From NCBI GenBank assembly GCA_015056945.1, contig SVFH01000005.1, forward strand, positions 62,001 through 126,000: a DNA stretch of 64,000 bases. Reading direction: 5' to 3'. Made by a program: the position numbers and the translations under genes. Each line of letters starts with the position of its first letter. Position 1 is the first letter of the stretch. Positions 1 through 64,000 of this stretch are shown here, in pieces. This stretch comes from Lachnospiraceae bacterium. GTDB taxonomy: Bacteria > Bacillota > Clostridia > Lachnospirales > Lachnospiraceae. Below the pieces are notes generated by a model. That model was not told the origin of the DNA. It did no database searches and saw nothing but the letters and a program-made list of their open reading frames with translations.

Positions 1-658
1 CTTCTCTCAAAGCCATTTCCGCCATACCGATTACAGCATTCATAGGTGTCCTGATTTCATGACTCATATTAGCCAGAAAATCCGTTTTCATCTGCGCCGC
101 ACGTTCAATCTCTTCATTTGCATTCATCAAAGAATACCGATCATAAGCCATATCCGAAATTATTTTAGACATACGATAAATGAAATCCGTAGAACGCTCC
201 AGTTCTTCTTTATCAATCAGTCTGATTTTTTGATATGCCGCAACAAATCCATCTGCATCAACACCAATCTCGTCCGCATATTGGCGGAGCTTCTCTTCCG
301 GAATATCCTCCGTCCTTACCTGACCACCGTTAATACTCCCAACCCTAACGCCGTTTGCAATAATAGGTGCAGCGAAATCAACCAGCCCTGTGTGACAATT
401 AAAAATAACTGCTTTTCCTTCTTGGTATGCCAATTCACCGCCCTTTTTATCACAGGCTTCGCATCTTGCCTTTCCAATCGCCGTCTTTTTTACATATTCA
501 CAGCAAAAATCTGCGCCCAGTGTATCTTTGGTTACCATTACACCATCCGCATCAGCAATTCCGATTGCGAGATTACACATACCGCAAAAAGAATCCTGAA
601 TATTTTGTAGTGTATCCACATTAATCAAATCTGTCAGTCGTAGTTCATCTCGTTCCAT
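1..658 (-). CDS. PocR-domain sensor histidine kinase (3' part cut by window edge)
   Basis: Only the first 219 codons are inside the window. The start at 658 follows a GAGGG ribosome-binding site. Residues about 8-150 look like a PocR-type ligand-binding domain, with Cys-rich pieces ([20 protein letters not shown]) and a conserved SINGGQ stretch. A short helical linker follows, then the dimerisation/phosphoacceptor box [10 protein letters not shown] with the phosphorylated His at about residue 200. There is no membrane segment, so this is a soluble sensor. The ATPase domain, and any receiver domain, lie outside the window. The double-receiver protein lies 40 bp upstream in the same direction, so the two probably form one operon. 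PocR domains elsewhere bind small organic ligands; the ligand here is unknown. Confidence 0.88.
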
Positions 659-697
659 CGCGTAACCCTCTGTTCCCCATTTATAAAAATAAATTTA

Positions 698-1504
698 TCA
701 CTTTATTGTCTGTCGAATTGTATTTATCAGTTTATCGCCATCAATCGGTTTCAACAAATATCCCTGCGGCTTCATTGCCAACACCTTTTGAATTTTAGAC
801 GTATCATTAATACCTGTCAAAAAGATTACCGGTACCTCTTTCAAGTCATCCCTCTCGCGAATTTTTTCTAACACTTCAGCACCATCCATATCCGGCATTT
901 CATAATCCAGAAGAATCAGATTTGTTTTCTTTCTGGAAAGGAAGTTCAGTCCTATTCTACCGCTAACAGCCGTTGCAACGTTGTATTCATCCTTCAGTCG
1001 TTCTTTGATAATACGAAGCATAATCGGATCATCATCAATTACCAGAACATGTTTCACAACGGAGGCTTCCTGTGCTTTCCGCTTTGCTTCCGCAAGCGCT
1101 TCCTGCTGTTCTTTTAACTGACGTTCTTCTTCCTCTTTCTGCACCAGGAAATACTTCAACTGTTCGCCGACAGTTACTGCAGTAAAAGGTTTCATAACAA
1201 CCAACTTAATGATTTCACCTTTAATATGCATAAACTCTTCGCAAGCTTCCGCATCACCGATTAGAATAAACGTAATTCCTTTTTCAGCCAGATCCCCCAT
1301 ATAATTGGCAAGTTTCTGAATACGTTCTTTGCTCTCTGCGCCGATACAGTATACAAATGCATCCGGCTTAAAATATTCCATATGCATCATAATATCATCT
1401 GTACGCATCGAAGTCGTCATGCTTTCAAAATCTTCATTCAACACATAAAAAAAATCATCTATAATGGATTGATTTGTCCCCGCCAGTAAAACTCTTTTCT
1501 TCAT
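698..1504 (-). CDS. Double receiver-domain response regulator (pseudo-receiver + CheY-like receiver)
   Basis: About 268 residues. The C-terminal half is a canonical receiver: acidic pocket DDD near residues 157-159, phosphoacceptor Asp near 200 in LLDYEMPDMDG, then FLTG and LLKPID. The N-terminal about 120 residues have the length and pattern of a second receiver, ending in MKPF. At the place of the phosphoacceptor they read FKPDAFVYC, so that domain is probably not phosphorylated. A charged Glu/Lys/Gln-rich helix (about 122-150) joins the two. There is no DNA-binding output domain, so it likely acts by protein contact, plausibly with the PocR kinase just downstream. The start at 1504 follows AAGGGG at 9 nt; an in-frame ATG at 1513 is the alternative. 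Confidence 0.85.
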   Translation of the reverse strand: MKKRVLLAGTNQSIIDDFFYVLNEDFESMTTSMRTDDIMMHMEYFKPDAFVYCIGAESKERIQKLANYMGDLAEKGITFILIGDAEACEEFMHIKGEIIKLVVMKPFTAVTVGEQLKYFLVQKEEEERQLKEQQEALAEAKRKAQEASVVKHVLVIDDDPIMLRIIKERLKDEYNVATAVSGRIGLNFLSRKKTNLILLDYEMPDMDGAEVLEKIRERDDLKEVPVIFLTGINDTSKIQKVLAMKPQGYLLKPIDGDKLINTIRQTIK

Positions 1505-1536
1505 TGTAGCCATCCCCTTACCTTAAAGATAGTCTT

Positions 1537-1564
1537 ATTATACCATAATTTTGTGAATTGTGAA
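1537..1564 (-). promoter_or_regulatory. Sigma-A-type promoter for the receiver/PocR kinase operon
   Basis: On the minus strand a TTCACA -35 (1564-1559) lies 16 bp from a perfect TATAAT -10 (1542-1537) with an upstream TG (extended -10). It sits about 33 bp before the receiver-protein start. Confidence 0.7.
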
Positions 1565-1616
1565 TAATTTTCTGACAATTTAGCCATTTTATTTGTTTTT
1601 GTTTCTTCTTTTAGAG

Positions 1617-2309
1617 CTAATCATTCGTCAAATCGCCATCTCCCGAAATCGGTATCACCTCTCCCAAATATGTCGGCAAAGGCTTAACTTGCGAAGATAT
1701 AAAATCCTTCACTCTTGCCAAAAATTCACGTGCCTCATTACGGTATCTGGTTTGATATACATGATAATCGGCAGGTACTCCGTAAGCATTCAGCCCAAGT
1801 TTTCCGGCAATATACAAAGACCGGTATAAATGATATTCCTGTGTAACAATTATCACTGTATCCGCCGCAAAAACTTCTTTTGCACGATACATGGTTTCAT
1901 ATGTAGAAAATCCGGCATGGTCCATAAAAATATCCGACGATGGTATTCCTTCTTTCATCGCATATTTTTTCATTGTATTTACTTCATCATAGCCGTTCTG
2001 TCCATGATCTCCGCTCATAAGAAGCTTCGGCACAGCACCCGTTTCATACAACTCATCCCCTCTCTTAATACGGTCGGCAAGCATCATACTTGGAGTTCCG
2101 TCATCCCATACAAGGCACCCCAAAACAATTGCACAATCAACATCGTTCAACAAAGTTGCTTCCTCTGTTGTCAAAATTCGGTCCGACACACTGTTTATCA
2201 TATAAAGATTGATTCCGATTACTGTCAGGAATCCCGCCAGACAAATACCCGTCAGACTTAATACAACAATCACTATCTTCTTCACATTCTTTTTCATCAT
2301 TTTTTTCAT
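1617..2309 (-). CDS. SanA/YdcF-like DUF218 membrane-anchored protein
   Basis: 230 residues. A lysine-rich N-terminus is followed by one hydrophobic segment (about 10-32), suggesting a membrane anchor with an external domain. The rest matches the DUF218 (ElyC/SanA/YdcF) fold: AIVLGCLVWDDGTPS, then LMSGDHGQ, then FSTYETMYRAKE and VTQEYHLYRSLYIA. Family members are linked to envelope barrier function, including vancomycin exclusion by SanA, but the biochemical reaction is not firmly known. The start follows an AGGAAAC ribosome-binding site. It is transcribed towards the receiver gene and is separated from the large secreted protein by a strong terminator. Confidence 0.85.
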   Translation of the reverse strand: MKKMMKKNVKKIVIVVLSLTGICLAGFLTVIGINLYMINSVSDRILTTEEATLLNDVDCAIVLGCLVWDDGTPSMMLADRIKRGDELYETGAVPKLLMSGDHGQNGYDEVNTMKKYAMKEGIPSSDIFMDHAGFSTYETMYRAKEVFAADTVIIVTQEYHLYRSLYIAGKLGLNAYGVPADYHVYQTRYRNEAREFLARVKDFISSQVKPLPTYLGEVIPISGDGDLTND

Positions 2310-2376
2310 GTCTGTTTCCTCCGAAGCCCCTGCTATTTACAAATCAATTATAGCATCATACACATAGCTTTTCCAT

Positions 2377-2425
2377 AAAAAAGAGGACCGTTACACGACC
2401 AAAAATTTTAGCCGCGCAACAGTCC
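2377..2425 (-). terminator. Rho-independent terminator of the large secreted protein gene
   Basis: On the minus strand a 15-bp stem, with several G-U pairs and no mismatch (2411-2425 with 2385-2399), closes an A/U-rich 11-nt loop and is followed by TCTTTTTT. It lies 26 bp after the stop of the 1699-residue protein. Confidence 0.88.
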
Positions 2426-2450
2426 CTTGCATGTCTCAAATATACTTCTT

Positions 2451-5400
2451 TTATCTTACGATTTTTACCTTACATGTGAATGTGTACGGTTTTTTATCTA
2501 CTGCTCCGTCCGTAAGCGTCACAGCAAATTTCAAGGTGTAAGTACCTTGTGATTTTTTAATTGTGGTAGGTTCTTTGTCTGTTCTGAAGCTCAAAATTCC
2601 GTTTTCGTATTTTAAGTCATCTGTGTAGTTTAAGAGTTCCACATTTTTAATGTCTGTCCATCTTCCGTTTGTATATGCTTCAGGGAAAACAAGCATTCGA
2701 TTTCCTTTGTTTGCATATAAAGTATCTCCGTGAGATGATTTCACGAATTTAACACTGCCCTGTTTTACCTGGAAAGTAACCGGTGCTGCTTTCACAATAA
2801 CATCCTCATACTTGCAAACCGGTGTCACCTTATACATCTTCTTGGTAGAAAGCTGTACGCCTTCTTTCGCATATACCTTACACTTTCCGTTTCCATCATA
2901 AGTTGTTTCAAACAAAGCCGCATCAGCACCTTCTAAATGCATATCTTCAAGGAACATATTCTCAAGATTTCCCTTTTCGGTTACACTTAATGTCATATAT
3001 GTACCATAACGGTCTAACACGTCAATGCTGCCCTTCTTGGTTACCTTGATTGACTTCTCAAGTGACTCATCTACAATCTTTACATTAAAGTTAAAGGACA
3101 CCGTTCCTGCACCAAGCTTTGTTTCTGCTTTGTACTTGTAAATACCCGTTTCAAGATATGTACCGGCCTTTTTATCACCTTTGTCAACAACAGAAGCGAA
3201 AATTTCAGTCGGATATCCCTCAATCCTCAAGTTATGCTCCATTGCTTTCTTGGATTTTTCATCCAAACCGGTAATCCGGGTTCCTTCTGTTTCAACAGAG
3301 GAAAGATTACCGCTGTTACCGATTTGAACCTCAATATAATCATATGCATCACGATACATTGCTTCATTTACATTTAATGTAAGAGTATTCTTTGAAAGTT
3401 TTACTTTGGTCTTGGATACAAGAACTTTGTTTTTAATGGTTACATCCACAGTTCCCTTCCAGTTGTCATTAGAAATTCTGAATTTCATAACATCTGTAGC
3501 TTTTACTGCAGTATCCGGATTCGCTAATTCAACACAAATACCGTTCCATGAAGTATACAGATAATAAGTATTCTTACCTACTTTAACAGGAGTGCCTTTA
3601 CTTTCGTCTCCCCAATTAAATGTTACCAGTTCAGTAAGCTTACCTGTCTTTGCATCAACAAGCTGCACCTTACCCTCGAGAGAATCCAGTGCACCTTTTG
3701 TATCAGAAAATACCGGTGTATATGACAACTTTGTAATGCCGTAATAGGTATTCATTTCTCCAACATTACCCTTAATCGCCCAGAATTTTGATACCTTCGG
3801 TGCCTTTTTAACGGTTTTTACCGTAAAGGTTGTTGTTCCTATATAGTTTGCAGCATCTGCGTGCACTTCGTATGCCAGAGTAACCTTCTTCTGAGTCGCG
3901 GTTAAATCTTTCCCGACAAACTCATCCCTTAAAGATAATGCATACTTATTGGTCTCATTCCAGTGTAAAATAAAAGGACTGTTCTGATCAGCAATTTCCA
4001 TATTTACCAATGCGCCCTTTGCAACTTTGGTTGTAAATTCAATATCGGCGCCTTTTTTGTAAAACTCGTTATACGGAGCATTCTGTTTGATTGTAAGCTT
4101 AATTTTTGTTTCTTTTACAACAATTTTTAATTTGCTTTCAAATTGCTTCTTTTCGCCCTTTACCGTATATTCTGCCTGTAATGTTACATTATATGTTCCG
4201 TTCTTTAATGACGGATTCTTCAAAGTAACAAGATACATACTGTTTTCGGCATACTTAATGTCAAAGTTCTTTGCATGTTCCGCTTCTTTGATTTTCATTT
4301 CGCCTGTAATCACAACATCGTTGTGGCTGAAAATCTCAACAAAATCTCCGGGAACCTCATCATTTAATCCTTTATCAAGTGTTACGGATGCCGTACCCAT
4401 CTTAGGCGCATAATCCACACGCTCCAACTTAAAGCCTTTGGCCGTCTTTACTTCGTCAGATGAAATAACAGAAAGTGTTGTTGTTCCGGCTTTTACAAAT
4501 TCATAAGGAATTGTGATTGTCACGAAATTCTCCGCTACTTCTGTTTTCACTTTGCCAAGCTTTAATACAGAGGTATCTTCACTCTTTACAGTAAGTTTCT
4601 TAGCAACCTTATAATTCTCGGAAGCAACTTTCACTGTAAGCATACCCTTCATTTCTGTCGGATTTGCATCTGTCAATGTAAATACTTCCGGCGCAAAAGA
4701 AAATAAATCATTTGCAGTTACAACTAAGTTAGCCTTCTTTATTGCAAGTGCCTTTTTACTGTTTGCGCTCATAACAGAAACCTGTAAGGTTTTCTTGCCT
4801 TTTGTAGCCGCAGTATAGCTTCTCGGAGCGCAGATTGCAGCCTCGGAAATAAGTTCTTCTGATAAAAGTTCTCCCTTTTCCTTGTCTGTCCATTTTACGG
4901 AAAGCTTGCCTGCCTTCACATACTGTTTTAGTAAATCAACTGCCTCCTTGGATGAATTGTTTGTCAAAAGTTCTGCGCACAAAACAATCTTTTCATCCTT
5001 CTTAATGGAATTCGGTAATGCAATATAAGCCTGTTCGTTATTAAAGGCACCGATTTCAACACCGGTAATCCAAACAAGATCCACACGCACCAAAACAGAA
5101 ACCGGATTTCTTCCCTTTACGGTATATATAGCTTCTGCCTGCATGAAATCTGCACCTGCATAATCTGCTAAATTAACGGATGCATCTTTCCATGCAAAAG
5201 TACCCTCTGCACCTTTAACAATCGCATTCAAATCAATGTCTGCCAATGTGCCGTTTACCTGCGGAGCTGCGTAGATTGCAGGAATTGCAGGTACTTTAAC
5301 AGTAGGAAGCACGCGAATTACACAGGTTGCGCTTGCTCCTGCATAGCTGACTTTGACTACTGTCTCACCAAAACCGGTAATCTTATAGGGATACTTTTTG

Positions 5401-7550
5401 CCCCAACCGTTTTCGTAGTAATAATCCGGAAGGAATTCAATACCGTTTCCGCTTACAACTTCCCATGTACAAGTATCCGGCCAAATGTTTTCTGTAGCAG
5501 GTAAATATGCTACTTCAAGGAAATGAACATCTCCGTTGTCCGTACCATCCCATTCAAGTTCAATCTCGGGATATGTAAATTTAAACTTTGTTGCGCCATG
5601 GACTGTGTTGTAGTTCCAAAGTTGTGCAATCCTTTCGCCTGCGGCATCAAGATAAGTACACAATACTGTCACTGAAGAACCGGGGGTAGCTCCATATAAT
5701 ACCCAATCCTCTGTAAAATGTTCCAGACCTGCTTCTCCATCCACAATACGAAATGAAATATTATGCGCTCCCTCTTCCTCTACGGTAAGCACTAATCCGT
5801 TTACCGTGTCCAAAAGACCTTTTTCGTATGTAACAGAAGGATTATACAACACATTGGGAAACGTCGCCTCAATCCTACTCATATCATCAACGATTAATTT
5901 TGTATACCCAGCATCAGTCCAGTATCTTATTGAAGCTACGGGATTGTGAATCAATCCTTCTCTAAAAACATACAAGGGGTGTTCTGAAGCCACAGTAAAA
6001 TCAGCTGCTTCTCCCAATCCGGGCAAAAGAACATTTTTATACAATTCATTGTTTTCCGTAGCGTACACTGTAACAAAAGTGTCCTCACTGTATTCCCTCT
6101 TATCTGCAAACGTAAGAACGGTTTCTTTATCGTCGTTTAATTGGATTGAAATCTCACCGTTGATATCACTCTCTAACGCTTCAGGGTTTTCAAAGCCCCA
6201 AACCACCATCGTTTCATTTCGTTCCTTGATCACAACACCATCCGATTCCTCACCGGGTTCTATCAGATTATTAAACTGGAAATTAATCTGCCCTCTATCT
6301 TCCGATAATATACGCGTACGTAACATTTCATAAATATCTTTCTTAATTACATAACCGCCTGCAGCAGATTGTGTGACAAAAATATTATCAAACTTTATTC
6401 CTTTTGAAGACCAGTAAGAAACAATATCCTCACAAACATCTGCATTAAAAGAATCAGCATCAATCATATTAGAATCAAGTGTTAATGCAGAAGAACCATC
6501 ATCCTGTACACTGGCATATCCTATATATTTGCCATCTTCATTAAACGGTCCCATTTCGGTACCGGGAGGTAAGGTTCCGCCACCATTATTTTCGTTTACC
6601 CCTTTAATTGTATAGGTCTTACCTGCTTCAAGTTCGGCCAAGTCTAATACATAAGTATCTACATACCAGCCTTCACGAATGGAAACATATGCATCTGAAA
6701 GATAATCGTTTCCGTCAAAAAGTGCATATTCTTCACAATCACCATATGCTAAGACAAGTTTTTCACGCTCCTCATGTGCCCAGTATAGCATGATTTCACA
6801 TTCGCTATAACAACCGAAATCAGTTGATGCAAAACAAACAGACATACCCTCATCCGGATTACCGATTGAATATGAAACCGAAAGCTCCACCTCATTCTCG
6901 CGTTTTATCGGTGACCAAAATTCATATCCATATGCAACATGGTCATCCATGATTTGAAAAGCAATATTCGTTTCAAATTCCTCTGTTTCTTTCATAATCT
7001 TCAGTGCTTCATTCCATAATTCAGACGAAATAGTATGGAACCCTGAAGATTTCTCTAAATTAAAGAAAACTCTTTGAAACGGTTCCGTTTGTGCCTGTAA
7101 AACAGCAATCAGATTTTCTGTCGTCACTTCCATACCTGAAGCTCTCATCTCATCTTCATATATGGCAAGTATACGTCCAAACACATCATTTTCATTAATC
7201 GTACCTGTATACGGCACCTCATTTGCTTGCGTATCCGCAACAACATTAGATTCCTCTGTTATTTCTTCAGATTCTTCTGTTACCTCTTCAGAAGCTTCCT
7301 CCGTCGTTTCTTCTGACACAGTTTCCTCTGTTACCTCTTCAGAAGCTCCCTCTGTCGTTTCTTCCGACACTGCTTCCTCTGTTACCTCTTCAGAAACTTC
7401 TTCCGAAGCTTCCTCTGACACAACTTCTTCCGCATTCTCTGCAGCTAAAACACGGATGGATGATAACTCAACGGTAGAGAGCATCATAATCAGTGCCAAA
7501 GCTATTGCAAAAACACGTCTGAAAGTTGCTTCAATCTTTCTCTTTTTCAA
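2451..7550 (-). CDS. Large secreted repeat protein with acidic Ser/Thr/Glu linker
   Basis: About 1699 residues from a TTG start at 7550, behind GGAGG at 10 nt. A TTG at 7586 opens a longer frame but has no ribosome-binding site. A basic N-terminus and a hydrophobic core followed by VLA-AEN form a signal peptide. Next comes about 60 residues of near-repeats built on SEEVTEE and SEETTEEA, then a non-repetitive stretch. The rest is long beta-rich sequence resembling serial immunoglobulin-like/bacterial adhesin modules (patterns such as KTKVKLSKNTLTL and VTIKNKV). No LPXTG, SLH or catalytic motif is visible, so the surface attachment is unknown. It is probably a cell-surface or secreted structural or adhesive protein. 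I do not recognise a named family. Confidence 0.75.
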   Translation of the reverse strand: MKKRKIEATFRRVFAIALALIMMLSTVELSSIRVLAAENAEEVVSEEASEEVSEEVTEEAVSEETTEGASEEVTEETVSEETTEEASEEVTEESEEITEESNVVADTQANEVPYTGTINENDVFGRILAIYEDEMRASGMEVTTENLIAVLQAQTEPFQRVFFNLEKSSGFHTISSELWNEALKIMKETEEFETNIAFQIMDDHVAYGYEFWSPIKRENEVELSVSYSIGNPDEGMSVCFASTDFGCYSECEIMLYWAHEEREKLVLAYGDCEEYALFDGNDYLSDAYVSIREGWYVDTYVLDLAELEAGKTYTIKGVNENNGGGTLPPGTEMGPFNEDGKYIGYASVQDDGSSALTLDSNMIDADSFNADVCEDIVSYWSSKGIKFDNIFVTQSAAGGYVIKKDIYEMLRTRILSEDRGQINFQFNNLIEPGEESDGVVIKERNETMVVWGFENPEALESDINGEISIQLNDDKETVLTFADKREYSEDTFVTVYATENNELYKNVLLPGLGEAADFTVASEHPLYVFREGLIHNPVASIRYWTDAGYTKLIVDDMSRIEATFPNVLYNPSVTYEKGLLDTVNGLVLTVEEEGAHNISFRIVDGEAGLEHFTEDWVLYGATPGSSVTVLCTYLDAAGERIAQLWNYNTVHGATKFKFTYPEIELEWDGTDNGDVHFLEVAYLPATENIWPDTCTWEVVSGNGIEFLPDYYYENGWGKKYPYKITGFGETVVKVSYAGASATCVIRVLPTVKVPAIPAIYAAPQVNGTLADIDLNAIVKGAEGTFAWKDASVNLADYAGADFMQAEAIYTVKGRNPVSVLVRVDLVWITGVEIGAFNNEQAYIALPNSIKKDEKIVLCAELLTNNSSKEAVDLLKQYVKAGKLSVKWTDKEKGELLSEELISEAAICAPRSYTAATKGKKTLQVSVMSANSKKALAIKKANLVVTANDLFSFAPEVFTLTDANPTEMKGMLTVKVASENYKVAKKLTVKSEDTSVLKLGKVKTEVAENFVTITIPYEFVKAGTTTLSVISSDEVKTAKGFKLERVDYAPKMGTASVTLDKGLNDEVPGDFVEIFSHNDVVITGEMKIKEAEHAKNFDIKYAENSMYLVTLKNPSLKNGTYNVTLQAEYTVKGEKKQFESKLKIVVKETKIKLTIKQNAPYNEFYKKGADIEFTTKVAKGALVNMEIADQNSPFILHWNETNKYALSLRDEFVGKDLTATQKKVTLAYEVHADAANYIGTTTFTVKTVKKAPKVSKFWAIKGNVGEMNTYYGITKLSYTPVFSDTKGALDSLEGKVQLVDAKTGKLTELVTFNWGDESKGTPVKVGKNTYYLYTSWNGICVELANPDTAVKATDVMKFRISNDNWKGTVDVTIKNKVLVSKTKVKLSKNTLTLNVNEAMYRDAYDYIEVQIGNSGNLSSVETEGTRITGLDEKSKKAMEHNLRIEGYPTEIFASVVDKGDKKAGTYLETGIYKYKAETKLGAGTVSFNFNVKIVDESLEKSIKVTKKGSIDVLDRYGTYMTLSVTEKGNLENMFLEDMHLEGADAALFETTYDGNGKCKVYAKEGVQLSTKKMYKVTPVCKYEDVIVKAAPVTFQVKQGSVKFVKSSHGDTLYANKGNRMLVFPEAYTNGRWTDIKNVELLNYTDDLKYENGILSFRTDKEPTTIKKSQGTYTLKFAVTLTDGAVDKKPYTFTCKVKIVR
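7240..7440 (-). repeat. Tandem repeat coding for an acidic Ser/Thr/Glu linker
   Basis: Roughly 51-bp units encode SEEVTEE-x-x-SEETTEEA; two full copies and several partial ones can be read. The repeat is coding (it lies after the signal peptide of the large secreted protein) and is a likely site of length variation by slippage. Confidence 0.75.
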
Positions 7551-7746
7551 TTCCTTTCTTCCTCCTTTTAGTATGGTTTTTATCAAAAAACTACAAGTAC
7601 TATGCTAGCATAATTTCCCCCTCAATACAATGGATATTCCATGCAAAATACGCTGATTTATTACGAATTTACTACATTTTTTGAACTTGTTCACGGGCAC
7701 ATATCACAATATTGTTATTTTTGTTTTATATGTGCTTTTAGACTGA

Positions 7747-9516
7747 TCAATTGAAACAATCACCTTTTACAAGTTCAATCAACTCATCAAGCTTCTTTTC
7801 TCCCAACTCTTGTTTTACCGGTTCTGCATCCCGTACCCTCACGGATACAGATTGATTCTTCTGCTCATTCTCCCCTACAATAACTAAATAGGGAATTTTA
7901 TCCATCCTTGCTTCGCGGATTTTATATCCAAGCTTTTCATTTCTGCCATCCACTTCCACACGTATGTCATTTTCATTCAGATATTTTGCTACATCCTCCG
8001 CATAATCATTGTATTTTTCCGAAACAGGCAACACTTTCACCTGCACCGGTGCAAGCCATGCCGGAAATTTACCTGCATAATGCTCAATCAAAATTCCGAT
8101 AAAACGTTCAATAGAACCAAATACCACTCTATGCAGCATAATCGGACGGTGCTTTTCTCCATCTGCACCGATATAATCAATATCAAATCTCTGCGGAAGC
8201 TGGAAGTCTAACTGAATCGTTCCGCATTGCCACGTTCTGCCTATGGAATCCTTTAAGTGAAAATCAAGCTTCGGTCCGTAAAAGGCACCGTCTCCTTCGT
8301 TCACAACATAGGATTTGCCCATTCCCTGTACGGCCTTTTCCAGTGCCTGCGTAGCAAGTTCCCAATCTTCATCGCTTCCGATGGAATGCTCCGGTCTCGT
8401 TGACAATTCTATCTCATACGTGAAACCAAACTTCTGATATACCTCATCAATCAATCGCATTACACCTTGGATCTCATCCGTCACCTGATCCTCACGCATA
8501 AAAATATGTGCATCATCCTGCGTAAAAGAACGTACTCTCATCAATCCATGCAACGTACCTGATTTCTCGTTACGGTGAACATGCCCAAGCTCTCCCATTC
8601 TAATTGGCAATTCTTTATAGGATTTCGGCTCCATTTTGTAGATCAACATACCTCCCGGGCAACTCATCGGTTTGATTGCATAGTCATCGCCCTCAACCTG
8701 AAGAGAATACATGGAGTCTCTGTAAAAATCCCAGTGCCCGGACGTCTCCCAAAGACTTCTTTCCAACATAATCGGCGTGGAAACCTCCACGTAACCATCC
8801 CTGCGATGAAGCTTTCTCCAGTAATCAATCAACTGATTTTTAATTACCAGTCCTTTCGGTAAAAACACCGGCAATCCCGGGCCCTCTTCAAAAATCGTGA
8901 ATAAGCCCAGTTCTTTCCCGAGCTTTCTGTGGTCTCTTGCCTTCGCCTCTTCCACCATGTGCAAATATTCTTCTAACTGAGACGCTTTCGGAAACGAAAT
9001 ACCATAAATTCTCGTAAGCATCTGATTCTTTTCATTTCCTCTCCAATATGCTCCTGCCACCGATAAAAGTTTGATTGCCTTAATCTGGCAAACATTTGTA
9101 ATATGAGGTCCCGCGCAGAACTCCTCATATTCCCCCTGACTGTAAAAGCTGATTTTTTCATTGGCATCCAGTGCCTGAATCAATTCAACTTTATACTTCT
9201 CTCCCGCTTCTTCCATGAATTGCAGAGCTTCTTCTTTTGACTTTTCACATACCTGCAGGGAAAGAGATTCCTTTGCGATTTTTCTCATTTCGTCTTCAAT
9301 CTCTTTCAAATGCTCTTCCGAAAAAGCAAACGCAAATTCAAAATCATAATAAAAGCCGTTTTCAATTGCGGGGCCGATTGCGCATTTCGTCTCAGGCCAC
9401 AAACGTTTTACAGCCTGCGCAAGTACATGTGCACTCGTATGCCAGAATGCCTTTTTTCCCTCTGCTTCCTCAAACCCAATTTCTGCGATTTCTCCGTTTC
9501 TTCTTAAAATCTTCAT
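7747..9516 (-). CDS. thrS: Threonine--tRNA ligase, short form without TGS domain
   Basis: 589 residues from the ATG at 9516, which follows AAAGGAG at 10 nt. The frame runs further upstream, but no better start is visible. It charges tRNA-Thr. The editing domain has HTSAH near residues 26-30 and CAGPH near 160. The class II core shows motif 2 (RNEKSG, TLHGLMRVRSFTQDDAHIF) and the zinc ligands in MSCPGG, DDAH and MLHR. The anticodon-binding domain is at the C-terminus (PVQVKVLPVSEKY, VEVDGRNEKLGYKIREA). Most bacterial enzymes are about 640 residues with an N-terminal TGS domain; here the protein begins almost directly with the editing domain. Expression is governed by the T-box leader upstream. 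Confidence 0.96.
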   Translation of the reverse strand: MKILRRNGEIAEIGFEEAEGKKAFWHTSAHVLAQAVKRLWPETKCAIGPAIENGFYYDFEFAFAFSEEHLKEIEDEMRKIAKESLSLQVCEKSKEEALQFMEEAGEKYKVELIQALDANEKISFYSQGEYEEFCAGPHITNVCQIKAIKLLSVAGAYWRGNEKNQMLTRIYGISFPKASQLEEYLHMVEEAKARDHRKLGKELGLFTIFEEGPGLPVFLPKGLVIKNQLIDYWRKLHRRDGYVEVSTPIMLERSLWETSGHWDFYRDSMYSLQVEGDDYAIKPMSCPGGMLIYKMEPKSYKELPIRMGELGHVHRNEKSGTLHGLMRVRSFTQDDAHIFMREDQVTDEIQGVMRLIDEVYQKFGFTYEIELSTRPEHSIGSDEDWELATQALEKAVQGMGKSYVVNEGDGAFYGPKLDFHLKDSIGRTWQCGTIQLDFQLPQRFDIDYIGADGEKHRPIMLHRVVFGSIERFIGILIEHYAGKFPAWLAPVQVKVLPVSEKYNDYAEDVAKYLNENDIRVEVDGRNEKLGYKIREARMDKIPYLVIVGENEQKNQSVSVRVRDAEPVKQELGEKKLDELIELVKGDCFN

Positions 9517-9615
9517 ACCTTGTTGCTCCTTTCTTTTTTTTGCTATTGCAGAATCCCTTGTATTCCCAATCGAATTCTGCAATCAAACACTAGTAATATG
9601 GTTACGCAACAACAT

Positions 9616-9659
9616 AAGAAAAGCACCCATAAGACCATATAAAACAGTCTTAAGGGTGC
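9616..9659 (-). terminator. T-box terminator hairpin upstream of thrS
   Basis: On the minus strand GCACCC-TTAAGAC pairs with GTCTTA-GGGTGC (9659-9623) around a short A/U loop and is followed by TTTTCTT. It overlaps the region that would form the antiterminator with the T-box bulge, as expected for tRNA-controlled attenuation. Confidence 0.9.
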
Positions 9660-9875
9660 ATATCGCACGGTTCCACCTTAACTTTTCACTTTAGATTCCA
9701 ACAAATCCTATCCTTTAACGCAGGAATACGGTAACACTTACTGACAGGTTCAGCATTACAGCTCCGGAATGGTTTTCGTCTACCTTTCACATAAACAGCT
9801 CCCACCAAATGCCGTTCTCTCTGGATGTTTCCGCATAAACTACTCTTTTCCGTCATCGCTTTTCTTATGTTATTT
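9616..9875 (-). promoter_or_regulatory. T-box riboswitch leader of thrS (Thr-specific)
   Basis: The minus strand carries the T-box core AAGGTGGAACCGTGCGA (about 9680-9664), which is preceded by the stem I pieces AGAGTA and AGAGAGAAC and by a GGTGGGAGC bulge motif. A candidate specifier ACC lies at 9773-9771, just before ATTCCGGAGC. ACC is a Thr codon, matching thrS. Uncharged tRNA-Thr would stabilise the antiterminator and allow thrS transcription. The leader fills most of the 404-bp gap between the sugar isomerase gene and thrS. Confidence 0.92.
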
Positions 9876-9881
9876 GAATGG

Positions 9882-9910
9882 ATTCTATCACAGCATTTTT
9901 CGGATGTCAA
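9882..9910 (-). promoter_or_regulatory. Sigma-A promoter of the thrS T-box leader
   Basis: A minus-strand consensus TTGACA (9910-9905) lies 17 bp from TAGAAT (9887-9882). It starts 10 bp after the stop of the sugar isomerase gene and directs transcription into the T-box. Confidence 0.88.
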
Positions 9911-9920
9911 TGCTCTTTTT

Positions 9921-10751
9921 TTACATCTCACCCAAAGATTTTAGCCACGCCACCGATTCCTGCAATGCTTCAATCGTCTTTGTTTCCAGAACGCATCTTG
10001 CATTCCTTTTATCCGCAAGTGCCAGGCGCTTCTTTAAATCAATCTCGCCATGGCCTAATGCAAGATGATTGCGGGATGGTTTCTCACTTCCGTCATGAAT
10101 ATGAAAATGCGCAATCTTTTCCTGATTCTTAAGAAGAAACGGCTCGTCCTGTTCTCCTACTGATTTGGAATGTCCGATATCCCAAGTAAGAACAAAACAT
10201 TTACTTTCCAGCATACGCGCAATTACCTGCTTCTCATAAGTCCGGAATCCGTCCGTATTCTCGATTGCAATCCTTATATCCGCATCGCCAATCCAGCTTT
10301 CGCAAGCTTCTATAAAGGACAAAAAATGCTCCTTATACACCTCAAAATCACGTTCATACATCTGCACCTTTCGATCCGGCAACGTAATATAGATACCGTG
10401 ATGCATATGCATATTGATGATAAAGGGCTGTTCTTTTTGCCCGTACTTATCTTTCAATCTTACCAGAAGTTTTGCCACCTCTATGGTTCGGCGGACGGTC
10501 TCCAAATATGCCTCTCTGACCAAGGGATTAAAGTCTGCAATATTCAGATTTTCGTCCAAATGAATTGTATAATAAATCCCTGCCGTCTCTGCCATTTGTT
10601 CTAAATAATCAATCTCTTCAAGCCTGTCAATCTGATACTCCGGAAAATTCATATTCAACTCGACAAAGGATAAATCCAATGATTTGCACAGTGCAATATT
10701 TTCTTCCAAAGTTTTATTTTCAATCAATGTAGGCATTCCGAATACTGTCAT
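9921..10751 (-). CDS. Sugar phosphate isomerase/epimerase (xylose isomerase-like TIM barrel)
   Basis: 276 residues, close to the usual family size. Metal-ligand motifs of the AP-endonuclease-2/xylose isomerase-like fold appear in order: IENTDG (Glu), WDIGHSK (Asp/His), HFHIHDG (His), LGHGEID and CVLETKT (Glu). This suggests a divalent-metal isomerase or epimerase acting on a sugar or sugar phosphate; the substrate cannot be told. It starts at ATG 10751 behind AGAGGAGG, which lies inside the last codons of the upstream 83-residue ORF; the two frames overlap by 4 nt. Confidence 0.85.
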   Translation of the reverse strand: MTVFGMPTLIENKTLEENIALCKSLDLSFVELNMNFPEYQIDRLEEIDYLEQMAETAGIYYTIHLDENLNIADFNPLVREAYLETVRRTIEVAKLLVRLKDKYGQKEQPFIINMHMHHGIYITLPDRKVQMYERDFEVYKEHFLSFIEACESWIGDADIRIAIENTDGFRTYEKQVIARMLESKCFVLTWDIGHSKSVGEQDEPFLLKNQEKIAHFHIHDGSEKPSRNHLALGHGEIDLKKRLALADKRNARCVLETKTIEALQESVAWLKSLGEM

Positions 10752-10999
10752 CTAATCACTCCTCCTCTTTGTATTTCAAACAACTTTGACTTATGCTTTG
10801 CACTGTAATTAAGGTATATACCAAAGCAAATCAACGCAATTCCAATGAGTTTAAACGGAATATTCAATATGTCAATTTTTCCAAAATCAAAATAGCCATA
10901 GTATAATATAATGATCCCTATTACAGTAATGATAACTTGTAAAGCAATGATGATAGGACCAACACCAAATAACGGCAGATGTTTCTTTTCTGTTTTCAT
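10748..10999 (-). pseudogene. Truncated N-terminal half of an isoprenylcysteine methyltransferase-like membrane protein
   Basis: 83 residues with two hydrophobic segments (about 12-34 and 47-66). The opening LPLFGVGP and the pattern up to HKSKL resemble the N-terminal membrane part of bacterial ICMT/PEMT-like methyltransferases. The usual catalytic half, with a G-Y-x-x-x-R-N-P motif, is missing. The frame instead ends in RGGVIR, codons that also supply the ribosome-binding site of the sugar isomerase. I read it as a gene cut by a deletion that joined it to the next gene. It has its own ribosome-binding site (AAAGGG), so a small membrane protein may still be made. The family match is from memory of sequence pattern only. 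Confidence 0.55.
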
Positions 11000-11071
11000 T
11001 TTTACTGCCCTTTCTTTTCAGTTCTACATTGTTTCCTGAAATTTTGTTATAGTAAGATTCGCCATCACATA

Positions 11072-11686
11072 CTATATCTTCTTCAAAACAATTACCCTTG
11101 TATAATCACAATGTATATCTTCTTGAATGCTTAGTCCATATCTCTCAAAATATGAATATAAATCCATCTTTATAAATTTGCGATATGTTTTCGGTTCCAA
11201 ATAGTGAATCGGTGCAAATAATATTCTCTTGGATAACTGCTTACTTGGTTCCCATTCTGTTATAATAATTTCTCCACCATCCTTTAAAACCCTGTTTGCT
11301 TCTGTAATAATTTTTACTGCAAGCGCCTCGTCCAGTTCATGTAAAACAAGGGAAATAAGAATTTTATCAAAACAATTGGATTTGAATTTAAGATGAGTCG
11401 CATCCATATGATACAATCTGATATTTTTTAGTCCGTTTTTCCTTATTTTATTTTGAGCCACTTTCAGCATATCTTTCGACAAATCAATTCCTATAATTTT
11501 AGCATTTGTTTTTTCCTTGGCAATAGTAATCGCATTTGTAGCAGTTCCGGTACACACATCAAGAATTTTCTCATTTTCATATATTCTATCCAAAACAGCT
11601 TTTCTCGGACTTTTTTTGAAATTTCTAAAATAGATTACATCTAACAGGTCATAACCTTTAGATATTATTTTATAAAACACCTGCAT
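11072..11686 (-). CDS. Class I SAM-dependent methyltransferase (UbiE-like)
   Basis: 204 residues. The SAM-binding motif I is ILDVCTGTATNAI (about 41-53), followed by the acidic GIDLSKDML and by MDATHLKF, with the post-motif VLHELDE and VLKDGGEIIITEW typical of the UbiE/Coq5 type. The substrate is unknown. It has three cysteines, but not in the pattern I would expect of arsenite methyltransferases. Its start lies within 10 bp of the stop of the membrane methyltransferase upstream, and both follow the ArsR gene, so it is probably in an ArsR-controlled operon. Confidence 0.85.
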   Translation of the reverse strand: MQVFYKIISKGYDLLDVIYFRNFKKSPRKAVLDRIYENEKILDVCTGTATNAITIAKEKTNAKIIGIDLSKDMLKVAQNKIRKNGLKNIRLYHMDATHLKFKSNCFDKILISLVLHELDEALAVKIITEANRVLKDGGEIIITEWEPSKQLSKRILFAPIHYLEPKTYRKFIKMDLYSYFERYGLSIQEDIHCDYTRVIVLKKI

Positions 11687-11691
11687 ATTCT

Positions 11692-12267
11692 TTACCCTTT
11701 TCCAAAATATCTTGATGTATGTTTTTTATATGTGTCGTATTCATCTCCAAACATATGATGCATATGCTTTTCTTCTTGCAATATTTGAAGATGCAACATA
11801 ACAGCCGCCCACACGGAAACCAGCACTAACGGAATATTGAAAAACATAAGGCATATGGAAAGATACAACAAATCAAATCCAACAAATGCCGGATTTCTGC
11901 TGAAGCGGTAGATTCCTTGTGTAATCAGAGTTGTTTTCTCTTCCGGAATTCCTACCCGCCAACTGGTCTTCATTGTAATCGTTGCTAACGCAAAGAAAAT
12001 CACACCAAGGATACCTACCAAAACTCCGACAATTCTGATTTCCGTTACAGGACAATGCTTCACTATAAAAATGCTTCCCACGCCAATAATACATGTCAGC
12101 ACCGTTGCCATGCTCATAATACGTTCAATACGCAATACCTTCTTCGGTTTATTACCGATTCCCATCTGATTTGTTTTAATGGATTGCTTTTTCTGAATCA
12201 CAATTTTCGCAAAATAGAATGTATAAAAAACAAGTAGAATTAATATAGCTATTATCCGAAAAATCAT
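11692..12267 (-). CDS. Isoprenylcysteine carboxyl methyltransferase-like integral membrane methyltransferase
   Basis: 191 residues with about five hydrophobic segments. The C-terminal half has the ICMT/PEMT family signature: TQGIYRFSRNPAF near residues 120-132 and an EEKHMHHMFGDEYDTYKK tail. Family members methylate lipids, prenylcysteines or other small molecules using SAM at the membrane; the bacterial substrates are mostly unknown. The start follows AGGAGG and is 10 bp after the ArsR stop. Confidence 0.85.
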   Translation of the reverse strand: MIFRIIAILILLVFYTFYFAKIVIQKKQSIKTNQMGIGNKPKKVLRIERIMSMATVLTCIIGVGSIFIVKHCPVTEIRIVGVLVGILGVIFFALATITMKTSWRVGIPEEKTTLITQGIYRFSRNPAFVGFDLLYLSICLMFFNIPLVLVSVWAAVMLHLQILQEEKHMHHMFGDEYDTYKKHTSRYFGKG

Positions 12268-12276
12268 TTGTACCTC

Positions 12277-12639
12277 CTAATCCAGCGGACATGTAATCTG
12301 AAAAATCTCTTCGCAGATTTCATGGATATGCTCTGCAACTAAGGTGTCAGCAAGTTTATAATATATTTCTTTTCCCTCACGACGACTTACTATCAGGCCT
12401 GCATTTCTTAGAACCTTCAGGTGATGCGAAACCGCCGGATCACTCATTTCCATTGCTGCTGAGATATTACTTACACATTCTTCACAATGACATAAGAACC
12501 ACAAAATACGAAGCCTCGTTCCATCACTGATTTGCTTAAAAATATCCGCAACCATTCTACATTCGTCTACAGTTGGCAATTTATCAAGAATCTTCCCTTC
12601 ATTTTGACCGTGGTCATGTGGCAAAACATTTCTTTCCAT
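12277..12639 (-). CDS. ArsR/SmtB-family winged-helix repressor, likely metal-responsive
   Basis: 120 residues. The recognition helix region reads SDPAVSHHLKVLRNAGLIVSRREGK, the classic ArsR core, followed by the EIYYKLAD wing. Possible metal ligands are a CHCEEC cluster near the start of the DNA-binding domain, in the position of the alpha-3 site, and an Asp/His/His/Glu set in the last helix (DTLVAEHIHEICEE), in the place of the alpha-5 zinc site of CzrA-type sensors. The N-terminus also has HDHG. It heads a set with two methyltransferases and probably represses its own promoter. Confidence 0.9.
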   Translation of the reverse strand: MERNVLPHDHGQNEGKILDKLPTVDECRMVADIFKQISDGTRLRILWFLCHCEECVSNISAAMEMSDPAVSHHLKVLRNAGLIVSRREGKEIYYKLADTLVAEHIHEICEEIFQITCPLD

Positions 12640-12697
12640 CTTATTTCCTCCTGTTATTCATGTGAACATTTAAGCACTCGTTTAATCGTATGTGTAT

Positions 12698-12726
12698 ATT
12701 TAAACATATATTTAAATGTTTGTCAA
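12698..12726 (-). promoter_or_regulatory. ArsR operon promoter with overlapping operator-like inverted repeat
   Basis: A minus-strand TTGACA (12726-12721) lies 17 bp from a TTAAAT -10 (12703-12698). An imperfect palindrome, AAACAT-8-ATGTTT (12702-12721), fills the spacer, which is where ArsR-family repressors commonly bind. Confidence 0.65.
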
Positions 12727-12757
12727 GTTCATTATTGAAAAAAGGCAGCCTTACGAC

Positions 12758-12785
12758 CGTAATGTGACGTAATGCGAACGTAATG
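12758..12785. repeat. Three helically phased CGTAATG repeats
   Basis: CGTAATG occurs at 12758, 12768 and 12779 (spacing 10 and 11 bp). The last copy runs into the left 61-bp inverted repeat. Two further copies lie at the edges of the right inverted repeat (16478 and 16554). Confidence 0.7.
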
Positions 12786-12842
12786 CAAATCTAATATTTT
12801 TTCATGAATCTAAGATGTTTACACAAAATAATTTACACTCTC
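12782..12842 (+). repeat. 61-bp inverted repeat, left copy
   Basis: This 61-nt segment recurs in inverted orientation at 16484-16544 with a single difference (T versus G at position 35 of the unit). It begins AATGCAAATC and ends TTTACACTCTC, and it lies directly beyond the terminator of the flavodoxin gene. Nothing inside it codes for protein. Confidence 0.95.
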
Positions 12843-12873
12843 AAAAAAAGAGCCGATTAATCATCAGCTCTTT
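12843..12873 (-). terminator. Terminator of the lipase-to-flavodoxin operon
   Basis: On the minus strand AAAGAGC pairs with GCTCTTT around a 13-nt loop, and the T run continues past the stem. It is 35 bp after the flavodoxin stop and abuts the left inverted repeat. Confidence 0.8.
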
Positions 12874-12907
12874 CAATCCATATTCCAACAGTCTTTACGC
12901 TTCTATA

Positions 12908-13405
12908 CTACACTCCCAACATCGCACAAAACTCCGCTATTTTAGCATCATCTTCCGCTTTGACATTAACTTTCGGGTCTATTAAAATAAGCTCTGCCTC
13001 AAAATTTTCAACACCAATAAGCTTTTTCATTTTATTGATGGTTTTATCTGCTCCGCCACCGCCAAAACAGATGACAACCGCAAGTTTCTTATTCTTAATT
13101 TCCGGATTCTCTGTAATGAAAGTTCTGAGCGGAGGTGCAAAAGTACTTGCCCATACCGGTGTCCCCAATATGATTCTGTCATACTTCTCAACATCAAATT
13201 CATACGGCTTTAAGGTCGGTTTTTCTCCCATGACGGCACTTTTACCACCCCAGAAAAACTTTCCTGCCCCTTTGTCCGGATAAGCCTTTTCCGGTTCAAT
13301 TCTTAAGACATCCGTTTCACCGGTTTGCTTTAATTGTTCAGCAATTTTTTCAGCTGTATATTCTGTATTTCCTTCCAATGAATAATAAACGATTGCTGTT
13401 TTCAT
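12908..13405 (-). CDS. Flavodoxin
   Basis: 165 residues. The N-terminal FMN phosphate loop is YSLEGNTEYTA; later loops are LGTPVWASTFAPPL (flavin contact) and CFGGGGADKT. It is most like the flavodoxins encoded beside oxidoreductases in Clostridia, serving as a low-potential one-electron carrier in the cytoplasm. It is the last gene of the operon between the inverted repeats, 47 bp after the radical SAM gene. A flavodoxin is a natural electron donor to radical SAM enzymes, so the pair may work together; that link is inference. Confidence 0.92.
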   Translation of the reverse strand: MKTAIVYYSLEGNTEYTAEKIAEQLKQTGETDVLRIEPEKAYPDKGAGKFFWGGKSAVMGEKPTLKPYEFDVEKYDRIILGTPVWASTFAPPLRTFITENPEIKNKKLAVVICFGGGGADKTINKMKKLIGVENFEAELILIDPKVNVKAEDDAKIAEFCAMLGV

Positions 13406-13452
13406 TCTTTGCTCTCCTCAAAATATGTTTCACTATATTCCCTAAATTTGTT

Positions 13453-14337
13453 TTATTGAAAGATAAAATCTTCTAATGTAATCTGCTTTCCGGCTGCTTT
13501 ATCCTCAAATTCCTGCATGTAAGCAAAAAGCGCCTCACTATCGCAAACGATTCCGTTACGTGCACACTCATCCTTCACCAGTTTCATCAATTTTCTGCTG
13601 TCAGGGGAAGGAATCTCATAAGCGTTCCCATAGGTTCTGATGTACTTCTCTTTCATACCCGGGAAATGCCTGTCCAATTGTTCATAAAAGTATTCTCTGT
13701 CACCTTCCCGCAGGGTAAGTCCGATACCAAACAAAAGAATGCCATACACTTTCGCCTCTTTGCAATAATTCAAAATTCCACGAATATTCTCTTCCGTATC
13801 ATTGATAAAGGGCAATATCGGTGTCATCCAGCATATGGTCGGAATTCCCTCATCACGCAAAATTTTTAAAACTTCAAACCTTTTCTTTGTCGTACATACC
13901 CCCGGTTCGAGAATCCTACATAATTCTTCATCATAAGTCGTCATGGTGATTTGCACGACACATTTTGTTTTGCTGTTAATACTCTTTAGCAGGTCCAAAT
14001 CACGAAGTATTAAATCTGACTTCGTTTGAATCGCGAGGCCGAACCCGTATTCATCAATAAGTTCCAAGCATCTCCTTGTGAGCTTAAGCTCCTTTTCAAT
14101 CGGCAGATACGGATCACTCATAGAACCGGTTCCAATCATGCAACGCTTTCTTTTTCTGCGCAGTGTGTCTTCCAAAAGTTTGGGTGCATTCACCTTAACG
14201 GCAATATCCTCAAAAGCATGATCCATCTGATAACAGGTACTTCTGGCATCGCAATAGATACATCCGTGAAGACACCCTCTGTAAAGGTTCATTCCGTTTT
14301 GCGGACTCAGTATTGATTTTGCAATCATTTCATGCAT
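13453..14337 (-). CDS. Radical SAM protein (Rv2578c/SPL-like group)
   Basis: 294 residues. The cluster-binding motif is GCLHGCIYCDAR (Cys-x3-Cys-x2-Cys, about residues 22-29), unusually near the N-terminus and preceded by LSPQNGMNLYRG, as in the spore-photoproduct-lyase-like and Rv2578c-type radical SAM proteins. Further family pieces are GTGSMSDPYLPIE, IQTKSDLILRD and ITMTTYDEE. It would bind a 4Fe-4S cluster and cleave SAM; the substrate is not evident. It lies between the DUF3021 gene and the flavodoxin gene on the same strand. Confidence 0.88.
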   Translation of the reverse strand: MHEMIAKSILSPQNGMNLYRGCLHGCIYCDARSTCYQMDHAFEDIAVKVNAPKLLEDTLRRKRKRCMIGTGSMSDPYLPIEKELKLTRRCLELIDEYGFGLAIQTKSDLILRDLDLLKSINSKTKCVVQITMTTYDEELCRILEPGVCTTKKRFEVLKILRDEGIPTICWMTPILPFINDTEENIRGILNYCKEAKVYGILLFGIGLTLREGDREYFYEQLDRHFPGMKEKYIRTYGNAYEIPSPDSRKLMKLVKDECARNGIVCDSEALFAYMQEFEDKAAGKQITLEDFIFQ

Positions 14338-14351
14338 AAAATTACCACATC

Positions 14352-14792
14352 CTATTCTTCCACACTCTGCTGAAACTTCACCAGATCCCGTTCCAGTCTC
14401 TTTGCCATCAGAGCGTTCTGTGACCAGCCAATCAGGCTAATCATTACATAAATCACCAGAATACTGACTGCCATTCCCACAAAACTCGGAACACGACCGG
14501 AGAAATCATCTACACCAAAAAAAGCAGCAAACAGCACCAAAAATTCAACCAGAATAAGCTGAATGACTTTTCTTATTAGTAATTCTCCGACTTTTAATTC
14601 TCTTTTGGAATACATGACAATATTGGGCAGGATTCCGAGTAGTCCGTATACCAAAGGAACCATAAAAGCATCATAGCCAACCGACTCTTCCGGCGCCATG
14701 ATAAGCCCCAATACGCATATTGCCACATTAATCAATGTTACCGCTGCAAAAAAAGACCTTAAACAGTCCATCACAAATTCTTTTCCATGCAT
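14352..14792 (-). CDS. DUF3021 four-helix membrane protein, partner of LytTR regulator
   Basis: 146 residues with four hydrophobic segments (about 10-32, 42-60, 72-95 and 105-125) and a charged C-terminal tail, matching the DUF3021 family. In LytTR regulatory systems, a small membrane protein of this kind is encoded next to a LytTR-domain regulator and restrains it. Here the start codon overlaps the stop of the LytTR gene (TAATG), which implies coupled translation. Confidence 0.85.
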   Translation of the reverse strand: MHGKEFVMDCLRSFFAAVTLINVAICVLGLIMAPEESVGYDAFMVPLVYGLLGILPNIVMYSKRELKVGELLIRKVIQLILVEFLVLFAAFFGVDDFSGRVPSFVGMAVSILVIYVMISLIGWSQNALMAKRLERDLVKFQQSVEE

Positions 14793-15238
14793 TAATACGC
14801 ACCACCTTTCAGGGCTCTTCTTAACTCCTGTACATACTTTCTGGAGATAATAATCTCTTCACCGCTTTTTAGAACTGCCGTCAGACGTCCGTTTAACGCA
14901 GGCTTAATCGCTTGTATCTTCATCAAATTCAGAAGCATCGATTTAGATACCCGCAGAAAATATTTCTCCTTCAACAACTCCTCCAGTTCATAGAGTCTCT
15001 GTCTGGTCTCATAAACCTGTTTTGATGTATAGAGAAATGTTCTCTCATCCACCGCTTCAATATAGCAAATATCCGTAACAGGAATTTCATATTGTTTCCC
15101 TTCCTGTACGCCGGTCAACTGCCCGTTTCTGGTCTTTATAAATGTGACAATTTCCCGCACTTCCTCCGTCACTTCGTGACAGCGGATTTCTACCTCTTCC
15201 GATTGTTCCTCTGCGATTTTTCGTATTTTTACCTGCAT
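14792..15238 (-). CDS. LytTR-domain DNA-binding regulator
   Basis: 148 residues with no receiver domain. The C-terminal about 95 residues are a LytTR domain: ICYIEAVDERTFLYT, RLYELEELLKEKYFLRVSKSMLLNL and then SGEEIIISRKYVQELRRAL. The short N-terminal part is charged (Glu-rich). LytTR proteins bind paired direct repeats about two helical turns apart, and such repeats occur upstream of the operon (16445-16475). It is translationally coupled to DUF3021 and probably autoregulates the operon. Confidence 0.92.
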   Translation of the reverse strand: MQVKIRKIAEEQSEEVEIRCHEVTEEVREIVTFIKTRNGQLTGVQEGKQYEIPVTDICYIEAVDERTFLYTSKQVYETRQRLYELEELLKEKYFLRVSKSMLLNLMKIQAIKPALNGRLTAVLKSGEEIIISRKYVQELRRALKGGAY

Positions 15239-15249
15239 CTTTTATCCTT

Positions 15250-16374
15250 CTAATAGCTTTCTTCCAGCACAAATTCTCCTTCGCCTTTCAGATAAAAATC
15301 ATAGTACGAAAGGATAATTTCGTTCATGGTTGCAATACACTCTGTAGCATCTGCTTCTCCCACGCCAAGCATGGACGCCAGTGCCGGTGAGAACAAGGGC
15401 AAATCCGTAAAATTCATATGTCCGCTTCCCACAAAATAAGTATAATGGCTCTCTTTGGCATTTGCAAGAACCACATGATTCACATAAAGATTTCCTGCTT
15501 CTTCCCCTTGCAAATAGTGCTCCTCGTTGCTTAACGCCAACAGGGGAACGGGATATTCTCCCTTATAAAAATCATATGTGCCGTTTTCATAACTGAGTTC
15601 TTCTCCTAACATTGTACCATCGAGGTCAATAACCGCATCAATGTCATCTCTGGTCCTGCCTAATGTTACGCTACTTGCGCCCCCCAAAGAATGCCCCATG
15701 ACGCCTATGGTCTGCGTATCTGTCATAGCTAAAATTGTTTCAATATCACCTGCAACCGTTTCATCCGTTACATACCAATCGGACGGCTGTAACACTCCGG
15801 CTGTCTTTGTTTCTTTTATTGTATCCAATACAAAGTTCATATCAGCCAATCTGACTTCAAGCCATGAATGTAACAATGCAATGATTTCATCCTCCGCCAT
15901 GGTTTCCTCATTCACACGCATGACATCCTGTATAAATGCGGAATTTACGATTATGGTTTTGCCTGTCGTATCCGTTGTAAAAAAAGAATGGTAAGGATGA
16001 TCCAAACTGACTACCACATAGCCGTGACTTGCCAGTTCCATATAGGTAGAGGTATTGCTCTGATAATATCCAAATGCTCCATGCGAGAAAAGAATTAACG
16101 GACAGCTTTCTTCCGTTTCCGTCACAGGATAATAAAAATACACCGGCACTTCACGCTTGGAACCATCTGTTTCAAAAGACTCAATACGGTTGTTATCGAT
16201 AAGAATTGCCGAAGCCTGCGCCACTTCATACGGTCCTGTCGTAGGAAGACCTTCGTAATCCGTAAAAAGAAGCTTGGGGATGAGAATTACTGCAATGACG
16301 ATGAGCAACAGAATGCTTGCAGGAATCATAATTACAAGACGTTTTCGGTTGTGTTTTTTATTGGTATTTTTCAT
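15250..16374 (-). CDS. Membrane-anchored alpha/beta hydrolase, PAF-acetylhydrolase/lipase-like
   Basis: 374 residues from the ATG at 16374, behind AAAGGTG. A basic N-terminus and one membrane segment (about 10-32) anchor it, with the enzyme domain likely outside the cell. The nucleophile elbow is GHSLGGASS, with ILFSHGAFGY as the oxyanion strand, DLDGTM as the likely acid region and GSGHMNF as the likely catalytic His. This order fits platelet-activating-factor acetylhydrolase-like and dienelactone-hydrolase-like esterases. It is the first gene of the five-gene operon and ends 12 bp before the LytTR gene. The substrate (lipid, ester or other) is not known. Confidence 0.85.
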   Translation of the reverse strand: MKNTNKKHNRKRLVIMIPASILLLIVIAVILIPKLLFTDYEGLPTTGPYEVAQASAILIDNNRIESFETDGSKREVPVYFYYPVTETEESCPLILFSHGAFGYYQSNTSTYMELASHGYVVVSLDHPYHSFFTTDTTGKTIIVNSAFIQDVMRVNEETMAEDEIIALLHSWLEVRLADMNFVLDTIKETKTAGVLQPSDWYVTDETVAGDIETILAMTDTQTIGVMGHSLGGASSVTLGRTRDDIDAVIDLDGTMLGEELSYENGTYDFYKGEYPVPLLALSNEEHYLQGEEAGNLYVNHVVLANAKESHYTYFVGSGHMNFTDLPLFSPALASMLGVGEADATECIATMNEIILSYYDFYLKGEGEFVLEESY

Positions 16375-16444
16375 TTCTGTCACCTTTCCTTTCGTTGATA
16401 AGGTGACTGTAAAAGATTTGCCGAAAGATTGCAATACAATATGG

Positions 16445-16475
16445 GGTAAGATGCACAAAGAGACGGTAAGATGCA
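16445..16475 (-). promoter_or_regulatory. Paired 11-bp direct repeats, candidate LytTR operator
   Basis: GGTAAGATGCA (plus strand) occurs exactly at 16445-16455 and 16465-16475, 20 bp start to start, about 70-100 bp upstream of the lipase-like gene. LytTR regulators typically bind paired direct repeats spaced near two helical turns. Assigning it to the LytTR protein of the same operon is inference. Confidence 0.5.
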
Positions 16476-16483
16476 GGCGTAAT

Positions 16484-16544
16484 GAGAGTGTAAATTATTT
16501 TGTGTAAACCTCTTAGATTCATGAAAAAATATTAGATTTGCATT
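16484..16544 (-). repeat. 61-bp inverted repeat, right copy
   Basis: This is the inverted partner of 12782-12842, matching at 60 of 61 positions. It lies 110 bp upstream of the first gene of the operon, so the two copies enclose the five genes with their promoter region and terminator. It begins GAGAGTGTAAATT on the plus strand. Confidence 0.95.
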
Positions 16545-16576
16545 CGTAGGGGACGTAATGTGAATTTTTAAAATAA

Positions 16577-16605
16577 TATAGGGAGCCTAATACAGACTCC
16601 CTATA
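16577..16605 (-). terminator. Probable terminator of ppdK
   Basis: A minus-strand 9-bp perfect stem (TATAGGGAG with CTCCCTATA) and an 11-nt loop are followed by a T-rich tail. It lies about 175 bp after the ppdK stop. The same stretch also holds a perfect 10-bp hairpin at 16731-16754 (CTTATTGAAC/GTTCAATAAG, no T run) and a weaker TCTGGG/CCCAGA hairpin. The ppdK 3' region is therefore structured but codes for nothing I can see. Confidence 0.6.
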
Positions 16606-16779
16606 CAACGTATAGCTTCATTATAATCTTTTCCGGGAAATGAAATGTATTTTGACTATGATAAAGCCTTGCGCTTCGAATCATATAGTCTCTGGGTATT
16701 TCATAAGTCCCCAGAAAACAAGCGGAATCTCTTATTGAACTATCGTTCAATAAGCATCCCTCGCCATAGGCTCGGTTAA

Positions 16780-19410
16780 TTACTGTTTGTTGTTGATAGC
16801 TGCCTGTGCTGCTGCAAGTCTTGCGATAGGCACTCTGAACGGTGAACAGGATACATAATCAAGTCCTAACTTATGGCAGAATTCTACGGAAGTAGGATCT
16901 CCGCCGTGCTCACCACAGATACCGATGTGAAGCTTATCATTTACAGGCTTACCAAGCTTAATTGCTGTTTCCATAAGCTTACCAACGCCGGTCTGATCCA
17001 ATTTCGCAAACGGATCGTTCTCAAAAATCTTGCTGTCATAGTAAGCATCTAAGAACTTACCTGCATCATCACGTGAGAAACCGAATGTCATCTGTGTTAA
17101 GTCATTGGTACCGAAGCAGAAGAAATCAGCTTCCGCTGCAATTTCATCAGCAGTAAGTGCTGCACGGGGAATTTCGATCATAGTACCAACTTCGTACTCT
17201 AAAGCGATTCCTGCTGCTGCAATTTCTGCATCTGCAGTTTCAACCACCATCTTCTTAACAACCTTTAACTCTTTGATTTCACATACAAGCGGAATCATGA
17301 TCTCAGGCTTTACGTTCCAATCCGGATGTGCTTTCTTAACAGCGATTGCTGCGCGGATAACAGCCTTAGTCTGCATCTTTGCAATTTCAGGATAAGTAAC
17401 TGCAAGACGGCATCCTCTGTGACCCATCATCGGGTTGAACTCATGAAGAGAATCAATAATGGTCTTAATCTCTTCTACGCTCTTGCCCTTAGCATCTGCA
17501 AGCTTCTTAATATCTTCTTCCTCTGTCGGAACGAACTCATGAAGAGGCGGATCTAAGAAACGAATGGTAACAGGATTTCCTTCCAAAGCTTCGTATAATT
17601 TCTCAAAGTCTCCCTGCTGATAAGGTAAAATCTTATCAAGTGCAGCTTCTCTTTCTTCCACTGTATCAGAACAAATCATTTCACGGAATGCTGCAATTCT
17701 GTCTTCCTCGAAGAACATATGCTCGGTACGGCAAAGACCGATGCCTTCTGCACCAAGTTCACGAGCCTTCTTTGCATCTGCAGGAGTATCTGCATTGGTA
17801 CGAACCTTAAGTACGCGATACTTATCAGCCCATGCCATGATACGTCCGAATGTACCTGTAATGGTTGCATCCACGGTAGGAATGATACCATCATAAATCT
17901 TACCGGTAGAACCATCGATAGAGATGAAATCACCTTCGTGATATTCTTTGCCGGCAAGTGTAAACTTCTTGTTTGCTTCATCCATTGCGATATCACCGCA
18001 ACCGGATACACAGCAGGTTCCCATACCTCTTGCAACTACCGCTGCATGAGAGGTCATACCGCCACGAACAGTTAAGATACCCTGCGCAGCCTTCATACCT
18101 TCAATATCTTCAGGAGAGGTTTCTAAACGAACAAGAACTACCTTCTCGCCTCTTGCATTCCACTCTTTCGCATCTTCTGCAGTAAATACAATCTTACCGC
18201 AAGCAGCACCCGGTGAAGCACCAAGCGCTTTACCTACGGGTTCTGCAGCCTTCAATGCCGCCGCATCAAACTGAGGATGTAACAGAGTATCCAGGTTTCT
18301 CGGATCAATCATGGAAACTGCCTTCTCCTCTGTAATCATACCTTCATCAACCAAGTCACATGCAATCTGCAATGCAGCCTGTGCTGTTCTCTTACCATTA
18401 CGTGTCTGAAGCATGTATAACTTCTTATCTTCAATGGTAAACTCCATATCCTGCATATCTCTGTAATGATCTTCCAATGTAGCACAAATCTTAATGAACT
18501 GGTCATATACTTCAGGCATAACATTCTGTAATTCTGAAATCTTGTTCGGTGTACGAACACCTGCAACAACGTCTTCACCCTGGGCATTCATAAGGAATTC
18601 ACCCATAAGCTTCTTCTCGCCTGTAGCCGGATCACGTGTAAATGCAACACCGGTACCTGATGTATCACCCATGTTACCGAATGCCATCATCTGTACGTTA
18701 ACTGCAGTTCCCCATGAATAAGGGATATCATTGTCACGACGATAGATATTCGCTCTGGGGTTGTCCCATGAACGGAATACAGCCTTAACGGCAGCCATTA
18801 ACTGCTCCTTCGGATCTGTAGGGAACTCTTCACCGATTTTTGCCTTATATTCAGCTTTGAACTGATTTGCAAGTTCTTTCAAATCATCTGCAGTAAGGTC
18901 AACGTCCTGTGTAACGCCCTTTGCTTCCTTCATCTCATCGATGAGTTCTTCAAAGTATTTCTTACCTACTTCCATAACTACGTCAGAGAACATCTGGATA
19001 AATCTTCTGTAGCAGTCCCATGCCCAACGGGGATTGCCGGATTTCGCAGCAAGAACTTCAACAACTTCTTCATTCAAACCAAGATTCAAAATAGTATCCA
19101 TCATACCGGGCATGGAAGCTCTCGCACCGGAACGAACGGAAACAAGGAGGGGATTCTCTTTATCGCCGAATTTCTTTCCTGTGATTTCTTCCATCTTTGC
19201 AATGTATTCCATAATCTGAGCCTGGATTTCATCATTAATCTTCTCTCCATCCTCATAATACTGTGTACATGCTTCTGTTGTGATGGTAAATCCCTGCGGT
19301 ACAGGTAAACCGATATTGGTCATTTCTGCAAGGTTCGCACCTTTACCACCTAAAAGATTACGCATATCTGCGCTACCTTCTTTAAATAAATACACCCATT
19401 TCTTTGCCAT
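16780..19410 (-). CDS. ppdK: Pyruvate, phosphate dikinase
   Basis: 876 residues, the normal bacterial length. It interconverts pyruvate, ATP and phosphate with PEP, AMP and pyrophosphate in the cytoplasm; anaerobes often use it in glycolysis. The N-terminal ATP-grasp part has LLGGKGANLAEM and SVRSGARASMPGMMDTILN. The swivelling domain has the phosphorylated His in GGMTSHAAVVARGMG. The C-terminal PEP-binding barrel has GLCRTEHMFF, NPMMGHRGCR, FGTNDLTQM and the catalytic Cys in GICGEHGGDP. The start follows GGAGGAAGGATA. It is monocistronic by context. Confidence 0.98.
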   Translation of the reverse strand: MAKKWVYLFKEGSADMRNLLGGKGANLAEMTNIGLPVPQGFTITTEACTQYYEDGEKINDEIQAQIMEYIAKMEEITGKKFGDKENPLLVSVRSGARASMPGMMDTILNLGLNEEVVEVLAAKSGNPRWAWDCYRRFIQMFSDVVMEVGKKYFEELIDEMKEAKGVTQDVDLTADDLKELANQFKAEYKAKIGEEFPTDPKEQLMAAVKAVFRSWDNPRANIYRRDNDIPYSWGTAVNVQMMAFGNMGDTSGTGVAFTRDPATGEKKLMGEFLMNAQGEDVVAGVRTPNKISELQNVMPEVYDQFIKICATLEDHYRDMQDMEFTIEDKKLYMLQTRNGKRTAQAALQIACDLVDEGMITEEKAVSMIDPRNLDTLLHPQFDAAALKAAEPVGKALGASPGAACGKIVFTAEDAKEWNARGEKVVLVRLETSPEDIEGMKAAQGILTVRGGMTSHAAVVARGMGTCCVSGCGDIAMDEANKKFTLAGKEYHEGDFISIDGSTGKIYDGIIPTVDATITGTFGRIMAWADKYRVLKVRTNADTPADAKKARELGAEGIGLCRTEHMFFEEDRIAAFREMICSDTVEEREAALDKILPYQQGDFEKLYEALEGNPVTIRFLDPPLHEFVPTEEEDIKKLADAKGKSVEEIKTIIDSLHEFNPMMGHRGCRLAVTYPEIAKMQTKAVIRAAIAVKKAHPDWNVKPEIMIPLVCEIKELKVVKKMVVETADAEIAAAGIALEYEVGTMIEIPRAALTADEIAAEADFFCFGTNDLTQMTFGFSRDDAGKFLDAYYDSKIFENDPFAKLDQTGVGKLMETAIKLGKPVNDKLHIGICGEHGGDPTSVEFCHKLGLDYVSCSPFRVPIARLAAAQAAINNKQ

Positions 19411-19501
19411 TATCCTTCCTCCTTCGAAATTTTATTCCCCCTCGACCGGTAATACAACATTGCACATTTCCGATATCGGGCGTTTGGCAAAAACGTATCA
19501 A

Positions 19502-19521
19502 AACGGTATTTGCATACCGTT
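19502..19521. promoter_or_regulatory. Perfect 8-bp inverted repeat in the ppdK leader
   Basis: AACGGTAT-TTGC-ATACCGTT is an exact palindrome 91-110 bp upstream of ppdK and downstream of its candidate promoter. It could be a repressor operator or an mRNA hairpin. No regulator gene is adjacent. Confidence 0.5.
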
Positions 19522-19561
19522 AATCACTCAATTCATTTACCAATCTTTGATTAGCTAAAAC

Positions 19562-19570
19562 ATTATAACA
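19562..19570 (-). promoter_or_regulatory. Extended -10 promoter for ppdK
   Basis: The minus strand reads TGTTATAAT (TG + n + TATAAT). No good -35 is visible, which is common for extended -10 promoters. It lies in the 323-bp gap between the histidine kinase and ppdK genes. Confidence 0.5.
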
Positions 19571-19649
19571 TAATAAAAGACTAAAATCCACCACTTTTCG
19601 CTATTTTCACCATGAAACTTATCTTTTTTATATGAGGGGTATATAAAAA

Positions 19650-19711
19650 CAAATATAAGAAAAATCAGCGCTGAAAGAATAACGTTTCATTCTCTCAAAT
19701 CACTGATTTTT
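19650..19711 (-). terminator. Terminator of the two-component system operon
   Basis: On the minus strand AAAAATCAGTG (19711-19701) pairs with CGCTGATTTTT (19670-19660), with a second inner hairpin (AGAAT/ATTCT). TTTTTCTTATATTTG follows. It lies just after the histidine kinase stop. Confidence 0.75.
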
Positions 19712-19733
19712 CATTCTACATAACAATTAATTT

Positions 19734-21617
19734 TCAATTCTCTGTCACCGTCGGAAATTTCACCTGCGCCTTAAATAAATCACCGTCAATCACAAGCGTA
19801 AGCGTTCCGCCCTGCAATTGTATCAGACTTTTGGCAATTGCCAGACCGAGTCCGTTTCCTTCTGAATGTCGTGAATCATCTGCCCTGGTAAAACGCTCCA
19901 TCAATTCCTCGGGTGCAATGTCCAATGCGTCTCGCGAAGTATTTCTGAATGTAATCAGAACTTCCTTCGCCTGTTCCTCTATCGTAAGATAAACACGTGT
20001 TTTCTCCAAAGAGTATTTGCATATATTATTTAGCAAATTATCAAACACACGCCACATCCGACGGCCGTCCGCCATAATGAGAACCTTTTTTTCAGGACAC
20101 TTTATAATCGGCTCAAGGCCGGCTTCACACAGTCGTTTCTCATATTCCCCTACAGCCTGTGTTAAAAGTACGCCAACATCCGTAGGCATCAGTTGTACTT
20201 CGAGATTCCCTGTACTTGCCTTAGAAGCTTCAACCAAATCTTCTACTAAAGTTTTTAATTTAACGGACTGACGTTCAATCACTTCCGCATACTCTTTGAT
20301 TTTTTCAGGATCCGATTCTTTCTGAATCAAATCGGAGTAATTTATGATGGAGGTTACAGGCGTCTTGATATCATGAGAAACATTCGTAATCAGTTCTGTT
20401 TTCATACGCTCACTTTTCATGCGTTCTTCCACTGCCTTCGCTACTGCGCATCCGATGTTGTTTAAGTCCTTCCCATGCGCCTTTAAATCCGCAACCAGAT
20501 ATTTCGTTTCAATCTGCGCTGACAAATCACCTTCCGCCAAAGACTTCGCACCTTTACGGAGTATGCAAAAGGCAATTGCAATATAAAGAAGCACAAACGG
20601 AATCAGAAGCACCTCTGCCGCCAAACCCAGGAGAAACATATCCCAATCCCCTTGAAAATAAATGAACCACAAAAGATGCAGTGCAGATGCCCCTGCCAGT
20701 ACAAGGCAGGTACGCCAAACCAAAGGAATCTTTAGAACCAACGGAACTATCCATACAATGACCTTCTTTACTCCCTTCCAAAGGTAAGCACAAAGCGATT
20801 CTTTGATCAGGATTCCGAGTTTCAGACGCAGTGCAACACTCATACACCAGCCAAGTGAAATGCTAATGCAGAACACTCCCAACACACCTGCAAGGCATAA
20901 ACTGAACACCTCATTGTCAAACGTCTCATCTATGATACAAAGGCTGACACAACCGGCTACCGCCGTCGCCACAGTCAGAATTTCAATCGGTACAAATGTC
21001 CCCCACCCCTTGGTTACACTTCCGTCTTCTCTGCGACCGGATGCCCACATAAGATAGCAGAATAGCCCGATTGACAGGAACACTTCCAGTGCAAGAAGCG
21101 CCCAAATCCAATATTTCCATGAGAACATCAGCCCGGCAAATAACTCAGGATAATATATGCTGCTTGTGCTTGTCAGTTCATCTTTCATCACGATACGGAC
21201 ATTGAACGGCTCGTAATCTACCGACTCATCATATGCACCGGCGGAAGAGATAACACCGTTATAAACTTCCCAGTCACTTACATACTCGATTCTGCTTCGA
21301 CTATCCTGTTCGCCATAAACATAATTGGTTCCGTTTTTTTCACCTTTTATCTCAGCATAAAATACGTCCTGTTCATTACAAAAATCATCTGCTGCCTTTA
21401 CATTCCCGTTCATAACAGGCCATAAAAGTTCTAATGCAATATCCCTGTTAACGCTTCCGCCAAGCGCCTCCTGATACCAGTCTTTCCGGTTCTTTAAATA
21501 TACTCCTTCTTCCACCATAAGTCCGCATCCGATTACCGTTCCCAGAAGAAGCACACACATTATCACAGAAATAATAAAAGCAATCACTTTGGATGCAATA
21601 TTACTAAACTTTTTCAT
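19734..21617 (-). CDS. Membrane sensor histidine kinase
   Basis: 627 residues. TM1 is at about 11-35, an external sensing part follows to about 165, then several more membrane segments (about 170-192, 205-230, 240-265, 290-320 and 325-350), an unusually membrane-rich sensor. The catalytic part follows: NVSHDIKTPVTSIINYSDLI (phospho-His), an N-box-like NLLNNICKYS and the G-box GNGLGLAIAKSLI. It ends with the short tail KFPTVTEN. It begins a few bases after the regulator stop, behind GGGAGG. The signal is unknown. The architecture resembles the VanS-like kinases of Clostridia. Confidence 0.93.
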   Translation of the reverse strand: MKKFSNIASKVIAFIISVIMCVLLLGTVIGCGLMVEEGVYLKNRKDWYQEALGGSVNRDIALELLWPVMNGNVKAADDFCNEQDVFYAEIKGEKNGTNYVYGEQDSRSRIEYVSDWEVYNGVISSAGAYDESVDYEPFNVRIVMKDELTSTSSIYYPELFAGLMFSWKYWIWALLALEVFLSIGLFCYLMWASGRREDGSVTKGWGTFVPIEILTVATAVAGCVSLCIIDETFDNEVFSLCLAGVLGVFCISISLGWCMSVALRLKLGILIKESLCAYLWKGVKKVIVWIVPLVLKIPLVWRTCLVLAGASALHLLWFIYFQGDWDMFLLGLAAEVLLIPFVLLYIAIAFCILRKGAKSLAEGDLSAQIETKYLVADLKAHGKDLNNIGCAVAKAVEERMKSERMKTELITNVSHDIKTPVTSIINYSDLIQKESDPEKIKEYAEVIERQSVKLKTLVEDLVEASKASTGNLEVQLMPTDVGVLLTQAVGEYEKRLCEAGLEPIIKCPEKKVLIMADGRRMWRVFDNLLNNICKYSLEKTRVYLTIEEQAKEVLITFRNTSRDALDIAPEELMERFTRADDSRHSEGNGLGLAIAKSLIQLQGGTLTLVIDGDLFKAQVKFPTVTEN

Positions 21618-21620
21618 CTT

Positions 21621-22328
21621 CTACACCTCCCACTTTTTTTTCGTTCTGTCAATCTTATATCCCTGTCCCCAGATTACTTTTACATATCTTGGTTCCGTCG
21701 GATTGATCTCAATCTTTTCCCTGATGTGTCTGATATGTACCGCTACAATATTCTCGCTGCCGTACAAATGCTCCTGCCATACTTTTTCATATATTTCACG
21801 AGGAGAAAACACTTTGCCTGGATTTGACAAGAGAAGCTTTAGAATATCATATTCCGTTGGTGTAAGACTTACAGGCTTTCCATCCACACTTATCTCCTTG
21901 GCCACATCATTCATCTCCAATCCTCCTACGCTAAAAACCCCTTCCTGCATTACTTTTCCTCCAAGTGTAAAGTATCGTCTAAGTTGCGAGCGAACCCTTG
22001 CATTCACTTCCACAGGGTTAAACGGTTTGGTAATGTAATCATCTGCACCGATATTCAGACCAAGAATCTTATCAGTATCCTCACTTTTGGCTGTAAGAAG
22101 AATCACCGGAACATTGCTCGTTTCCCTTAACTTTGCAAGCGCTGAGATACCATCCATTTGCGGCATCATAATATCCAGAATAATCAAATGGATTTCCTCA
22201 CCGGCAAGTATTTCAAGCGCCTCTTTTCCATTATAGGCTTCATAAAAACACATATCTTCTGCCGTCAAATATATTTTCAAAGCATTCACAATATCCTTTT
22301 CATCATCACATAATAAAATGTTGTACAT
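21621..22328 (-). CDS. OmpR/PhoB-family response regulator
   Basis: 235 residues. The receiver has LCDDEKDIV, phosphoacceptor Asp in LIILDIMMPQMDG, VILLTAKSE and DYITKPFNP. The winged-helix output has LTPTEYDILKLLLSNPGKVFSPREIYEKVW and AVHIRHIREKIE, then VWGQGYKI. It probably regulates itself through the paired 11-bp repeats upstream (22394-22415). It is cotranscribed with the histidine kinase downstream. Confidence 0.96.
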   Translation of the reverse strand: MYNILLCDDEKDIVNALKIYLTAEDMCFYEAYNGKEALEILAGEEIHLIILDIMMPQMDGISALAKLRETSNVPVILLTAKSEDTDKILGLNIGADDYITKPFNPVEVNARVRSQLRRYFTLGGKVMQEGVFSVGGLEMNDVAKEISVDGKPVSLTPTEYDILKLLLSNPGKVFSPREIYEKVWQEHLYGSENIVAVHIRHIREKIEINPTEPRYVKVIWGQGYKIDRTKKKWEV

Positions 22329-22358
22329 TCTTTTCTCCTCCTTTATGACTTCCTACTC

Positions 22359-22364
22359 AGTATA
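22359..22364 (-). promoter_or_regulatory. -10 element of the two-component operon
   Basis: A minus-strand TATACT lies about 30 bp upstream of the regulator start, with no consensus -35, which suggests an activated promoter. The direct repeats at 22394-22415 sit immediately upstream of where the -35 would be. Confidence 0.45.
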
Positions 22365-22393
22365 TCGAAAAAAAGTTTAAGATAAAAGTCTCG

Positions 22394-22415
22394 AAATGAT
22401 TAAGAAATGATTAAG
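22394..22415 (-). promoter_or_regulatory. Two tandem 11-bp repeats, candidate OmpR-family binding box
   Basis: AAATGATTAAG is repeated exactly twice head to tail (plus strand). Two adjacent 11-bp direct repeats just upstream of a promoter are typical of PhoB/OmpR-family binding sites. The nearest regulator is the OmpR-type protein encoded about 65 bp downstream. Confidence 0.6.
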
Positions 22416-22476
22416 ATGTTTCAACTTTTCACAACCGAGAGTTTCGAAAACCACACAATCTTATGCATTTTAGATT

Positions 22477-22510
22477 AAAAAAAACGAAATGGTGAAACTC
22501 ACCATTTCGT
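22477..22510 (-). terminator. Terminator of glyS operon
   Basis: A minus-strand perfect 11-bp stem ACGAAATGGTG/CACCATTTCGT with a 5-nt loop is followed by eight T. It lies 16 bp after the glyS stop. Confidence 0.92.
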
Positions 22511-22525
22511 CCTAAACTTATTCTT

Positions 22526-23914
22526 TTAGAATGTAAACTTATCTGCAAAAAATGCATCCAGTTCTTCAATTTTAACACGTACCTGTTCCATGCTGTCTCG
22601 GAAACGTACTGTTACACAACCATCTGTTTCAGATTCGAAATCATATGTAACACAGAACGGTGTACCGATTTCGTCCTGACGACGATATCTCTTACCAATA
22701 TTTCCTCTGTCATCAAATTCACAGTAGTATTTCTTGCAAAGTTCCGTATAAACCTTCTCAGCACCTTCATTTAACTTCTTGCTCAAAGGAAGCACACCAA
22801 TCTTAACGGGTGCAAGTGCAGGATGGAAACGAAGCACGGTACGCATATCGCCTTCGCCCAAATCTTCTTCATCATATGCGCCGCAAAGGAATGCAAGAAC
22901 CACACGATCAGCGCCCAATGACGGCTCTACAACGTAAGGAATATACTTCTCATTCTTTGTATCATCAAAATATGTCATATCCTGCTTAGATACATTCTGA
23001 TGCTGTGTTAAGTCATAATCGGTTCTGTCTGCGATACCCCAAAGTTCGCCCCAACCAAACGGGAAGAGGAACTCAATATCGGTTGTTGCTTTGGAATAGA
23101 AAGAAAGTTCTTCGGGATCATGGTCACGTACACGCATTTCCTCTTCCTTCATACCAAGAGAAAGTAACCAGTCAATACAGAATTTCTTCCAGTATGCAAA
23201 CCATTCAAGGTCTGTATCAGGCTCACAGAAGAACTCAAGTTCCATCTGTTCGAATTCTCTGGTACGGAATGTAAAGTTACCCGGTGTAATCTCATTACGG
23301 AATGACTTACCAATCTGACCGATACCAAAAGGAATTTTCTTTCTGGAAGAACGCTGAACGTTCTTAAAGTTTACGAAGATACCCTGTGCGGTTTCAGGTC
23401 TTAAATATACTGTATTCTTTGCATCTTCCGTTACACCCTGGAAGGTCTTAAACATTAAGTTAAACTGACGAATGTCTGTAAAATTATGCTTCCCGCAAGT
23501 AGGACACGGAATACTGTTCTCTTTGATGAATTCCATCATCTTTTCCTGGGACCACGCATCAACTGCTTCTGTCAAAGCAATTCCCTTTTCTGCACAAAAA
23601 TCCTCAATTACTTTGTCAGCACGGAAACGTTCATGACACTCTTTACAATCCATAAGCGGATCAGAAAATCCACCCAAATGACCGGATGCAACCCATGTCT
23701 GGGGATTCATCAAAATGGCACAATCCACACCTACGTTATAAGGATTCTCCACGATGAATTTCTGCCACCATGCCTTTTTTACATTATTTTTCAGCTCTAC
23801 ACCAAGATTTCCGTAATCCCATGTGTTTGCTAATCCACCATAGATTTCGGAACCCGGATAGATAAATCCTCTTGTTTTGGCAAGAGTTACAATTTTCTCC
23901 ATTGACTTTTCCAT
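22526..23914 (-). CDS. glyS: Glycine--tRNA ligase (dimeric type)
   Basis: 462 residues from the ATG at 23914 behind AGGAGG. It charges tRNA-Gly. It is the homodimeric class II type (not the alpha/beta tetramer): [20 protein letters not shown] at the start, motif 2 [25 protein letters not shown], then [13 protein letters not shown] and motif 3 [17 protein letters not shown]. The C-terminal anticodon-binding domain starts at [14 protein letters not shown]. There is no T-box: only 20 bp separate it from the upstream lipoprotein gene, so it is transcribed with that gene. Confidence 0.97.
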
Positions 23915-23933
23915 AGCCAACCTCCTATGCGTC

Positions 23934-24524
23934 TTAATATATGATAATCGTGGCATCCGTATTCTCAAACGCATCCACTTCATACTCATCAATTATTTTA
24001 ACATCTTCACTAACATATAAAATTTTGGACGGTACTCTCAACCGTGCGGGAATATCTGTAATCATAACCTTCTTATCCTGCATGGTAAGAATCTGATACA
24101 AATCAATTGTCTCATCGGGATTGGAAGGATTCTGCAAAATAACATCCATCGTATACCCGGCCGCAAGCGCTTCGGAAATCGTACCATTGAAAAAAGCTTC
24201 CTGATTAAAAGCCTCGTAGTCCGATGCTGTTTTATACGTAAGTTGCGTTTTCACAATTCCGTTTTCAACCTTAAAATGTTCTAAAGCAATCGTATCAACA
24301 CCGTTTTTACTGTTATACGCAGAAATTTCTTCTGCAATGGTAAGGCTTAACTCTTCCTCATCATACTGTGGCATGCTAAAATCTTCCACAACTGTTTCGT
24401 AAACCTTTCCCTCTTTATCAACATACATGGTTGTCGCTCCGATTTTGTCCGGATTCTGCTGATTGCAGGCAACCGTAAACAACATAACAACGATTCCAAG
24501 AACTGCAGCTATTGCTTTTTTCAT
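23934..24524 (-). CDS. Putative lipoprotein of unknown function
   Basis: About 196 residues from the ATG at 24524 behind GGAGG; the longer frame has no ribosome-binding site. A signal peptide with a lipobox-like MLFTVAC-N (about 15-22) predicts a lipid-anchored exported protein. The rest is acidic and mixed alpha/beta, with no motif I recognise. It lies between the YfhO-like membrane protein and glyS on the same strand. Confidence 0.8.
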
Positions 24525-24580
24525 GAATCTCCTCCGTCTAATTACTTTTAAGACATGCACTTAATTATATCTGAGTCAAC

Positions 24581-27241
24581 TTACTTTTTCAAGGCTTTCT
24601 TTTTTTTCAAGGTTTTCTTCCCTGAAAACAGCAAGATTCCGGACACAAGCAAACCAATTACGGAAATAATCAGACCTTCCTTAAAGCCCGGAGGCATATA
24701 GGTAAATTCCAGTTCATGTGTTCCGGGTCCGACTTCAAATGCCAAAAATGCATCTTTCCATGCATAAACCTGCACTTCTTCACCATCTGCAAAAACACTC
24801 CATCCCTCTTCATAGGGTATGGATGTAAATACCGTTGCTGTTTTGGGTGATTCAATCAAAGCCAAAATCTTTGTATCACTCATTTCCTTAATTTGCATCG
24901 GATTTGCTGCCAGCACATCATATATCTGATCAAGTACCTGCTGACTCATGAAATAAACCAATGCATTCAATGACTTTGTTTCATCGTCAGAAGGAGTAAC
25001 GCAAATCTCTCTCGGATATGAAGTCACACCAAAGGAAAGAATCTTTCGGTACTCTAAATCATCCACTTCATAGGTTTTCTCTTCTCCGCTAATAAGATTG
25101 CGTTCTGTTACATTTACTGAATCCGCATTTTTAATAAACATGCACGGTGATTCCTCTGCCGGAACCTCAAATGCAAGAGTAGAAAGTTCCTCGGAATCAT
25201 TCATTGCATCCTCTGCGCCCTCGGCAAAATCTTCATTCTGCCCAAGATAATATTTCTCATAGACAGAAGCTTCTACAAACAATTTGTCATTCGTACCAAG
25301 CAATGCTTTCGCAAATTCATTATGAACCAGAAACGGATTTCTTTCAACGGGAAACTGAAACTGTTCATCCAAATAAGAATCAACCAAAAATCCAAGCGGA
25401 AGTGCCTGCTCATTCGTATAACAATACAACGTATTATTTCCTGCTGTATATTCTTCTTTCGTATAGCGCACGCCGGGAAGAACATCCTCATCATTAATAA
25501 CATACTTTACACCGAAAAGCGAACCTACAAAAGGCGTTGCACCGGCATATGAAACAGAACCGTTACTGTAGCGCAATCCGAATTGTTTATAAAATTCTGC
25601 CAAATCATCTCTGATTGTAGAAGAGAAATAAGACACTCCGTTATAATCGTTCCATGCAGCATCATTCACCGTTTTTCTTGAAATCTCTTCCATTCTGAAA
25701 AAGGCACCTGCTTCATCTTCTTCTTTTTCCCTGACAATTTTGGCAATTACCGCATCATTCTTTTCATAATTGTTTTTGCTTACTGTTGAATTAATCCCGG
25801 TAACAAACGTATTTACACATACTTCCAGAAGACATACCCCTGCCAAAAACCAGAACCACACCTTTGCCGTTTTCGCTCTATTCTTGATATCTTTCAACTC
25901 GATAAACAAAAGGAATAAATAAATCAACAGCAACACAATGGAAACAAGGTACACATGTGTCCCTTTATATTCCATCTCTTTCCCCGCAAAAATCCATGCA
26001 ACGGCAAGTAATACTGCTTCTGCAACCCCAACGATGCAAAGTACTTTCACGGAACATTCCTGCCTCTTTTCATACACCTGATACATAACCGAAATCGCCA
26101 GGAATATAAAGAAGAACGCCTGTCTTGCCGGAAAGCTGTTCGGAAAATGCAGTCCGTGCCAGATATAGTCCAAAATATTTAACTGAAAGCTCAACAACAA
26201 AAAGACAAGCATAAAAGCCGTAACCAGTTTTTCTTTCCATGGGATACTTTTTACGGAAAGAAACATAGGAAACGCCAAAAGGAAAAAGACTGAAGAATAA
26301 ATATTCGGAAGCTTACTTTTGTTTAATACGCTCGGCATATTAATTAACAATCTCTCCAACACTTCCAGTATACTAAAATTACTTGTCAATTCTTGCGGAA
26401 ACGTAGAATTCCCGGAAGGAGTATGCTGTAAGGCAAGATATACGGGCAACATAATAACCGCTGCCACCGAAACATATAAAACCGTAATCGCAGCAAATCG
26501 AGCCAGTGCAATCACAATTTCACGAAAAGTGATTCCTTTTTGGGCACAGAAAGCAATCGGCAGATAGCAAATAAGGCAAAAGCCCACAATAACCGCCAAA
26601 TAGAAGTTACTGATGGCGCAAATTCCCATCGCGATTGCATACCATTTACCGCTCTTTCCCCGCACCAGTTCTTCTACACCGAGAACAACCAAAGGAAACA
26701 GTGCATAACAGTCATTCCAGATTATATTACAGGAATAAGCAAGATAATATGATGATGCTCCGTAAAAAAGTGAAAAAGCAACCATCATCCAATTTTCTTT
26801 CAAATATCTCTTACTCAGAAAAAGGAAAAAAGCAAGACCTGCAACACCGCTCCTAAAAACCATAGTGAAATTCATAACTTCAACAACCATGTCATTTGGT
26901 ACAAAGCGGTAAATCCAGTTCAACGGACTCGCCAGATAATACGCATAGTGCGCCCAGTAATTTACACCAAGTCCGTTATCAAACGCATAAAAGAGGCTGT
27001 CGCCTTCTTTCAGTTTGCGTGCAAATTCTTTCATAAACGGTGCATACTGATGATAAAAATCCATTCTCATATAAGAACGGTCTCCAAACGGATACACATG
27101 ACGTATTGCATAAAGAACAGTCATTACAGCAATCGGAATCAAAAAAGCTGCTATATGCATTTTATACTTTGATAAAATTGTAAGGAATTTTCCCTTTTCC
27201 TTCACCTGTATATTCTGTTTATGTACTTTATTTGTTCCCAT
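24581..27241 (-). CDS. YfhO-family multi-pass membrane protein
   Basis: About 886 residues from the ATG at 27241 behind AAAGGTG. About twelve or more hydrophobic segments occupy residues 25-480, with large loops; a long external domain (about 490-850) is followed by a last membrane segment and a Lys-rich tail (KKTLKKKKALKK). YRHVYPFGDRSYMRMDFYHQY and FSLFYGASSYYLAYS are typical of YfhO/GT-C-like proteins, which are associated with glycosylation of lipoteichoic acid or other envelope polymers. The C-terminal part includes a beta-rich stretch (FTSIPYEEGWSVFADGEEV, HELEFTYMPPGF). The substrate is not known. Confidence 0.9.
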   Translation of the reverse strand: MGTNKVHKQNIQVKEKGKFLTILSKYKMHIAAFLIPIAVMTVLYAIRHVYPFGDRSYMRMDFYHQYAPFMKEFARKLKEGDSLFYAFDNGLGVNYWAHYAYYLASPLNWIYRFVPNDMVVEVMNFTMVFRSGVAGLAFFLFLSKRYLKENWMMVAFSLFYGASSYYLAYSCNIIWNDCYALFPLVVLGVEELVRGKSGKWYAIAMGICAISNFYLAVIVGFCLICYLPIAFCAQKGITFREIVIALARFAAITVLYVSVAAVIMLPVYLALQHTPSGNSTFPQELTSNFSILEVLERLLINMPSVLNKSKLPNIYSSVFFLLAFPMFLSVKSIPWKEKLVTAFMLVFLLLSFQLNILDYIWHGLHFPNSFPARQAFFFIFLAISVMYQVYEKRQECSVKVLCIVGVAEAVLLAVAWIFAGKEMEYKGTHVYLVSIVLLLIYLFLLFIELKDIKNRAKTAKVWFWFLAGVCLLEVCVNTFVTGINSTVSKNNYEKNDAVIAKIVREKEEDEAGAFFRMEEISRKTVNDAAWNDYNGVSYFSSTIRDDLAEFYKQFGLRYSNGSVSYAGATPFVGSLFGVKYVINDEDVLPGVRYTKEEYTAGNNTLYCYTNEQALPLGFLVDSYLDEQFQFPVERNPFLVHNEFAKALLGTNDKLFVEASVYEKYYLGQNEDFAEGAEDAMNDSEELSTLAFEVPAEESPCMFIKNADSVNVTERNLISGEEKTYEVDDLEYRKILSFGVTSYPREICVTPSDDETKSLNALVYFMSQQVLDQIYDVLAANPMQIKEMSDTKILALIESPKTATVFTSIPYEEGWSVFADGEEVQVYAWKDAFLAFEVGPGTHELEFTYMPPGFKEGLIISVIGLLVSGILLFSGKKTLKKKKALKK

Positions 27242-27274
27242 AGTTTCACCTTTCACACAACAACATTCAGATTA

Positions 27275-27922
27275 TTATATCAAATCTTCCAGCATTTGCA
27301 AAGAATGCATCGTTTTATCAATGCTTTCCTTCCGTGCCCTGTTTGCAACATCAATCAATTCCTTTGTCATCTCGTTACTTAGCAGAAAAGAATATACTTT
27401 TTCCGGTTTTTCTGTCCAAAGATAGCGCAAAACCTTTTCAATGCCACGAAGGTCTTCGCCTTCCGGAATTCCCTTGAATTCACCGTTGCACATAATCATT
27501 TTAATTTCATAAACCGCACGTACAAACGGATTCGGAAACGTCTCCAGTCCGAGTACTTTTAACGACTGGTATAATAGTTTCAAAAGGTCTGCATCTTCTT
27601 TATTTTCACGGGTATAATAATCTGCCAGTTCAAGGAAATACATCCCGTAAAGCATCTTTTCAAAATCATCCCTGATTTCTTCAAAATAACAAGTGATATT
27701 TGCATCTGAGAGCGAATATGCACTACTTCCCGGAAATAGAACAAACTCCCCAAAACAAAAGGGAGTTGTTGTCGCTAAAAAGCGGTTATTCTGACGTCGG
27801 GCTCCTCTGGCAAAAACCGTAATTTTACCGCGTTCTCTTGTCAAAATCACGAGCCTTCTGTCAAATTCTTTCACTGGTTCTGATTTGATAACAATCCCCA
27901 GAACGGTAATCAGACTCTGCAT
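27275..27922 (-). CDS. recO: DNA repair protein RecO, short form
   Basis: 215 residues; the family is usually about 240-250. The N-terminal OB fold (VLGIVIKSEPVKEFDRRLVILTRERGKITVFARGARRQNNRFLA) is clear and the alpha-helical region follows. The C-terminal zinc-finger cysteines seen in many RecO proteins are absent, with only one Cys (IMCNGEF) nearby. RecO loads RecA onto SSB-coated DNA in the RecF pathway. It follows era and the YqzL-like ORF, the arrangement seen in Bacillus (era-yqzL-recO). Confidence 0.9.
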   Translation of the reverse strand: MQSLITVLGIVIKSEPVKEFDRRLVILTRERGKITVFARGARRQNNRFLATTTPFCFGEFVLFPGSSAYSLSDANITCYFEEIRDDFEKMLYGMYFLELADYYTRENKEDADLLKLLYQSLKVLGLETFPNPFVRAVYEIKMIMCNGEFKGIPEGEDLRGIEKVLRYLWTEKPEKVYSFLLSNEMTKELIDVANRARKESIDKTMHSLQMLEDLI

Positions 27923-28067
27923 GTGTTTGTCCTACGTCTTTCTTATCTTCTTCTGATTCAATTGAGGCACGATTTGAAAAAGTATCTGATGATACACTTG
28001 TATAACGTAAATAGTCCTCAACTCTACCTGTTTTCATAAAAGTATTCCACTCGTTTACGTTCTTCAT
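27861..28067 (-). CDS. YqzL-like small protein between era and recO
   Basis: 68 residues. The N-terminal EWNTFMKTGRVEDYLRY resembles the short YqzL protein encoded at the same place in Bacillus (pattern W-x-x-F-x-x-TG-x-x-x-x-YL-x-Y). A GAAGGG ribosome-binding site precedes the ATG at 28067. Its 3' end overlaps the recO start by about 60 bp in another frame, and the last about 20 residues are probably only run-on. The function of the family is unknown. Confidence 0.65.
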   Translation of the reverse strand: MKNVNEWNTFMKTGRVEDYLRYTSVSSDTFSNRASIESEEDKKDVGQTHAESDYRSGDCYQIRTSERI

Positions 28068-28123
28068 TGCAAACCCTTCTCTCTTTGTTTTTCAATAGAT
28101 ATCGTTTGCAATTTTTCAAAAAA

Positions 28124-29026
28124 CTATTCGAAATCTTTTGCCTGAAAGCCAAAATTTTTCAAAAGAAAATCACTGTCTCTCCAGTCTTTTTTTACTTTTA
28201 TCCAAATTTTAAGCTGCACCTGTTTCCCAAGCATTCTTTCAATATCCGCACGCGCAAGCGAGCCGATTTTTTTTAGCATCTGACCACCTTTTCCGATAAT
28301 AATTCCTTTATGGGAATCTCTCTCGCACACGATGGTCGCTTCTATAAAAACGATTTTCTTTTCAAACTTCATAGATTCAATACTGACAGCAATTCCGTGC
28401 GGAATCTCATCCTGAAGCAGACGAAGTGCCTTTTCACGAATTAATTCTGCAACAATCTGCCGTTCCGGCTGATCTGTCAGCGTTGACTTATCATAAAAGA
28501 ACGGTCCGTACGGAAGATATTTCTTCACACATTCCAGCAACACATCAAAGTTCTTATTTTTCAAAGCACTTACAGGAACCACTTCCGCGAAATCAAGCTC
28601 TTTACGATACGTATCAATCACCGCAAGAAGTTCTTCTTTTTTGACCGTATCAATCTTGTTAATTACAAGAATTATCGGTGTTTTCACTTTCTGAAGCACT
28701 TCAATAATCGCTTTCTCTCCCGCACCGATAAAAGTTGTGGGTTCTATCAGCCACAAAATCACATCAGCCTCATGTATGGTGCTTTGCGCCGCCGTCACCA
28801 TATAATCCCCAAGTTTATTCTTGGATTTGTGAAGTCCGGGCGTATCCACGAATACAATCTGCATTTCCTCATCCGTATATACAGTCTGAATACGATTTCT
28901 AGTCGTCTGTGGTTTATTTGAGGTAATTGCAACCTTTTGACCAATCAGGGCATTCATCAATGTCGACTTTCCCACATTCGGCCTTCCTATCATTGTAACA
29001 AATCCGGACTTCTTATTCTCCATCAT
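28124..29026 (-). CDS. era: GTPase Era
   Basis: About 300 residues from the ATG at 29026 behind AAAGGAAGAG. G motifs in order are GRPNVGKSTLMN (G1), KPQTTRNRI (G2), FVDTPGLHKSKN (G3), VINKIDTV (G4) and VSALKNKN (G5). The C-terminal KH domain ends in KGIIIGKGGQMLKKIG and LGKQVQLKIWIKVKKDWRD. Era binds the 3' end of 16S rRNA and acts in 30S assembly. It lies between the DUF4349 lipoprotein and the YqzL-like/recO genes. Confidence 0.97.
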   Translation of the reverse strand: MMENKKSGFVTMIGRPNVGKSTLMNALIGQKVAITSNKPQTTRNRIQTVYTDEEMQIVFVDTPGLHKSKNKLGDYMVTAAQSTIHEADVILWLIEPTTFIGAGEKAIIEVLQKVKTPIILVINKIDTVKKEELLAVIDTYRKELDFAEVVPVSALKNKNFDVLLECVKKYLPYGPFFYDKSTLTDQPERQIVAELIREKALRLLQDEIPHGIAVSIESMKFEKKIVFIEATIVCERDSHKGIIIGKGGQMLKKIGSLARADIERMLGKQVQLKIWIKVKKDWRDSDFLLKNFGFQAKDFE

Positions 29027-29039
29027 ACATTCTCTTCCT

Positions 29040-30005
29040 TTATTCTGTTTCTTCTTTTGAAACAATCATTTTTTTATTTTTCTTTTTCATTATAGCCTTT
29101 ATAATTTTAATTGCAAGGACAAATACACCTGCCAAAACAGCTATGGTGAAAAGATAAGGCAATGTAACCACAAGAATGCGGAACAATGTTATAAAAAAGA
29201 GGGCAACCGACTCCAGACTATTCATAAAATCTTCAAAAAGCTCTGCCCAAAATCCTTTTTCTTCTTCCGGTTGAATTGAAGGAGCCATTTGTTCCGAAAC
29301 ATTCAGCTTTACAGTCGCATAATCCACAAGATTGTCATAAGTACGCAATCTGCTTTCTGTATTTTCAATCTGATATCTCACTTCCGAAAGGCGGGAATTT
29401 AAATATGTAATATCTTCCAGGTTCTCTGCTTTCTCAAGCAAGGCAAGGAGGCTCTGCTCCTCTGCAAGAAACATATTTTTTTGTCCCTGTGTATCCACAT
29501 ATTGTAAGGTGACATCATCTGTTGCCATGGTTTTTTCAACCACACTACACATATTTCCCACTTCACCGATAAAAGAATCCAAATATCGTTCCGGCACCCT
29601 GATTTCAAGATGTGCATTACACACAAATTCATCATCATACTTATCGCCGAAATAAATATCTGACTTGGCAATATATCCACCAAGAAGCGATGTCTTTGTT
29701 TCGATAAGTGCAATAAACTCATCAAAGTTTTCTGTTTCCACATCCATCGAAACATTTTTAATCAGTTTGCGGTTTGTGGAAAGATTTTCAGAGGGCATTG
29801 ATGTAGTCTCAACAGCACCGCTTGTATCAACCGAATTCTCTGCATACCCATAATCTACATCCGTATAAGCCTCATAACTTTCCGCTGCCACCGAATCTTC
29901 CCCCGCATATGCCGGAGCCGAAGACTTGTTGCATCCCACAGGAAGCACCATTGCACAACAAATTGTAAATACAAGCGCCAGTTTTTTCAATAATCTCTTT
30001 TTCAT
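29040..30005 (-). CDS. DUF4349 domain lipoprotein
   Basis: About 321 residues from the ATG at 30005 behind GGGAGG. The N-terminus is a lipoprotein signal (VLPVGC-N) followed by a Ser/Tyr/Ala-rich linker. Residues about 80-240 fit DUF4349: RKLIKNVSMDVETENFDEFIALIE, LGGYIAKSD, and a central coiled region (ENLEDITYLNSRLSEVRYQIENTESRL). A membrane segment near the C-terminus and a KKKNKK tail place a short tail in the cytoplasm. DUF4349 proteins occur widely in Firmicutes without a proven role. Confidence 0.88.
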   Translation of the reverse strand: MKKRLLKKLALVFTICCAMVLPVGCNKSSAPAYAGEDSVAAESYEAYTDVDYGYAENSVDTSGAVETTSMPSENLSTNRKLIKNVSMDVETENFDEFIALIETKTSLLGGYIAKSDIYFGDKYDDEFVCNAHLEIRVPERYLDSFIGEVGNMCSVVEKTMATDDVTLQYVDTQGQKNMFLAEEQSLLALLEKAENLEDITYLNSRLSEVRYQIENTESRLRTYDNLVDYATVKLNVSEQMAPSIQPEEEKGFWAELFEDFMNSLESVALFFITLFRILVVTLPYLFTIAVLAGVFVLAIKIIKAIMKKKNKKMIVSKEETE

Positions 30006-30109
30006 AATCTTTTCCTCCCTAAAAAGTGTTTTGATATAAAGTTTTTTCTGTCTTTGTATAATGATACGTTTCACAAAACACTTTTTATGGGATTTTTTAG
30101 AAAAAGTTA

Positions 30110-33040
30110 TTAATTTGAAAACAAGGGTTTAATTTCCTTAAATAACTCTTTTGCTTCCGTAATTGCCGTCTCATTTCCGACCACACAAATACAATCGCTC
30201 GCAAGCATATTTTTCAGATACGGTGCCAGGGCACGAATCTGTTCATCCGTGGTTGAAAGTAACTCATCTCTTTCTTTTTGCAACTCTTCTACAGTAATGC
30301 CTCTTCGATACATCAGATATGCACGATTTCCGCTCGTAGCAGGTGTAAGAGGAATATCTTCATCACTTATCGTACCGATAATAAACTGTGTCATTTCTCT
30401 TTCTGACGCAGTGAAGTTTTCCAAATAGGAAACAACATTTTCAAACACTTCATTCGTCTTGGTCAGATTCGGATCCCTGTAGGATACGAAATATCCGAGA
30501 CCGTTTTTCTTAAATGCAGACATACATCCGTATGCTCCGCCCTCCACACGAACATGATTCCAAAGATAATCATACCCGAGAATGGTTCTTAACACTTTCA
30601 TGGAGCCTGTATATTCGCTGCTGTTTTCAAACAATCTTCCTGCTCTGCAGACATATTGTACTTTTGCGGAATTCATAAAGCCTTCATTTTTTTTCACTAA
30701 TTCAAGCTTTGTCGGCATCTCTTCAAGTGTCCCCTGATCCAGGCGCTCCATAAGATGCGCAAACGCGGTCCGAACCCCGGCGTCTTCCTCAAGCGAAGTA
30801 TAATCCAATAATAGATTTTTGCTTCTTAACAGGCCTTTCAAAAGCTTTTGCAATATTTCAACGACCTCTTCCTTGCGACTGTCAAAATTCTTTTCAAGTT
30901 CATCAATAAAATAGTAGAACTCCAATCCGCAAAGCTGTTCTCCCAAAAGCATCATTTTAGAAAGATACGTCAAAGCTCTTGTTGCTGCCAGCGTATGACC
31001 TTTCGTCATGAATCTTGATTCCATTCGGGACTTGGTTTGTGCAATAATCTCATATAAACGGTTGGAATCCTCAAAAGAAGTCTCAAATAAAATCTCTTCG
31101 ATTAACGCAAATGCTTTTTGCATATTTTCATATAAAACCTTTGCTTTTACTTCAAAATACAATGTTCCGTCATCCAATGCATCAGCATGCTCGTAGTACA
31201 AACTCTCTACACTCAATCCGCCCGTCACAAGCAATATTTCGTGAGAAAGATTTCCGTAATCGTATTTTTTTGTATCCATATATCCCAAAACATTTTGAAG
31301 CAATCCCAAATATGGCAAATATGCTTCCGGTACATGCCCTGCATCAAATGAAATCCGCAGGTAACCGATTCCGTTTGTAAAGACTTCATGCCGCAAAAAA
31401 ACCGCATCATTGATTGCATCAATCACAGTATTCGGTTTCCAAGCTTCTTTTTTGATATCGTTTCGTTCTAGAAGTGGAATTTTAGCCAGATTTTCTTCGC
31501 TGTCAGGTGTTTCCTGATATATTTTCAATGCTTCCGTTTCAGCAATCAGCTCTTCAATTTGTTCTTCTGTTAATGTATCTTTATACGCCTGCAGCTTTTT
31601 GGCAAGTTTCTGCTCTTCCTGCGCGGCAAGTCCCTTTTGCGGACTTGCAAATACAATAGTCTTATGCGTGTTGTGTAAAAGGTATTTTGAAATCAATTCT
31701 TCAAAATAGCCGCTTTCAACTTTATTCTTAATGGAAGCAAAAGTCGCATTTGCTTCAATATGCCAGAAAGGAAGTTTGTCATCATATAACCAACTGTCCA
31801 ATGCATTTAATCCGTAAATCAATCCCTTAGGATAAGAACCAAAATCCGCTTCTCTGTAGCGGAATTCATTGGATGCAATTGCTGCATACAATGCACGTCT
31901 GTCCACACCTTCTTTGGCAAGCTTTTCCAACACTTCTTCTATAATGTCTACAAATTTATCCTTATCGACTGCATTTGCATTCTTTGCAATCACGGAAAAA
32001 TAGGGTTGTAAAATACCGTTTTCAAATACACTGTAAACATCCTTTCCGATTCCGGCGTCAATCAAAGCCTTTTTCAAAGGGGCACCCGGCGCAGAACAAA
32101 TTGCATAATCAAGAATTTGCAAAGCAATATACAATTCCCTGTCAAGAGAAGTTGCACAAGCCACATTATAAGAAAGAAATGTTTTTCCGTCTTCTGTCTC
32201 TGCATCCGAAATCGGATACTTAATTTCACATTCACGCGGTTTGGCAAAAGGTTCCTGGATTTCCGGCATGGAATTTACTTTCAGATAATCAAACTTACTT
32301 AAATAATTCTCATCAATAAACCGAAGCTTCTCTGCCATATCCATATTACCGTACAAATAGATATAGCTGTTTGAAGGATGATAATAACGTCTGTGAAAAT
32401 CCAAATATTCCTCATACGTCAGCATCGGAATTGCATCCGGATGCCCTCCGGATTCAACACCGTATGAAGTATCCGGATACAAAGAATTCATAATTTCCCG
32501 CTCAAGGATATCGTCCGGCGAAGAAAATGCTCCTTTCATCTCATTATAAACCACACCGTTTATTTTTAAAGGTTCTTCCGGACTATGCAATTCATAATGC
32601 CAGCCTTCCTGCTTGAAAATTTTATCCTCTTTATAAATATTGGGATAAAACACAGCATCTAAATAAACATGCATCAGATTCTGAAAATCCTTATCATTGC
32701 AACTGGCAACAGGATAAACGGTTTTATCAGGATATGTCATTGCATTCAAAAAAGTATTCAAAGATCCTTTTGCCAACTCAATAAAAGGATCCTTTACCGG
32801 AAACCTTTCGGAACCGCACAAAACCGTATGTTCAACAATATGTGCAACACCGGTACTGTCTGTAGGCGGAGTACGGAATCCAATATAAAACACTTTGTTT
32901 TCATCGTCATTTGATAAAAGGGTAATTCTTGCTCCCGTCTTTTTATGACGCATAATAATACCCGCAGAATTCAAATCCTCAATAAATCTGTTTTCAAGCA
33001 TCTCATATGCATCTAAATTTTTTAACGCATCCATTGTCAT
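30110..33040 (-). CDS. M16C metallopeptidase (presequence protease/insulinase type)
   Basis: 976 residues, the normal length for single-chain M16C peptidases. The inverted zinc motif HIVEHTVLCGS (His-x-x-Glu-His, near residues 69-73) and the downstream Glu (about residue 150 in YNEMKGAFSSPDDI) are present. It binds zinc and degrades unfolded peptides, as its relatives do in mitochondria and plastids. It has no signal peptide, so it is probably cytoplasmic. It precedes the DUF4349 gene on the same strand. Confidence 0.94.
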   Translation of the reverse strand: MTMDALKNLDAYEMLENRFIEDLNSAGIIMRHKKTGARITLLSNDDENKVFYIGFRTPPTDSTGVAHIVEHTVLCGSERFPVKDPFIELAKGSLNTFLNAMTYPDKTVYPVASCNDKDFQNLMHVYLDAVFYPNIYKEDKIFKQEGWHYELHSPEEPLKINGVVYNEMKGAFSSPDDILEREIMNSLYPDTSYGVESGGHPDAIPMLTYEEYLDFHRRYYHPSNSYIYLYGNMDMAEKLRFIDENYLSKFDYLKVNSMPEIQEPFAKPRECEIKYPISDAETEDGKTFLSYNVACATSLDRELYIALQILDYAICSAPGAPLKKALIDAGIGKDVYSVFENGILQPYFSVIAKNANAVDKDKFVDIIEEVLEKLAKEGVDRRALYAAIASNEFRYREADFGSYPKGLIYGLNALDSWLYDDKLPFWHIEANATFASIKNKVESGYFEELISKYLLHNTHKTIVFASPQKGLAAQEEQKLAKKLQAYKDTLTEEQIEELIAETEALKIYQETPDSEENLAKIPLLERNDIKKEAWKPNTVIDAINDAVFLRHEVFTNGIGYLRISFDAGHVPEAYLPYLGLLQNVLGYMDTKKYDYGNLSHEILLVTGGLSVESLYYEHADALDDGTLYFEVKAKVLYENMQKAFALIEEILFETSFEDSNRLYEIIAQTKSRMESRFMTKGHTLAATRALTYLSKMMLLGEQLCGLEFYYFIDELEKNFDSRKEEVVEILQKLLKGLLRSKNLLLDYTSLEEDAGVRTAFAHLMERLDQGTLEEMPTKLELVKKNEGFMNSAKVQYVCRAGRLFENSSEYTGSMKVLRTILGYDYLWNHVRVEGGAYGCMSAFKKNGLGYFVSYRDPNLTKTNEVFENVVSYLENFTASEREMTQFIIGTISDEDIPLTPATSGNRAYLMYRRGITVEELQKERDELLSTTDEQIRALAPYLKNMLASDCICVVGNETAITEAKELFKEIKPLFSN

Positions 33041-33137
33041 TCTTTCTTCACCTTTCTTATTCGGATTATTACTGAATCATTTCATTCAAAAAAGAACGAT
33101 TGTATATTTCATTCTTTTAATATTTTATCCTTTAATG

Positions 33138-33184
33138 AAAGAAAAACGAAAAGAAATATTTTCCTTTCCGTTTCGTTTTTCTTT
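33138..33184 (-). terminator. Terminator-like hairpin after the EAL/beta-solenoid gene
   Basis: A minus-strand 13-bp perfect stem, AAAGAAAAACGAA with TTCGTTTTTCTTT, overlaps the last base of the stop codon. The descending arm is T-rich but no long T run follows. Confidence 0.6.
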
Positions 33185-35985
33185 TACATATCGTATGTCA
33201 TTTCTAACGGCATTTCAATACAGAATTTCGGAATATAAATATGTATTCCGTCAATCAACTCCGATACTTCTCCAAAGTACTGGTACATACCTTCCACCGT
33301 TTCTATTCGGCAGAAATAATCTTTATCGGAAGCAATAACTTTCTCAAAGAGAGGCACGCCAAACTGGTTCACCGGCTGTACCGCACCGGAAAGGTCACAC
33401 AGAATATTTCCACCGGAAATTTCAAGATAACCCTTTGTATCTCCAAGAGAAATTGAATTTGCAGCAAGCAGCACAACCTTAACAGCGCCGGAATGAATAT
33501 ATGTTTTACCGCATCCGTGATAATTGCCGATACCGCCTACCTCCGTGCCTTCAATGTAGACAAATACTTCAGCACTGCTTATGGAAATTTCCATCGTTCC
33601 GTCCATGGAGCCGATTCCGACACCTTCCATACAATGGAGAATCATACGCACTTTACCGGAATTAATCTGAATCCGTCCGTCTCTGTCACGTAAAGAGCCA
33701 ATACCGGTTGCCACACTACCGGAAGCATCCATCTCAATATCGGCAGTCGATACGATATCTACATTTCCGTTAAAGGAACCGATTCCCACCGCATCAGCTC
33801 CTGATGAAGAAATCGCAACAGAACAATCATCCAGAACAATTCTGGTATGACCTTCCACCGATCCGATACCGATAGACTTACTACCGTTTGAAATCACTTC
33901 GATGTTACCGCTGTTAAACCTCAACTCAGATTCTTCGTCTGCAACTGTACCGCCGATACCAACAGCAAGGTCACCATTGCTTTCAACTCGTAAAGTTCCG
34001 AGTCCGTCAAAACAAATGACACCATACGGTCTGTCATTCATACAACCGATACCAAGACCATTGTTATGATCCACATGTATAGTCAGATTACCATCTCCGC
34101 AAATAACCAGCTTCGATGATTTCGGAACATAAATTCCTTCATAGGAAAGCGTATTGTCACCCTCAAGGCATAAGCGTAATGTTGCATTCTCGCCGATATC
34201 AATAACAGGCATTTCCCTGCCTCGCATATTGACATCCGACAACGTAATGGTCGCTTCAACATTATCCTGTACCTTAATTCCCATATATACTTCGCGTTCT
34301 TTATCACCACTGATTCTAATTTCAGAACGTCCGACCAAAATCTGGGAGTAGAAATCCAATGCAAGATTAACGGCTGAAATCTCATCATGATTACTTGCCA
34401 TATACACTTTATTTTCGTAAGCAAGTTTTGCCAGTTTAAGATTAATTGCAACGATTTCATTCTCGATATCTTCGTTAATCGATTCAGCAATAACCGTATT
34501 CGGTCTGCCTGTATAAAATCCCTGAATCAAATGGCAGCCCAACTGAATTACCATCTGAAGTTCTTCCGGTGTTTCAACACCTTCAGCCAAAATCATCATA
34601 TTATGATTATTTGCAAAAGACACATATCCTGAAACCAAATGCTGTTTTTTACTGTCAGAATCAATGCCCATAATCATAGAATGGTCAATTTTTAAGTAAT
34701 TGGGGCTGTTCTGTAAGAGAGACGAAGCATTTGAGTAACCGGTTCCGTAATCATCCAAAGCCAGTTCACAGCCACTCTTTTCCATATACTTATGAACTGC
34801 TGCGCAGGATTCTTCGGACTGCATGCCGTTTTCTGTTATCTCAATTACAAGATGCTTCATCAGTTCATCATACTGATTCAGCAATTCGTCAAATTCTTCT
34901 TCCTTAATAATTGCCGTCGGAATACTGTTTAAGAACAATTTTCTGTCATCAAAAATCGCTCTGTTTTCACTCATGATACGCAACACATTATAAAAAGTAT
35001 AATGCTCTACTTCATAAAGTCTGTCCTGTCTGGTTGCAAGTTCAAGAACATCTACGGGACTCAAACCGATTTCCGTCTTTGTTCTCATCAAAGCTTCATA
35101 GGCATAAATTTTACCGGTTTTGGCACTGACAATCGGCTGAAACTTATACTGAAGCTCATTGCGGTCTAACAGTGTTCTAAGCTTATTATCCTTCATGTAT
35201 TCTGTTTCCTGTCGTCTGTACGCATCAGGAAGGAAATAATTCGGATCGGATTTACGGAACATTGTTGCTTCATAAACCGCAAAGCTTGTATTTTTCACCA
35301 TATCATCCATGGTTACGGCATGTTGCGGATAACAGGAATATCCGCAGTACGTTGTGAAATTCTCCGCTGTCGGAAGACGTAACATGATTTCGTTAATCTG
35401 ATTCAGAATAGAAGCAAGTTCGTTCTTCATTCGCTCCTTGTCTTCTTCCTGTACAAACAACATAATCTCATGCCCGGACTTACTTCCGGAAACAACATTC
35501 CGGTTTCCTTTCAGTCTTTCATAGACACGGAAAATTTCTCCGATTTCGTTCATCGTATCCGCAGCCTTTTGATAACCTACGAAATGACGCAAATGTTCGA
35601 TTCCGTCTATGTGATAACACACCAGAAAGCAGTTTGTCAAAGTAAGCTGCATCTGTGTATCAGCCTTCTTAATAAAAGTATCATAGTAATATAATCCAAG
35701 TTCCGGATCAATATCTTCGGATTCCATAATATTCATATATGCCGGAATATCTTCACGCTGAAATGCACGAATCAAAGTAAGTGCAATTGCAACCCCGACC
35801 ACGAGGAAAATAGCACCCGCAAAAATATAAGTATACGGATACCACTGTTCAAATCCAACCGTCAGGACATTATATACACCAACAATAATCAACAAAAAAG
35901 CAAGGACAATAAAAATATTCTCCATCAGCAAATAATTTCTTATTTTTTTGTATCCGGATTGTTTGTTATCCTTTAATAAACTCAT
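33184..35985 (-). CDS. Membrane c-di-GMP phosphodiesterase (EAL) with degenerate GGDEF and C-terminal beta-solenoid-like repeats
   Basis: About 933 residues. The start could be ATG 35985 or TTG 35991, both behind AGGAG. Two membrane helices lie at about 25-75. A GGDEF-like domain (about 95-240) has SGHEIM in place of GGDEF, so it is probably inactive. The EAL domain (about 255-490) looks intact: AYEALMR, LVIEITENG, LALDDYGTGYSN, LKIDHSM, ILAEGVETPEEL and QGFYTGRP. It should hydrolyse c-di-GMP. The last about 400 residues are repeats built around GIGS/GIGG, beta-rich like carbohydrate-binding beta-helix proteins. No signal or membrane helix separates them from EAL, so they are probably cytoplasmic. 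Confidence 0.9.
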   Translation of the reverse strand: MSLLKDNKQSGYKKIRNYLLMENIFIVLAFLLIIVGVYNVLTVGFEQWYPYTYIFAGAIFLVVGVAIALTLIRAFQREDIPAYMNIMESEDIDPELGLYYYDTFIKKADTQMQLTLTNCFLVCYHIDGIEHLRHFVGYQKAADTMNEIGEIFRVYERLKGNRNVVSGSKSGHEIMLFVQEEDKERMKNELASILNQINEIMLRLPTAENFTTYCGYSCYPQHAVTMDDMVKNTSFAVYEATMFRKSDPNYFLPDAYRRQETEYMKDNKLRTLLDRNELQYKFQPIVSAKTGKIYAYEALMRTKTEIGLSPVDVLELATRQDRLYEVEHYTFYNVLRIMSENRAIFDDRKLFLNSIPTAIIKEEEFDELLNQYDELMKHLVIEITENGMQSEESCAAVHKYMEKSGCELALDDYGTGYSNASSLLQNSPNYLKIDHSMIMGIDSDSKKQHLVSGYVSFANNHNMMILAEGVETPEELQMVIQLGCHLIQGFYTGRPNTVIAESINEDIENEIVAINLKLAKLAYENKVYMASNHDEISAVNLALDFYSQILVGRSEIRISGDKEREVYMGIKVQDNVEATITLSDVNMRGREMPVIDIGENATLRLCLEGDNTLSYEGIYVPKSSKLVICGDGNLTIHVDHNNGLGIGCMNDRPYGVICFDGLGTLRVESNGDLAVGIGGTVADEESELRFNSGNIEVISNGSKSIGIGSVEGHTRIVLDDCSVAISSSGADAVGIGSFNGNVDIVSTADIEMDASGSVATGIGSLRDRDGRIQINSGKVRMILHCMEGVGIGSMDGTMEISISSAEVFVYIEGTEVGGIGNYHGCGKTYIHSGAVKVVLLAANSISLGDTKGYLEISGGNILCDLSGAVQPVNQFGVPLFEKVIASDKDYFCRIETVEGMYQYFGEVSELIDGIHIYIPKFCIEMPLEMTYDM

Positions 35986-36014
35986 AAGCAATACTGCTCC
36001 TTCTCTAATAGCTT

Positions 36015-36043
36015 ATTATAGCATATTTTCATCGGACGACCAA
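36015..36043 (-). promoter_or_regulatory. Promoter of the EAL/beta-solenoid gene
   Basis: A minus-strand TTGGTC (36043-36038) lies 17 bp from a perfect TATAAT (36020-36015) with an upstream TG (extended -10), about 30 bp before the start codon. Confidence 0.7.
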
Positions 36044-36112
36044 TTATCCAGTCTGCTTTTCATCCTTTTCGACAATTCATAAGCTGCCTTTTTGTATATT
36101 TTACCAATCATT

Positions 36113-36529
36113 TCATAAAGAAAATGCTAAAAGCGCCAACTTAGAAACAGAAATCTCTTCTGTCACTACTTCCTGCGTCCCTTCAATCAATTTCAGATAT
36201 TCATCAAGAGAATACATCTTGCTGACATATTTCCTTGTTTCTTCCCCTTTTCTGTTTATCTTAGTCTGATAAATACCGGCTTTCACTTTCAATCGAAGCT
36301 GTTTACAAACCTGATAAGTGAAAGATTTCTCTGTCAGTCCGGCCAATGCATCCGCAAATCCGGTTTCTTCCTTACCTTCTTCCAAAAAATGCTTATGTAT
36401 AATGCTTTTCATCTTAAAAGGAACATCTTCCCACGCAAGCATTTCCTGAAAACTCATACGTGCTCCAAGATAAAGATGTGATGTATCCTGGATTGCATAT
36501 TTAAAATCTTTATCGTTTGCAAATTCCAT
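36113..36529 (-). CDS. Unknown protein, partner of the sigma-like gene
   Basis: About 138 residues from the ATG at 36529 behind AGGTG (a GTG at 36538 directly abuts the upstream stop). No family is recognised. It is charged, mixed helical and soluble, with no signal or membrane segment; the middle has a basic patch (VCKQLRLKVKAGIYQTKINRKGEETRKYVSK). It lies directly after the degenerate sigma-like gene, so coupled expression is likely. Confidence 0.75.
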   Translation of the reverse strand: MEFANDKDFKYAIQDTSHLYLGARMSFQEMLAWEDVPFKMKSIIHKHFLEEGKEETGFADALAGLTEKSFTYQVCKQLRLKVKAGIYQTKINRKGEETRKYVSKMYSLDEYLKLIEGTQEVVTEEISVSKLALLAFSL

Positions 36530-36538
36530 TTCTTTCAC

Positions 36539-37270
36539 CTATAAATCAATTACTTCTATCTTCCATCCGGTGATTTTGAGTATTTCACCTATTTCATCCA
36601 CGGAATATCCGGTCTGCTCGCTTACTTCCTGCAAAGTAACTTTACGTAACAACTCTTCTGATAAAGCATTCGCCTTTTCTAAAATATGATTGGCCTTCTC
36701 AAGTATTTCTTCCAGCTCACCCTGTTCGTCATTGTTTTCACAGATTAATTCTTCCATTGCTTTCATAATCATCTGTGCAATCATCTCTTCAGCCTCAGCG
36801 GCACTTTCCTGACTGCCAAGCATATCCATCAATGTCGCAAGTGCTACATTTCCTTCTCCGATTAAATCCTCCAGCAGTACGCCCTGTCCGACATACAACT
36901 TGGCGATATCAACAACCTGCGGCAAAAATGCCTGTATCAATTCACCAAGCACATCCTTCTCCCCGGCCATCGCCGAAAGCAAAAGTGCTTCTTTTCGTCC
37001 TGACGGACAAGGAGGAAGCTCTTTTAACTCCTGTAAATACATATCCAAATAGTGACGGTCTTCCCCCGTCACGTAGTCATCCGGATTGGCAGGTTCGTCC
37101 ACACCGATTCTTGCATCTTTCAAATATTGTAAAACAAGCGACTTTTGTTCCTTATCCAGCGACAATACCGAAAGCTGTTCTTCAAGTTGTTCGCTCGTAA
37201 TCATATTCCCCTGCATTGCAGCAAGTTCTTTTAATTGTGACAATGCTTCTACAAAAACAGAACGATCCAT
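36539..37270 (-). CDS. Degenerate sigma-70-like protein lacking promoter-recognition regions
   Basis: 243 residues. Residues about 70-90 (DRHYLDMYLQELKELP) resemble sigma region 1.2. Residues about 108-150 (LIQAFLPQVVDIAKLYVGQGVLLEDLIGEGNVALATLM) resemble regions 2.1-2.2, the main core-RNA-polymerase contact. Residues about 210-235 (RKVTLQEVSEQTGYSVDEIGEILKITG) resemble region 3.0. The -10 recognition part (2.3-2.4) is replaced by an acidic helical stretch, and region 4 is absent. It could bind RNA polymerase without recognising promoters. A decoy or modulator role is inference. Confidence 0.65.
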   Translation of the reverse strand: MDRSVFVEALSQLKELAAMQGNMITSEQLEEQLSVLSLDKEQKSLVLQYLKDARIGVDEPANPDDYVTGEDRHYLDMYLQELKELPPCPSGRKEALLLSAMAGEKDVLGELIQAFLPQVVDIAKLYVGQGVLLEDLIGEGNVALATLMDMLGSQESAAEAEEMIAQMIMKAMEELICENNDEQGELEEILEKANHILEKANALSEELLRKVTLQEVSEQTGYSVDEIGEILKITGWKIEVIDL

Positions 37271-37285
37271 GACCTTCCTCCTGCT

Positions 37286-38179
37286 CTATTCATTCTTTTT
37301 AACATGTTCGTGTGTAAATAAGTGTTCCGAGCAATATTCATAATTTCCTTCACACTTTGAACAATAACGAAACTGTAAATTCGGATTACTCTCTGCGGTC
37401 TGTCCGCAAATCGCACATTTGTGGCGACTCACGGCACTCGCTTTTTTAATTTTAACTTTATAATCCCGCTGTCTTTTCATTTCCTTCGGTGATTTATAAA
37501 GTCCTCTTTTCGTCCAAGCAAAAAATAAAATAACATTCATAAGAGACATAGAAATCGTAATGAAGGATAATATTCCGTATGCAATTCCCGCCTGAAACGC
37601 AAGAAAAACATTAAACGCCATAAGAATCACGTAAATAATACCGAGCACTTTGGCCTTAATCGGAAAAATATATAAAACCAGAAATCGCGCATCCGGGTAC
37701 ATAATCGCATATGCAAAAAAGATTGACATATCAATATAATACGCTCCCGTCGTATTTCCGATAAACAAAGCCCAGAACAAGCCCTCGGGAATCAAACCTC
37801 CCTGGCTTAAGACAAATGCCAGTAAAGTTACAATTACCTTTCCTGCAAAGATGAAGAAAAATCCACCAAAAATAAACAGGTTAAACAAAAAACTTCCCCA
37901 GGTATTTTCCAGTGTCCTTCCTACCACAAAAAAGAAATACAAAGCAAGGAGGATAAAAAACAGATTCGTCGAATAATCAGGAACCATAATCCATGTTACC
38001 AGACGCCATACCTGTCCTTGCAGAATCTGATAAAAATTCAGTGCAAGTGCATCCGTAGCCACCGGATTAATAAAATACAGAATATATCCGATTGCATAAA
38101 GAATCACCATATACAAAGGTAGATTGCGAATTGCATATTTACCGAATTTGCGTTCAAGTTTTGCAAGTAATTTACTCAT
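37286..38179 (-). CDS. Rhomboid-like membrane protein without catalytic serine, with C-terminal zinc ribbon
   Basis: 297 residues. Six or so membrane segments span about 18-215, including the rhomboid-like WR motif (GQVWRLVTW) and a GRTLENTWGSFLFNLF segment. The catalytic GxSG and His of active rhomboids are not present, so it is probably a pseudoprotease, comparable to derlin-type proteins. After a basic linker (KEMKRQRDYKVKIKK) the C-terminus has a zinc-binding pattern: CAICG, CSKC, then C and several His. Its role is unknown. It ends 15 bp before the sigma-like gene. Confidence 0.8.
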   Translation of the reverse strand: MSKLLAKLERKFGKYAIRNLPLYMVILYAIGYILYFINPVATDALALNFYQILQGQVWRLVTWIMVPDYSTNLFFILLALYFFFVVGRTLENTWGSFLFNLFIFGGFFFIFAGKVIVTLLAFVLSQGGLIPEGLFWALFIGNTTGAYYIDMSIFFAYAIMYPDARFLVLYIFPIKAKVLGIIYVILMAFNVFLAFQAGIAYGILSFITISMSLMNVILFFAWTKRGLYKSPKEMKRQRDYKVKIKKASAVSRHKCAICGQTAESNPNLQFRYCSKCEGNYEYCSEHLFTHEHVKKNE

Positions 38180-38211
38180 AGTCAGTCACCTCTATAAACC
38201 AAAATCAAATG

Positions 38212-39129
38212 CTATTCTTCTTTTGTCCAATCATACGGTGTACTCTGATATACGTAGTAGTTCAACCAGTTACTGTACAAATTAATACTATGCGATCTCC
38301 ATGTAAGCAGTGCCTCCTTAGAAGGATCGTCCTGAGGATAATAATGATACGGTATTTCAGGATTGAGCCCTTTGTTGCAGTCACGTCTGTACTCATTATC
38401 CAAAGTAATCCTGTCGTATTCGGAATGTCCGGTCACAAAAATCTGCTTCCCGCCCTCCGAAATCGCAATATAGATACCGGCATCCTTAGATTCCGCCAAA
38501 ACAGTCAGTCCTTCACACGCATGTACCGCATCAGCAGGAACCTCTGTGTAGCGGCTGTGAGGTGCCAAAAAGACATCATCAAACCCTCTGACAAGCGGTT
38601 CTTTTCTCTTATATACCACATGTTCATAAATGCCTGTAAGTTTCTTTGGCAATGTAACCTTGTCCAAACCAAAATGATAATATAAGCCTGCCTGTGCTCC
38701 CCAGCAAATGTGAAAGGTCGAAGTAACATGTGTCTTGGTCCATTCCATAATATCACATAGTTCGTCCCAGTAATCCACTTCATTAAACTCCAACAATTCC
38801 ACCGGTGCACCGGTAATAATCATACCGTCAAACTTCTGTTCCCGCACATCATCTATTGTTGTATAAAATTTATTCAGATGATTCGTAGATGTATTCTGCG
38901 ACACATGACTTTTCACGTGCATAAAGCTGACATCTACCTGCAGCGGCGTATTGGACAATACACGCAACAACTGCAGCTCCGTCTCTTCTTTCAAGGGCAT
39001 CAGATTCAAAATACATACTTTCAGTGCACGAATGTCCTGATGACTTGCACGAAACTCATCCATAACAAATATATTTTCATTTTCAAGACGTTCCTTTGCC
39101 GGAAGTTCACTTTGTATTCTGATTGGCAT
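38212..39129 (-). CDS. metA: Homoserine O-acetyltransferase (MetA family)
   Basis: 305 residues from the ATG at 39129 behind AAGGTGG (the longer frame begins at a GTG). The catalytic Cys142 is in HICWGAQAG and the supporting His235/Glu237 in FVTGHSEYD; the numbering matches the family. Residue 111 is Glu ([10 protein letters not shown]), the residue linked to acetyl-CoA rather than succinyl-CoA use in Bacillus-type enzymes. It activates homoserine for methionine synthesis. No SAM riboswitch is visible upstream. Confidence 0.96.
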
Positions 39130-39243
39130 TTGCTCCACCTTATCCTTTTGCTAAAATTCTACAACGAATAATTTTATCATATATTCAAGTTCTTCGCAAC
39201 CAAAAGCCCCCAAAGGTAAATAAAAAATGATGACGAGCATTTT

Positions 39244-41208
39244 TTACGAAAGTGTCAATCCATACTGCTTCAAGAATTCTTCTTCCGAAAGAATGGATAC
39301 GCCAAGCTCTCTTGCCTTTTTATTTTTAGAAGACGTGGATGTTGTATCGTTATTAATCAAACATTCTGTTTTGGCCGATACGCTTCCTGCCACCTTACCG
39401 CCGTAACCTTCAATATATTCCTTAAAAGCACTTCGGTCCTGAAACAGATTTAAACTTCCGGTCACAACAAATGTTTTACCCATAACTGCTTCATTATTTC
39501 CCTGTAATTCAACCTGCTCCAAATGAAGCTCATCCAATAACGCATCCCATAACTCACGCATGGATGGTTCTTTGAAAAAGGCGCAAAAGCTTGTGGCCAA
39601 AACCTCTCCAAACCCTTCCACCGCCGAAACTTCTTCCTGCGTGGCATTCACAAGACGATTGGCATCATAGGAAAAATCCCTGCAAATCTGTTTTGCCATG
39701 GCAACACCTATTCCTTCAATCCCCAATCCGTACAGCAGACGCGGCAAAGTTGTATTTCTGGCTTTTTCCACACTTGCAATCAAATTCTCATAGGATTTCT
39801 CACCAAATCCTTCCATAGAAACAATTTCATCACGATACCGTTCCAGATGAAAAAGATCCGTATAATCTTTCACAAATCCTGCCTGCACAAATTTTTCAAG
39901 CGTCGCTTCGCTTAAGCCTTCCATATTCAGCGCGTCACGACTCACAAATAATGTCAGTGCTTTTAGTTTTTTGACCGGACATAATTCATTTTTACAATAT
40001 AAAGACTGAACATCATTCACAGCCTCTATAAAGGTTTCATGTCCGCAGACAGGACAAACTTGCGGAATTTCAACTGTATCCGACTGCGTAATATTCTCAG
40101 CAATCTGCGGAATAATCATATTGGCTTTATACACCTTAATTCTGTCTCCGATCCCGAGTTTTAAAGAACGCATCACACTGATATTATGGACACTTGCCCT
40201 ACTCACCGTAGTTCCTTCCAATTCAACCGGCTCAAAAATCGCAACAGGATTAATCAAACCCGTTCTGCTCGGACTCCACTCAATCTCTTTTAAAATGGTT
40301 TCGCAAACCTCATCCTGCCATTTAAAAGCAATGGCATCTCGCGGGAATTTAGCTGTTCTTCCGAGAGATTTCCCGTAAGCAATATCATCAAATAACAGCA
40401 CCAGTCCGTCAGAAGGAATATCATAGTCTGCAACTTTCTTTGCGAAATATTCTACATTCTCTGCCATTGTCTGCGCCGTCACTTCTCTATACTCTACCAC
40501 TTCGAAGCCCTGGTTTTTCATAAACTCAAACTGTTCCTTACGTGTAGCAGCATCTTCTCCCTCTGCCTCTACCAGGGAAAACGCATAGAATCTGACATTT
40601 CGTTTCGCCGTCACTTCGTTGTTTAACTGGCGCACGGTACCACTGCATAAATTCCTCGGATTTTTATACTGTTCTTTCGCATCCGTAATCTTCTTATTAA
40701 TTTCCTCAAAATCCGAATAGCAAATCACAGCCTCACCACGCAAAATCACCTTACCTGCAAAAGGAATCTGTAACGGAACATTACGAAATACGGAAGCATT
40801 ATTCGTAACAATTTCTCCCACTTCCCCATTTCCTCTTGTAATTGCCTTTTGCAATTTATGATTTTCATATTCCAAAACTACAGTCAGGCCGTCCAGCTTC
40901 CATGACAAAAGACCTTTTTTATCTAAAAGAAATGCCGCTAATTCTTCTCGATCCTTTGTTTTGGCAAGCGAAAGCATAGGTTGGGCATGCTTCTCTTTCG
41001 GCAATTCCGCCACTGCTTCATACCCGACACGGACCGTAGGACTTCCGGCAAGCACCACACCGAGCTCCTGCTCTAATGATTCCAATTCATCATACAATTT
41101 ATCATACTCGAAATTACTCATGATTTCTTCATCTTTGGCATAATAAGCATAGGATGCTTCATTCAATATTTTCACAAGTTCTTTCATTCTGTCTGTTTTT
41201 TGATTCAT
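39244..41208 (-). CDS. ligA: NAD-dependent DNA ligase
   Basis: 654 residues from the ATG at 41208. The nucleotidyl-transferase Lys is near residue 104 in SWKLDGLTV, a slightly divergent KxDG. Zinc ligands CPVCGHETF and CKNELCPVKK, helix-hairpin-helix repeats and a C-terminal BRCT domain (GKTFVVTGSLNLFQDRSAF) follow. It seals nicks during replication and repair. It starts 2 bp after the pseudouridine synthase stop. Confidence 0.96.
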   Translation of the reverse strand: MNQKTDRMKELVKILNEASYAYYAKDEEIMSNFEYDKLYDELESLEQELGVVLAGSPTVRVGYEAVAELPKEKHAQPMLSLAKTKDREELAAFLLDKKGLLSWKLDGLTVVLEYENHKLQKAITRGNGEVGEIVTNNASVFRNVPLQIPFAGKVILRGEAVICYSDFEEINKKITDAKEQYKNPRNLCSGTVRQLNNEVTAKRNVRFYAFSLVEAEGEDAATRKEQFEFMKNQGFEVVEYREVTAQTMAENVEYFAKKVADYDIPSDGLVLLFDDIAYGKSLGRTAKFPRDAIAFKWQDEVCETILKEIEWSPSRTGLINPVAIFEPVELEGTTVSRASVHNISVMRSLKLGIGDRIKVYKANMIIPQIAENITQSDTVEIPQVCPVCGHETFIEAVNDVQSLYCKNELCPVKKLKALTLFVSRDALNMEGLSEATLEKFVQAGFVKDYTDLFHLERYRDEIVSMEGFGEKSYENLIASVEKARNTTLPRLLYGLGIEGIGVAMAKQICRDFSYDANRLVNATQEEVSAVEGFGEVLATSFCAFFKEPSMRELWDALLDELHLEQVELQGNNEAVMGKTFVVTGSLNLFQDRSAFKEYIEGYGGKVAGSVSAKTECLINNDTTSTSSKNKKARELGVSILSEEEFLKQYGLTLS

Positions 41209-41209
41209 T

Positions 41210-41932
41210 TCACTTTTCCCCCACACTCATATTGGAAAGACGGTTTAATTCGTCAAGCTCATCTCCTGTTATCCGTCTCCATTCACCTTCTTTTAAATCC
41301 TTCAATAAAATATTCATTACCCGCACCCGCTTCAATTTGGTGACCTGATATCCGAAAGTTTTACACATTCTTCGTATCTGTCGGTTCAATCCCTGTGTTA
41401 ATACGATGCGAAAAGTATACTCACCAACCATCATCACCTCACAAGGACGGGTTGTTGTTTCTAATTCCTTTAAATAAACACCTTTTCTCATTTTATCAAG
41501 AAATTGTTCTGTTATCTTTTTGTCGGTCCGGACAATATACTCTTTTTCATGACCGTTTGCACCGCGCATCATCTGCTCAATCAACATTCCGTCATTCGTA
41601 AGAAGCAACAATCCTTCAGAATCACGATCCAAACGTCCTGCATAATTCAACTGTACCGGATATTTCACGACATCAGCAATCGTAATCTTTGCATGACTGT
41701 CTTTCTGCGTACAGGTTACTCCGACCGGTTTATAATATGCAATCACATGCTGTTCTTCACAACGTCTTACTCTTTTCCCATATACCAAAACCTCATCCGT
41801 ATCCTCAACACGCATTGCATTTGCCGCAACAACACCGTTTATATATACCACACCTGCTTCGACAAGCTTATCCGCTTCCCTTCTCGATGCAACACCTGCA
41901 TCTGCCAAAAATTTATTGATGCGTACACCCAT
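41210..41932 (-). CDS. 23S rRNA pseudouridine synthase, RluF/RluB type
   Basis: 240 residues from the ATG at 41932 behind AGGGAGC. An S4 domain (RINKFLADAGVASRREADKLVEAG) precedes the synthase domain with the catalytic Asp in GRLDRDSEGLLLLTNDG and motif RQIRRMCKTFGY. RluB/E/F-type enzymes modify 23S rRNA helices. RluF is the best match, with some uncertainty. Confidence 0.85.
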   Translation of the reverse strand: MGVRINKFLADAGVASRREADKLVEAGVVYINGVVAANAMRVEDTDEVLVYGKRVRRCEEQHVIAYYKPVGVTCTQKDSHAKITIADVVKYPVQLNYAGRLDRDSEGLLLLTNDGMLIEQMMRGANGHEKEYIVRTDKKITEQFLDKMRKGVYLKELETTTRPCEVMMVGEYTFRIVLTQGLNRQIRRMCKTFGYQVTKLKRVRVMNILLKDLKEGEWRRITGDELDELNRLSNMSVGEK

Positions 41933-42009
41933 AAAAATGCTCCCTATCTTTCGTTCCATGATACAAACAAGGTTCATAACCTCTTCGATTATGAACCTTC
42001 TTTTGTTAT

Positions 42010-43245
42010 TTATTCAACATACTCAGACTTTACATATGCAGTCTGACCTTCATATTTCACTTTGGTCCAGCCGTTGTCCAGTTTTTCAATCAGTTCAAGC
42101 TTTGTTCCCTGATATGCAAGTCCTAATTTTTGCGCTGTTTCACTTGCTTCTGCACGAACATTCACATTCTCTTTCACCTTCACGTACTTACCGGTTGTGC
42201 TCTCATCAGCGTCGTCAGCATCGTTGCCGCCGTCATCCAGTGAAACAAGATATTCGGACTTAATATATCCTTCTTTACCTTCATAAACAACCTTACTCCA
42301 TCCGTTTAACTTCTGTTCAAGTCTTGTCAGGACAGTTCCGGTTGTAACTTTACCGAGTTTGTCGGCAGTCTCGCTGTCAGAGCTTCGTACATTAACCGTT
42401 GTCGTAGCTTTTACCTGCTCACTTCCTGTTTCCGTACCGGCCGTATCCTGTTCAGAGGATTCCGGTTCCGTCGTTTCAGAAGATGCAACAAGCGCTTCAC
42501 TTGTTTCACGGATTGCGATACGCTTCACTACTTCATCCGTTACCAATGCCTCAAACCCGTCCATAAATGTCTTTAATTCTTCATTCTGATCAAGAAGTGT
42601 ATCATATTCCAGCTTTACGGTTTTGTACAAGTCCTGTACTTCCTGCTGCATATATGCCTCGTAAAAAGATGCGCATACCGCTTCACTCATATCTGCTTTG
42701 CGATAGATATGATATTCACCGGCTTCGTTCGGACAATAATAAAATCCGCTCAATCCGGGAACCAGCATATCAAAATCTTTCATTTTTAATTGATAATAAA
42801 CATACACAAAATAAGAATTCTCGTCATGTCCCTGTTGTGAATAACACTTAATATCATTATAAGATTCTACATATTCACTCTTAACAGAAATCGTAACGAG
42901 CTCATCTTCACTCACATACAGAAGATACTTCTTTATTGTTTCTGCATCATCTTCGGCAAGCGCTTTATGATACTCTTCAACCACACGCTTCATTTCCGGA
43001 TCCGCATCACACTGTAAAGTTAAATCTTTTTCAGGTTCTTCCTGTGCGGAATCGGATTCAGACACTTCCGCATCACTCTTTCCGGGGTCCGTCGTTACCA
43101 GATTATCTTTGGACGCAATACCAAAAACAACAACGCCTACCACAGCTACCGTTACAGCAAACAAAATGGATGCTGCAAGAATAGAGTGCTTCATAATCCA
43201 TGTATGCAGGGTAACAGTAAAGAAAGTTTTAACTGCTTTCATCAT
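42010..43245 (-). CDS. Membrane-anchored protein with two SH3b domains
   Basis: About 411 residues from the ATG at 43245; the longer frame runs into the tRNA gene and is not real. A membrane segment (about 20-42) is followed by an acidic Ser/Glu/Asp-rich linker and an external domain. Two bacterial SH3 domains follow (TTVNVRSSDSETADKLG and ENVNVRAEASETAQKLG, each ending GYIKSEYL or AYVKSEYV). SH3b domains usually bind peptidoglycan. There is no catalytic domain. Confidence 0.9.
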   Translation of the reverse strand: MMKAVKTFFTVTLHTWIMKHSILAASILFAVTVAVVGVVVFGIASKDNLVTTDPGKSDAEVSESDSAQEEPEKDLTLQCDADPEMKRVVEEYHKALAEDDAETIKKYLLYVSEDELVTISVKSEYVESYNDIKCYSQQGHDENSYFVYVYYQLKMKDFDMLVPGLSGFYYCPNEAGEYHIYRKADMSEAVCASFYEAYMQQEVQDLYKTVKLEYDTLLDQNEELKTFMDGFEALVTDEVVKRIAIRETSEALVASSETTEPESSEQDTAGTETGSEQVKATTTVNVRSSDSETADKLGKVTTGTVLTRLEQKLNGWSKVVYEGKEGYIKSEYLVSLDDGGNDADDADESTTGKYVKVKENVNVRAEASETAQKLGLAYQGTKLELIEKLDNGWTKVKYEGQTAYVKSEYVE

Positions 43246-43295
43246 ACTCAGTTTACCTGATTCCTTTCTTTGAAACAGATTTGCAGATATCAAAA

Positions 43296-43367
43296 TGCAC
43301 CCGACAGGAATCGAACCTGCATTAAAGGCGTCGGAGGCCTTCGTTCTATCCATTAGACTACGGGTGC
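43296..43367 (-). tRNA. tRNA-Arg (anticodon CCG)
   Basis: The 72-nt cloverleaf reads GCACCCG ... CGGGTGC-A, with anticodon stem AAGGC/GCCTT and loop CTCCGAC, giving anticodon CCG at 43334-43332. The T loop is TTCGATT. The 3' CCA is not encoded; TTTTG follows. Confidence 0.95.
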
Positions 43368-43369
43368 CT

Positions 43370-43416
43370 GCAAACGATGGCGTAAAAATATTACAATTTT
43401 ATTACGTCATCGTTGC
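43370..43416 (-). other. Long imperfect hairpin 2 bp upstream of tRNA-Arg
   Basis: The minus strand forms a stem of about 16 base pairs with two mismatches and one bulge, from GCAACGATG at one end to CATCGTTTGC at the other, with no T run. It lies in the 5' leader of the tRNA transcript. The rest of the gap to 43552 shows nothing else. Confidence 0.5.
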
Positions 43417-43551
43417 TAATCATATCATAAAGAAGACTGTTTGTCTAGTATTTCAAGAAGCTTGCGGTCGAAAATCCATTTCCAAAAAACGTCATTCTTC
43501 CTCACTTTTCAACAAAGAATACAATACATTTTGTAGTTAAATGTCTTAATT

Positions 43552-44457
43552 TTACAGACTGATTACTTTATCCTCCTTCAGCAAATAAAGGTACACGCCA
43601 TCCGAAAGAACTTCCTGTGCATCAACCTGTGTTTCATTTACCTCTGTTACCATTTGCTTCAGATTCTCCCTGTCGTATCCGTTTTTTGCTGTTATCAGAA
43701 TCACTTCATGCACAGAACTTGGTAAAATAATTATATCCGTCCCCTGTTCCTCTGCAAAATTACGCAGCACATCCGGATATAAAATTGCAGCAGCTCCGCA
43801 CAGACGTTTCTCATTGCTTAATACATACATCCCGGTCTGACCGATTTGCTCTGTGAGCAAAACCTCATCCTCTTCCTGTGAAAAGGAATACAATTCACCA
43901 AGAATTTCTTCCATGGTTCGCAAATCAGGCGGTAACAGACGAGGCGTGTTTTCCAAAGCAATCTTATAAATTTCTTCTTCGCTCTTTTGCCAGAGTGTAA
44001 GATGTGAATTGCGAATTAAAATAGTTGCATTCCCAAGTTCCCGGCTCTGAACCATGCACAAAAAGACAATTGCAAAATCCAGATATCGCACATGAGGTAC
44101 CTCTTCAAGCAAGGTCTTATTTTTCTCATAATTTACCAATTTATATATTATTGTTTCTTTTGCCTTTTCAAACTCGGTAAAAAAAGAAATATCTATATTC
44201 TCTTTATACGTATCATTTACATAAATCCCATGAATTTCACGCACAATTTCAGATATCTTTTTTCCTTTCAGAAACTCATGATAAAACTCTTCCAAATAAA
44301 TTGTCGGCGAGATATTTCTGCTTTCTGCATATATAGTAATTCCGTGCAACACTACGCCATTATTCTTTGTAATACTGTGAATGGAAACTTTGGTCTCCTG
44401 TTTCATCAATTCTTCCAATTCTTCTCTGATTGTTTCTGCGAATTCATTAAACTTCAA
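43552..44457 (-). CDS. DUF5688 protein
   Basis: 301 residues. It starts at TTG 44457 behind GAGGAT; there is no in-frame ATG near. The C-terminal half is characteristic: GMYVLSNEKRLCGAAAILYPDVLRNFAEEQG and IILPSSVHEVILITA, with ISPTIYLEEFYHEF in the N-terminal half. This family is common in Lachnospiraceae, mostly without known function. It has no membrane segment. Confidence 0.85.
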   Translation of the reverse strand: MKFNEFAETIREELEELMKQETKVSIHSITKNNGVVLHGITIYAESRNISPTIYLEEFYHEFLKGKKISEIVREIHGIYVNDTYKENIDISFFTEFEKAKETIIYKLVNYEKNKTLLEEVPHVRYLDFAIVFLCMVQSRELGNATILIRNSHLTLWQKSEEEIYKIALENTPRLLPPDLRTMEEILGELYSFSQEEDEVLLTEQIGQTGMYVLSNEKRLCGAAAILYPDVLRNFAEEQGTDIIILPSSVHEVILITAKNGYDRENLKQMVTEVNETQVDAQEVLSDGVYLYLLKEDKVISL

Positions 44458-44501
44458 TATCTAATCCTCTCTTTCACGCAATTATTTATCGTCCTTTGCG
44501 C

Positions 44502-44534
44502 AAAAAAAGACAATGAACCTAAATTCATTGTCTT
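44502..44534 (-). terminator. Terminator of efp
   Basis: A minus-strand stem AAGACAATGAA/TTCATTGTCTT with a short loop is followed by seven T. It lies 25 bp after the efp stop. Confidence 0.92.
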
Positions 44535-44558
44535 ATAAGTCATATTCAAAATATGCAA

Positions 44559-45116
44559 TTATACTCTACTGAGGTATTCGCCTGTTCTTGTATCAATCTT
44601 AATCTTGTCACCAATTTCAACAAACAGAGGAACACTTACAACAGCACCTGTTTCTACAGTTGCAGGCTTACTTGCACCTGTTGCTGTATCACCCTTAAAT
44701 CCGGGTTCTGTTTCAGTAATATCCAATTCTACAAACAGAGGCGGTTCAATCGCGAATACGCTTCCGTTGTGTGAACACATTTTAACCATTTCATTTTCTT
44801 TTACGAATTTAAGAGCATCGCCGATTTCATCTTTATTTAATGCGATCTGCTCATAAGTTTCGGTATCCATGAAGTTAAACATGTCACCATCTGAGTACAA
44901 ATACTGCATATCCTTTCTGTCAATACGTGCCAAAGGACATTTCTCGGTAGGTCTGAAAGTTCTTTCAATCACACCACCACTCTTGATGTTTTTCAACTTT
45001 GTACGAACGAAAGCAGCTCCCTTTCCGGGTTTAACATGCTGAAATTCAACAATCTGAAAAACGTTGCTATCCAACTCAATCGTAATACCATTTCTAAAAT
45101 CTCCGGCAGAAATCAT
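44559..45116 (-). CDS. efp: Elongation factor P
   Basis: 185 residues, the standard length. Three beta-barrel domains are recognisable: the modified-lysine loop [10 protein letters not shown] in domain [11 protein letters not shown] and the C-terminal [24 protein letters not shown]. It rescues ribosomes stalled at proline stretches. It starts behind AGGAGG and has its own promoter and terminator. Confidence 0.98.
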
Positions 45117-45157
45117 TATTTCTTCCTCCTAAATATTTACATAATAATTCAAAATCT

Positions 45158-45186
45158 AGTTTAATATAAGAAGAGGCATATTTCAA
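45158..45186 (-). promoter_or_regulatory. Promoter of efp
   Basis: A minus-strand TTGAAA (45186-45181) lies 17 bp from TAAACT (45163-45158), about 42 bp before the efp start. The -10 is weak. Confidence 0.5.
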
Positions 45187-45205
45187 CTGATTTTTTAAAA
45201 TTTTT

Positions 45206-45763
45206 CTATTTTTTCTGTTTTTTGCCTCTTTTTTTATCATTCTTTGCCGTTCCTGCATTTTCATTTCCGGTTTTTTTTAAATATTCCCGCAAAACAATCC
45301 ACTCCAATTTCCTCTTCAGAACAATCTGGATTTCCTCTTTCGGATTCATCGGCTTCACCAGAATGTGATACATTCCCGTTCTCTTTGCGCCCCAGACATC
45401 AGTAAAAAGCTGATCTCCGACAAAAAGTGTGTCAGAGCAGTTCGTCCCCATATATTCCATGGCTTTACGATAGTTTTTACGTGATGGCTTTCCCGCTTTA
45501 TGAATAAAAGGAATTTGTTGTCCGTCATCAAATTTTCTGACACGTTCTTCTTTGTTATTCGAAAGTAAAAAGACCTGCATGCCTAAAGCTCTCAGGCGTG
45601 CAATCAACGCGCGGCTTCTCTCATCAGAAGGCGCCCCATGCGGCACAAGCGTATTATCAATATCAAAAATAACCGCCCGGTATCCCGCCTCATGAAAAGC
45701 TTCGTAATCGATTTCGTATGCAGAATTTACATATTCACTCGGATAAAAAAATTGAAACATCAT
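45206..45763 (-). CDS. YqeG-family HAD phosphatase
   Basis: 185 residues. HAD motif I is VIFDIDNTLVPHG, motif II VFLLSNN, the Lys is in KAGKPSRKN and motif III is FVGDQLFTDVWGAKRTGM. This is the YqeG (HAD IIIA) family. The C-terminus is very Lys-rich. The start overlaps the stop of the ABC ATPase gene (TAATG), so it may belong to the transporter operon. Confidence 0.92.
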   Translation of the reverse strand: MMFQFFYPSEYVNSAYEIDYEAFHEAGYRAVIFDIDNTLVPHGAPSDERSRALIARLRALGMQVFLLSNNKEERVRKFDDGQQIPFIHKAGKPSRKNYRKAMEYMGTNCSDTLFVGDQLFTDVWGAKRTGMYHILVKPMNPKEEIQIVLKRKLEWIVLREYLKKTGNENAGTAKNDKKRGKKQKK

Positions 45764-46500
45764 TACCCCCAATTCATCCCGGCACTTTTTAACAAAAGTG
45801 CAGTGTAATCGTTCTGCGGATTCGCATATAAGTCCTCAACCGCTGCTGCTTCCACTACTTTTCCGTCCTTTAGAACCATACAGTAGTCACAAATCTGATA
45901 AACAGTGCGTAAATCATGCGAAATAAAAATCATCGCCAGTTCACGCTCCTTACATAATCGCTGCATCAATCCAAGAATCTGTTTCTGAATCGTTACATCC
46001 AACGCAGATACCGGCTCGTCCGCAATCAAAATCTTCGGTTCACACAACAGAGCCATTGCAATCATAACCCTCTGACGTTGTCCGCCGGATAACGCCTTCG
46101 GCAAACGGTTCAGTAGTTCTTTTTCAAGCTCTGTTTCTTCCAAAATTGCTTCTATTCGCGCCTCCCACTCCTTTGATGAAATGCCCGTCAATCGAAGAGC
46201 TTCCTCCAAAAGCCACCTTACTGTTTTGGCCGGATTGAGTGCACTGTAGCTATCTTGAAAAATCATTTGCACCTTTTGCGTCTCAACACTTCCTCCATCC
46301 GGTTGCAAAATCCCGGCAATACATTTGGCAAGCGTAGATTTGCCACTGCCGCTTTCACCGACAATTCCCAGAATCTCTCCTTTTTTCAGAGAAAAGGAAA
46401 CCGCTTCAATCCCTTTTCCTCTTTCCGTATTTCCGGAAAACAATTTCTTTTTGGTATAATAAAAGGAAAGGTCTTTTACCGCACATACAGCATCACTCAT
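45763..46500 (-). CDS. Oligopeptide/dipeptide-type ABC transporter ATPase (OppF-like)
   Basis: 245 residues from the ATG at 46500 behind AAGGGAG. Walker A is GESGSGKST, the signature LSGGQRQRV, Walker B ILIADEPVSALD and switch His FISHDLRTV. As usual for OppF partners, it is the second ATPase after OppD. Its start overlaps the preceding gene end by 8 bp. Confidence 0.95.
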   Translation of the reverse strand: MSDAVCAVKDLSFYYTKKKLFSGNTERGKGIEAVSFSLKKGEILGIVGESGSGKSTLAKCIAGILQPDGGSVETQKVQMIFQDSYSALNPAKTVRWLLEEALRLTGISSKEWEARIEAILEETELEKELLNRLPKALSGGQRQRVMIAMALLCEPKILIADEPVSALDVTIQKQILGLMQRLCKERELAMIFISHDLRTVYQICDYCMVLKDGKVVEAAAVEDLYANPQNDYTALLLKSAGMNWG

Positions 46501-47293
46501 TTTTAACTCCCTTCGGTAACATTGCAGGTATCGCCGCAATTAATTCCTTTGTATACATAGCGGAAGGATTCTGAAAAATCTTTTCTACAGTTCCCTCTTC
46601 TGCAATTTTACCATCCTTCATAACAAGCACACGTTCCGCCAACTGTTTCACCAGGCTCAAATCATGTGAGATAAACAGAATTGCAGTATCGGCAGTTTGA
46701 TTAATCTCACGGAGAAGTTCAATGATTTGTGCCTGAATCGTAACATCAAGCGCCGTAGTGGGTTCATCCGCAATCAACAATTTAGGCTTGCAAATCATTG
46801 CCGCCGCAATCATAACACGTTGCCGCATTCCGCCGGATAATTCATGCGGATACATCTGATATATTTTTTCAGGCTCGGGAAGTTTCACATCCGCAAGGGC
46901 TTTGATTGCCGCCTCACGTAATTTCATTTTATCTCTTTCACCATGCACACGTAAGGCTTCTTCCACCTGCCAGCCGATTTTTCGCAACGGATTTAACCCT
47001 GTAAGCGGATCCTGAAAAACAATTGCAATATCTTTCCCCTGTATGTTTCTCAATTCACTCCGGTCGACAAACAAAAGATTTTTGCCTTCCCAGAGAATTT
47101 CACCGGATTTCTTAATATCTCCTCGGTTTAACAAACCTGCAACCGCAAGTGCAGTCATACTTTTACCGGAACCGGATTCTCCTACAATCCCCAATATTTC
47201 TCCTTCTTTTAGGGTAAAAGAAATATCATCAACCGCTGTCTCCGGAAGGGAATGATCATGAAATTCAATCGTAAGATGATTAACGCAAAGCAT
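46493..47293 (-). CDS. Oligopeptide/dipeptide-type ABC transporter ATPase (OppD-like)
   Basis: 266 residues. Walker A is GESGSGKSM, the signature LSGGMRQRV, Walker [13 protein letters not shown] and switch His FISHDLSLV. It powers import with the OppF-like subunit. It overlaps the permease gene end by 14 bp. Confidence 0.95.
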
Positions 47294-48089
47294 TCTGTTT
47301 CCTTCCTTTCTCGCTGATGAGACTAATTCCGAACAGCATAATAATCATAATAAGCCCCGGGAAAATTGTATAAAAAGGAGCGCTTCGCAAATATCCCTGC
47401 GCCTCTGACAACATTCTTCCGAGACTGGCCTGCGGTGGCTGCACACCGATTCCGAGATAACTCATGCCGGCCTCTGCCAAAACGGTATTATTAAAAGAAA
47501 TCAGGATACAGTTTAAAAAAGTAGGCATCACATTCGGCAGAATATGTACCAAAAGGATTCTGAGATCTCCTGCGCCGAGCATTTTAGCAGTTTGAACGTA
47601 GCCCATCTCTCTCTCTTTCAGAAATTCCTGTCGCATCATTTTGGCAAAACTGGGAATAATGGCTATGCCAAGTGCCAGAATCACATTAAGATTTCCGTTT
47701 CCGAACAAACTGATAAAAATCAATGCCAGTAAAACCGACGGAATTGCAAATAAAACATCAAGAATTCTCATCAGAATTCCATCCGTCACACCACCATAAT
47801 ATCCCATCAGGGCACCGAGTATAGTTCCCCCTATTGTCCCGATTACCACACTTGCCGTACCGATACATAACGTTATCAGCGCACCGGACTGTGTTCGTGA
47901 AAAAATATCTCGTCCGAAATTGTCACATCCGAACGGATGGGTAAACGAAGGGGCTGCAAGCTTTGCTGTCACATCCATAGCCTCCGGATCATAAGGCATA
48001 AAAACAAGCCCGGAAAGCGCAAAAAATACAATGCTCCCAAGTAAAACACATCCCAATATGAAATTTGTATTTAAATTCTTTCTTTTCAT
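47280..48089 (-). CDS. ABC transporter permease (OppC/DppC-like)
   Basis: 269 residues with about six membrane helices. HPFGCDNFGRDIFSRTQSGALITL and the EAA-type loop near AKMMRQEFLKEREMGYVQTAKMLGAGDLRIL are typical of the OppC family. It forms the membrane channel with the OppB-like subunit. Confidence 0.95.
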   Translation of the reverse strand: MKRKNLNTNFILGCVLLGSIVFFALSGLVFMPYDPEAMDVTAKLAAPSFTHPFGCDNFGRDIFSRTQSGALITLCIGTASVVIGTIGGTILGALMGYYGGVTDGILMRILDVLFAIPSVLLALIFISLFGNGNLNVILALGIAIIPSFAKMMRQEFLKEREMGYVQTAKMLGAGDLRILLVHILPNVMPTFLNCILISFNNTVLAEAGMSYLGIGVQPPQASLGRMLSEAQGYLRSAPFYTIFPGLIMIIMLFGISLISEKGRKQNALR

Positions 48090-48112
48090 AAATAAGTTTT
48101 CCCAAGCACACT

Positions 48113-49054
48113 TTATCTTCTAATTCTGGGATCAATCATCGCATGAATGATATCCGTAACAAAACCCACACTTACAATCAAAATCGCAATCAGCATAACA
48201 ATTGCGGTTACAACCGGATAATCCCTGGTTGAAATCGCTGACAAAAGACTTCTTCCAAGTCCCGGAATACCAAAAACCTGTTCAATAATGATTCCGGAAG
48301 CAATCATATCCGCCACAACCATGCCTACAAACGTAATTGTCGGCATGACGGCGTTTTTTAAAATATGCTTATAAAGCATCTGTGTCGTGCTGTTCCCTCT
48401 GCTGTATGCCGTGCGTGCATAATCTTTTTGTGCCTCTTCCAAAATTCCGGTTTTTAATAACCGGATACACATTGCACACTTTGGAATTGCCAACGCAAGT
48501 GCAGGAAAAAACAAGTATGAAATAAAACCGAAAAGATTTGACGTATAATCCACGTATCCTCCCGGGGTAAAAAGACGGAATACAATCCCAAACAGATAGG
48601 TCAGTGCCAGCCCCAGCAAAAAAGGCGGCAATGACATAAAAAACTGATTCAACGCCATAACAAGCTTATCTGCTTTCCCACCGACATGTTTTGCCGTATA
48701 TATCCCCATCGGTACAGAGACGGCACATACTATCAACAGTGCCATAACAGACAGCGTCAGATTGATTGGAATTTTAGAGACAATCAAGCTTCCGACACTA
48801 CAGGAATAAGAATACGACCGGCCGAATTCCAATGTGAAAATACTTCCCAGCCACTTCACATAGCGTAATACAAATGGTTCATTCAACCCCATTTCCTCAC
48901 GCATAAGTTCCAAACGCTCCGGGGTTGCCTGTGTACCAAGTTTGTGAACTGCAGGATCACCCGGAAGAATTGCAAAAATTGCAAAAACAACAAAAGAGGT
49001 CACCAACAGGGTAAATACCAGTATCAAAGCTTTTTTCACAAGGTATTTTCCCAT
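48113..49054 (-). CDS. ABC transporter permease (OppB/DppB-like)
   Basis: 313 residues with six membrane helices. The N-terminal KALILVFTLLVTSFVVF, EEMGLNEPFVLRY and the EAA-type loop (LEEAQKDYARTAYSRGNSTTQML) fit OppB. It starts behind GGAGGT, 22 bp after the binding-protein stop. Confidence 0.95.
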   Translation of the reverse strand: MGKYLVKKALILVFTLLVTSFVVFAIFAILPGDPAVHKLGTQATPERLELMREEMGLNEPFVLRYVKWLGSIFTLEFGRSYSYSCSVGSLIVSKIPINLTLSVMALLIVCAVSVPMGIYTAKHVGGKADKLVMALNQFFMSLPPFLLGLALTYLFGIVFRLFTPGGYVDYTSNLFGFISYLFFPALALAIPKCAMCIRLLKTGILEEAQKDYARTAYSRGNSTTQMLYKHILKNAVMPTITFVGMVVADMIASGIIIEQVFGIPGLGRSLLSAISTRDYPVVTAIVMLIAILIVSVGFVTDIIHAMIDPRIRR

Positions 49055-49076
49055 TGTCGTGACCTCCGTTTCTTTC

Positions 49077-50603
49077 TTATTGTGCAGCAGGCTGTATCGT
49101 TGTTACATCCAATACATAAATCGGATAAAAACGATAACCGCTGTATTTTTTATTCAGTGCAACAAACTCAGGCAAATCCTGAATATAAATATTTGCAGCA
49201 TCTTCTGCAAGCAGCTTCTCACAATTACGAAAAGCATCCGTGCGTAAAGCATCATCCGTTGTTCCCATTGCCTGTGCAAAGGAAGCATCATATCCGGAAT
49301 TCTGATAATTAATAAAATTATCACCGGCATCACTTACAAAGCGATCCAAAAATGCAGATGCTGTAAGCTGTGGTGCATCTACACCGATAACAGTCGCATC
49401 AAAATTGCGTCCCACATAAGTATCTGATAACCATGTATCCCAGTCAACCAATACAATTTCCGCATTCACATTAACTGCCTTTAACTGTTCGGCAACAACC
49501 TGTGCAGTATCCACATGTTGCTGATAATTAGACGGTACGGTTATTTTGAAATCAAACCCGTTCTCATAACCTGCTTCTTTAAGCAAAGCTTTAGCCTTTT
49601 CAATATCGTAAGGATACTGATTTGTCAGATTATCATCGAAATACTTGCCGAAAGCAGGAATCATACTGCTTCCGATTAAGGTTCCTTTTCCATCTGATAC
49701 AAACTGTAAGATTTCTTCTCTGTTTACCGCATGACAGAGTGCCTGCCGTACTCTCACATCCTGAAAAGGTTCTGCTGCATTATTTAAATAAACAGCCTGA
49801 ACAAGATTCATCGTCCCTTCCAAAATTTCAAATTTACTCTTATCAATTTCAGCCATCTGTGCAGAAGTCAGTCTGCAGAACATATCAATGGTTCCGCCGT
49901 TTAATTCCATCGCAATGGTATCTGCATTGGCACATATTTTGAAAGTAACATTCTCAATCGCAGCCGGAGTTTTCCAGTATGCATCAAATCGTTTCATTTT
50001 AATATTTTCCAACGGTGAACGTGACACAAAGCAATACGGACCGGTTCCGATTGCGGTTTGAGACGGTGTCGGATTACTTTTCGGAATAATAGCTGCTTCA
50101 ATACTTGCAAGTACCGCAAGCAAATCACTGTCCGGTTCCGCTAATGAAATTGTAACATGTTTCTCATCATCAATCTCAACGCTCTGAATATTAGAAAACG
50201 CCGATATTGCAGGATTTCCACCCTCGATATCGGCGCATTTAGCTATTGAATATGCTATATCTTCCGCCGTAACCGGGTTGTTATCATGGAACTTAATTCC
50301 TTCCCTAATTGTAAATGTGTACTTGCATCCATCTTCGGATATTACCACATCACTGGCTACTGCGGGCACAATATTCCCATCGACATCTGTTTTATACAAG
50401 CCCTCATATACATTGAAAAAGATTTCCTTTGTTCCTGCCGCCAACATTTCGTGGGGGTCAAGACTGTCTTCAATATCCTGAGGAATACCGATGGTAATAG
50501 AGGAAGAGGCATCCGCTGCCTTATCACCTGTACATGCGCACAGTGCAATAGTCAGTGTAAGTAACAACCCAAAGAGGAGACTGATTCTTCTCCTACTCTT
50601 CAT
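49077..50603 (-). CDS. Substrate-binding lipoprotein of the Opp/Dpp-type transporter
   Basis: 508 residues. The signal peptide ends in a lipobox (ALCAC-T). The SBP_bac_5 family pattern is present: SLDPHEML, YEGLYKTDVDGNIVPAVA, IREGIKFHDNNPVTAEDIAYS, VRVRQALCHAVNREEIL and KALLKEAGYENGFDFKI. The ligand could be peptide, nickel or another solute; no His motif specific for nickel is evident. It is the first gene of the operon. Confidence 0.94.
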   Translation of the reverse strand: MKSRRRISLLFGLLLTLTIALCACTGDKAADASSSITIGIPQDIEDSLDPHEMLAAGTKEIFFNVYEGLYKTDVDGNIVPAVASDVVISEDGCKYTFTIREGIKFHDNNPVTAEDIAYSIAKCADIEGGNPAISAFSNIQSVEIDDEKHVTISLAEPDSDLLAVLASIEAAIIPKSNPTPSQTAIGTGPYCFVSRSPLENIKMKRFDAYWKTPAAIENVTFKICANADTIAMELNGGTIDMFCRLTSAQMAEIDKSKFEILEGTMNLVQAVYLNNAAEPFQDVRVRQALCHAVNREEILQFVSDGKGTLIGSSMIPAFGKYFDDNLTNQYPYDIEKAKALLKEAGYENGFDFKITVPSNYQQHVDTAQVVAEQLKAVNVNAEIVLVDWDTWLSDTYVGRNFDATVIGVDAPQLTASAFLDRFVSDAGDNFINYQNSGYDASFAQAMGTTDDALRTDAFRNCEKLLAEDAANIYIQDLPEFVALNKKYSGYRFYPIYVLDVTTIQPAAQ

Positions 50604-50666
50604 AGTTCTTACCTTCCTTTCATCTATTCCTTTCTATATTTGTCCTTCTTATTTAGGACGAAAGCA

Positions 50667-50695
50667 ATTGTAACAGACGTTTATTAATTCGTCAA
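50667..50695 (-). promoter_or_regulatory. Sigma-A promoter of the ABC transporter operon
   Basis: A minus-strand TTGACG (50695-50690) lies 17 bp from TACAAT (50672-50667), about 64 bp upstream of the binding-protein start. Confidence 0.85.
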
Positions 50696-50728
50696 GTCCT
50701 ACATGCATTCCGCCTTCTGCGTATCAGA

Positions 50729-51178
50729 TTATTTTAGCACCTTACGCAATTCGTCCATAAACGTATTTACATCCTTAAATTCGCGATATACCGAAGCAAA
50801 TCTGACATAAGCTACCGGGTCAAGTTCTTTCAATTTATTCATAATACGCTCTCCGACAATCGCGCTCTGAATTTCACGTTCTTCCATACCGGAAATTTCA
50901 TTCTCAACTTCATCTACAAGCTGGGTAATCTGTGCAACTGACACAGGTCTTTTATGGCAGGCACGTAAAACACCGGCTTCTATTTTACTCCTGTCATACG
51001 TTTCACGATTCTGATCTTTCTTAATAATGATAAGAGGAATCGTTTCAATTTTTTCATATGTGGTAAAACGTTTACCGCATTCATCACAAACACGACGACG
51101 ACGGATGGAATTATTATCTTCCGCCGGTCTTGAGTCAATTACTCTGGTATTTTCATGATTACAAAAAGGACATTTCAT
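50729..51178 (-). CDS. nrdR: Ribonucleotide reductase repressor NrdR
   Basis: 149 residues from the ATG at 51178 behind GGAG. The zinc ribbon (MKCPFC ... RRRRVCDECGKRFTTYE) and ATP-cone (VAQITQLVDEVE) match NrdR. It represses ribonucleotide reductase genes in response to ATP/dATP. Confidence 0.97.
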   Translation of the reverse strand: MKCPFCNHENTRVIDSRPAEDNNSIRRRRVCDECGKRFTTYEKIETIPLIIIKKDQNRETYDRSKIEAGVLRACHKRPVSVAQITQLVDEVENEISGMEEREIQSAIVGERIMNKLKELDPVAYVRFASVYREFKDVNTFMDELRKVLK

Positions 51179-51291
51179 TCGCGTTCTCCATTTCCTGTGC
51201 ATATGCACATCACATACTATCCGTATGGTATATTCAATCAGATACTTTCCATAAAATTGTATATCAAATTCACCTTTTCGTCAACTCTTCC

Positions 51292-51519
51292 CTATACATC
51301 TACAAGAATCACATCCGGTCCTATTTGCTTGATATCGCAATAACATATCACATATTCCGGCGAAGACTGAAACAGATTGCACAACTTTCCTTTTGCAGGT
51401 ATATACACCTTCTCTATACAGCCACGCTTACAATCAAATTCAAGATCATCAATCCGCCCCAGTATTTTGCAATCACGCATACTGATTACTTCTTTATCAA
51501 TCAGTTCGGAAAACAGCAT
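51292..51519 (-). CDS. ymxH: YlmC/YmxH-family PRC-barrel sporulation protein
   Basis: 75 residues. A PRC-barrel fold with GRIDDLEFDCKRGCIEKVYIPA and PDVILVDV is typical of YlmC/YmxH. It starts behind AAGGTGGAG. It commonly sits next to sigG, as here, but here on the opposite strand from sigG. Confidence 0.88.
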   Translation of the reverse strand: MLFSELIDKEVISMRDCKILGRIDDLEFDCKRGCIEKVYIPAKGKLCNLFQSSPEYVICYCDIKQIGPDVILVDV

Positions 51520-51608
51520 CTCTCCACCTTCTTTCCCTGTTCCGCTTTTACCGGAAATAAGTTTCTACTTTATTTTATGCATCTCCTCACAAAAACTACT
51601 CACTTTTG

Positions 51609-51638
51609 GAATAAAACACTGTAAATATGTGCATTCTT
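51609..51638 (+). promoter_or_regulatory. Candidate sigma-F/sigma-G promoter of sigG
   Basis: GAATA (51609-51613) and CATTCTT (51632-51638) are separated by 18 bp, close to the sigma-G pattern GMATR-N18-CATNHTA; the last position is T rather than A. It lies about 50 bp before the sigG start. Confidence 0.35.
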
Positions 51639-51687
51639 TTTAATAGTCTTTTCCGACACAAAAAACAGATTCGACAGGAGGATGCTT

Positions 51688-52467
51688 ATGGCCCTTTGTA
51701 AAGTAGAAATCTGCGGTGTAAACACCGCCAATCTTCCCATTCTTAAAGCAGAAGAAAAAGAGGAACTGTTTGAAAAAATAATGCAGGGAGACGAAGAAGC
51801 CAGACAAAAATATATTGAGGGAAATTTAAGACTCGTTCTCAGTGTCATGAAACGGTTCCATTCAAGCGGCGAAAATGCTGATGACTTATTTCAAATCGGC
51901 TGTATCGGACTGATGAAGGCCATTGATAATTTTGACACTACTTTAAACGTTAAATTCTCTACCTATGCCGTTCCGATGATTATCGGTGAAATCAGACGTT
52001 TTTTAAGAGACAACAACACAATCCGCGTAAGCCGCTCATTAAAGGACACCGCCTACAAAGCAATCTGTGCCAAAGAAATACTCTCTAAGCGCGGCATCAA
52101 AGAACCCACAATCGAAGATATTTCCAAAGAAACCGGCATTCCGAAAGAAGACATTATTTATGCGCTTGATGCCATACAGCAGCCAATCAGTCTTTATGAG
52201 CCTGTTTTTACGGATGGGAATGAAGCACTGTATGTTATGGACCAGCTAAGCGATAAAAAAGCGCATGAAGAGCTTTGGATTGAACAATTAAGTCTTTCTG
52301 ATGCCCTTCTCAAGCTCAAAGAACGCGAAAAGAAAATAATCATCCTCCGCTTTCTTGAAGGAAAAACGCAAATGGAAGTATCTCAAACAATCGGAATTTC
52401 CCAGGCCCAGGTTTCAAGACTGGAAAAAAATGCATTACTCACAATGCGCGAATACCTTGAATATTAA
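51688..52467 (+). CDS. sigG: Sporulation sigma factor SigG
   Basis: 259 residues from the ATG at 51688 behind AGGAGG (an in-frame ATG six bases upstream overlaps the ribosome-binding site). The N-terminus KVEICGVNTANLPIL, with the YIEGNLRLVLSVMKRF and DDLFQIGCIGLMKAIDNFD regions, and the VSQTIGISQAQVSRLEK helix-turn-helix are typical of SigG. It drives forespore-specific late sporulation genes. It is the first plus-strand gene of the inverted block. Confidence 0.96.
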   Translation: MALCKVEICGVNTANLPILKAEEKEELFEKIMQGDEEARQKYIEGNLRLVLSVMKRFHSSGENADDLFQIGCIGLMKAIDNFDTTLNVKFSTYAVPMIIGEIRRFLRDNNTIRVSRSLKDTAYKAICAKEILSKRGIKEPTIEDISKETGIPKEDIIYALDAIQQPISLYEPVFTDGNEALYVMDQLSDKKAHEELWIEQLSLSDALLKLKEREKKIIILRFLEGKTQMEVSQTIGISQAQVSRLEKNALLTMREYLEY

Positions 52468-52567
52468 TTCATTTTTCAAATTTATTTATTTTTTTGATGC
52501 AATCTTTATCCCATAATGATATACTAGCAATTAGTAAGTTTTAGCATTTTGTTATGGAGGAAACGTT

Positions 52568-53977
52568 ATGTTAGATTTTATGACTTCCTTTACGGTGGGC
52601 AGCCAATCAAAGCACGGACTAAAAATCATCATTGTCGGAGCCGGCAGTGTCGGCAGTACCCTGGTAGAACAGCTCGTCAAGGAAGGCCACAACATTACAC
52701 TGATTGATCAGAATCCGGAATCCCTGCATTCCATTACCAATCTTTACGACATTATGGGAATTGTAGGAAACGGTGCCAGTTACAGTGTGCAACTGGAAGC
52801 CGGAATCAAAGATACTGACTTACTGATTGCAGTTACCAATTCAGATGAATTAAATCTTCTTTGTTGTACTGTTGCCAAACAGGTGGCAAACTGTAACGCG
52901 ATTGCCCGCGTACGTACGCCTGACTACAATGAAGAAAGCAATTATTTACGCGAAAAACTCGGTCTTGTAATGGTAATGAATCCGGAATTTGAAGCAGCCA
53001 AAGAAGCCGCTCGGGTCCTTTACCTTCCCACAGCATTAGAAGTTAACTCTTTTGCACACGGGCAGGCAGAGATTATAAAATTTAAAGTTCCTGAATATAA
53101 CGTATTAGAAGGAAAACCTATTTATTCTTTATCACGTGATTATCCGCAGTGTAAGATTTTAATTTGCGCCGTAGAAAGAAATGGGGATGTTTATATTCCC
53201 TCCGGTGATTTTGTTATTCACACAGGGGATGTACTATCCTTTGTCTCAACCAGACAAAATGCCAAACTCTTTCTTGACCAGATTGGGTTTAACACCAAAC
53301 AGGTCAAAAATACAATTATCATAGGTGGCGGGAAGGCTGCGTACTATCTTGCCCAGCAGCTTCTTAATATGGGCATTGATGTTAAAATCATCGAACGCAA
53401 CATGAAACGGTGCGAAGAATTAAGCATTTTACTCCCGAACGCCATAATCATTAACGGTGATGGCTCTGACACGGAACTCCTCAAAGAAGAAGGCATTGAA
53501 TTTGCAGAATCTTTTGTTCCGTTAACCGGTACCGATACTGAAAATATTATGCTGACCCTTTACGCCAAACAGATATCCAATGCAAAGGTTATTACCAAAA
53601 TTAACCGCTCCACCTTCAAAAATGTTATAGCAAAACTTGACTTAGGAAGTGTTGTGTATCCGGAGCAGATTACATCAGAGGCCATCATCAAATATGTCAG
53701 AGCAAAGAAGAATTCCTATAACAGCAATATTCAAACGCTCTATCACATGTTTGATTCGCGCATAGAAGCAATCGAATTTCTTGTAGAAAAAGAATCTCCT
53801 GCAACGGGAATTCCGCTTATGGAACTTACCCTCAAGAAAAATCTTCTTATTTCATTTATTAACCGAAATGGAAAAATAATTATTCCAAATGGTCAGGACT
53901 GCATACAAATCGGGGATACGGTTATGATTGTCACTTCCCATACAGGCTTCAAAGATTTAGAAGATATTCTTGAATAA
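52568..53977 (+). CDS. trkA: Trk potassium uptake regulator TrkA
   Basis: 469 residues, two RCK modules. NAD-binding Rossmann motifs are VGAGSVGSTLVEQL near residue 23 and IGGGKAAYYLAQQL near 246, each with a TrkA-C part. It gates TrkH in response to nucleotides. The start follows GGAGG. trkH follows after 51 bp. Confidence 0.96.
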   Translation: MLDFMTSFTVGSQSKHGLKIIIVGAGSVGSTLVEQLVKEGHNITLIDQNPESLHSITNLYDIMGIVGNGASYSVQLEAGIKDTDLLIAVTNSDELNLLCCTVAKQVANCNAIARVRTPDYNEESNYLREKLGLVMVMNPEFEAAKEAARVLYLPTALEVNSFAHGQAEIIKFKVPEYNVLEGKPIYSLSRDYPQCKILICAVERNGDVYIPSGDFVIHTGDVLSFVSTRQNAKLFLDQIGFNTKQVKNTIIIGGGKAAYYLAQQLLNMGIDVKIIERNMKRCEELSILLPNAIIINGDGSDTELLKEEGIEFAESFVPLTGTDTENIMLTLYAKQISNAKVITKINRSTFKNVIAKLDLGSVVYPEQITSEAIIKYVRAKKNSYNSNIQTLYHMFDSRIEAIEFLVEKESPATGIPLMELTLKKNLLISFINRNGKIIIPNGQDCIQIGDTVMIVTSHTGFKDLEDILE

Positions 53978-54028
53978 GCAAAAAAGAATTGTGTATTATA
54001 AATAATTTGTGAGAAAAGAGTTATCATC

Positions 54029-55492
54029 ATGAACATATCAATTGTGCGTTATCTGTTAGGGCAGATTCTTAAAATAGAAGCGATTCTTCTGCTCTTTCCA
54101 TGTATTGTCGCTTTCATATTCAGAGAAAAACAAGGACTATGCTTCCTCATAGTTTCCGCTGTTAGCGCCCTGCTCGGTATTCTATTGGCCGCAAAAAAAC
54201 CAAAGAACAATGTATTTTATTTAAAAGAAGGATGCGTTACCACCGCATCCTCTTGGATTATTCTAAGCTTAGTCGGTTGTCTCCCTTTTTACATAAGCAG
54301 GGAAATTCCTTCTTTTACAAATGCATTATTTGAGACCGTATCCGGTTTCACGACTACAGGTGCCAGTATCCTTTCCGATATAGAATCTCTCAGCAAATGC
54401 ATGTTGTTCTGGCGCAGTTTTACGCATTGGATTGGCGGAATGGGGGTACTCGTATTCCTTCTTGCCATTGCACCTATGGCAGGTGGTTCAAACATGAATC
54501 TCATGAAGGCAGAAAGCACGGGACCGTCTGTCGGAAAGCTCGTTCCCAAGGTACGTACAACCGCCAGAATTTTGTATTTGCTCTACTTGATACTTACTAT
54601 TGTTCAGTTCCTTTTTTTGATTTTGGGTAATGTACCTGTTTTTGACAGCATCTGCATTGCGCTCGGCACAGCCGGTACCGGAGGCTACAGTATTAAAAAT
54701 GATGGTTTCGCCTCTTACTCGCCTTATTGCATCTGGGTAACAGGTATTTTCATGGTTTTATTCGGTGTAAACTTCAACTTTTACTATTTATTTTTATACA
54801 AAAAAATTAAAAAAGCCTTGCAAATGGAAGAAGTCCGTACGTATTTTACTATTATTCTTGTTTCCGTTTTAATCATTTGTATTTTCAACATAGGCAATTA
54901 TACCTCTTTTGTTGAAGGATTAATGCACTCCTTTTTTCAGGTTGCATCTATCATTACAACCACCGGATTTGCGTCAATCGACTTTGATCAATGGGAGCAA
55001 GTTCCCAAACTTATTCTTCTGGCTCTTATGTTTGTGGGCGGTTGTGCCGGCAGCACCGCCGGTGGCATCAAAGTATCGCGTATTATCATTTTTGTAAAGA
55101 CCGTATTCAAAGAATTACTTTCATATATTCATCCGAAGAGCATCAAAAAAATACAACTGGATCACAAGCCGATTGAACACGAAGTCATTCGTGCCACAAA
55201 TGTTTATTTGATTATTTTTATTTTGATTTTTTTGATTTCCTTATTTTTCATTTCATTTGAGAACAAGGATTTCACTACTAATTTTTCTGCCATTGCAGCA
55301 ACACTTAACAATATCGGTCCCGGATTATCAATGGTAGGACCGATGTGTAATTTCGACCACTTTTCCATATTTTCAAAATATGTTATGATTTTTGACATGT
55401 TAGCGGGAAGACTCGAATTATTCCCATTGCTCCTGCTTTTCCATCCAGCTCTTTGGAAAGAGTATTTTTCCAGCAGAAAAGGAACAATCTAA
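54029..55492 (+). CDS. trkH: Trk potassium channel subunit TrkH
   Basis: 487 residues with about ten membrane helices and repeated potassium-selectivity loops (TVSGFTTTGAS, LGTAGTGGYS, ITTTGFAS, LNNIGPGLS). HWIGGMGVLVFLLAIAPMAGG is typical of TrkH/KtrB. It imports K+ with TrkA. Confidence 0.96.
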   Translation: MNISIVRYLLGQILKIEAILLLFPCIVAFIFREKQGLCFLIVSAVSALLGILLAAKKPKNNVFYLKEGCVTTASSWIILSLVGCLPFYISREIPSFTNALFETVSGFTTTGASILSDIESLSKCMLFWRSFTHWIGGMGVLVFLLAIAPMAGGSNMNLMKAESTGPSVGKLVPKVRTTARILYLLYLILTIVQFLFLILGNVPVFDSICIALGTAGTGGYSIKNDGFASYSPYCIWVTGIFMVLFGVNFNFYYLFLYKKIKKALQMEEVRTYFTIILVSVLIICIFNIGNYTSFVEGLMHSFFQVASIITTTGFASIDFDQWEQVPKLILLALMFVGGCAGSTAGGIKVSRIIIFVKTVFKELLSYIHPKSIKKIQLDHKPIEHEVIRATNVYLIIFILIFLISLFFISFENKDFTTNFSAIAATLNNIGPGLSMVGPMCNFDHFSIFSKYVMIFDMLAGRLELFPLLLLFHPALWKEYFSSRKGTI

Positions 55493-55525
55493 TACCTGAA
55501 ACAAGTTACCGGCAGATTTACCAAA

Positions 55526-56263
55526 TTACAATTCTTTGCAGATTTCTTTCTTGAGACGATTCATAATCCGCTTCTCAAGTCTGGAAATATAGGATTGCGA
55601 TATTCCGAGTAAATCTGCCACTTCTTTTTGCGTCATCTCCTGACCGTCAGGCCGTCCAAGTCCATATCGCAAATCAATGATTAAGCGTTCACGTTCTTTC
55701 AGTGAAGCAATCGCCTTCGCAAGCAAACGTCTTTCCACATCATTTTCGATATCACGATAAATAATGTCCTCTTCCGTCCCCAGAACATCCGACAAAAGCA
55801 ACTCATTTCCATCCCAATCTACATTTAAGGGCTCATCTATGGAAACTTCCATTCTCACCTTGTTATTACGTCTTAAGAACATTAAAATTTCATTTTCAAT
55901 ACATCTTGATGCATAGGTTGCCAGCTTAATATTCTTGTCGGCACGAAATGTATTAATCGATTTAATTAAACCAATTGTTCCAATCGAAATCAAATCTTCT
56001 ACACCGACACCTGTATTATCAAATTTTTTCGCGATATATACAACAAGCCTTAAATTGTGCTCAATCAGGAGTGCTTTCGCATCTGTCTCATGGTTTGTTC
56101 CAAGCTGCATGATACATGCATTTTCTTCTTCCACTTCCAGAGGAGGCGGCAATACCTCTGTTCCTCCAATATAAAAGAGTTCGTTTGAGGCGTCACCATC
56201 TTCTTTATGTAATCGTCTTTTAAACTGTACTCCCAGAAACTGTTCAATTATTTCAATTTTCAT
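55526..56263 (-). CDS. sigE: Sporulation sigma factor SigE (pro-sigma-E)
   Basis: 245 residues from the ATG at 56263. The N-terminal propeptide ends near [15 protein letters not shown], the cleavage neighbourhood of SpoIIGA. Sigma regions follow ([66 protein letters not shown]). It directs early mother-cell gene expression. Its start lies 9 bp after the spoIIGA stop. Confidence 0.97.
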
Positions 56264-56271
56264 AATGTTCT

Positions 56272-57048
56272 CTACTCCCTTATACAATAATTAGTTTGTA
56301 ATATCATTTCAAACTTACCCGTAGACGTAATATCTCCCTGATAAAACGCTATCGGAACATCTTCATACACCAGATTCCCCTCTTTGGTATGTACCACCAT
56401 TTTACGAAGCATTCCTCCTTTCATTTGCTGCGCTTCTTTACCGAGCGTTTTGACCTCAAATTTTGCTTCTTCCTTAAAATTTGCCGGACAGAGATGTTGG
56501 GCCAATACGCACACGGCTCTTCCACGCGCATCTTCTATGTGATTTCCCGAGTCCGCAAGTGCTATAACACTTCTCACTTCTTCTTCAAAATAAAGCGACA
56601 CGGGATAATAAAGGCATTGTCTGACTTTCACGCATCTTACTATATAAACAAATAATAATGCGGCACCTAAAACACAACCCGCAAACAGCATAATATTTTT
56701 CATAATATGTAATCTGCTTTTACCAAAAAGACTCATTCCCCCAAGTAAAAACAAAGACACAAAAATACCAAAACAATTCTTTTGATAATTGCGCAATGAA
56801 ACAATCGGAAATGCAATTAGCGAAAGCAAACAGACAGTAACAATCAAAAACACAACTGCTCCAACCGCTCCTGTACTTCTTCCGGCCATCCAGGACAAAC
56901 ATCCTGCAATTGCCCCAAAAAGCGTTGCAAACAGAAGTCGGAAGAACTTGATTCGTATGCCTCTGATTGCCGATGCTATAAGAAGAACAGCAAATGAAAT
57001 GGTTGCATATTGCAGAAAAATTACATCAAGATATATTTCATATTGCAT
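56272..57048 (-). CDS. spoIIGA: Sigma-E processing peptidase SpoIIGA
   Basis: 258 residues from the ATG at 57048 behind AGGAGG. Five membrane helices (about 1-150) are followed by an aspartyl-protease-like domain with the catalytic Asp in ALADSGN and further pieces GRAVCVL and [10 protein letters not shown]. It cleaves pro-sigma-E at the septum. Confidence 0.93.
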
Positions 57049-57133
57049 TGCCTTTTTCCTCCTGAAATACTTTACCACACACCTATCCTTATTTTTTGTC
57101 AAAAAAAGTAAGTTTTGTCCTCAAAAAAAACGA

Positions 57134-57164
57134 CAAAAAAAGAGCCTTTTTTACAAAAGGCTCT
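57134..57164 (-). terminator. Terminator of ftsZ
   Basis: A minus-strand stem AGAGCCTTTT/AAAAGGCTCT with a 4-nt loop is followed by seven T, 15 bp after the ftsZ stop. Confidence 0.93.
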
Positions 57165-57178
57165 ATAAAAATAATATC

Positions 57179-58438
57179 TTATTTATTATTCTTAAATTTC
57201 AAAAATTCAGGAATTACAATCGGTTTTTCCTCTACCGCAGGCTTCACAGGCTGCACTTCTTTTCGTACAGGAGCAGGTGCCGGACGCGGTGCAACAGGTC
57301 TTGGTTCTGCCGGCTGTGCTGTTGCATTCATTCCCACGGAAGAATACGGTCTTGTTACTCCCTGTGAGAAATTCATGGTACCCATATTCATGGTTCCCAT
57401 GTTTGTTCCGCTTACCGGACGGTTTACGGGATTAAAACCACCCTGGAAGTTTGTTCCGGGAATATACTTAATATTTGTTGTTCCGGGCTGCGGTGCAATT
57501 CCGGTTGCAATAACCGTAATCTTACAGGTATCAACATCATCCGCATTATACATTGCACCAAAAATAATATTTACATTGTCGCCGGTTAACTCCTGAACAT
57601 AGCTTGCTGCAATATTTGCATCAATCAAGGAAATATCACCGGATACATTAATAATAACATCAGATGCGCCTTCAATGGTTGTTTCAAGCAACGGGCTTTC
57701 CACTGCCATTTTAATTGCTTCTTCTGCCTTATCTTCACCTTTACCCATACCGATACCGATGTGAGCAATACCTTTATTTGTCATAACTGTCTGAACATCA
57801 GCAAAGTCAAGGTTAATTACAGAAGGAATGTTAATAAGGTCCGTAATACCGGAAACAGCCTGCTGTAAAACCTCATCTGCTTTCTTCAGTGCATCAGGCA
57901 TTGTTGTCTTACGATCAACAATCTGTAATAATTTTTCATTCGGAATTACAATCAATGTATCAACAAAATTCTTTAATTTCTCAATACCAAGTTCAGCATT
58001 CTGCATGCGGCCCTTCGCTTCAAAACGGAAAGGTTTCGTTACGACACCAACAGTCAAAATACCCATAGACTTTGATAATTCAGCAACGATAGGAGCTGCA
58101 CCGGTTCCGGTTCCGCCACCCATACCACAGGTTACAAATACCATATCTGCATCCTGAATTGCTGCTGCAATTTCTTCACGGCTTTCTTCTGCCGCCATTT
58201 CTCCGACTTCAGGTCTTGCTCCCGCGCCAAGTCCCTTGGTAACCTTCTCACCAATCTGGATTAACTTCGGAGCCTTACATAACTGAAGTGCCTGCTTATC
58301 TGTATTCAAACCGATAAATTCAACGCCTGTAATATTCTCATCAATCATACGATTTACGGCATTGTTACCTGCACCACCTACACCAACTACAATAATTCTG
58401 GCTGCATTTGTTGCTTCATTTGTTCTGATTTCAATCAA
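57179..58438 (-). CDS. ftsZ: Cell division protein FtsZ
   Basis: 419 residues. The start is a TTG at 58438 behind GGAGG at 8 nt; the frame continues upstream without a ribosome-binding site. GTP-binding signatures are [30 protein letters not shown] and the T7 loop ([11 protein letters not shown]). A variable Pro/Ala-rich linker and the conserved C-terminal peptide [11 protein letters not shown] end it. It assembles the Z ring. It lies downstream of ftsQ and upstream of spoIIGA. Confidence 0.97.
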
Positions 58439-58609
58439 GGTTTTATCCTCCTTAATATTCCTTTTCCGCTTACACAAATCTATTTCGTTTGCTTTGTAAT
58501 TCAAATATTTCATCTTATATTCGGCAATATGTACAATAAATCACATAAATAACCATATAATATCATATAATTATTTTCTGATTTTATCAACCTATTTTTT
58601 GCTTTTTCC

Positions 58610-59449
58610 TTACATTTCTTGCGTTTTTTCCGATGTTTCATCCGTTTCTGCCTCTGATTCCGGCTCTACACTCGGATTTTCAGTCGTCACTTCATCAGAT
58701 TCAAACGTAATATCCTTTGCATTTGCAGCATACGTTTCCATATGCAGAATCCCGCTCTTCCCTTGCAATGACGGTAAAATTGCAGCCAGACGCATGATTT
58801 TTTCATCGATTTCACTCTCATCGCCGATAAGCACTCTTACTTTATCAAAATGTAAGGTCATCGTCTCAGTCTGGTCAAACTGGATTTTTGTCGCACAGAT
58901 TCCATGTTTTTCCAACAGATTTGTCATATTCAAAACCTTCTGAAAAATCTCTTTATTTTCCACAGGAAGAGGCTCATGTAAGACAAAATGATTGTACTTC
59001 AAGCCTGAGACCTCCGGTATTGCCGGTGTTAATACACTTGAATTCTCAACCACAATCCCATCTTTATCAAAGTACAGATAAGTACCGAGATATGACACAT
59101 ATCCCGCAAGCGCCTTTTCGTATACACTAACCTGCACGCTATGACGATCTGTAACCGAAACATCGATTCTTTCCACAAAAGGAACATCCGTAATACTTCT
59201 ATTCTGATATTTTAACATCAAAAAAATCGAATTTGCACGAGACTTTTCTCCCAGAACAAGATTACATATTTCCTCATCGGTATAATGAATATTTCCGTCT
59301 ACCTTTACTCCGTCGGCTGTTACCTCAAAGCTTTTTAAAAAAATCAAAAAAACAAGTCCGAGAAAGACAACCAGTACGCCCGCAATAATAAAGCGGGTCA
59401 ATATGTATTTTTTTCTGTCCTTTTCAAACCCACTGTTACTCTTCGGCAT
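58610..59449 (-). CDS. ftsQ: Cell division protein FtsQ/DivIB
   Basis: 279 residues from the ATG at 59449 behind AAAGGTG. One N-terminal membrane helix (about 17-40) is followed by a POTRA domain (FEVTADGVKVDGNIHYTDEEI) and FtsQ core (VPFVERIDVSVTDRHSVQVSVYEK, then YFDKDGIVVENS). The tail is acidic. It links division proteins at the septum. It overlaps the ftsW end by 14 bp. Confidence 0.92.
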   Translation of the reverse strand: MPKSNSGFEKDRKKYILTRFIIAGVLVVFLGLVFLIFLKSFEVTADGVKVDGNIHYTDEEICNLVLGEKSRANSIFLMLKYQNRSITDVPFVERIDVSVTDRHSVQVSVYEKALAGYVSYLGTYLYFDKDGIVVENSSVLTPAIPEVSGLKYNHFVLHEPLPVENKEIFQKVLNMTNLLEKHGICATKIQFDQTETMTLHFDKVRVLIGDESEIDEKIMRLAAILPSLQGKSGILHMETYAANAKDITFESDEVTTENPSVEPESEAETDETSEKTQEM

Positions 59450-60623
59450 GTCTCTCACCTTTCGCTTTCCATGTTCTTCCGCTTGCAATACTTAACAACA
59501 TTCCGATTTCAACAAGCAAAAACAAAACAGAAGAACCACCATAACTGATAAACGGCAGGGACACACCTGTATTGGGGAATGTATTGGTTACTACGGCTAT
59601 ATTTAAAATAACCTGAATGGCAAAATGTGACATGATTCCAACTGCTACCATCTGCGAATACATATCTTTGGCATTCACAATAATAACCAGACAGCGGAAT
59701 AAAAGTGCCACAAACAGTGCAAGTACCGCAAATGCACCAAAGAGGCCTAATTCTTCGCAAATAACCGAAAAAATCATATCATTCTGAGCTTCCGGAATAT
59801 AGTTCATTTTCTGGATACTCTGACCAAGACCTTTTCCAAAAACACCGCCGGAACCGATTGCATATAAAGACTGCAACGTTTGAAATCCTGTCCCTTGTGA
59901 ATAATTCTCCGGATGAATCCACGCAAAAATACGTGCAAAACGGAAGTTCTTTGTCGGGTCTGCAAATAACAGAATTCCTCCAACCACCCCGCCTACCAAA
60001 AGCAAAATCGCTCCCGAAGTAATCAAAGTACATTTGACATTTTTGCTGGCTACGGCAAGCATCAAAAAGCAGATGCCGAGTACAATAATCGCACTACTTA
60101 AGTTATCACTGATTAAATAAACAGCTCCCGCCATAGGAAACGGTAATAGAAATGCGAAAAAATAACCTTTCATTGTATTTGTAGCTTTTTCCATTTTACA
60201 CATTAAACTTGCGTAAAATAAAATCATACATAACTTTACAAGTTCAGCCGGCTGCATGGTAAGAATTTTGAAATTCAACCATCTTGTTGCACCATTTGCT
60301 GTAATCGCCAACGGTGTAAGCAGCAAAATCAAGGAGCCTAACCCGATTGCGTACCAGGTGATTGTTCTTTTTGAATAAAGCTGCACCGGAATAAATGAAA
60401 CAATAAACATAGCTACCGTACCAAGAGCAACTGCTTTTATCTGTTTCTTTAAGAAATATGCAGCATCATTATATTCAATTGCAGAGCTGTAAGAACTTGC
60501 GGAATAAATCATAATCATTCCGAAGCCCAGCAAAAAGATTACAATCAAAAGAAGGGTATAATCAAATGTACTGCCCACCTTTTCCCTATTAATCCGGTCC
60601 TGACGTTTTTGAATCGTTTTCAC
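59436..60623 (-). CDS. ftsW: SEDS glycosyltransferase FtsW
   Basis: 395 residues from a GTG start at 60623 behind GGGAGG. About ten membrane helices are present. SEDS motifs include MIYSASSYSSA, NGATRWLNF, MQPAELVKL, YIPEAQNDMIFSVICEELG and PFISYGGSSVLFLL. It polymerises peptidoglycan with the class B PBP. It could also be called SpoVE; the division-cluster position favours FtsW. Confidence 0.94.
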   Translation of the reverse strand: MKTIQKRQDRINREKVGSTFDYTLLLIVIFLLGFGMIMIYSASSYSSAIEYNDAAYFLKKQIKAVALGTVAMFIVSFIPVQLYSKRTITWYAIGLGSLILLLTPLAITANGATRWLNFKILTMQPAELVKLCMILFYASLMCKMEKATNTMKGYFFAFLLPFPMAGAVYLISDNLSSAIIVLGICFLMLAVASKNVKCTLITSGAILLLVGGVVGGILLFADPTKNFRFARIFAWIHPENYSQGTGFQTLQSLYAIGSGGVFGKGLGQSIQKMNYIPEAQNDMIFSVICEELGLFGAFAVLALFVALLFRCLVIIVNAKDMYSQMVAVGIMSHFAIQVILNIAVVTNTFPNTGVSLPFISYGGSSVLFLLVEIGMLLSIASGRTWKAKGERHAEE

Positions 60624-60635
60624 GCAACAACCTCC

Positions 60636-62009
60636 CTATTCTTCCAAAACCATAACTAATTCTTTAAAAATCTTTCCGCGCACTTCATAATTAGGGAACA
60701 TTCCCCAGCTTGCGCATGCCGGTGAAAGTAACACTGCATCTCCTGATATTGCCAGCTTTGAACAAATCTCAACAACTTCCTTCAAATCACCCGCACGATG
60801 AATTTCCTGAAAACCGTGTGCTCTGGCACAAGCTTCAATTTTGTCGGCAGTCTGCCCCAACAATACAAGTGCTTTAACCTTACTTCCGAAAGATTCTATC
60901 CATTCATCATATGTATTGTCTTTGTCGTATCCTCCGCCAATCAGCACGGTCGGACGATTCATTGCCAAAACAGCCTTAATTGCCGCATCAGGATTCGTTC
61001 CCTTCGAATCATTATAATACTCTACACCTTTCACAGTGCGTACATACTCTATTCTATGTTCTACCGCCTTGAATTCTTTTACGGATGCGACAATACTTTC
61101 CATCGGAATTCCAAATGCATGACACATTAATATTGCGGCCATAACATTTTGCGCATTATGGATGCCAAGAAGCTTCATTTCCTGTATCCGAAACAAACTT
61201 TTGTTTACGCCGTTTTTTGCAAAAACAATCTCATCTCCCCGTAAGAAACATCCATCGTCCAATTCCTGCTCCACAGAAAAATAGCATGCTTTTGCACGGA
61301 TTTGTGCTCCGATTTGTCTGGTTCTTTCATCATCAAAGTTCAAAATGCAAAAATCATCTTCCGTCTGATTCTTTGTCACTTCTTTCTTCGCTGCTGTATA
61401 ATTCTCCATCGTATGATGACGATTTAAATGATCCGGTGTAACATTCAAAATTGCACTCACATGCGGATGAAACTCATGTATTGTTTCAAGTTGAAAGCTA
61501 CTCACTTCCACAACAACAGGATCGCCCTCTGCTACCTGCAACGTAACTTCAGTATAGGGAATTCCGATATTTCCGACTACAAAAGCTTTACCGATATAGT
61601 TCTTAATGATTTCTCCCACAAGCGACGTTGTAGTTGTTTTACCGTTCGTTCCCGTGATAGCAATGATATTTCCTTCGCCGGCAAGATAAGCCAATTCTAT
61701 CTCTCCGATTATTTTTTTATCGTGCTGTGCAAACCAAAGCGGAATCTCTGTATCGAGAGGAACCCCCGGACTGACAAGCAACATATCACATTCATTGCGT
61801 ACCTCATCCTTCAGTTCTCCGAGAATAATACGCGCATTTTCTCCGCCTACCAATCTTTCCTGCAATCCTACTACGCCAAGATTCACATTTGCATCATATA
61901 AGATGGGAACAGCATCCATTTTTTCCAAAAGATTATATGCTGCAACTCCACTGATTCCCGCACCGAGCACAAGAATTTTTTGACTCGCTAATTCCATTTC
62001 CTTTTTCAT
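60636..62009 (-). CDS. murD: UDP-N-acetylmuramoylalanine--D-glutamate ligase MurD
   Basis: 457 residues from the ATG at 62009 behind AGGAGG. The N-terminal Rossmann part (KILVLGAGISGVAAYNLL), ATP loop ITGTNGKTTTTSLVGEI, VEVSSFQLETI and the C-terminal YNDSKGTNPDAAI match MurD. It adds D-Glu to UDP-MurNAc-L-Ala. It begins 9 bp after the mraY stop. Confidence 0.97.
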   Translation of the reverse strand: MKKEMELASQKILVLGAGISGVAAYNLLEKMDAVPILYDANVNLGVVGLQERLVGGENARIILGELKDEVRNECDMLLVSPGVPLDTEIPLWFAQHDKKIIGEIELAYLAGEGNIIAITGTNGKTTTTSLVGEIIKNYIGKAFVVGNIGIPYTEVTLQVAEGDPVVVEVSSFQLETIHEFHPHVSAILNVTPDHLNRHHTMENYTAAKKEVTKNQTEDDFCILNFDDERTRQIGAQIRAKACYFSVEQELDDGCFLRGDEIVFAKNGVNKSLFRIQEMKLLGIHNAQNVMAAILMCHAFGIPMESIVASVKEFKAVEHRIEYVRTVKGVEYYNDSKGTNPDAAIKAVLAMNRPTVLIGGGYDKDNTYDEWIESFGSKVKALVLLGQTADKIEACARAHGFQEIHRAGDLKEVVEICSKLAISGDAVLLSPACASWGMFPNYEVRGKIFKELVMVLEE

Positions 62010-62017
62010 ACAGCCTC

Positions 62018-62974
62018 CTAAACTCCGAGAAACGCAAGCAGACACAAAACCGCAGTAATTATGGTAAACAAAGCAACCACCTTGGTTTCTTTCCACCCCT
62101 TCATTTCAAAATGATGATGAATCGGTGCCATTCTAAACAAACGTTTCCCTTTTGTTAATTTAAAGTATCCTACCTGTAAAATAACGGAAAGAACTTCTAT
62201 TACATAAATAAACGCAACTATCAGAATAAACAACGGCATCTGCAGAACAATCGCGGCAGCCGCAACAAATCCACCCAATGCAAGGGAGCCCGTATCTCCC
62301 ATAAACACACTTGCCGGATGAAAATTGAAAAGTAAAAAACCGAGCAATGCGCCAACAGCTGCGCAGGTAACCGGCTCAATTCCGCCCCCGGTACCGATTG
62401 CCACAATCGAAAAGAATATTGCAATCATTAATGTAACAGATGAAGCAAGACCATCTAAACCGTCCGTAAAATTTGCACCGGTATCCGTACCGATAATCAC
62501 GAGCACAAGAAAAGGCAATGTAAGACGGCCCAAATCCAGCATCAAACCGGAAGAATACGGAATTTTAAACAACAACGGAATATCCGTAAACCTTCTTAGA
62601 TAAAATAAAAAAATAAAAGTAATCAAAAGCTGTAACGTCATCTTCTGCCATGCGCGAAGTCCCATGGAACGTTTCAGCACCACCTTAATATAATCATCTA
62701 AAAATCCAACCATCCCAAATCCCAATGTCAGAAATAAAACAGGAATCATCTTGGGATAATCTTTTATATATATTACCGATGCCGCCAGAATTGATAACAG
62801 AATCATAATTCCTCCCATAGTCGGAGTTCCCGACTTTTTCAAATGGGATTGCGGACCTTCTTCTCTCACAGTCTGCCCAACCTTTAACCTTCTCAAAAAA
62901 GGAATCATCAAAGGACCTGATATAACACTTACGGCAAAAGAAATCAGAATCGGTATCACTATATCATATTTCAT
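62018..62974 (-). CDS. mraY: Phospho-N-acetylmuramoyl-pentapeptide transferase MraY
   Basis: 318 residues from the ATG at 62974 behind GGAAGG, with about ten membrane helices. Signatures are GTPTMGGIMIL, FLDDYIKV, TDGLDGLASS, FMGDTGSLALGG and MAPIHHHFEMKGW. It makes lipid I at the membrane. Confidence 0.98.
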   Translation of the reverse strand: MKYDIVIPILISFAVSVISGPLMIPFLRRLKVGQTVREEGPQSHLKKSGTPTMGGIMILLSILAASVIYIKDYPKMIPVLFLTLGFGMVGFLDDYIKVVLKRSMGLRAWQKMTLQLLITFIFLFYLRRFTDIPLLFKIPYSSGLMLDLGRLTLPFLVLVIIGTDTGANFTDGLDGLASSVTLMIAIFFSIVAIGTGGGIEPVTCAAVGALLGFLLFNFHPASVFMGDTGSLALGGFVAAAAIVLQMPLFILIVAFIYVIEVLSVILQVGYFKLTKGKRLFRMAPIHHHFEMKGWKETKVVALFTIITAVLCLLAFLGV

Positions 62975-63025
62975 ATATAATCCTTCCAAAAGCCCAAAAA
63001 CGTCTAAAAAACGTCAGTTGCGCCC

Positions 63026-64000
63026 TTATCTATTATAATCCATTCCTTCCAAATAAGGAAGAATATTTTGATACAGGTTTTGAATAACGGGAGCTGCAAT
63101 CTGACCACCGTAATATGTTCCCACCGGCTCATGGATCACAACCAGCGCAATGACCTGCGGATCATTTGCAGGCGCAAAACCAAGGAAAGACGCGATATAC
63201 TTTCCGGACGAACGCGGAAGCGTCTGGCTGGTAGCTGTTTTACCTCCAATTCGAAAGCCTTCAATATATGCGCTTTTGCCGCCTCCCTCAGATACAACCT
63301 TTTCTAACAGCATTCTTAATTCTTCAGAAGTATCTTGCGAGACATGCCCTGTTGTTTCTTCATAAGAAAAAACTTCTTTGACACTGCCGTCTTCATATAG
63401 GGTTTCTTTTGCAAGGTGCGGCGTAATCCGTCTGCCGCCGTTAATCAAAGACGAAACCGTGGTAATTAACTGTATCGGACTAATTTGAAAGGACTGCCCG
63501 AAAGAACAGGTCGCAAGTTCTACAGGTCCCATATTTTCCATCTGATGCATAATGGTTCCTGCTTCTCCGGGAAGGTCAATTCCCGTTTTTTGAAACAAAC
63601 CGAACTGTTCAAAAAAACGATAAAAATTTTCTACTCCCAATCGCATCCCGACTGAGATAAAAACAGGATTACAAGAGTTCATAATTCCCTGTGTAAAAGT
63701 TTCAGAGCCATGCCCCGTAACCTTGTGGCATCTGATTCTACGGTCCTCTACCATAATATAACCGGGACAATGGAAAGAATCCTGGGTTGTTACTGTGTTA
63801 CTTTCAAGTGCCGCTGCGGCAGTAATGATTTTGAACGTAGAACCGGGTTCATACGTATCGTTGATACACCCGTTACGCCAGACCTGATTTAAATAATTCT
63901 GATGCTCTCCCTCTTGCGCAAACACAAGACCGCCCGTATCATACGGTGCATTCAAATCAAACTCCGGAACATCCGTCATCGCATAGATTTCTCCGTTTTG
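63026..64000 (-). CDS. Class B penicillin-binding protein, FtsI/SpoVD type (5' part outside window)
   Basis: The gene continues beyond 64000: the frame is open through NGEIYAM-TDVPEFD, which is internal sequence in this family. About 324 C-terminal residues are seen. The transpeptidase Ser is in PGSTFK, then SCN in GIMNSCNPVF and KTA in IGGKTATSQT. The C-terminus ends near YQNILPYLEGMDYNR with no PASTA domain, which argues for FtsI rather than the PASTA-bearing SpoVD. It crosslinks septal peptidoglycan. Confidence 0.93.
   Translation of the reverse strand, partial: QNGEIYAMTDVPEFDLNAPYDTGGLVFAQEGEHQNYLNQVWRNGCINDTYEPGSTFKIITAAAALESNTVTTQDSFHCPGYIMVEDRRIRCHKVTGHGSETFTQGIMNSCNPVFISVGMRLGVENFYRFFEQFGLFQKTGIDLPGEAGTIMHQMENMGPVELATCSFGQSFQISPIQLITTVSSLINGGRRITPHLAKETLYEDGSVKEVFSYEETTGHVSQDTSEELRMLLEKVVSEGGGKSAYIEGFRIGGKTATSQTLPRSSGKYIASFLGFAPANDPQVIALVVIHEPVGTYYGGQIAAPVIQNLYQNILPYLEGMDYNR

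Follow-up and report, generated by a model that had tools for sequence, protein, structure and literature searches.

The five-gene operon in the window (the whole 64,000-nt stretch of the Lachnospiraceae contig analysed here) is bracketed by two inverted arms, which are probably the relic of two oppositely oriented insertion sequence (IS) copies, perhaps once a Tn4001-like composite. Judged from its sequence, each arm is the terminal part of an IS256-family right end (61 bp on the left, ~70 bp on the right). The arms face the wrong way to move the cluster, so that the locus most likely represents genomic debris and not a novel mobile element or switch. The arms and the boxes beside them, read from the sequence, are as follows.

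12758..12777, + strand: two CGTAATGNGA boxes in tandem, immediately outside the left arm
12782..12842, + strand: left arm, an IS256-family right end in truncated form; its tip (12842) faces the operon and its interior side points outward
12832..12837, + strand: TTTACA, bp 6-11 from the left-arm tip (TGTAAA on the other strand; motif from an excerpt of PMC7780238)
16478..16487, + strand: CGTAATGNGA box overlapping the inner side of the right-arm tip
16484..16553, - strand: right arm, the same element's right end in truncated form; its tip (16484) points toward the operon, and homology to the related end L131 extends to ~16553
16489..16494, - strand: TTTACA, bp 6-11 from the right-arm tip (motif from the same excerpt)
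16554..16563, + strand: CGTAATGNGA box directly outside the right arm

The near-identical inverted pair of 61 nt reported in the first-pass annotation was confirmed by a repeat search, which placed the arms at 12782-12843 and 16483-16544 (62 nt, 98% complementary, spacing 3639 nt), with a single mismatch between them at 12816. When window positions 12725-12850 were compared by BLASTN with the organism's own assembly (2,696,068 bases in 48 contigs, 88% complete), the second arm was recovered at E = 1e-24, while the next best match spanned 17 nt (E = 0.08), and no third copy was found in these 2.70 Mb. In addition, 31/31 inverted 16-mer pairs of the 64-kb window fall in these two arms. The repeat is thus neither a chance match nor a common assembly repeat, and the worry of the annotation that the unit might be a common genomic element was not substantiated. 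Within the assembly, no sign of an artefact as the source of the repeat was seen.

Ends related to the arms were found in other genomes of the family. Among 396 such genomes, for each of which at most two candidates were scored, 40 have a match at E <= 0.01 and only eight below 1e-8; matches above 1e-8, which are short and perhaps due to chance, were set aside except for L130. A 34-nt arm pattern recovered four stretches from GTDB contigs, including L132 and L133, whose end sequences are those of L129 and L122. Thirteen other loci with such ends were compared (L122-L134), four of which showed a transposase trace, intact in L126 and L134 and broken in L128 and L130. No match to the arms was found at E <= 0.01 in 60 relatives, including 30 same-genus genomes, and viral contigs contain no exact match to a 31-nt arm pattern. 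The L131 end is identical to the right arm at 60/61 bases, and both then continue CCCCTACG, while the right ends of L134 and L126 resemble the arms with 96% over 49 bp and 87% over 53 bp, respectively. L134 and L126 are intact elements, 1.49 and 1.54 kb long, each with a Transposase_mut gene (Pfam), in which the similar end adjoins a 413-aa transposase; the L134 transposase scored 438 bits for the NCBIfam IS256 family (cut-off 150). The L126 element (1539 bp) is flanked by the 8-bp duplication ATCTATTT; no clear target duplication was found for L134. These matches to the right ends of intact IS256-family elements bear out the earlier suggestion that the arms are relics of IS termini. The literature search on solo IS256 ends returned nothing on point among the matches listed.

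The common outer edge of both arms is no coincidence, because the match stops at the end of the shorter remnant. Homology to the L131 end extends outward past the right arm to ~16553, about 9 bp longer than on the left, so that the length of the repeat is set by the left arm. A special mechanism cutting both arms at the identical base was rejected, since the right arm continues with the L131-like TCCCCTACG and the left arm differs. A self-contained 61-bp MITE with its own second tip was also rejected, as the bases from 12787 inward align with the right ends of L122, L124, and L126; the outermost five bases of the arm have a counterpart in L131 only. A 3-bp CGT duplication at the outer edges was dropped, being short and not of an IS256 length.

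Alignment to the intact ends places the IS tip (GAGAGTGTAAATT...) at the inner edge of each arm, at 12842 and 16484. Both arms carry GAGAG-TGTAAA at the tip, with TGTAAA at bp 6-11, matching its position in the ISCth4 right end. According to the excerpt of PMC7780238, TGTAAA is conserved in IS256-family ends, and TTTACA serves as a -35 box in the ISCth4 right end. The tips point at the operon and the IS bodies are gone, so the operon is not itself a transposon with the arms as its termini; an element delimited by the arms would comprise everything except the operon. No left IS tip above shuffles was found in the outer intergenic flanks, no transposase trace was found within 2 kb on either side of the arms, and the transposase gene and both ends that make up a complete IS256-family IS are not present together at the locus. 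The right-arm flanks GGCGTAAT and GACGTAAT match at 7/8 positions, but they lie inside an array of similar boxes, and no clear 8-bp target duplication was found at the left arm.

One transcription unit of five genes, all on the minus strand, is enclosed by the arms, and neither a transposase nor a recombinase was found inside the block by open reading frames and Pfam, both as the annotation had described. The hydrolase, LytTR, radical SAM, and flavodoxin assignments are above the Pfam cut-offs, and DUF3021 is below.

12843..12874, - strand: predicted terminator hairpin, T-run abutting the left IS tip (fold -15.9 kcal/mol)
12908..13405, - strand: flavodoxin (PF12724, E 2.6e-12)
13453..14337, - strand: radical SAM protein, related to the Rv2578c/PA0069 families, below their cut-offs
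14352..14792, - strand: DUF3021-like membrane protein, putative inhibitor of a LytTR Regulatory System (LRS) (PF11457, 21.3 bits, cut-off 24.7)
14792..15238, - strand: LytTR DNA-binding regulator (PF04397, E 2.1e-26)
15250..16374, - strand: PAF-acetylhydrolase-like (PAF-AH-like) alpha/beta hydrolase (PF03403, E 2.6e-21)
16406..16434, - strand: predicted promoter of the operon, TTGCAA-N17-TACAGT, with the operator 10 bp upstream (read from sequence)
16445..16473, - strand: predicted LytTR operator, direct repeats CATCTTACC-N11-CATCTTACC, inside the arms (layout as in an excerpt of PMC6193735)

The predicted operator, promoter, and terminator sit inside the arms and would be independent of them. 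The operator repeats (16445-16453 and 16465-16473) are 11 bp apart and lie 10 bp upstream of the -35 TTGCAA; the predicted promoter has 8/12 consensus matches, which is below the threshold of the consensus scan, and neither it nor the hairpin at 12843-12874 is listed there. The block looks like an LRS operon, in which a LytTR regulator (PF04397 above cut-off) adjoins a membrane protein (PF11457 just below). In the excerpt of PMC6193735, LRS are described as having 9-nt direct repeats, separated by 11-13 bp and located ~10 bp upstream of the -35 element, and similar repeats are present upstream of the hydrolase in 16/17 loci with upstream sequence. The operon probably works as an LRS, with the DUF3021-like membrane protein restraining the predicted LytTR protein; LytTR would activate its own promoter via the CATCTTACC direct repeats, and this self-activation would switch on the hydrolase, the radical SAM protein, and the flavodoxin.

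The annotation had named relatives with the same genes in the same place but without repeats as evidence against an insertion, and the outcome is mixed. The hydrolase-LytTR-DUF3021 trio occurs together in 10/30 same-genus genomes, none of which has detectable arms. As for the same place, hydrolase-LytTR follows ppdK without arms in G160 (another genus of the same family), but the G160 genes are not the closest to those of the window in the hydrolase+LytTR tree, from which G028 was omitted, as were L160 and L161, both second copies. An ancestral ppdK-trio linkage, proposed from G160, was rejected, as the tree puts G160 with G241 and G114 (100/100) and not with the window, leaving the deeper order open. 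With the root at midpoint, a 12-row group (99/97) contains all nine same-genus rows and excludes the window, which stands beside G425 and the G160 group in no settled order. The four closest relatives by ppdK (G001, G006, G019, and G027) lack the hydrolase and radical SAM protein at the E-values used, which fits acquisition and is not proof that this IS did it. The comparison of the ppdK-to-ArsR junction proposed in the annotation gave little to align: ppdK matches at E <= 1e-60 in 22/30 same-genus genomes, and wider stretches around 11 ppdK loci, three of them only 1.4-6.0 kb, revealed none of the window's ppdK neighbours. Weak matches to a far gene (33184-35991) were seen in two, with ppdK otherwise alone, so that these loci offered no empty site for comparison. 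From the side of the ArsR operon, the best relative (L187 of G036; ArsR 77%, methyltransferase 74%) has the promoter in common inward of and including TTGACA, whereas the CGTAATG boxes are not shared. At 41.1%, the GC content of the block deviates from that of the window (39.7%, sd 1.4) by no more than one standard deviation, and its composition thus shows no sign of foreign origin.

According to the preferred reading, two IS copies once flanked the operon as inverted repeats in the layout of Tn4001, which is described as an inverted IS256 composite in an excerpt of PMC10100801, and their outer ends and bodies would later have been deleted, leaving two inert inner ends. Whether this arrangement also delivered the operon to its present place is, in our estimate, close to a coin toss. 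To move as a unit, the operon would require the outer ends of both IS copies, of which no trace was found; only the two inverted right-end fragments were recovered, and with no left IS end and no IS body the composite is not demonstrated. Alternatively, two separate IS256-family insertions in opposite orientation may have decayed around a pre-existing operon that the IS never moved, which is possible but rather doubtful. It would agree with the right ends that have no adjoining transposase elsewhere (L122 and L124, within 3.06 and 3.05 kb), a truncated IS256-type 3' end on contig C37 of the own genome, the trio loci elsewhere, in which no arms were detected, and the ppdK-linked pair of G160. 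Yet two copies, 98% identical, would have to lie within 3.7 kb and bracket one operon in an assembly with no other copy, an argument that is not strong because the assembly, being 88% complete, may have lost repeated elements.

The proposal of the annotation that the arms, as IS termini or a MITE-like pair, moved the cassette as a unit was not supported. The close bracket around one transcription unit and the closest relatives without hydrolase and radical SAM protein would suit a MITE-like pair or mobile insertion cassette whose ends act outward, but the inward tips and the lack of further copies in the own genome and in the 60 relatives (E <= 0.01) make this hardly credible. Inversion of the block between the arms by homologous or site-specific recombination is possible in principle, given 62-bp inverted repeats of 98% identity and the inversion proposed for Tn4001 between its IS256 copies (excerpt of PMC10100801). 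As a switch it is very unlikely, since an inversion would carry the predicted promoter and terminator along with the operon and therefore not switch it, and the ten genes of 10748-19410 include no recombinase (open reading frames, Pfam). We also regard as highly improbable that a hybrid promoter of the operon takes its -35 from the upstream right end, which faces inward. In its favour, the TTTACA at 16489-16494 points at the operon, and the excerpt of PMC7780238 describes a TTTACA of this kind in the ISCth4 right end and hybrid promoters formed by IS256; against it, the hexamers at distances of 16, 17, and 18 bp downstream (ATCTTA, TCTTAC, and CTTACC) lack A2 and T6 of a -10 box, the consensus scan lists no site there, and a conserved type of operator-promoter is located further inward. 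It is scarcely conceivable, finally, that the inward right ends were kept because they are functional, each retaining the tip and presumably an inner transposase-binding site, so that a trans-supplied IS256 transposase could join the two and thereby release or rearrange the operon; if so, the locus would be an inside-out composite with a self-activating LRS operon as passenger.

The preferred reading of an IS relic implies that an inverted repeat around one operon, however striking, can be the product of plain decay, its inner edges being fixed by the IS tips. Moreover, a hydrolase-LytTR-DUF3021 module with its own predicted operator recurs in Lachnospiraceae, and the passenger of a composite IS256 layout may here have been a sensory operon instead of drug resistance. 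Like Tn4001, the locus has a passenger operon flanked on either side by a piece of one IS256-family element, the two in opposite orientation, but only the two inner right ends remain, with outer ends and bodies absent; the passenger is of LRS type instead of drug resistance, and the present block was never shown to move. Mobile insertion cassettes and MITEs likewise consist of transposase-less inverted IS ends around DNA; their tips face outward, whereas those at 12842 and 16484 face inward. IS256 and ISCth4 share with the arms TGTAAA at bp 6-11 of the tip, and the related elements carry an IS256-family transposase and, in L126, an 8-bp target duplication; the locus differs in having only 61 and ~70 bp of the right end, with no transposase or left end. 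As in the LRS HdrRM and BrsRM of Streptococcus mutans (excerpt of PMC6193735), a LytTR regulator is paired with a membrane protein, and 9-nt direct repeats 11 bp apart lie 10 bp upstream of the -35, while the present operon differs from both in starting with a PAF-AH-like hydrolase and ending with a radical SAM protein and a flavodoxin.

The inverted repeat reported in the first-pass annotation is present as two 62-nt arms (12782-12843 and 16483-16544) with a single mismatch at 12816, and the five genes placed between them, encoding a PAF-AH-like hydrolase, a LytTR regulator, a DUF3021-like membrane protein, a radical SAM protein and a flavodoxin, were found there, all on the minus strand. The arms are decayed right ends of IS256-family elements around an ordinary operon of the LytTR Regulatory System type. 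No further copy of the arm was detected in its own genome (assembly of 2.70 Mb in 48 contigs, 88% completeness), in 60 relatives' genomes (E <= 0.01), or in 31 loci carrying ppdK or the trio of hydrolase, LytTR and DUF3021-like genes (E <= 0.1).

A family-wide search of 397 genomes, including its own, returned arm matches with E < 1e-8 in eight other genomes. In locus L126 the arm matches the right end of a complete 1539-bp element, which encodes a 413-aa Transposase_mut protein, has two inverted tips (outermost termini), and is flanked by an 8-bp duplication, ATCTATTT. A second complete element (L134, 1486 bp), for which a clear target duplication was not found, encodes a transposase scoring 438 bits against the NCBIfam IS256 family cut-off of 150. 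That the right ends of these intact elements match the arms bears out the earlier suggestion that the repeats are relics of insertion-sequence termini. L131, a locus that the GTDB scan found in a Lachnospiraceae bacterium sampled from water deer cecum, has a right end that agrees with the right arm in all but 1 of 61 bases; this locus begins at a contig end, and the IS body lies outside the available sequence. Broken transposases adjoin such ends in L128 and L130, while the ends in L122 and L124 have no transposase within about 3 kb. The tips carry TGTAAA at bp 6-11, a motif described as conserved in the IS256 family (PMC7780238), and for ISCth4 bp 6-11 of the right end are described as an outward-reading -35 box, TTTACA (PMC7780238). 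No match below E = 0.02 came from a search of the 2 kb to either side with the transposase and two whole elements as queries. Elsewhere in the genome, a truncated IS256-type 3' end is present on contig C37, and GAGAGTGTAAATAATTTACACTCTC on contig C48 (11541-11565; L143:1042-1066), which consists of two perfect inverted arms separated by one base, resembles a head-to-head pair of IS tips.

According to alignment with intact elements, the IS outer tip lies at 12842 and 16484, facing the operon in both cases, and the interior side of both remnants points away from it. L131 runs on outward as TCCCCTACG; the right arm shares this continuation up to about 16553, and the left arm lacks it. The repeat is therefore limited on the inner side by the IS tips and on the outer side by the point where the shorter remnant stops, and no special mechanism is needed for its exactness. 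No left tip rose above shuffled sequence in the intergenic flanks outside the arms (for every tip tried, at least 26 of 200 shuffles scored equally well). The right-end stretch L131:58-81 has matches of 21-24 bp (96-100%) at other loci in five genomes; the three of these that were checked proved to be tRNA-Glu(ctc) genes, with the match in the 3' part (T-arm). The right arm retains the last bases of this stretch (TCCCCTACG) at 16545-16553. A chimeric IS end appears to have spread.

The sequence CGTAATGNGA occurs five times in 64 kb against 0.36 expected (0 of 100 shuffles had five), and four copies lie at the two borders of the block, all on the plus strand:

12758-12777, plus strand: two CGTAATGNGA boxes outside the left arm
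16478-16487, plus strand: CGTAATGNGA box at the inner edge of the right arm
16554-16563, plus strand: CGTAATGNGA box at the outer edge of the right arm

These boxes could represent what is left of a target array, a direct repeat that arose on insertion, or operators. Within the genome, CATTACG pairs 9-11 bp apart were found only here (two overlapping matches; one for the reversed control), and the boxes are absent upstream of arsR in the relative L187. A separate tandem repeat of 51-bp period (shared 16-mers) lies at 7276-7393, within a large ORF (2451-7586).

Of 30 other same-genus genomes, 10 have the trio, counting G028 and G007, where the hydrolase is divided between two contigs and two frames, respectively. 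Across the family, the hydrolase was found at E <= 1e-60 in 12 of 396 other genomes; LytTR adjoins it in all 12, and a DUF3021-like gene does so in 10 (in G160 a contig end truncates the locus). No window-like radical SAM or flavodoxin gene was found around the 10 same-genus trios (stretches of 3.9-20 kb). The hydrolase open frame has 458-484 codons in L010, L011, L015, L016 and L017 vs 414 in the window (15250-16374), and in some longer-frame relatives a membrane-like N-terminal segment can be read from the DNA upstream. Upstream of the window's hydrolase lies a predicted operator:

16445-16453 and 16465-16473: direct repeats, predicted LytTR operator, 10 bp above TTGCAA-N17-TACAGT

Repeats of the type CATYTTACC-N11-CATYTTACC, with one substitution allowed per half, precede the hydrolase in 16 of 17 loci with upstream sequence, a count that is not independent of the upstream sequences from which the motif was chosen by eye. 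L167 is the exception, and L113 and L118 start inside the operon and so fall outside the count. At other positions in the 31 loci the motif gave three matches, one of them preceding a LytTR gene that has no hydrolase with it (L120). The predicted promoter is weak (8/12 consensus) and absent from the list of the consensus scan, in which promoter-like sites were no more numerous than in shuffles. A hairpin that ends at the left tip, with a folding energy of -15.9 kcal/mol, is not listed as a terminator by the consensus scan.

Judged by ppdK, the four closest relatives are G001, G006, G019 and G027 (completeness 74-97%); they have no hydrolase at E <= 1e-20 and no radical SAM gene at E <= 1e-30. 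In a midpoint-rooted hydrolase and LytTR tree of 22 rows, a 12-row group (support 99/97) holds all nine same-genus rows used, and the window falls outside it, at a position that the tree does not fix. The tree and the absence in the closest relatives fit an operon acquired apart from the genus's other trios; GC content gives no hint of acquisition. We propose that two IS copies in opposite orientation once flanked the operon, a Tn4001-like arrangement that would account for two copies of one IS end within 3.7 kb and none elsewhere in the assembly. Two separate IS insertions beside the operon are also possible, and the incomplete assembly may have dropped further copies of the IS end. In G160, from another genus, hydrolase-LytTR comes after ppdK (L150/L162) without arms, so the operon can occupy this position without the IS. 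In G372, the intact IS256-family element of L126 lies within about 500 bp after ppdK. Insertions may be frequent in the DNA that follows ppdK.

Compared with known systems, the repeat-promoter spacing in the window is the layout given for LytTR Regulatory Systems in PMC6193735, and Tn4001 is described as two oppositely oriented IS copies around a passenger (PMC10100801). The components of the locus are of kinds already known, and their arrangement is somewhat unusual.
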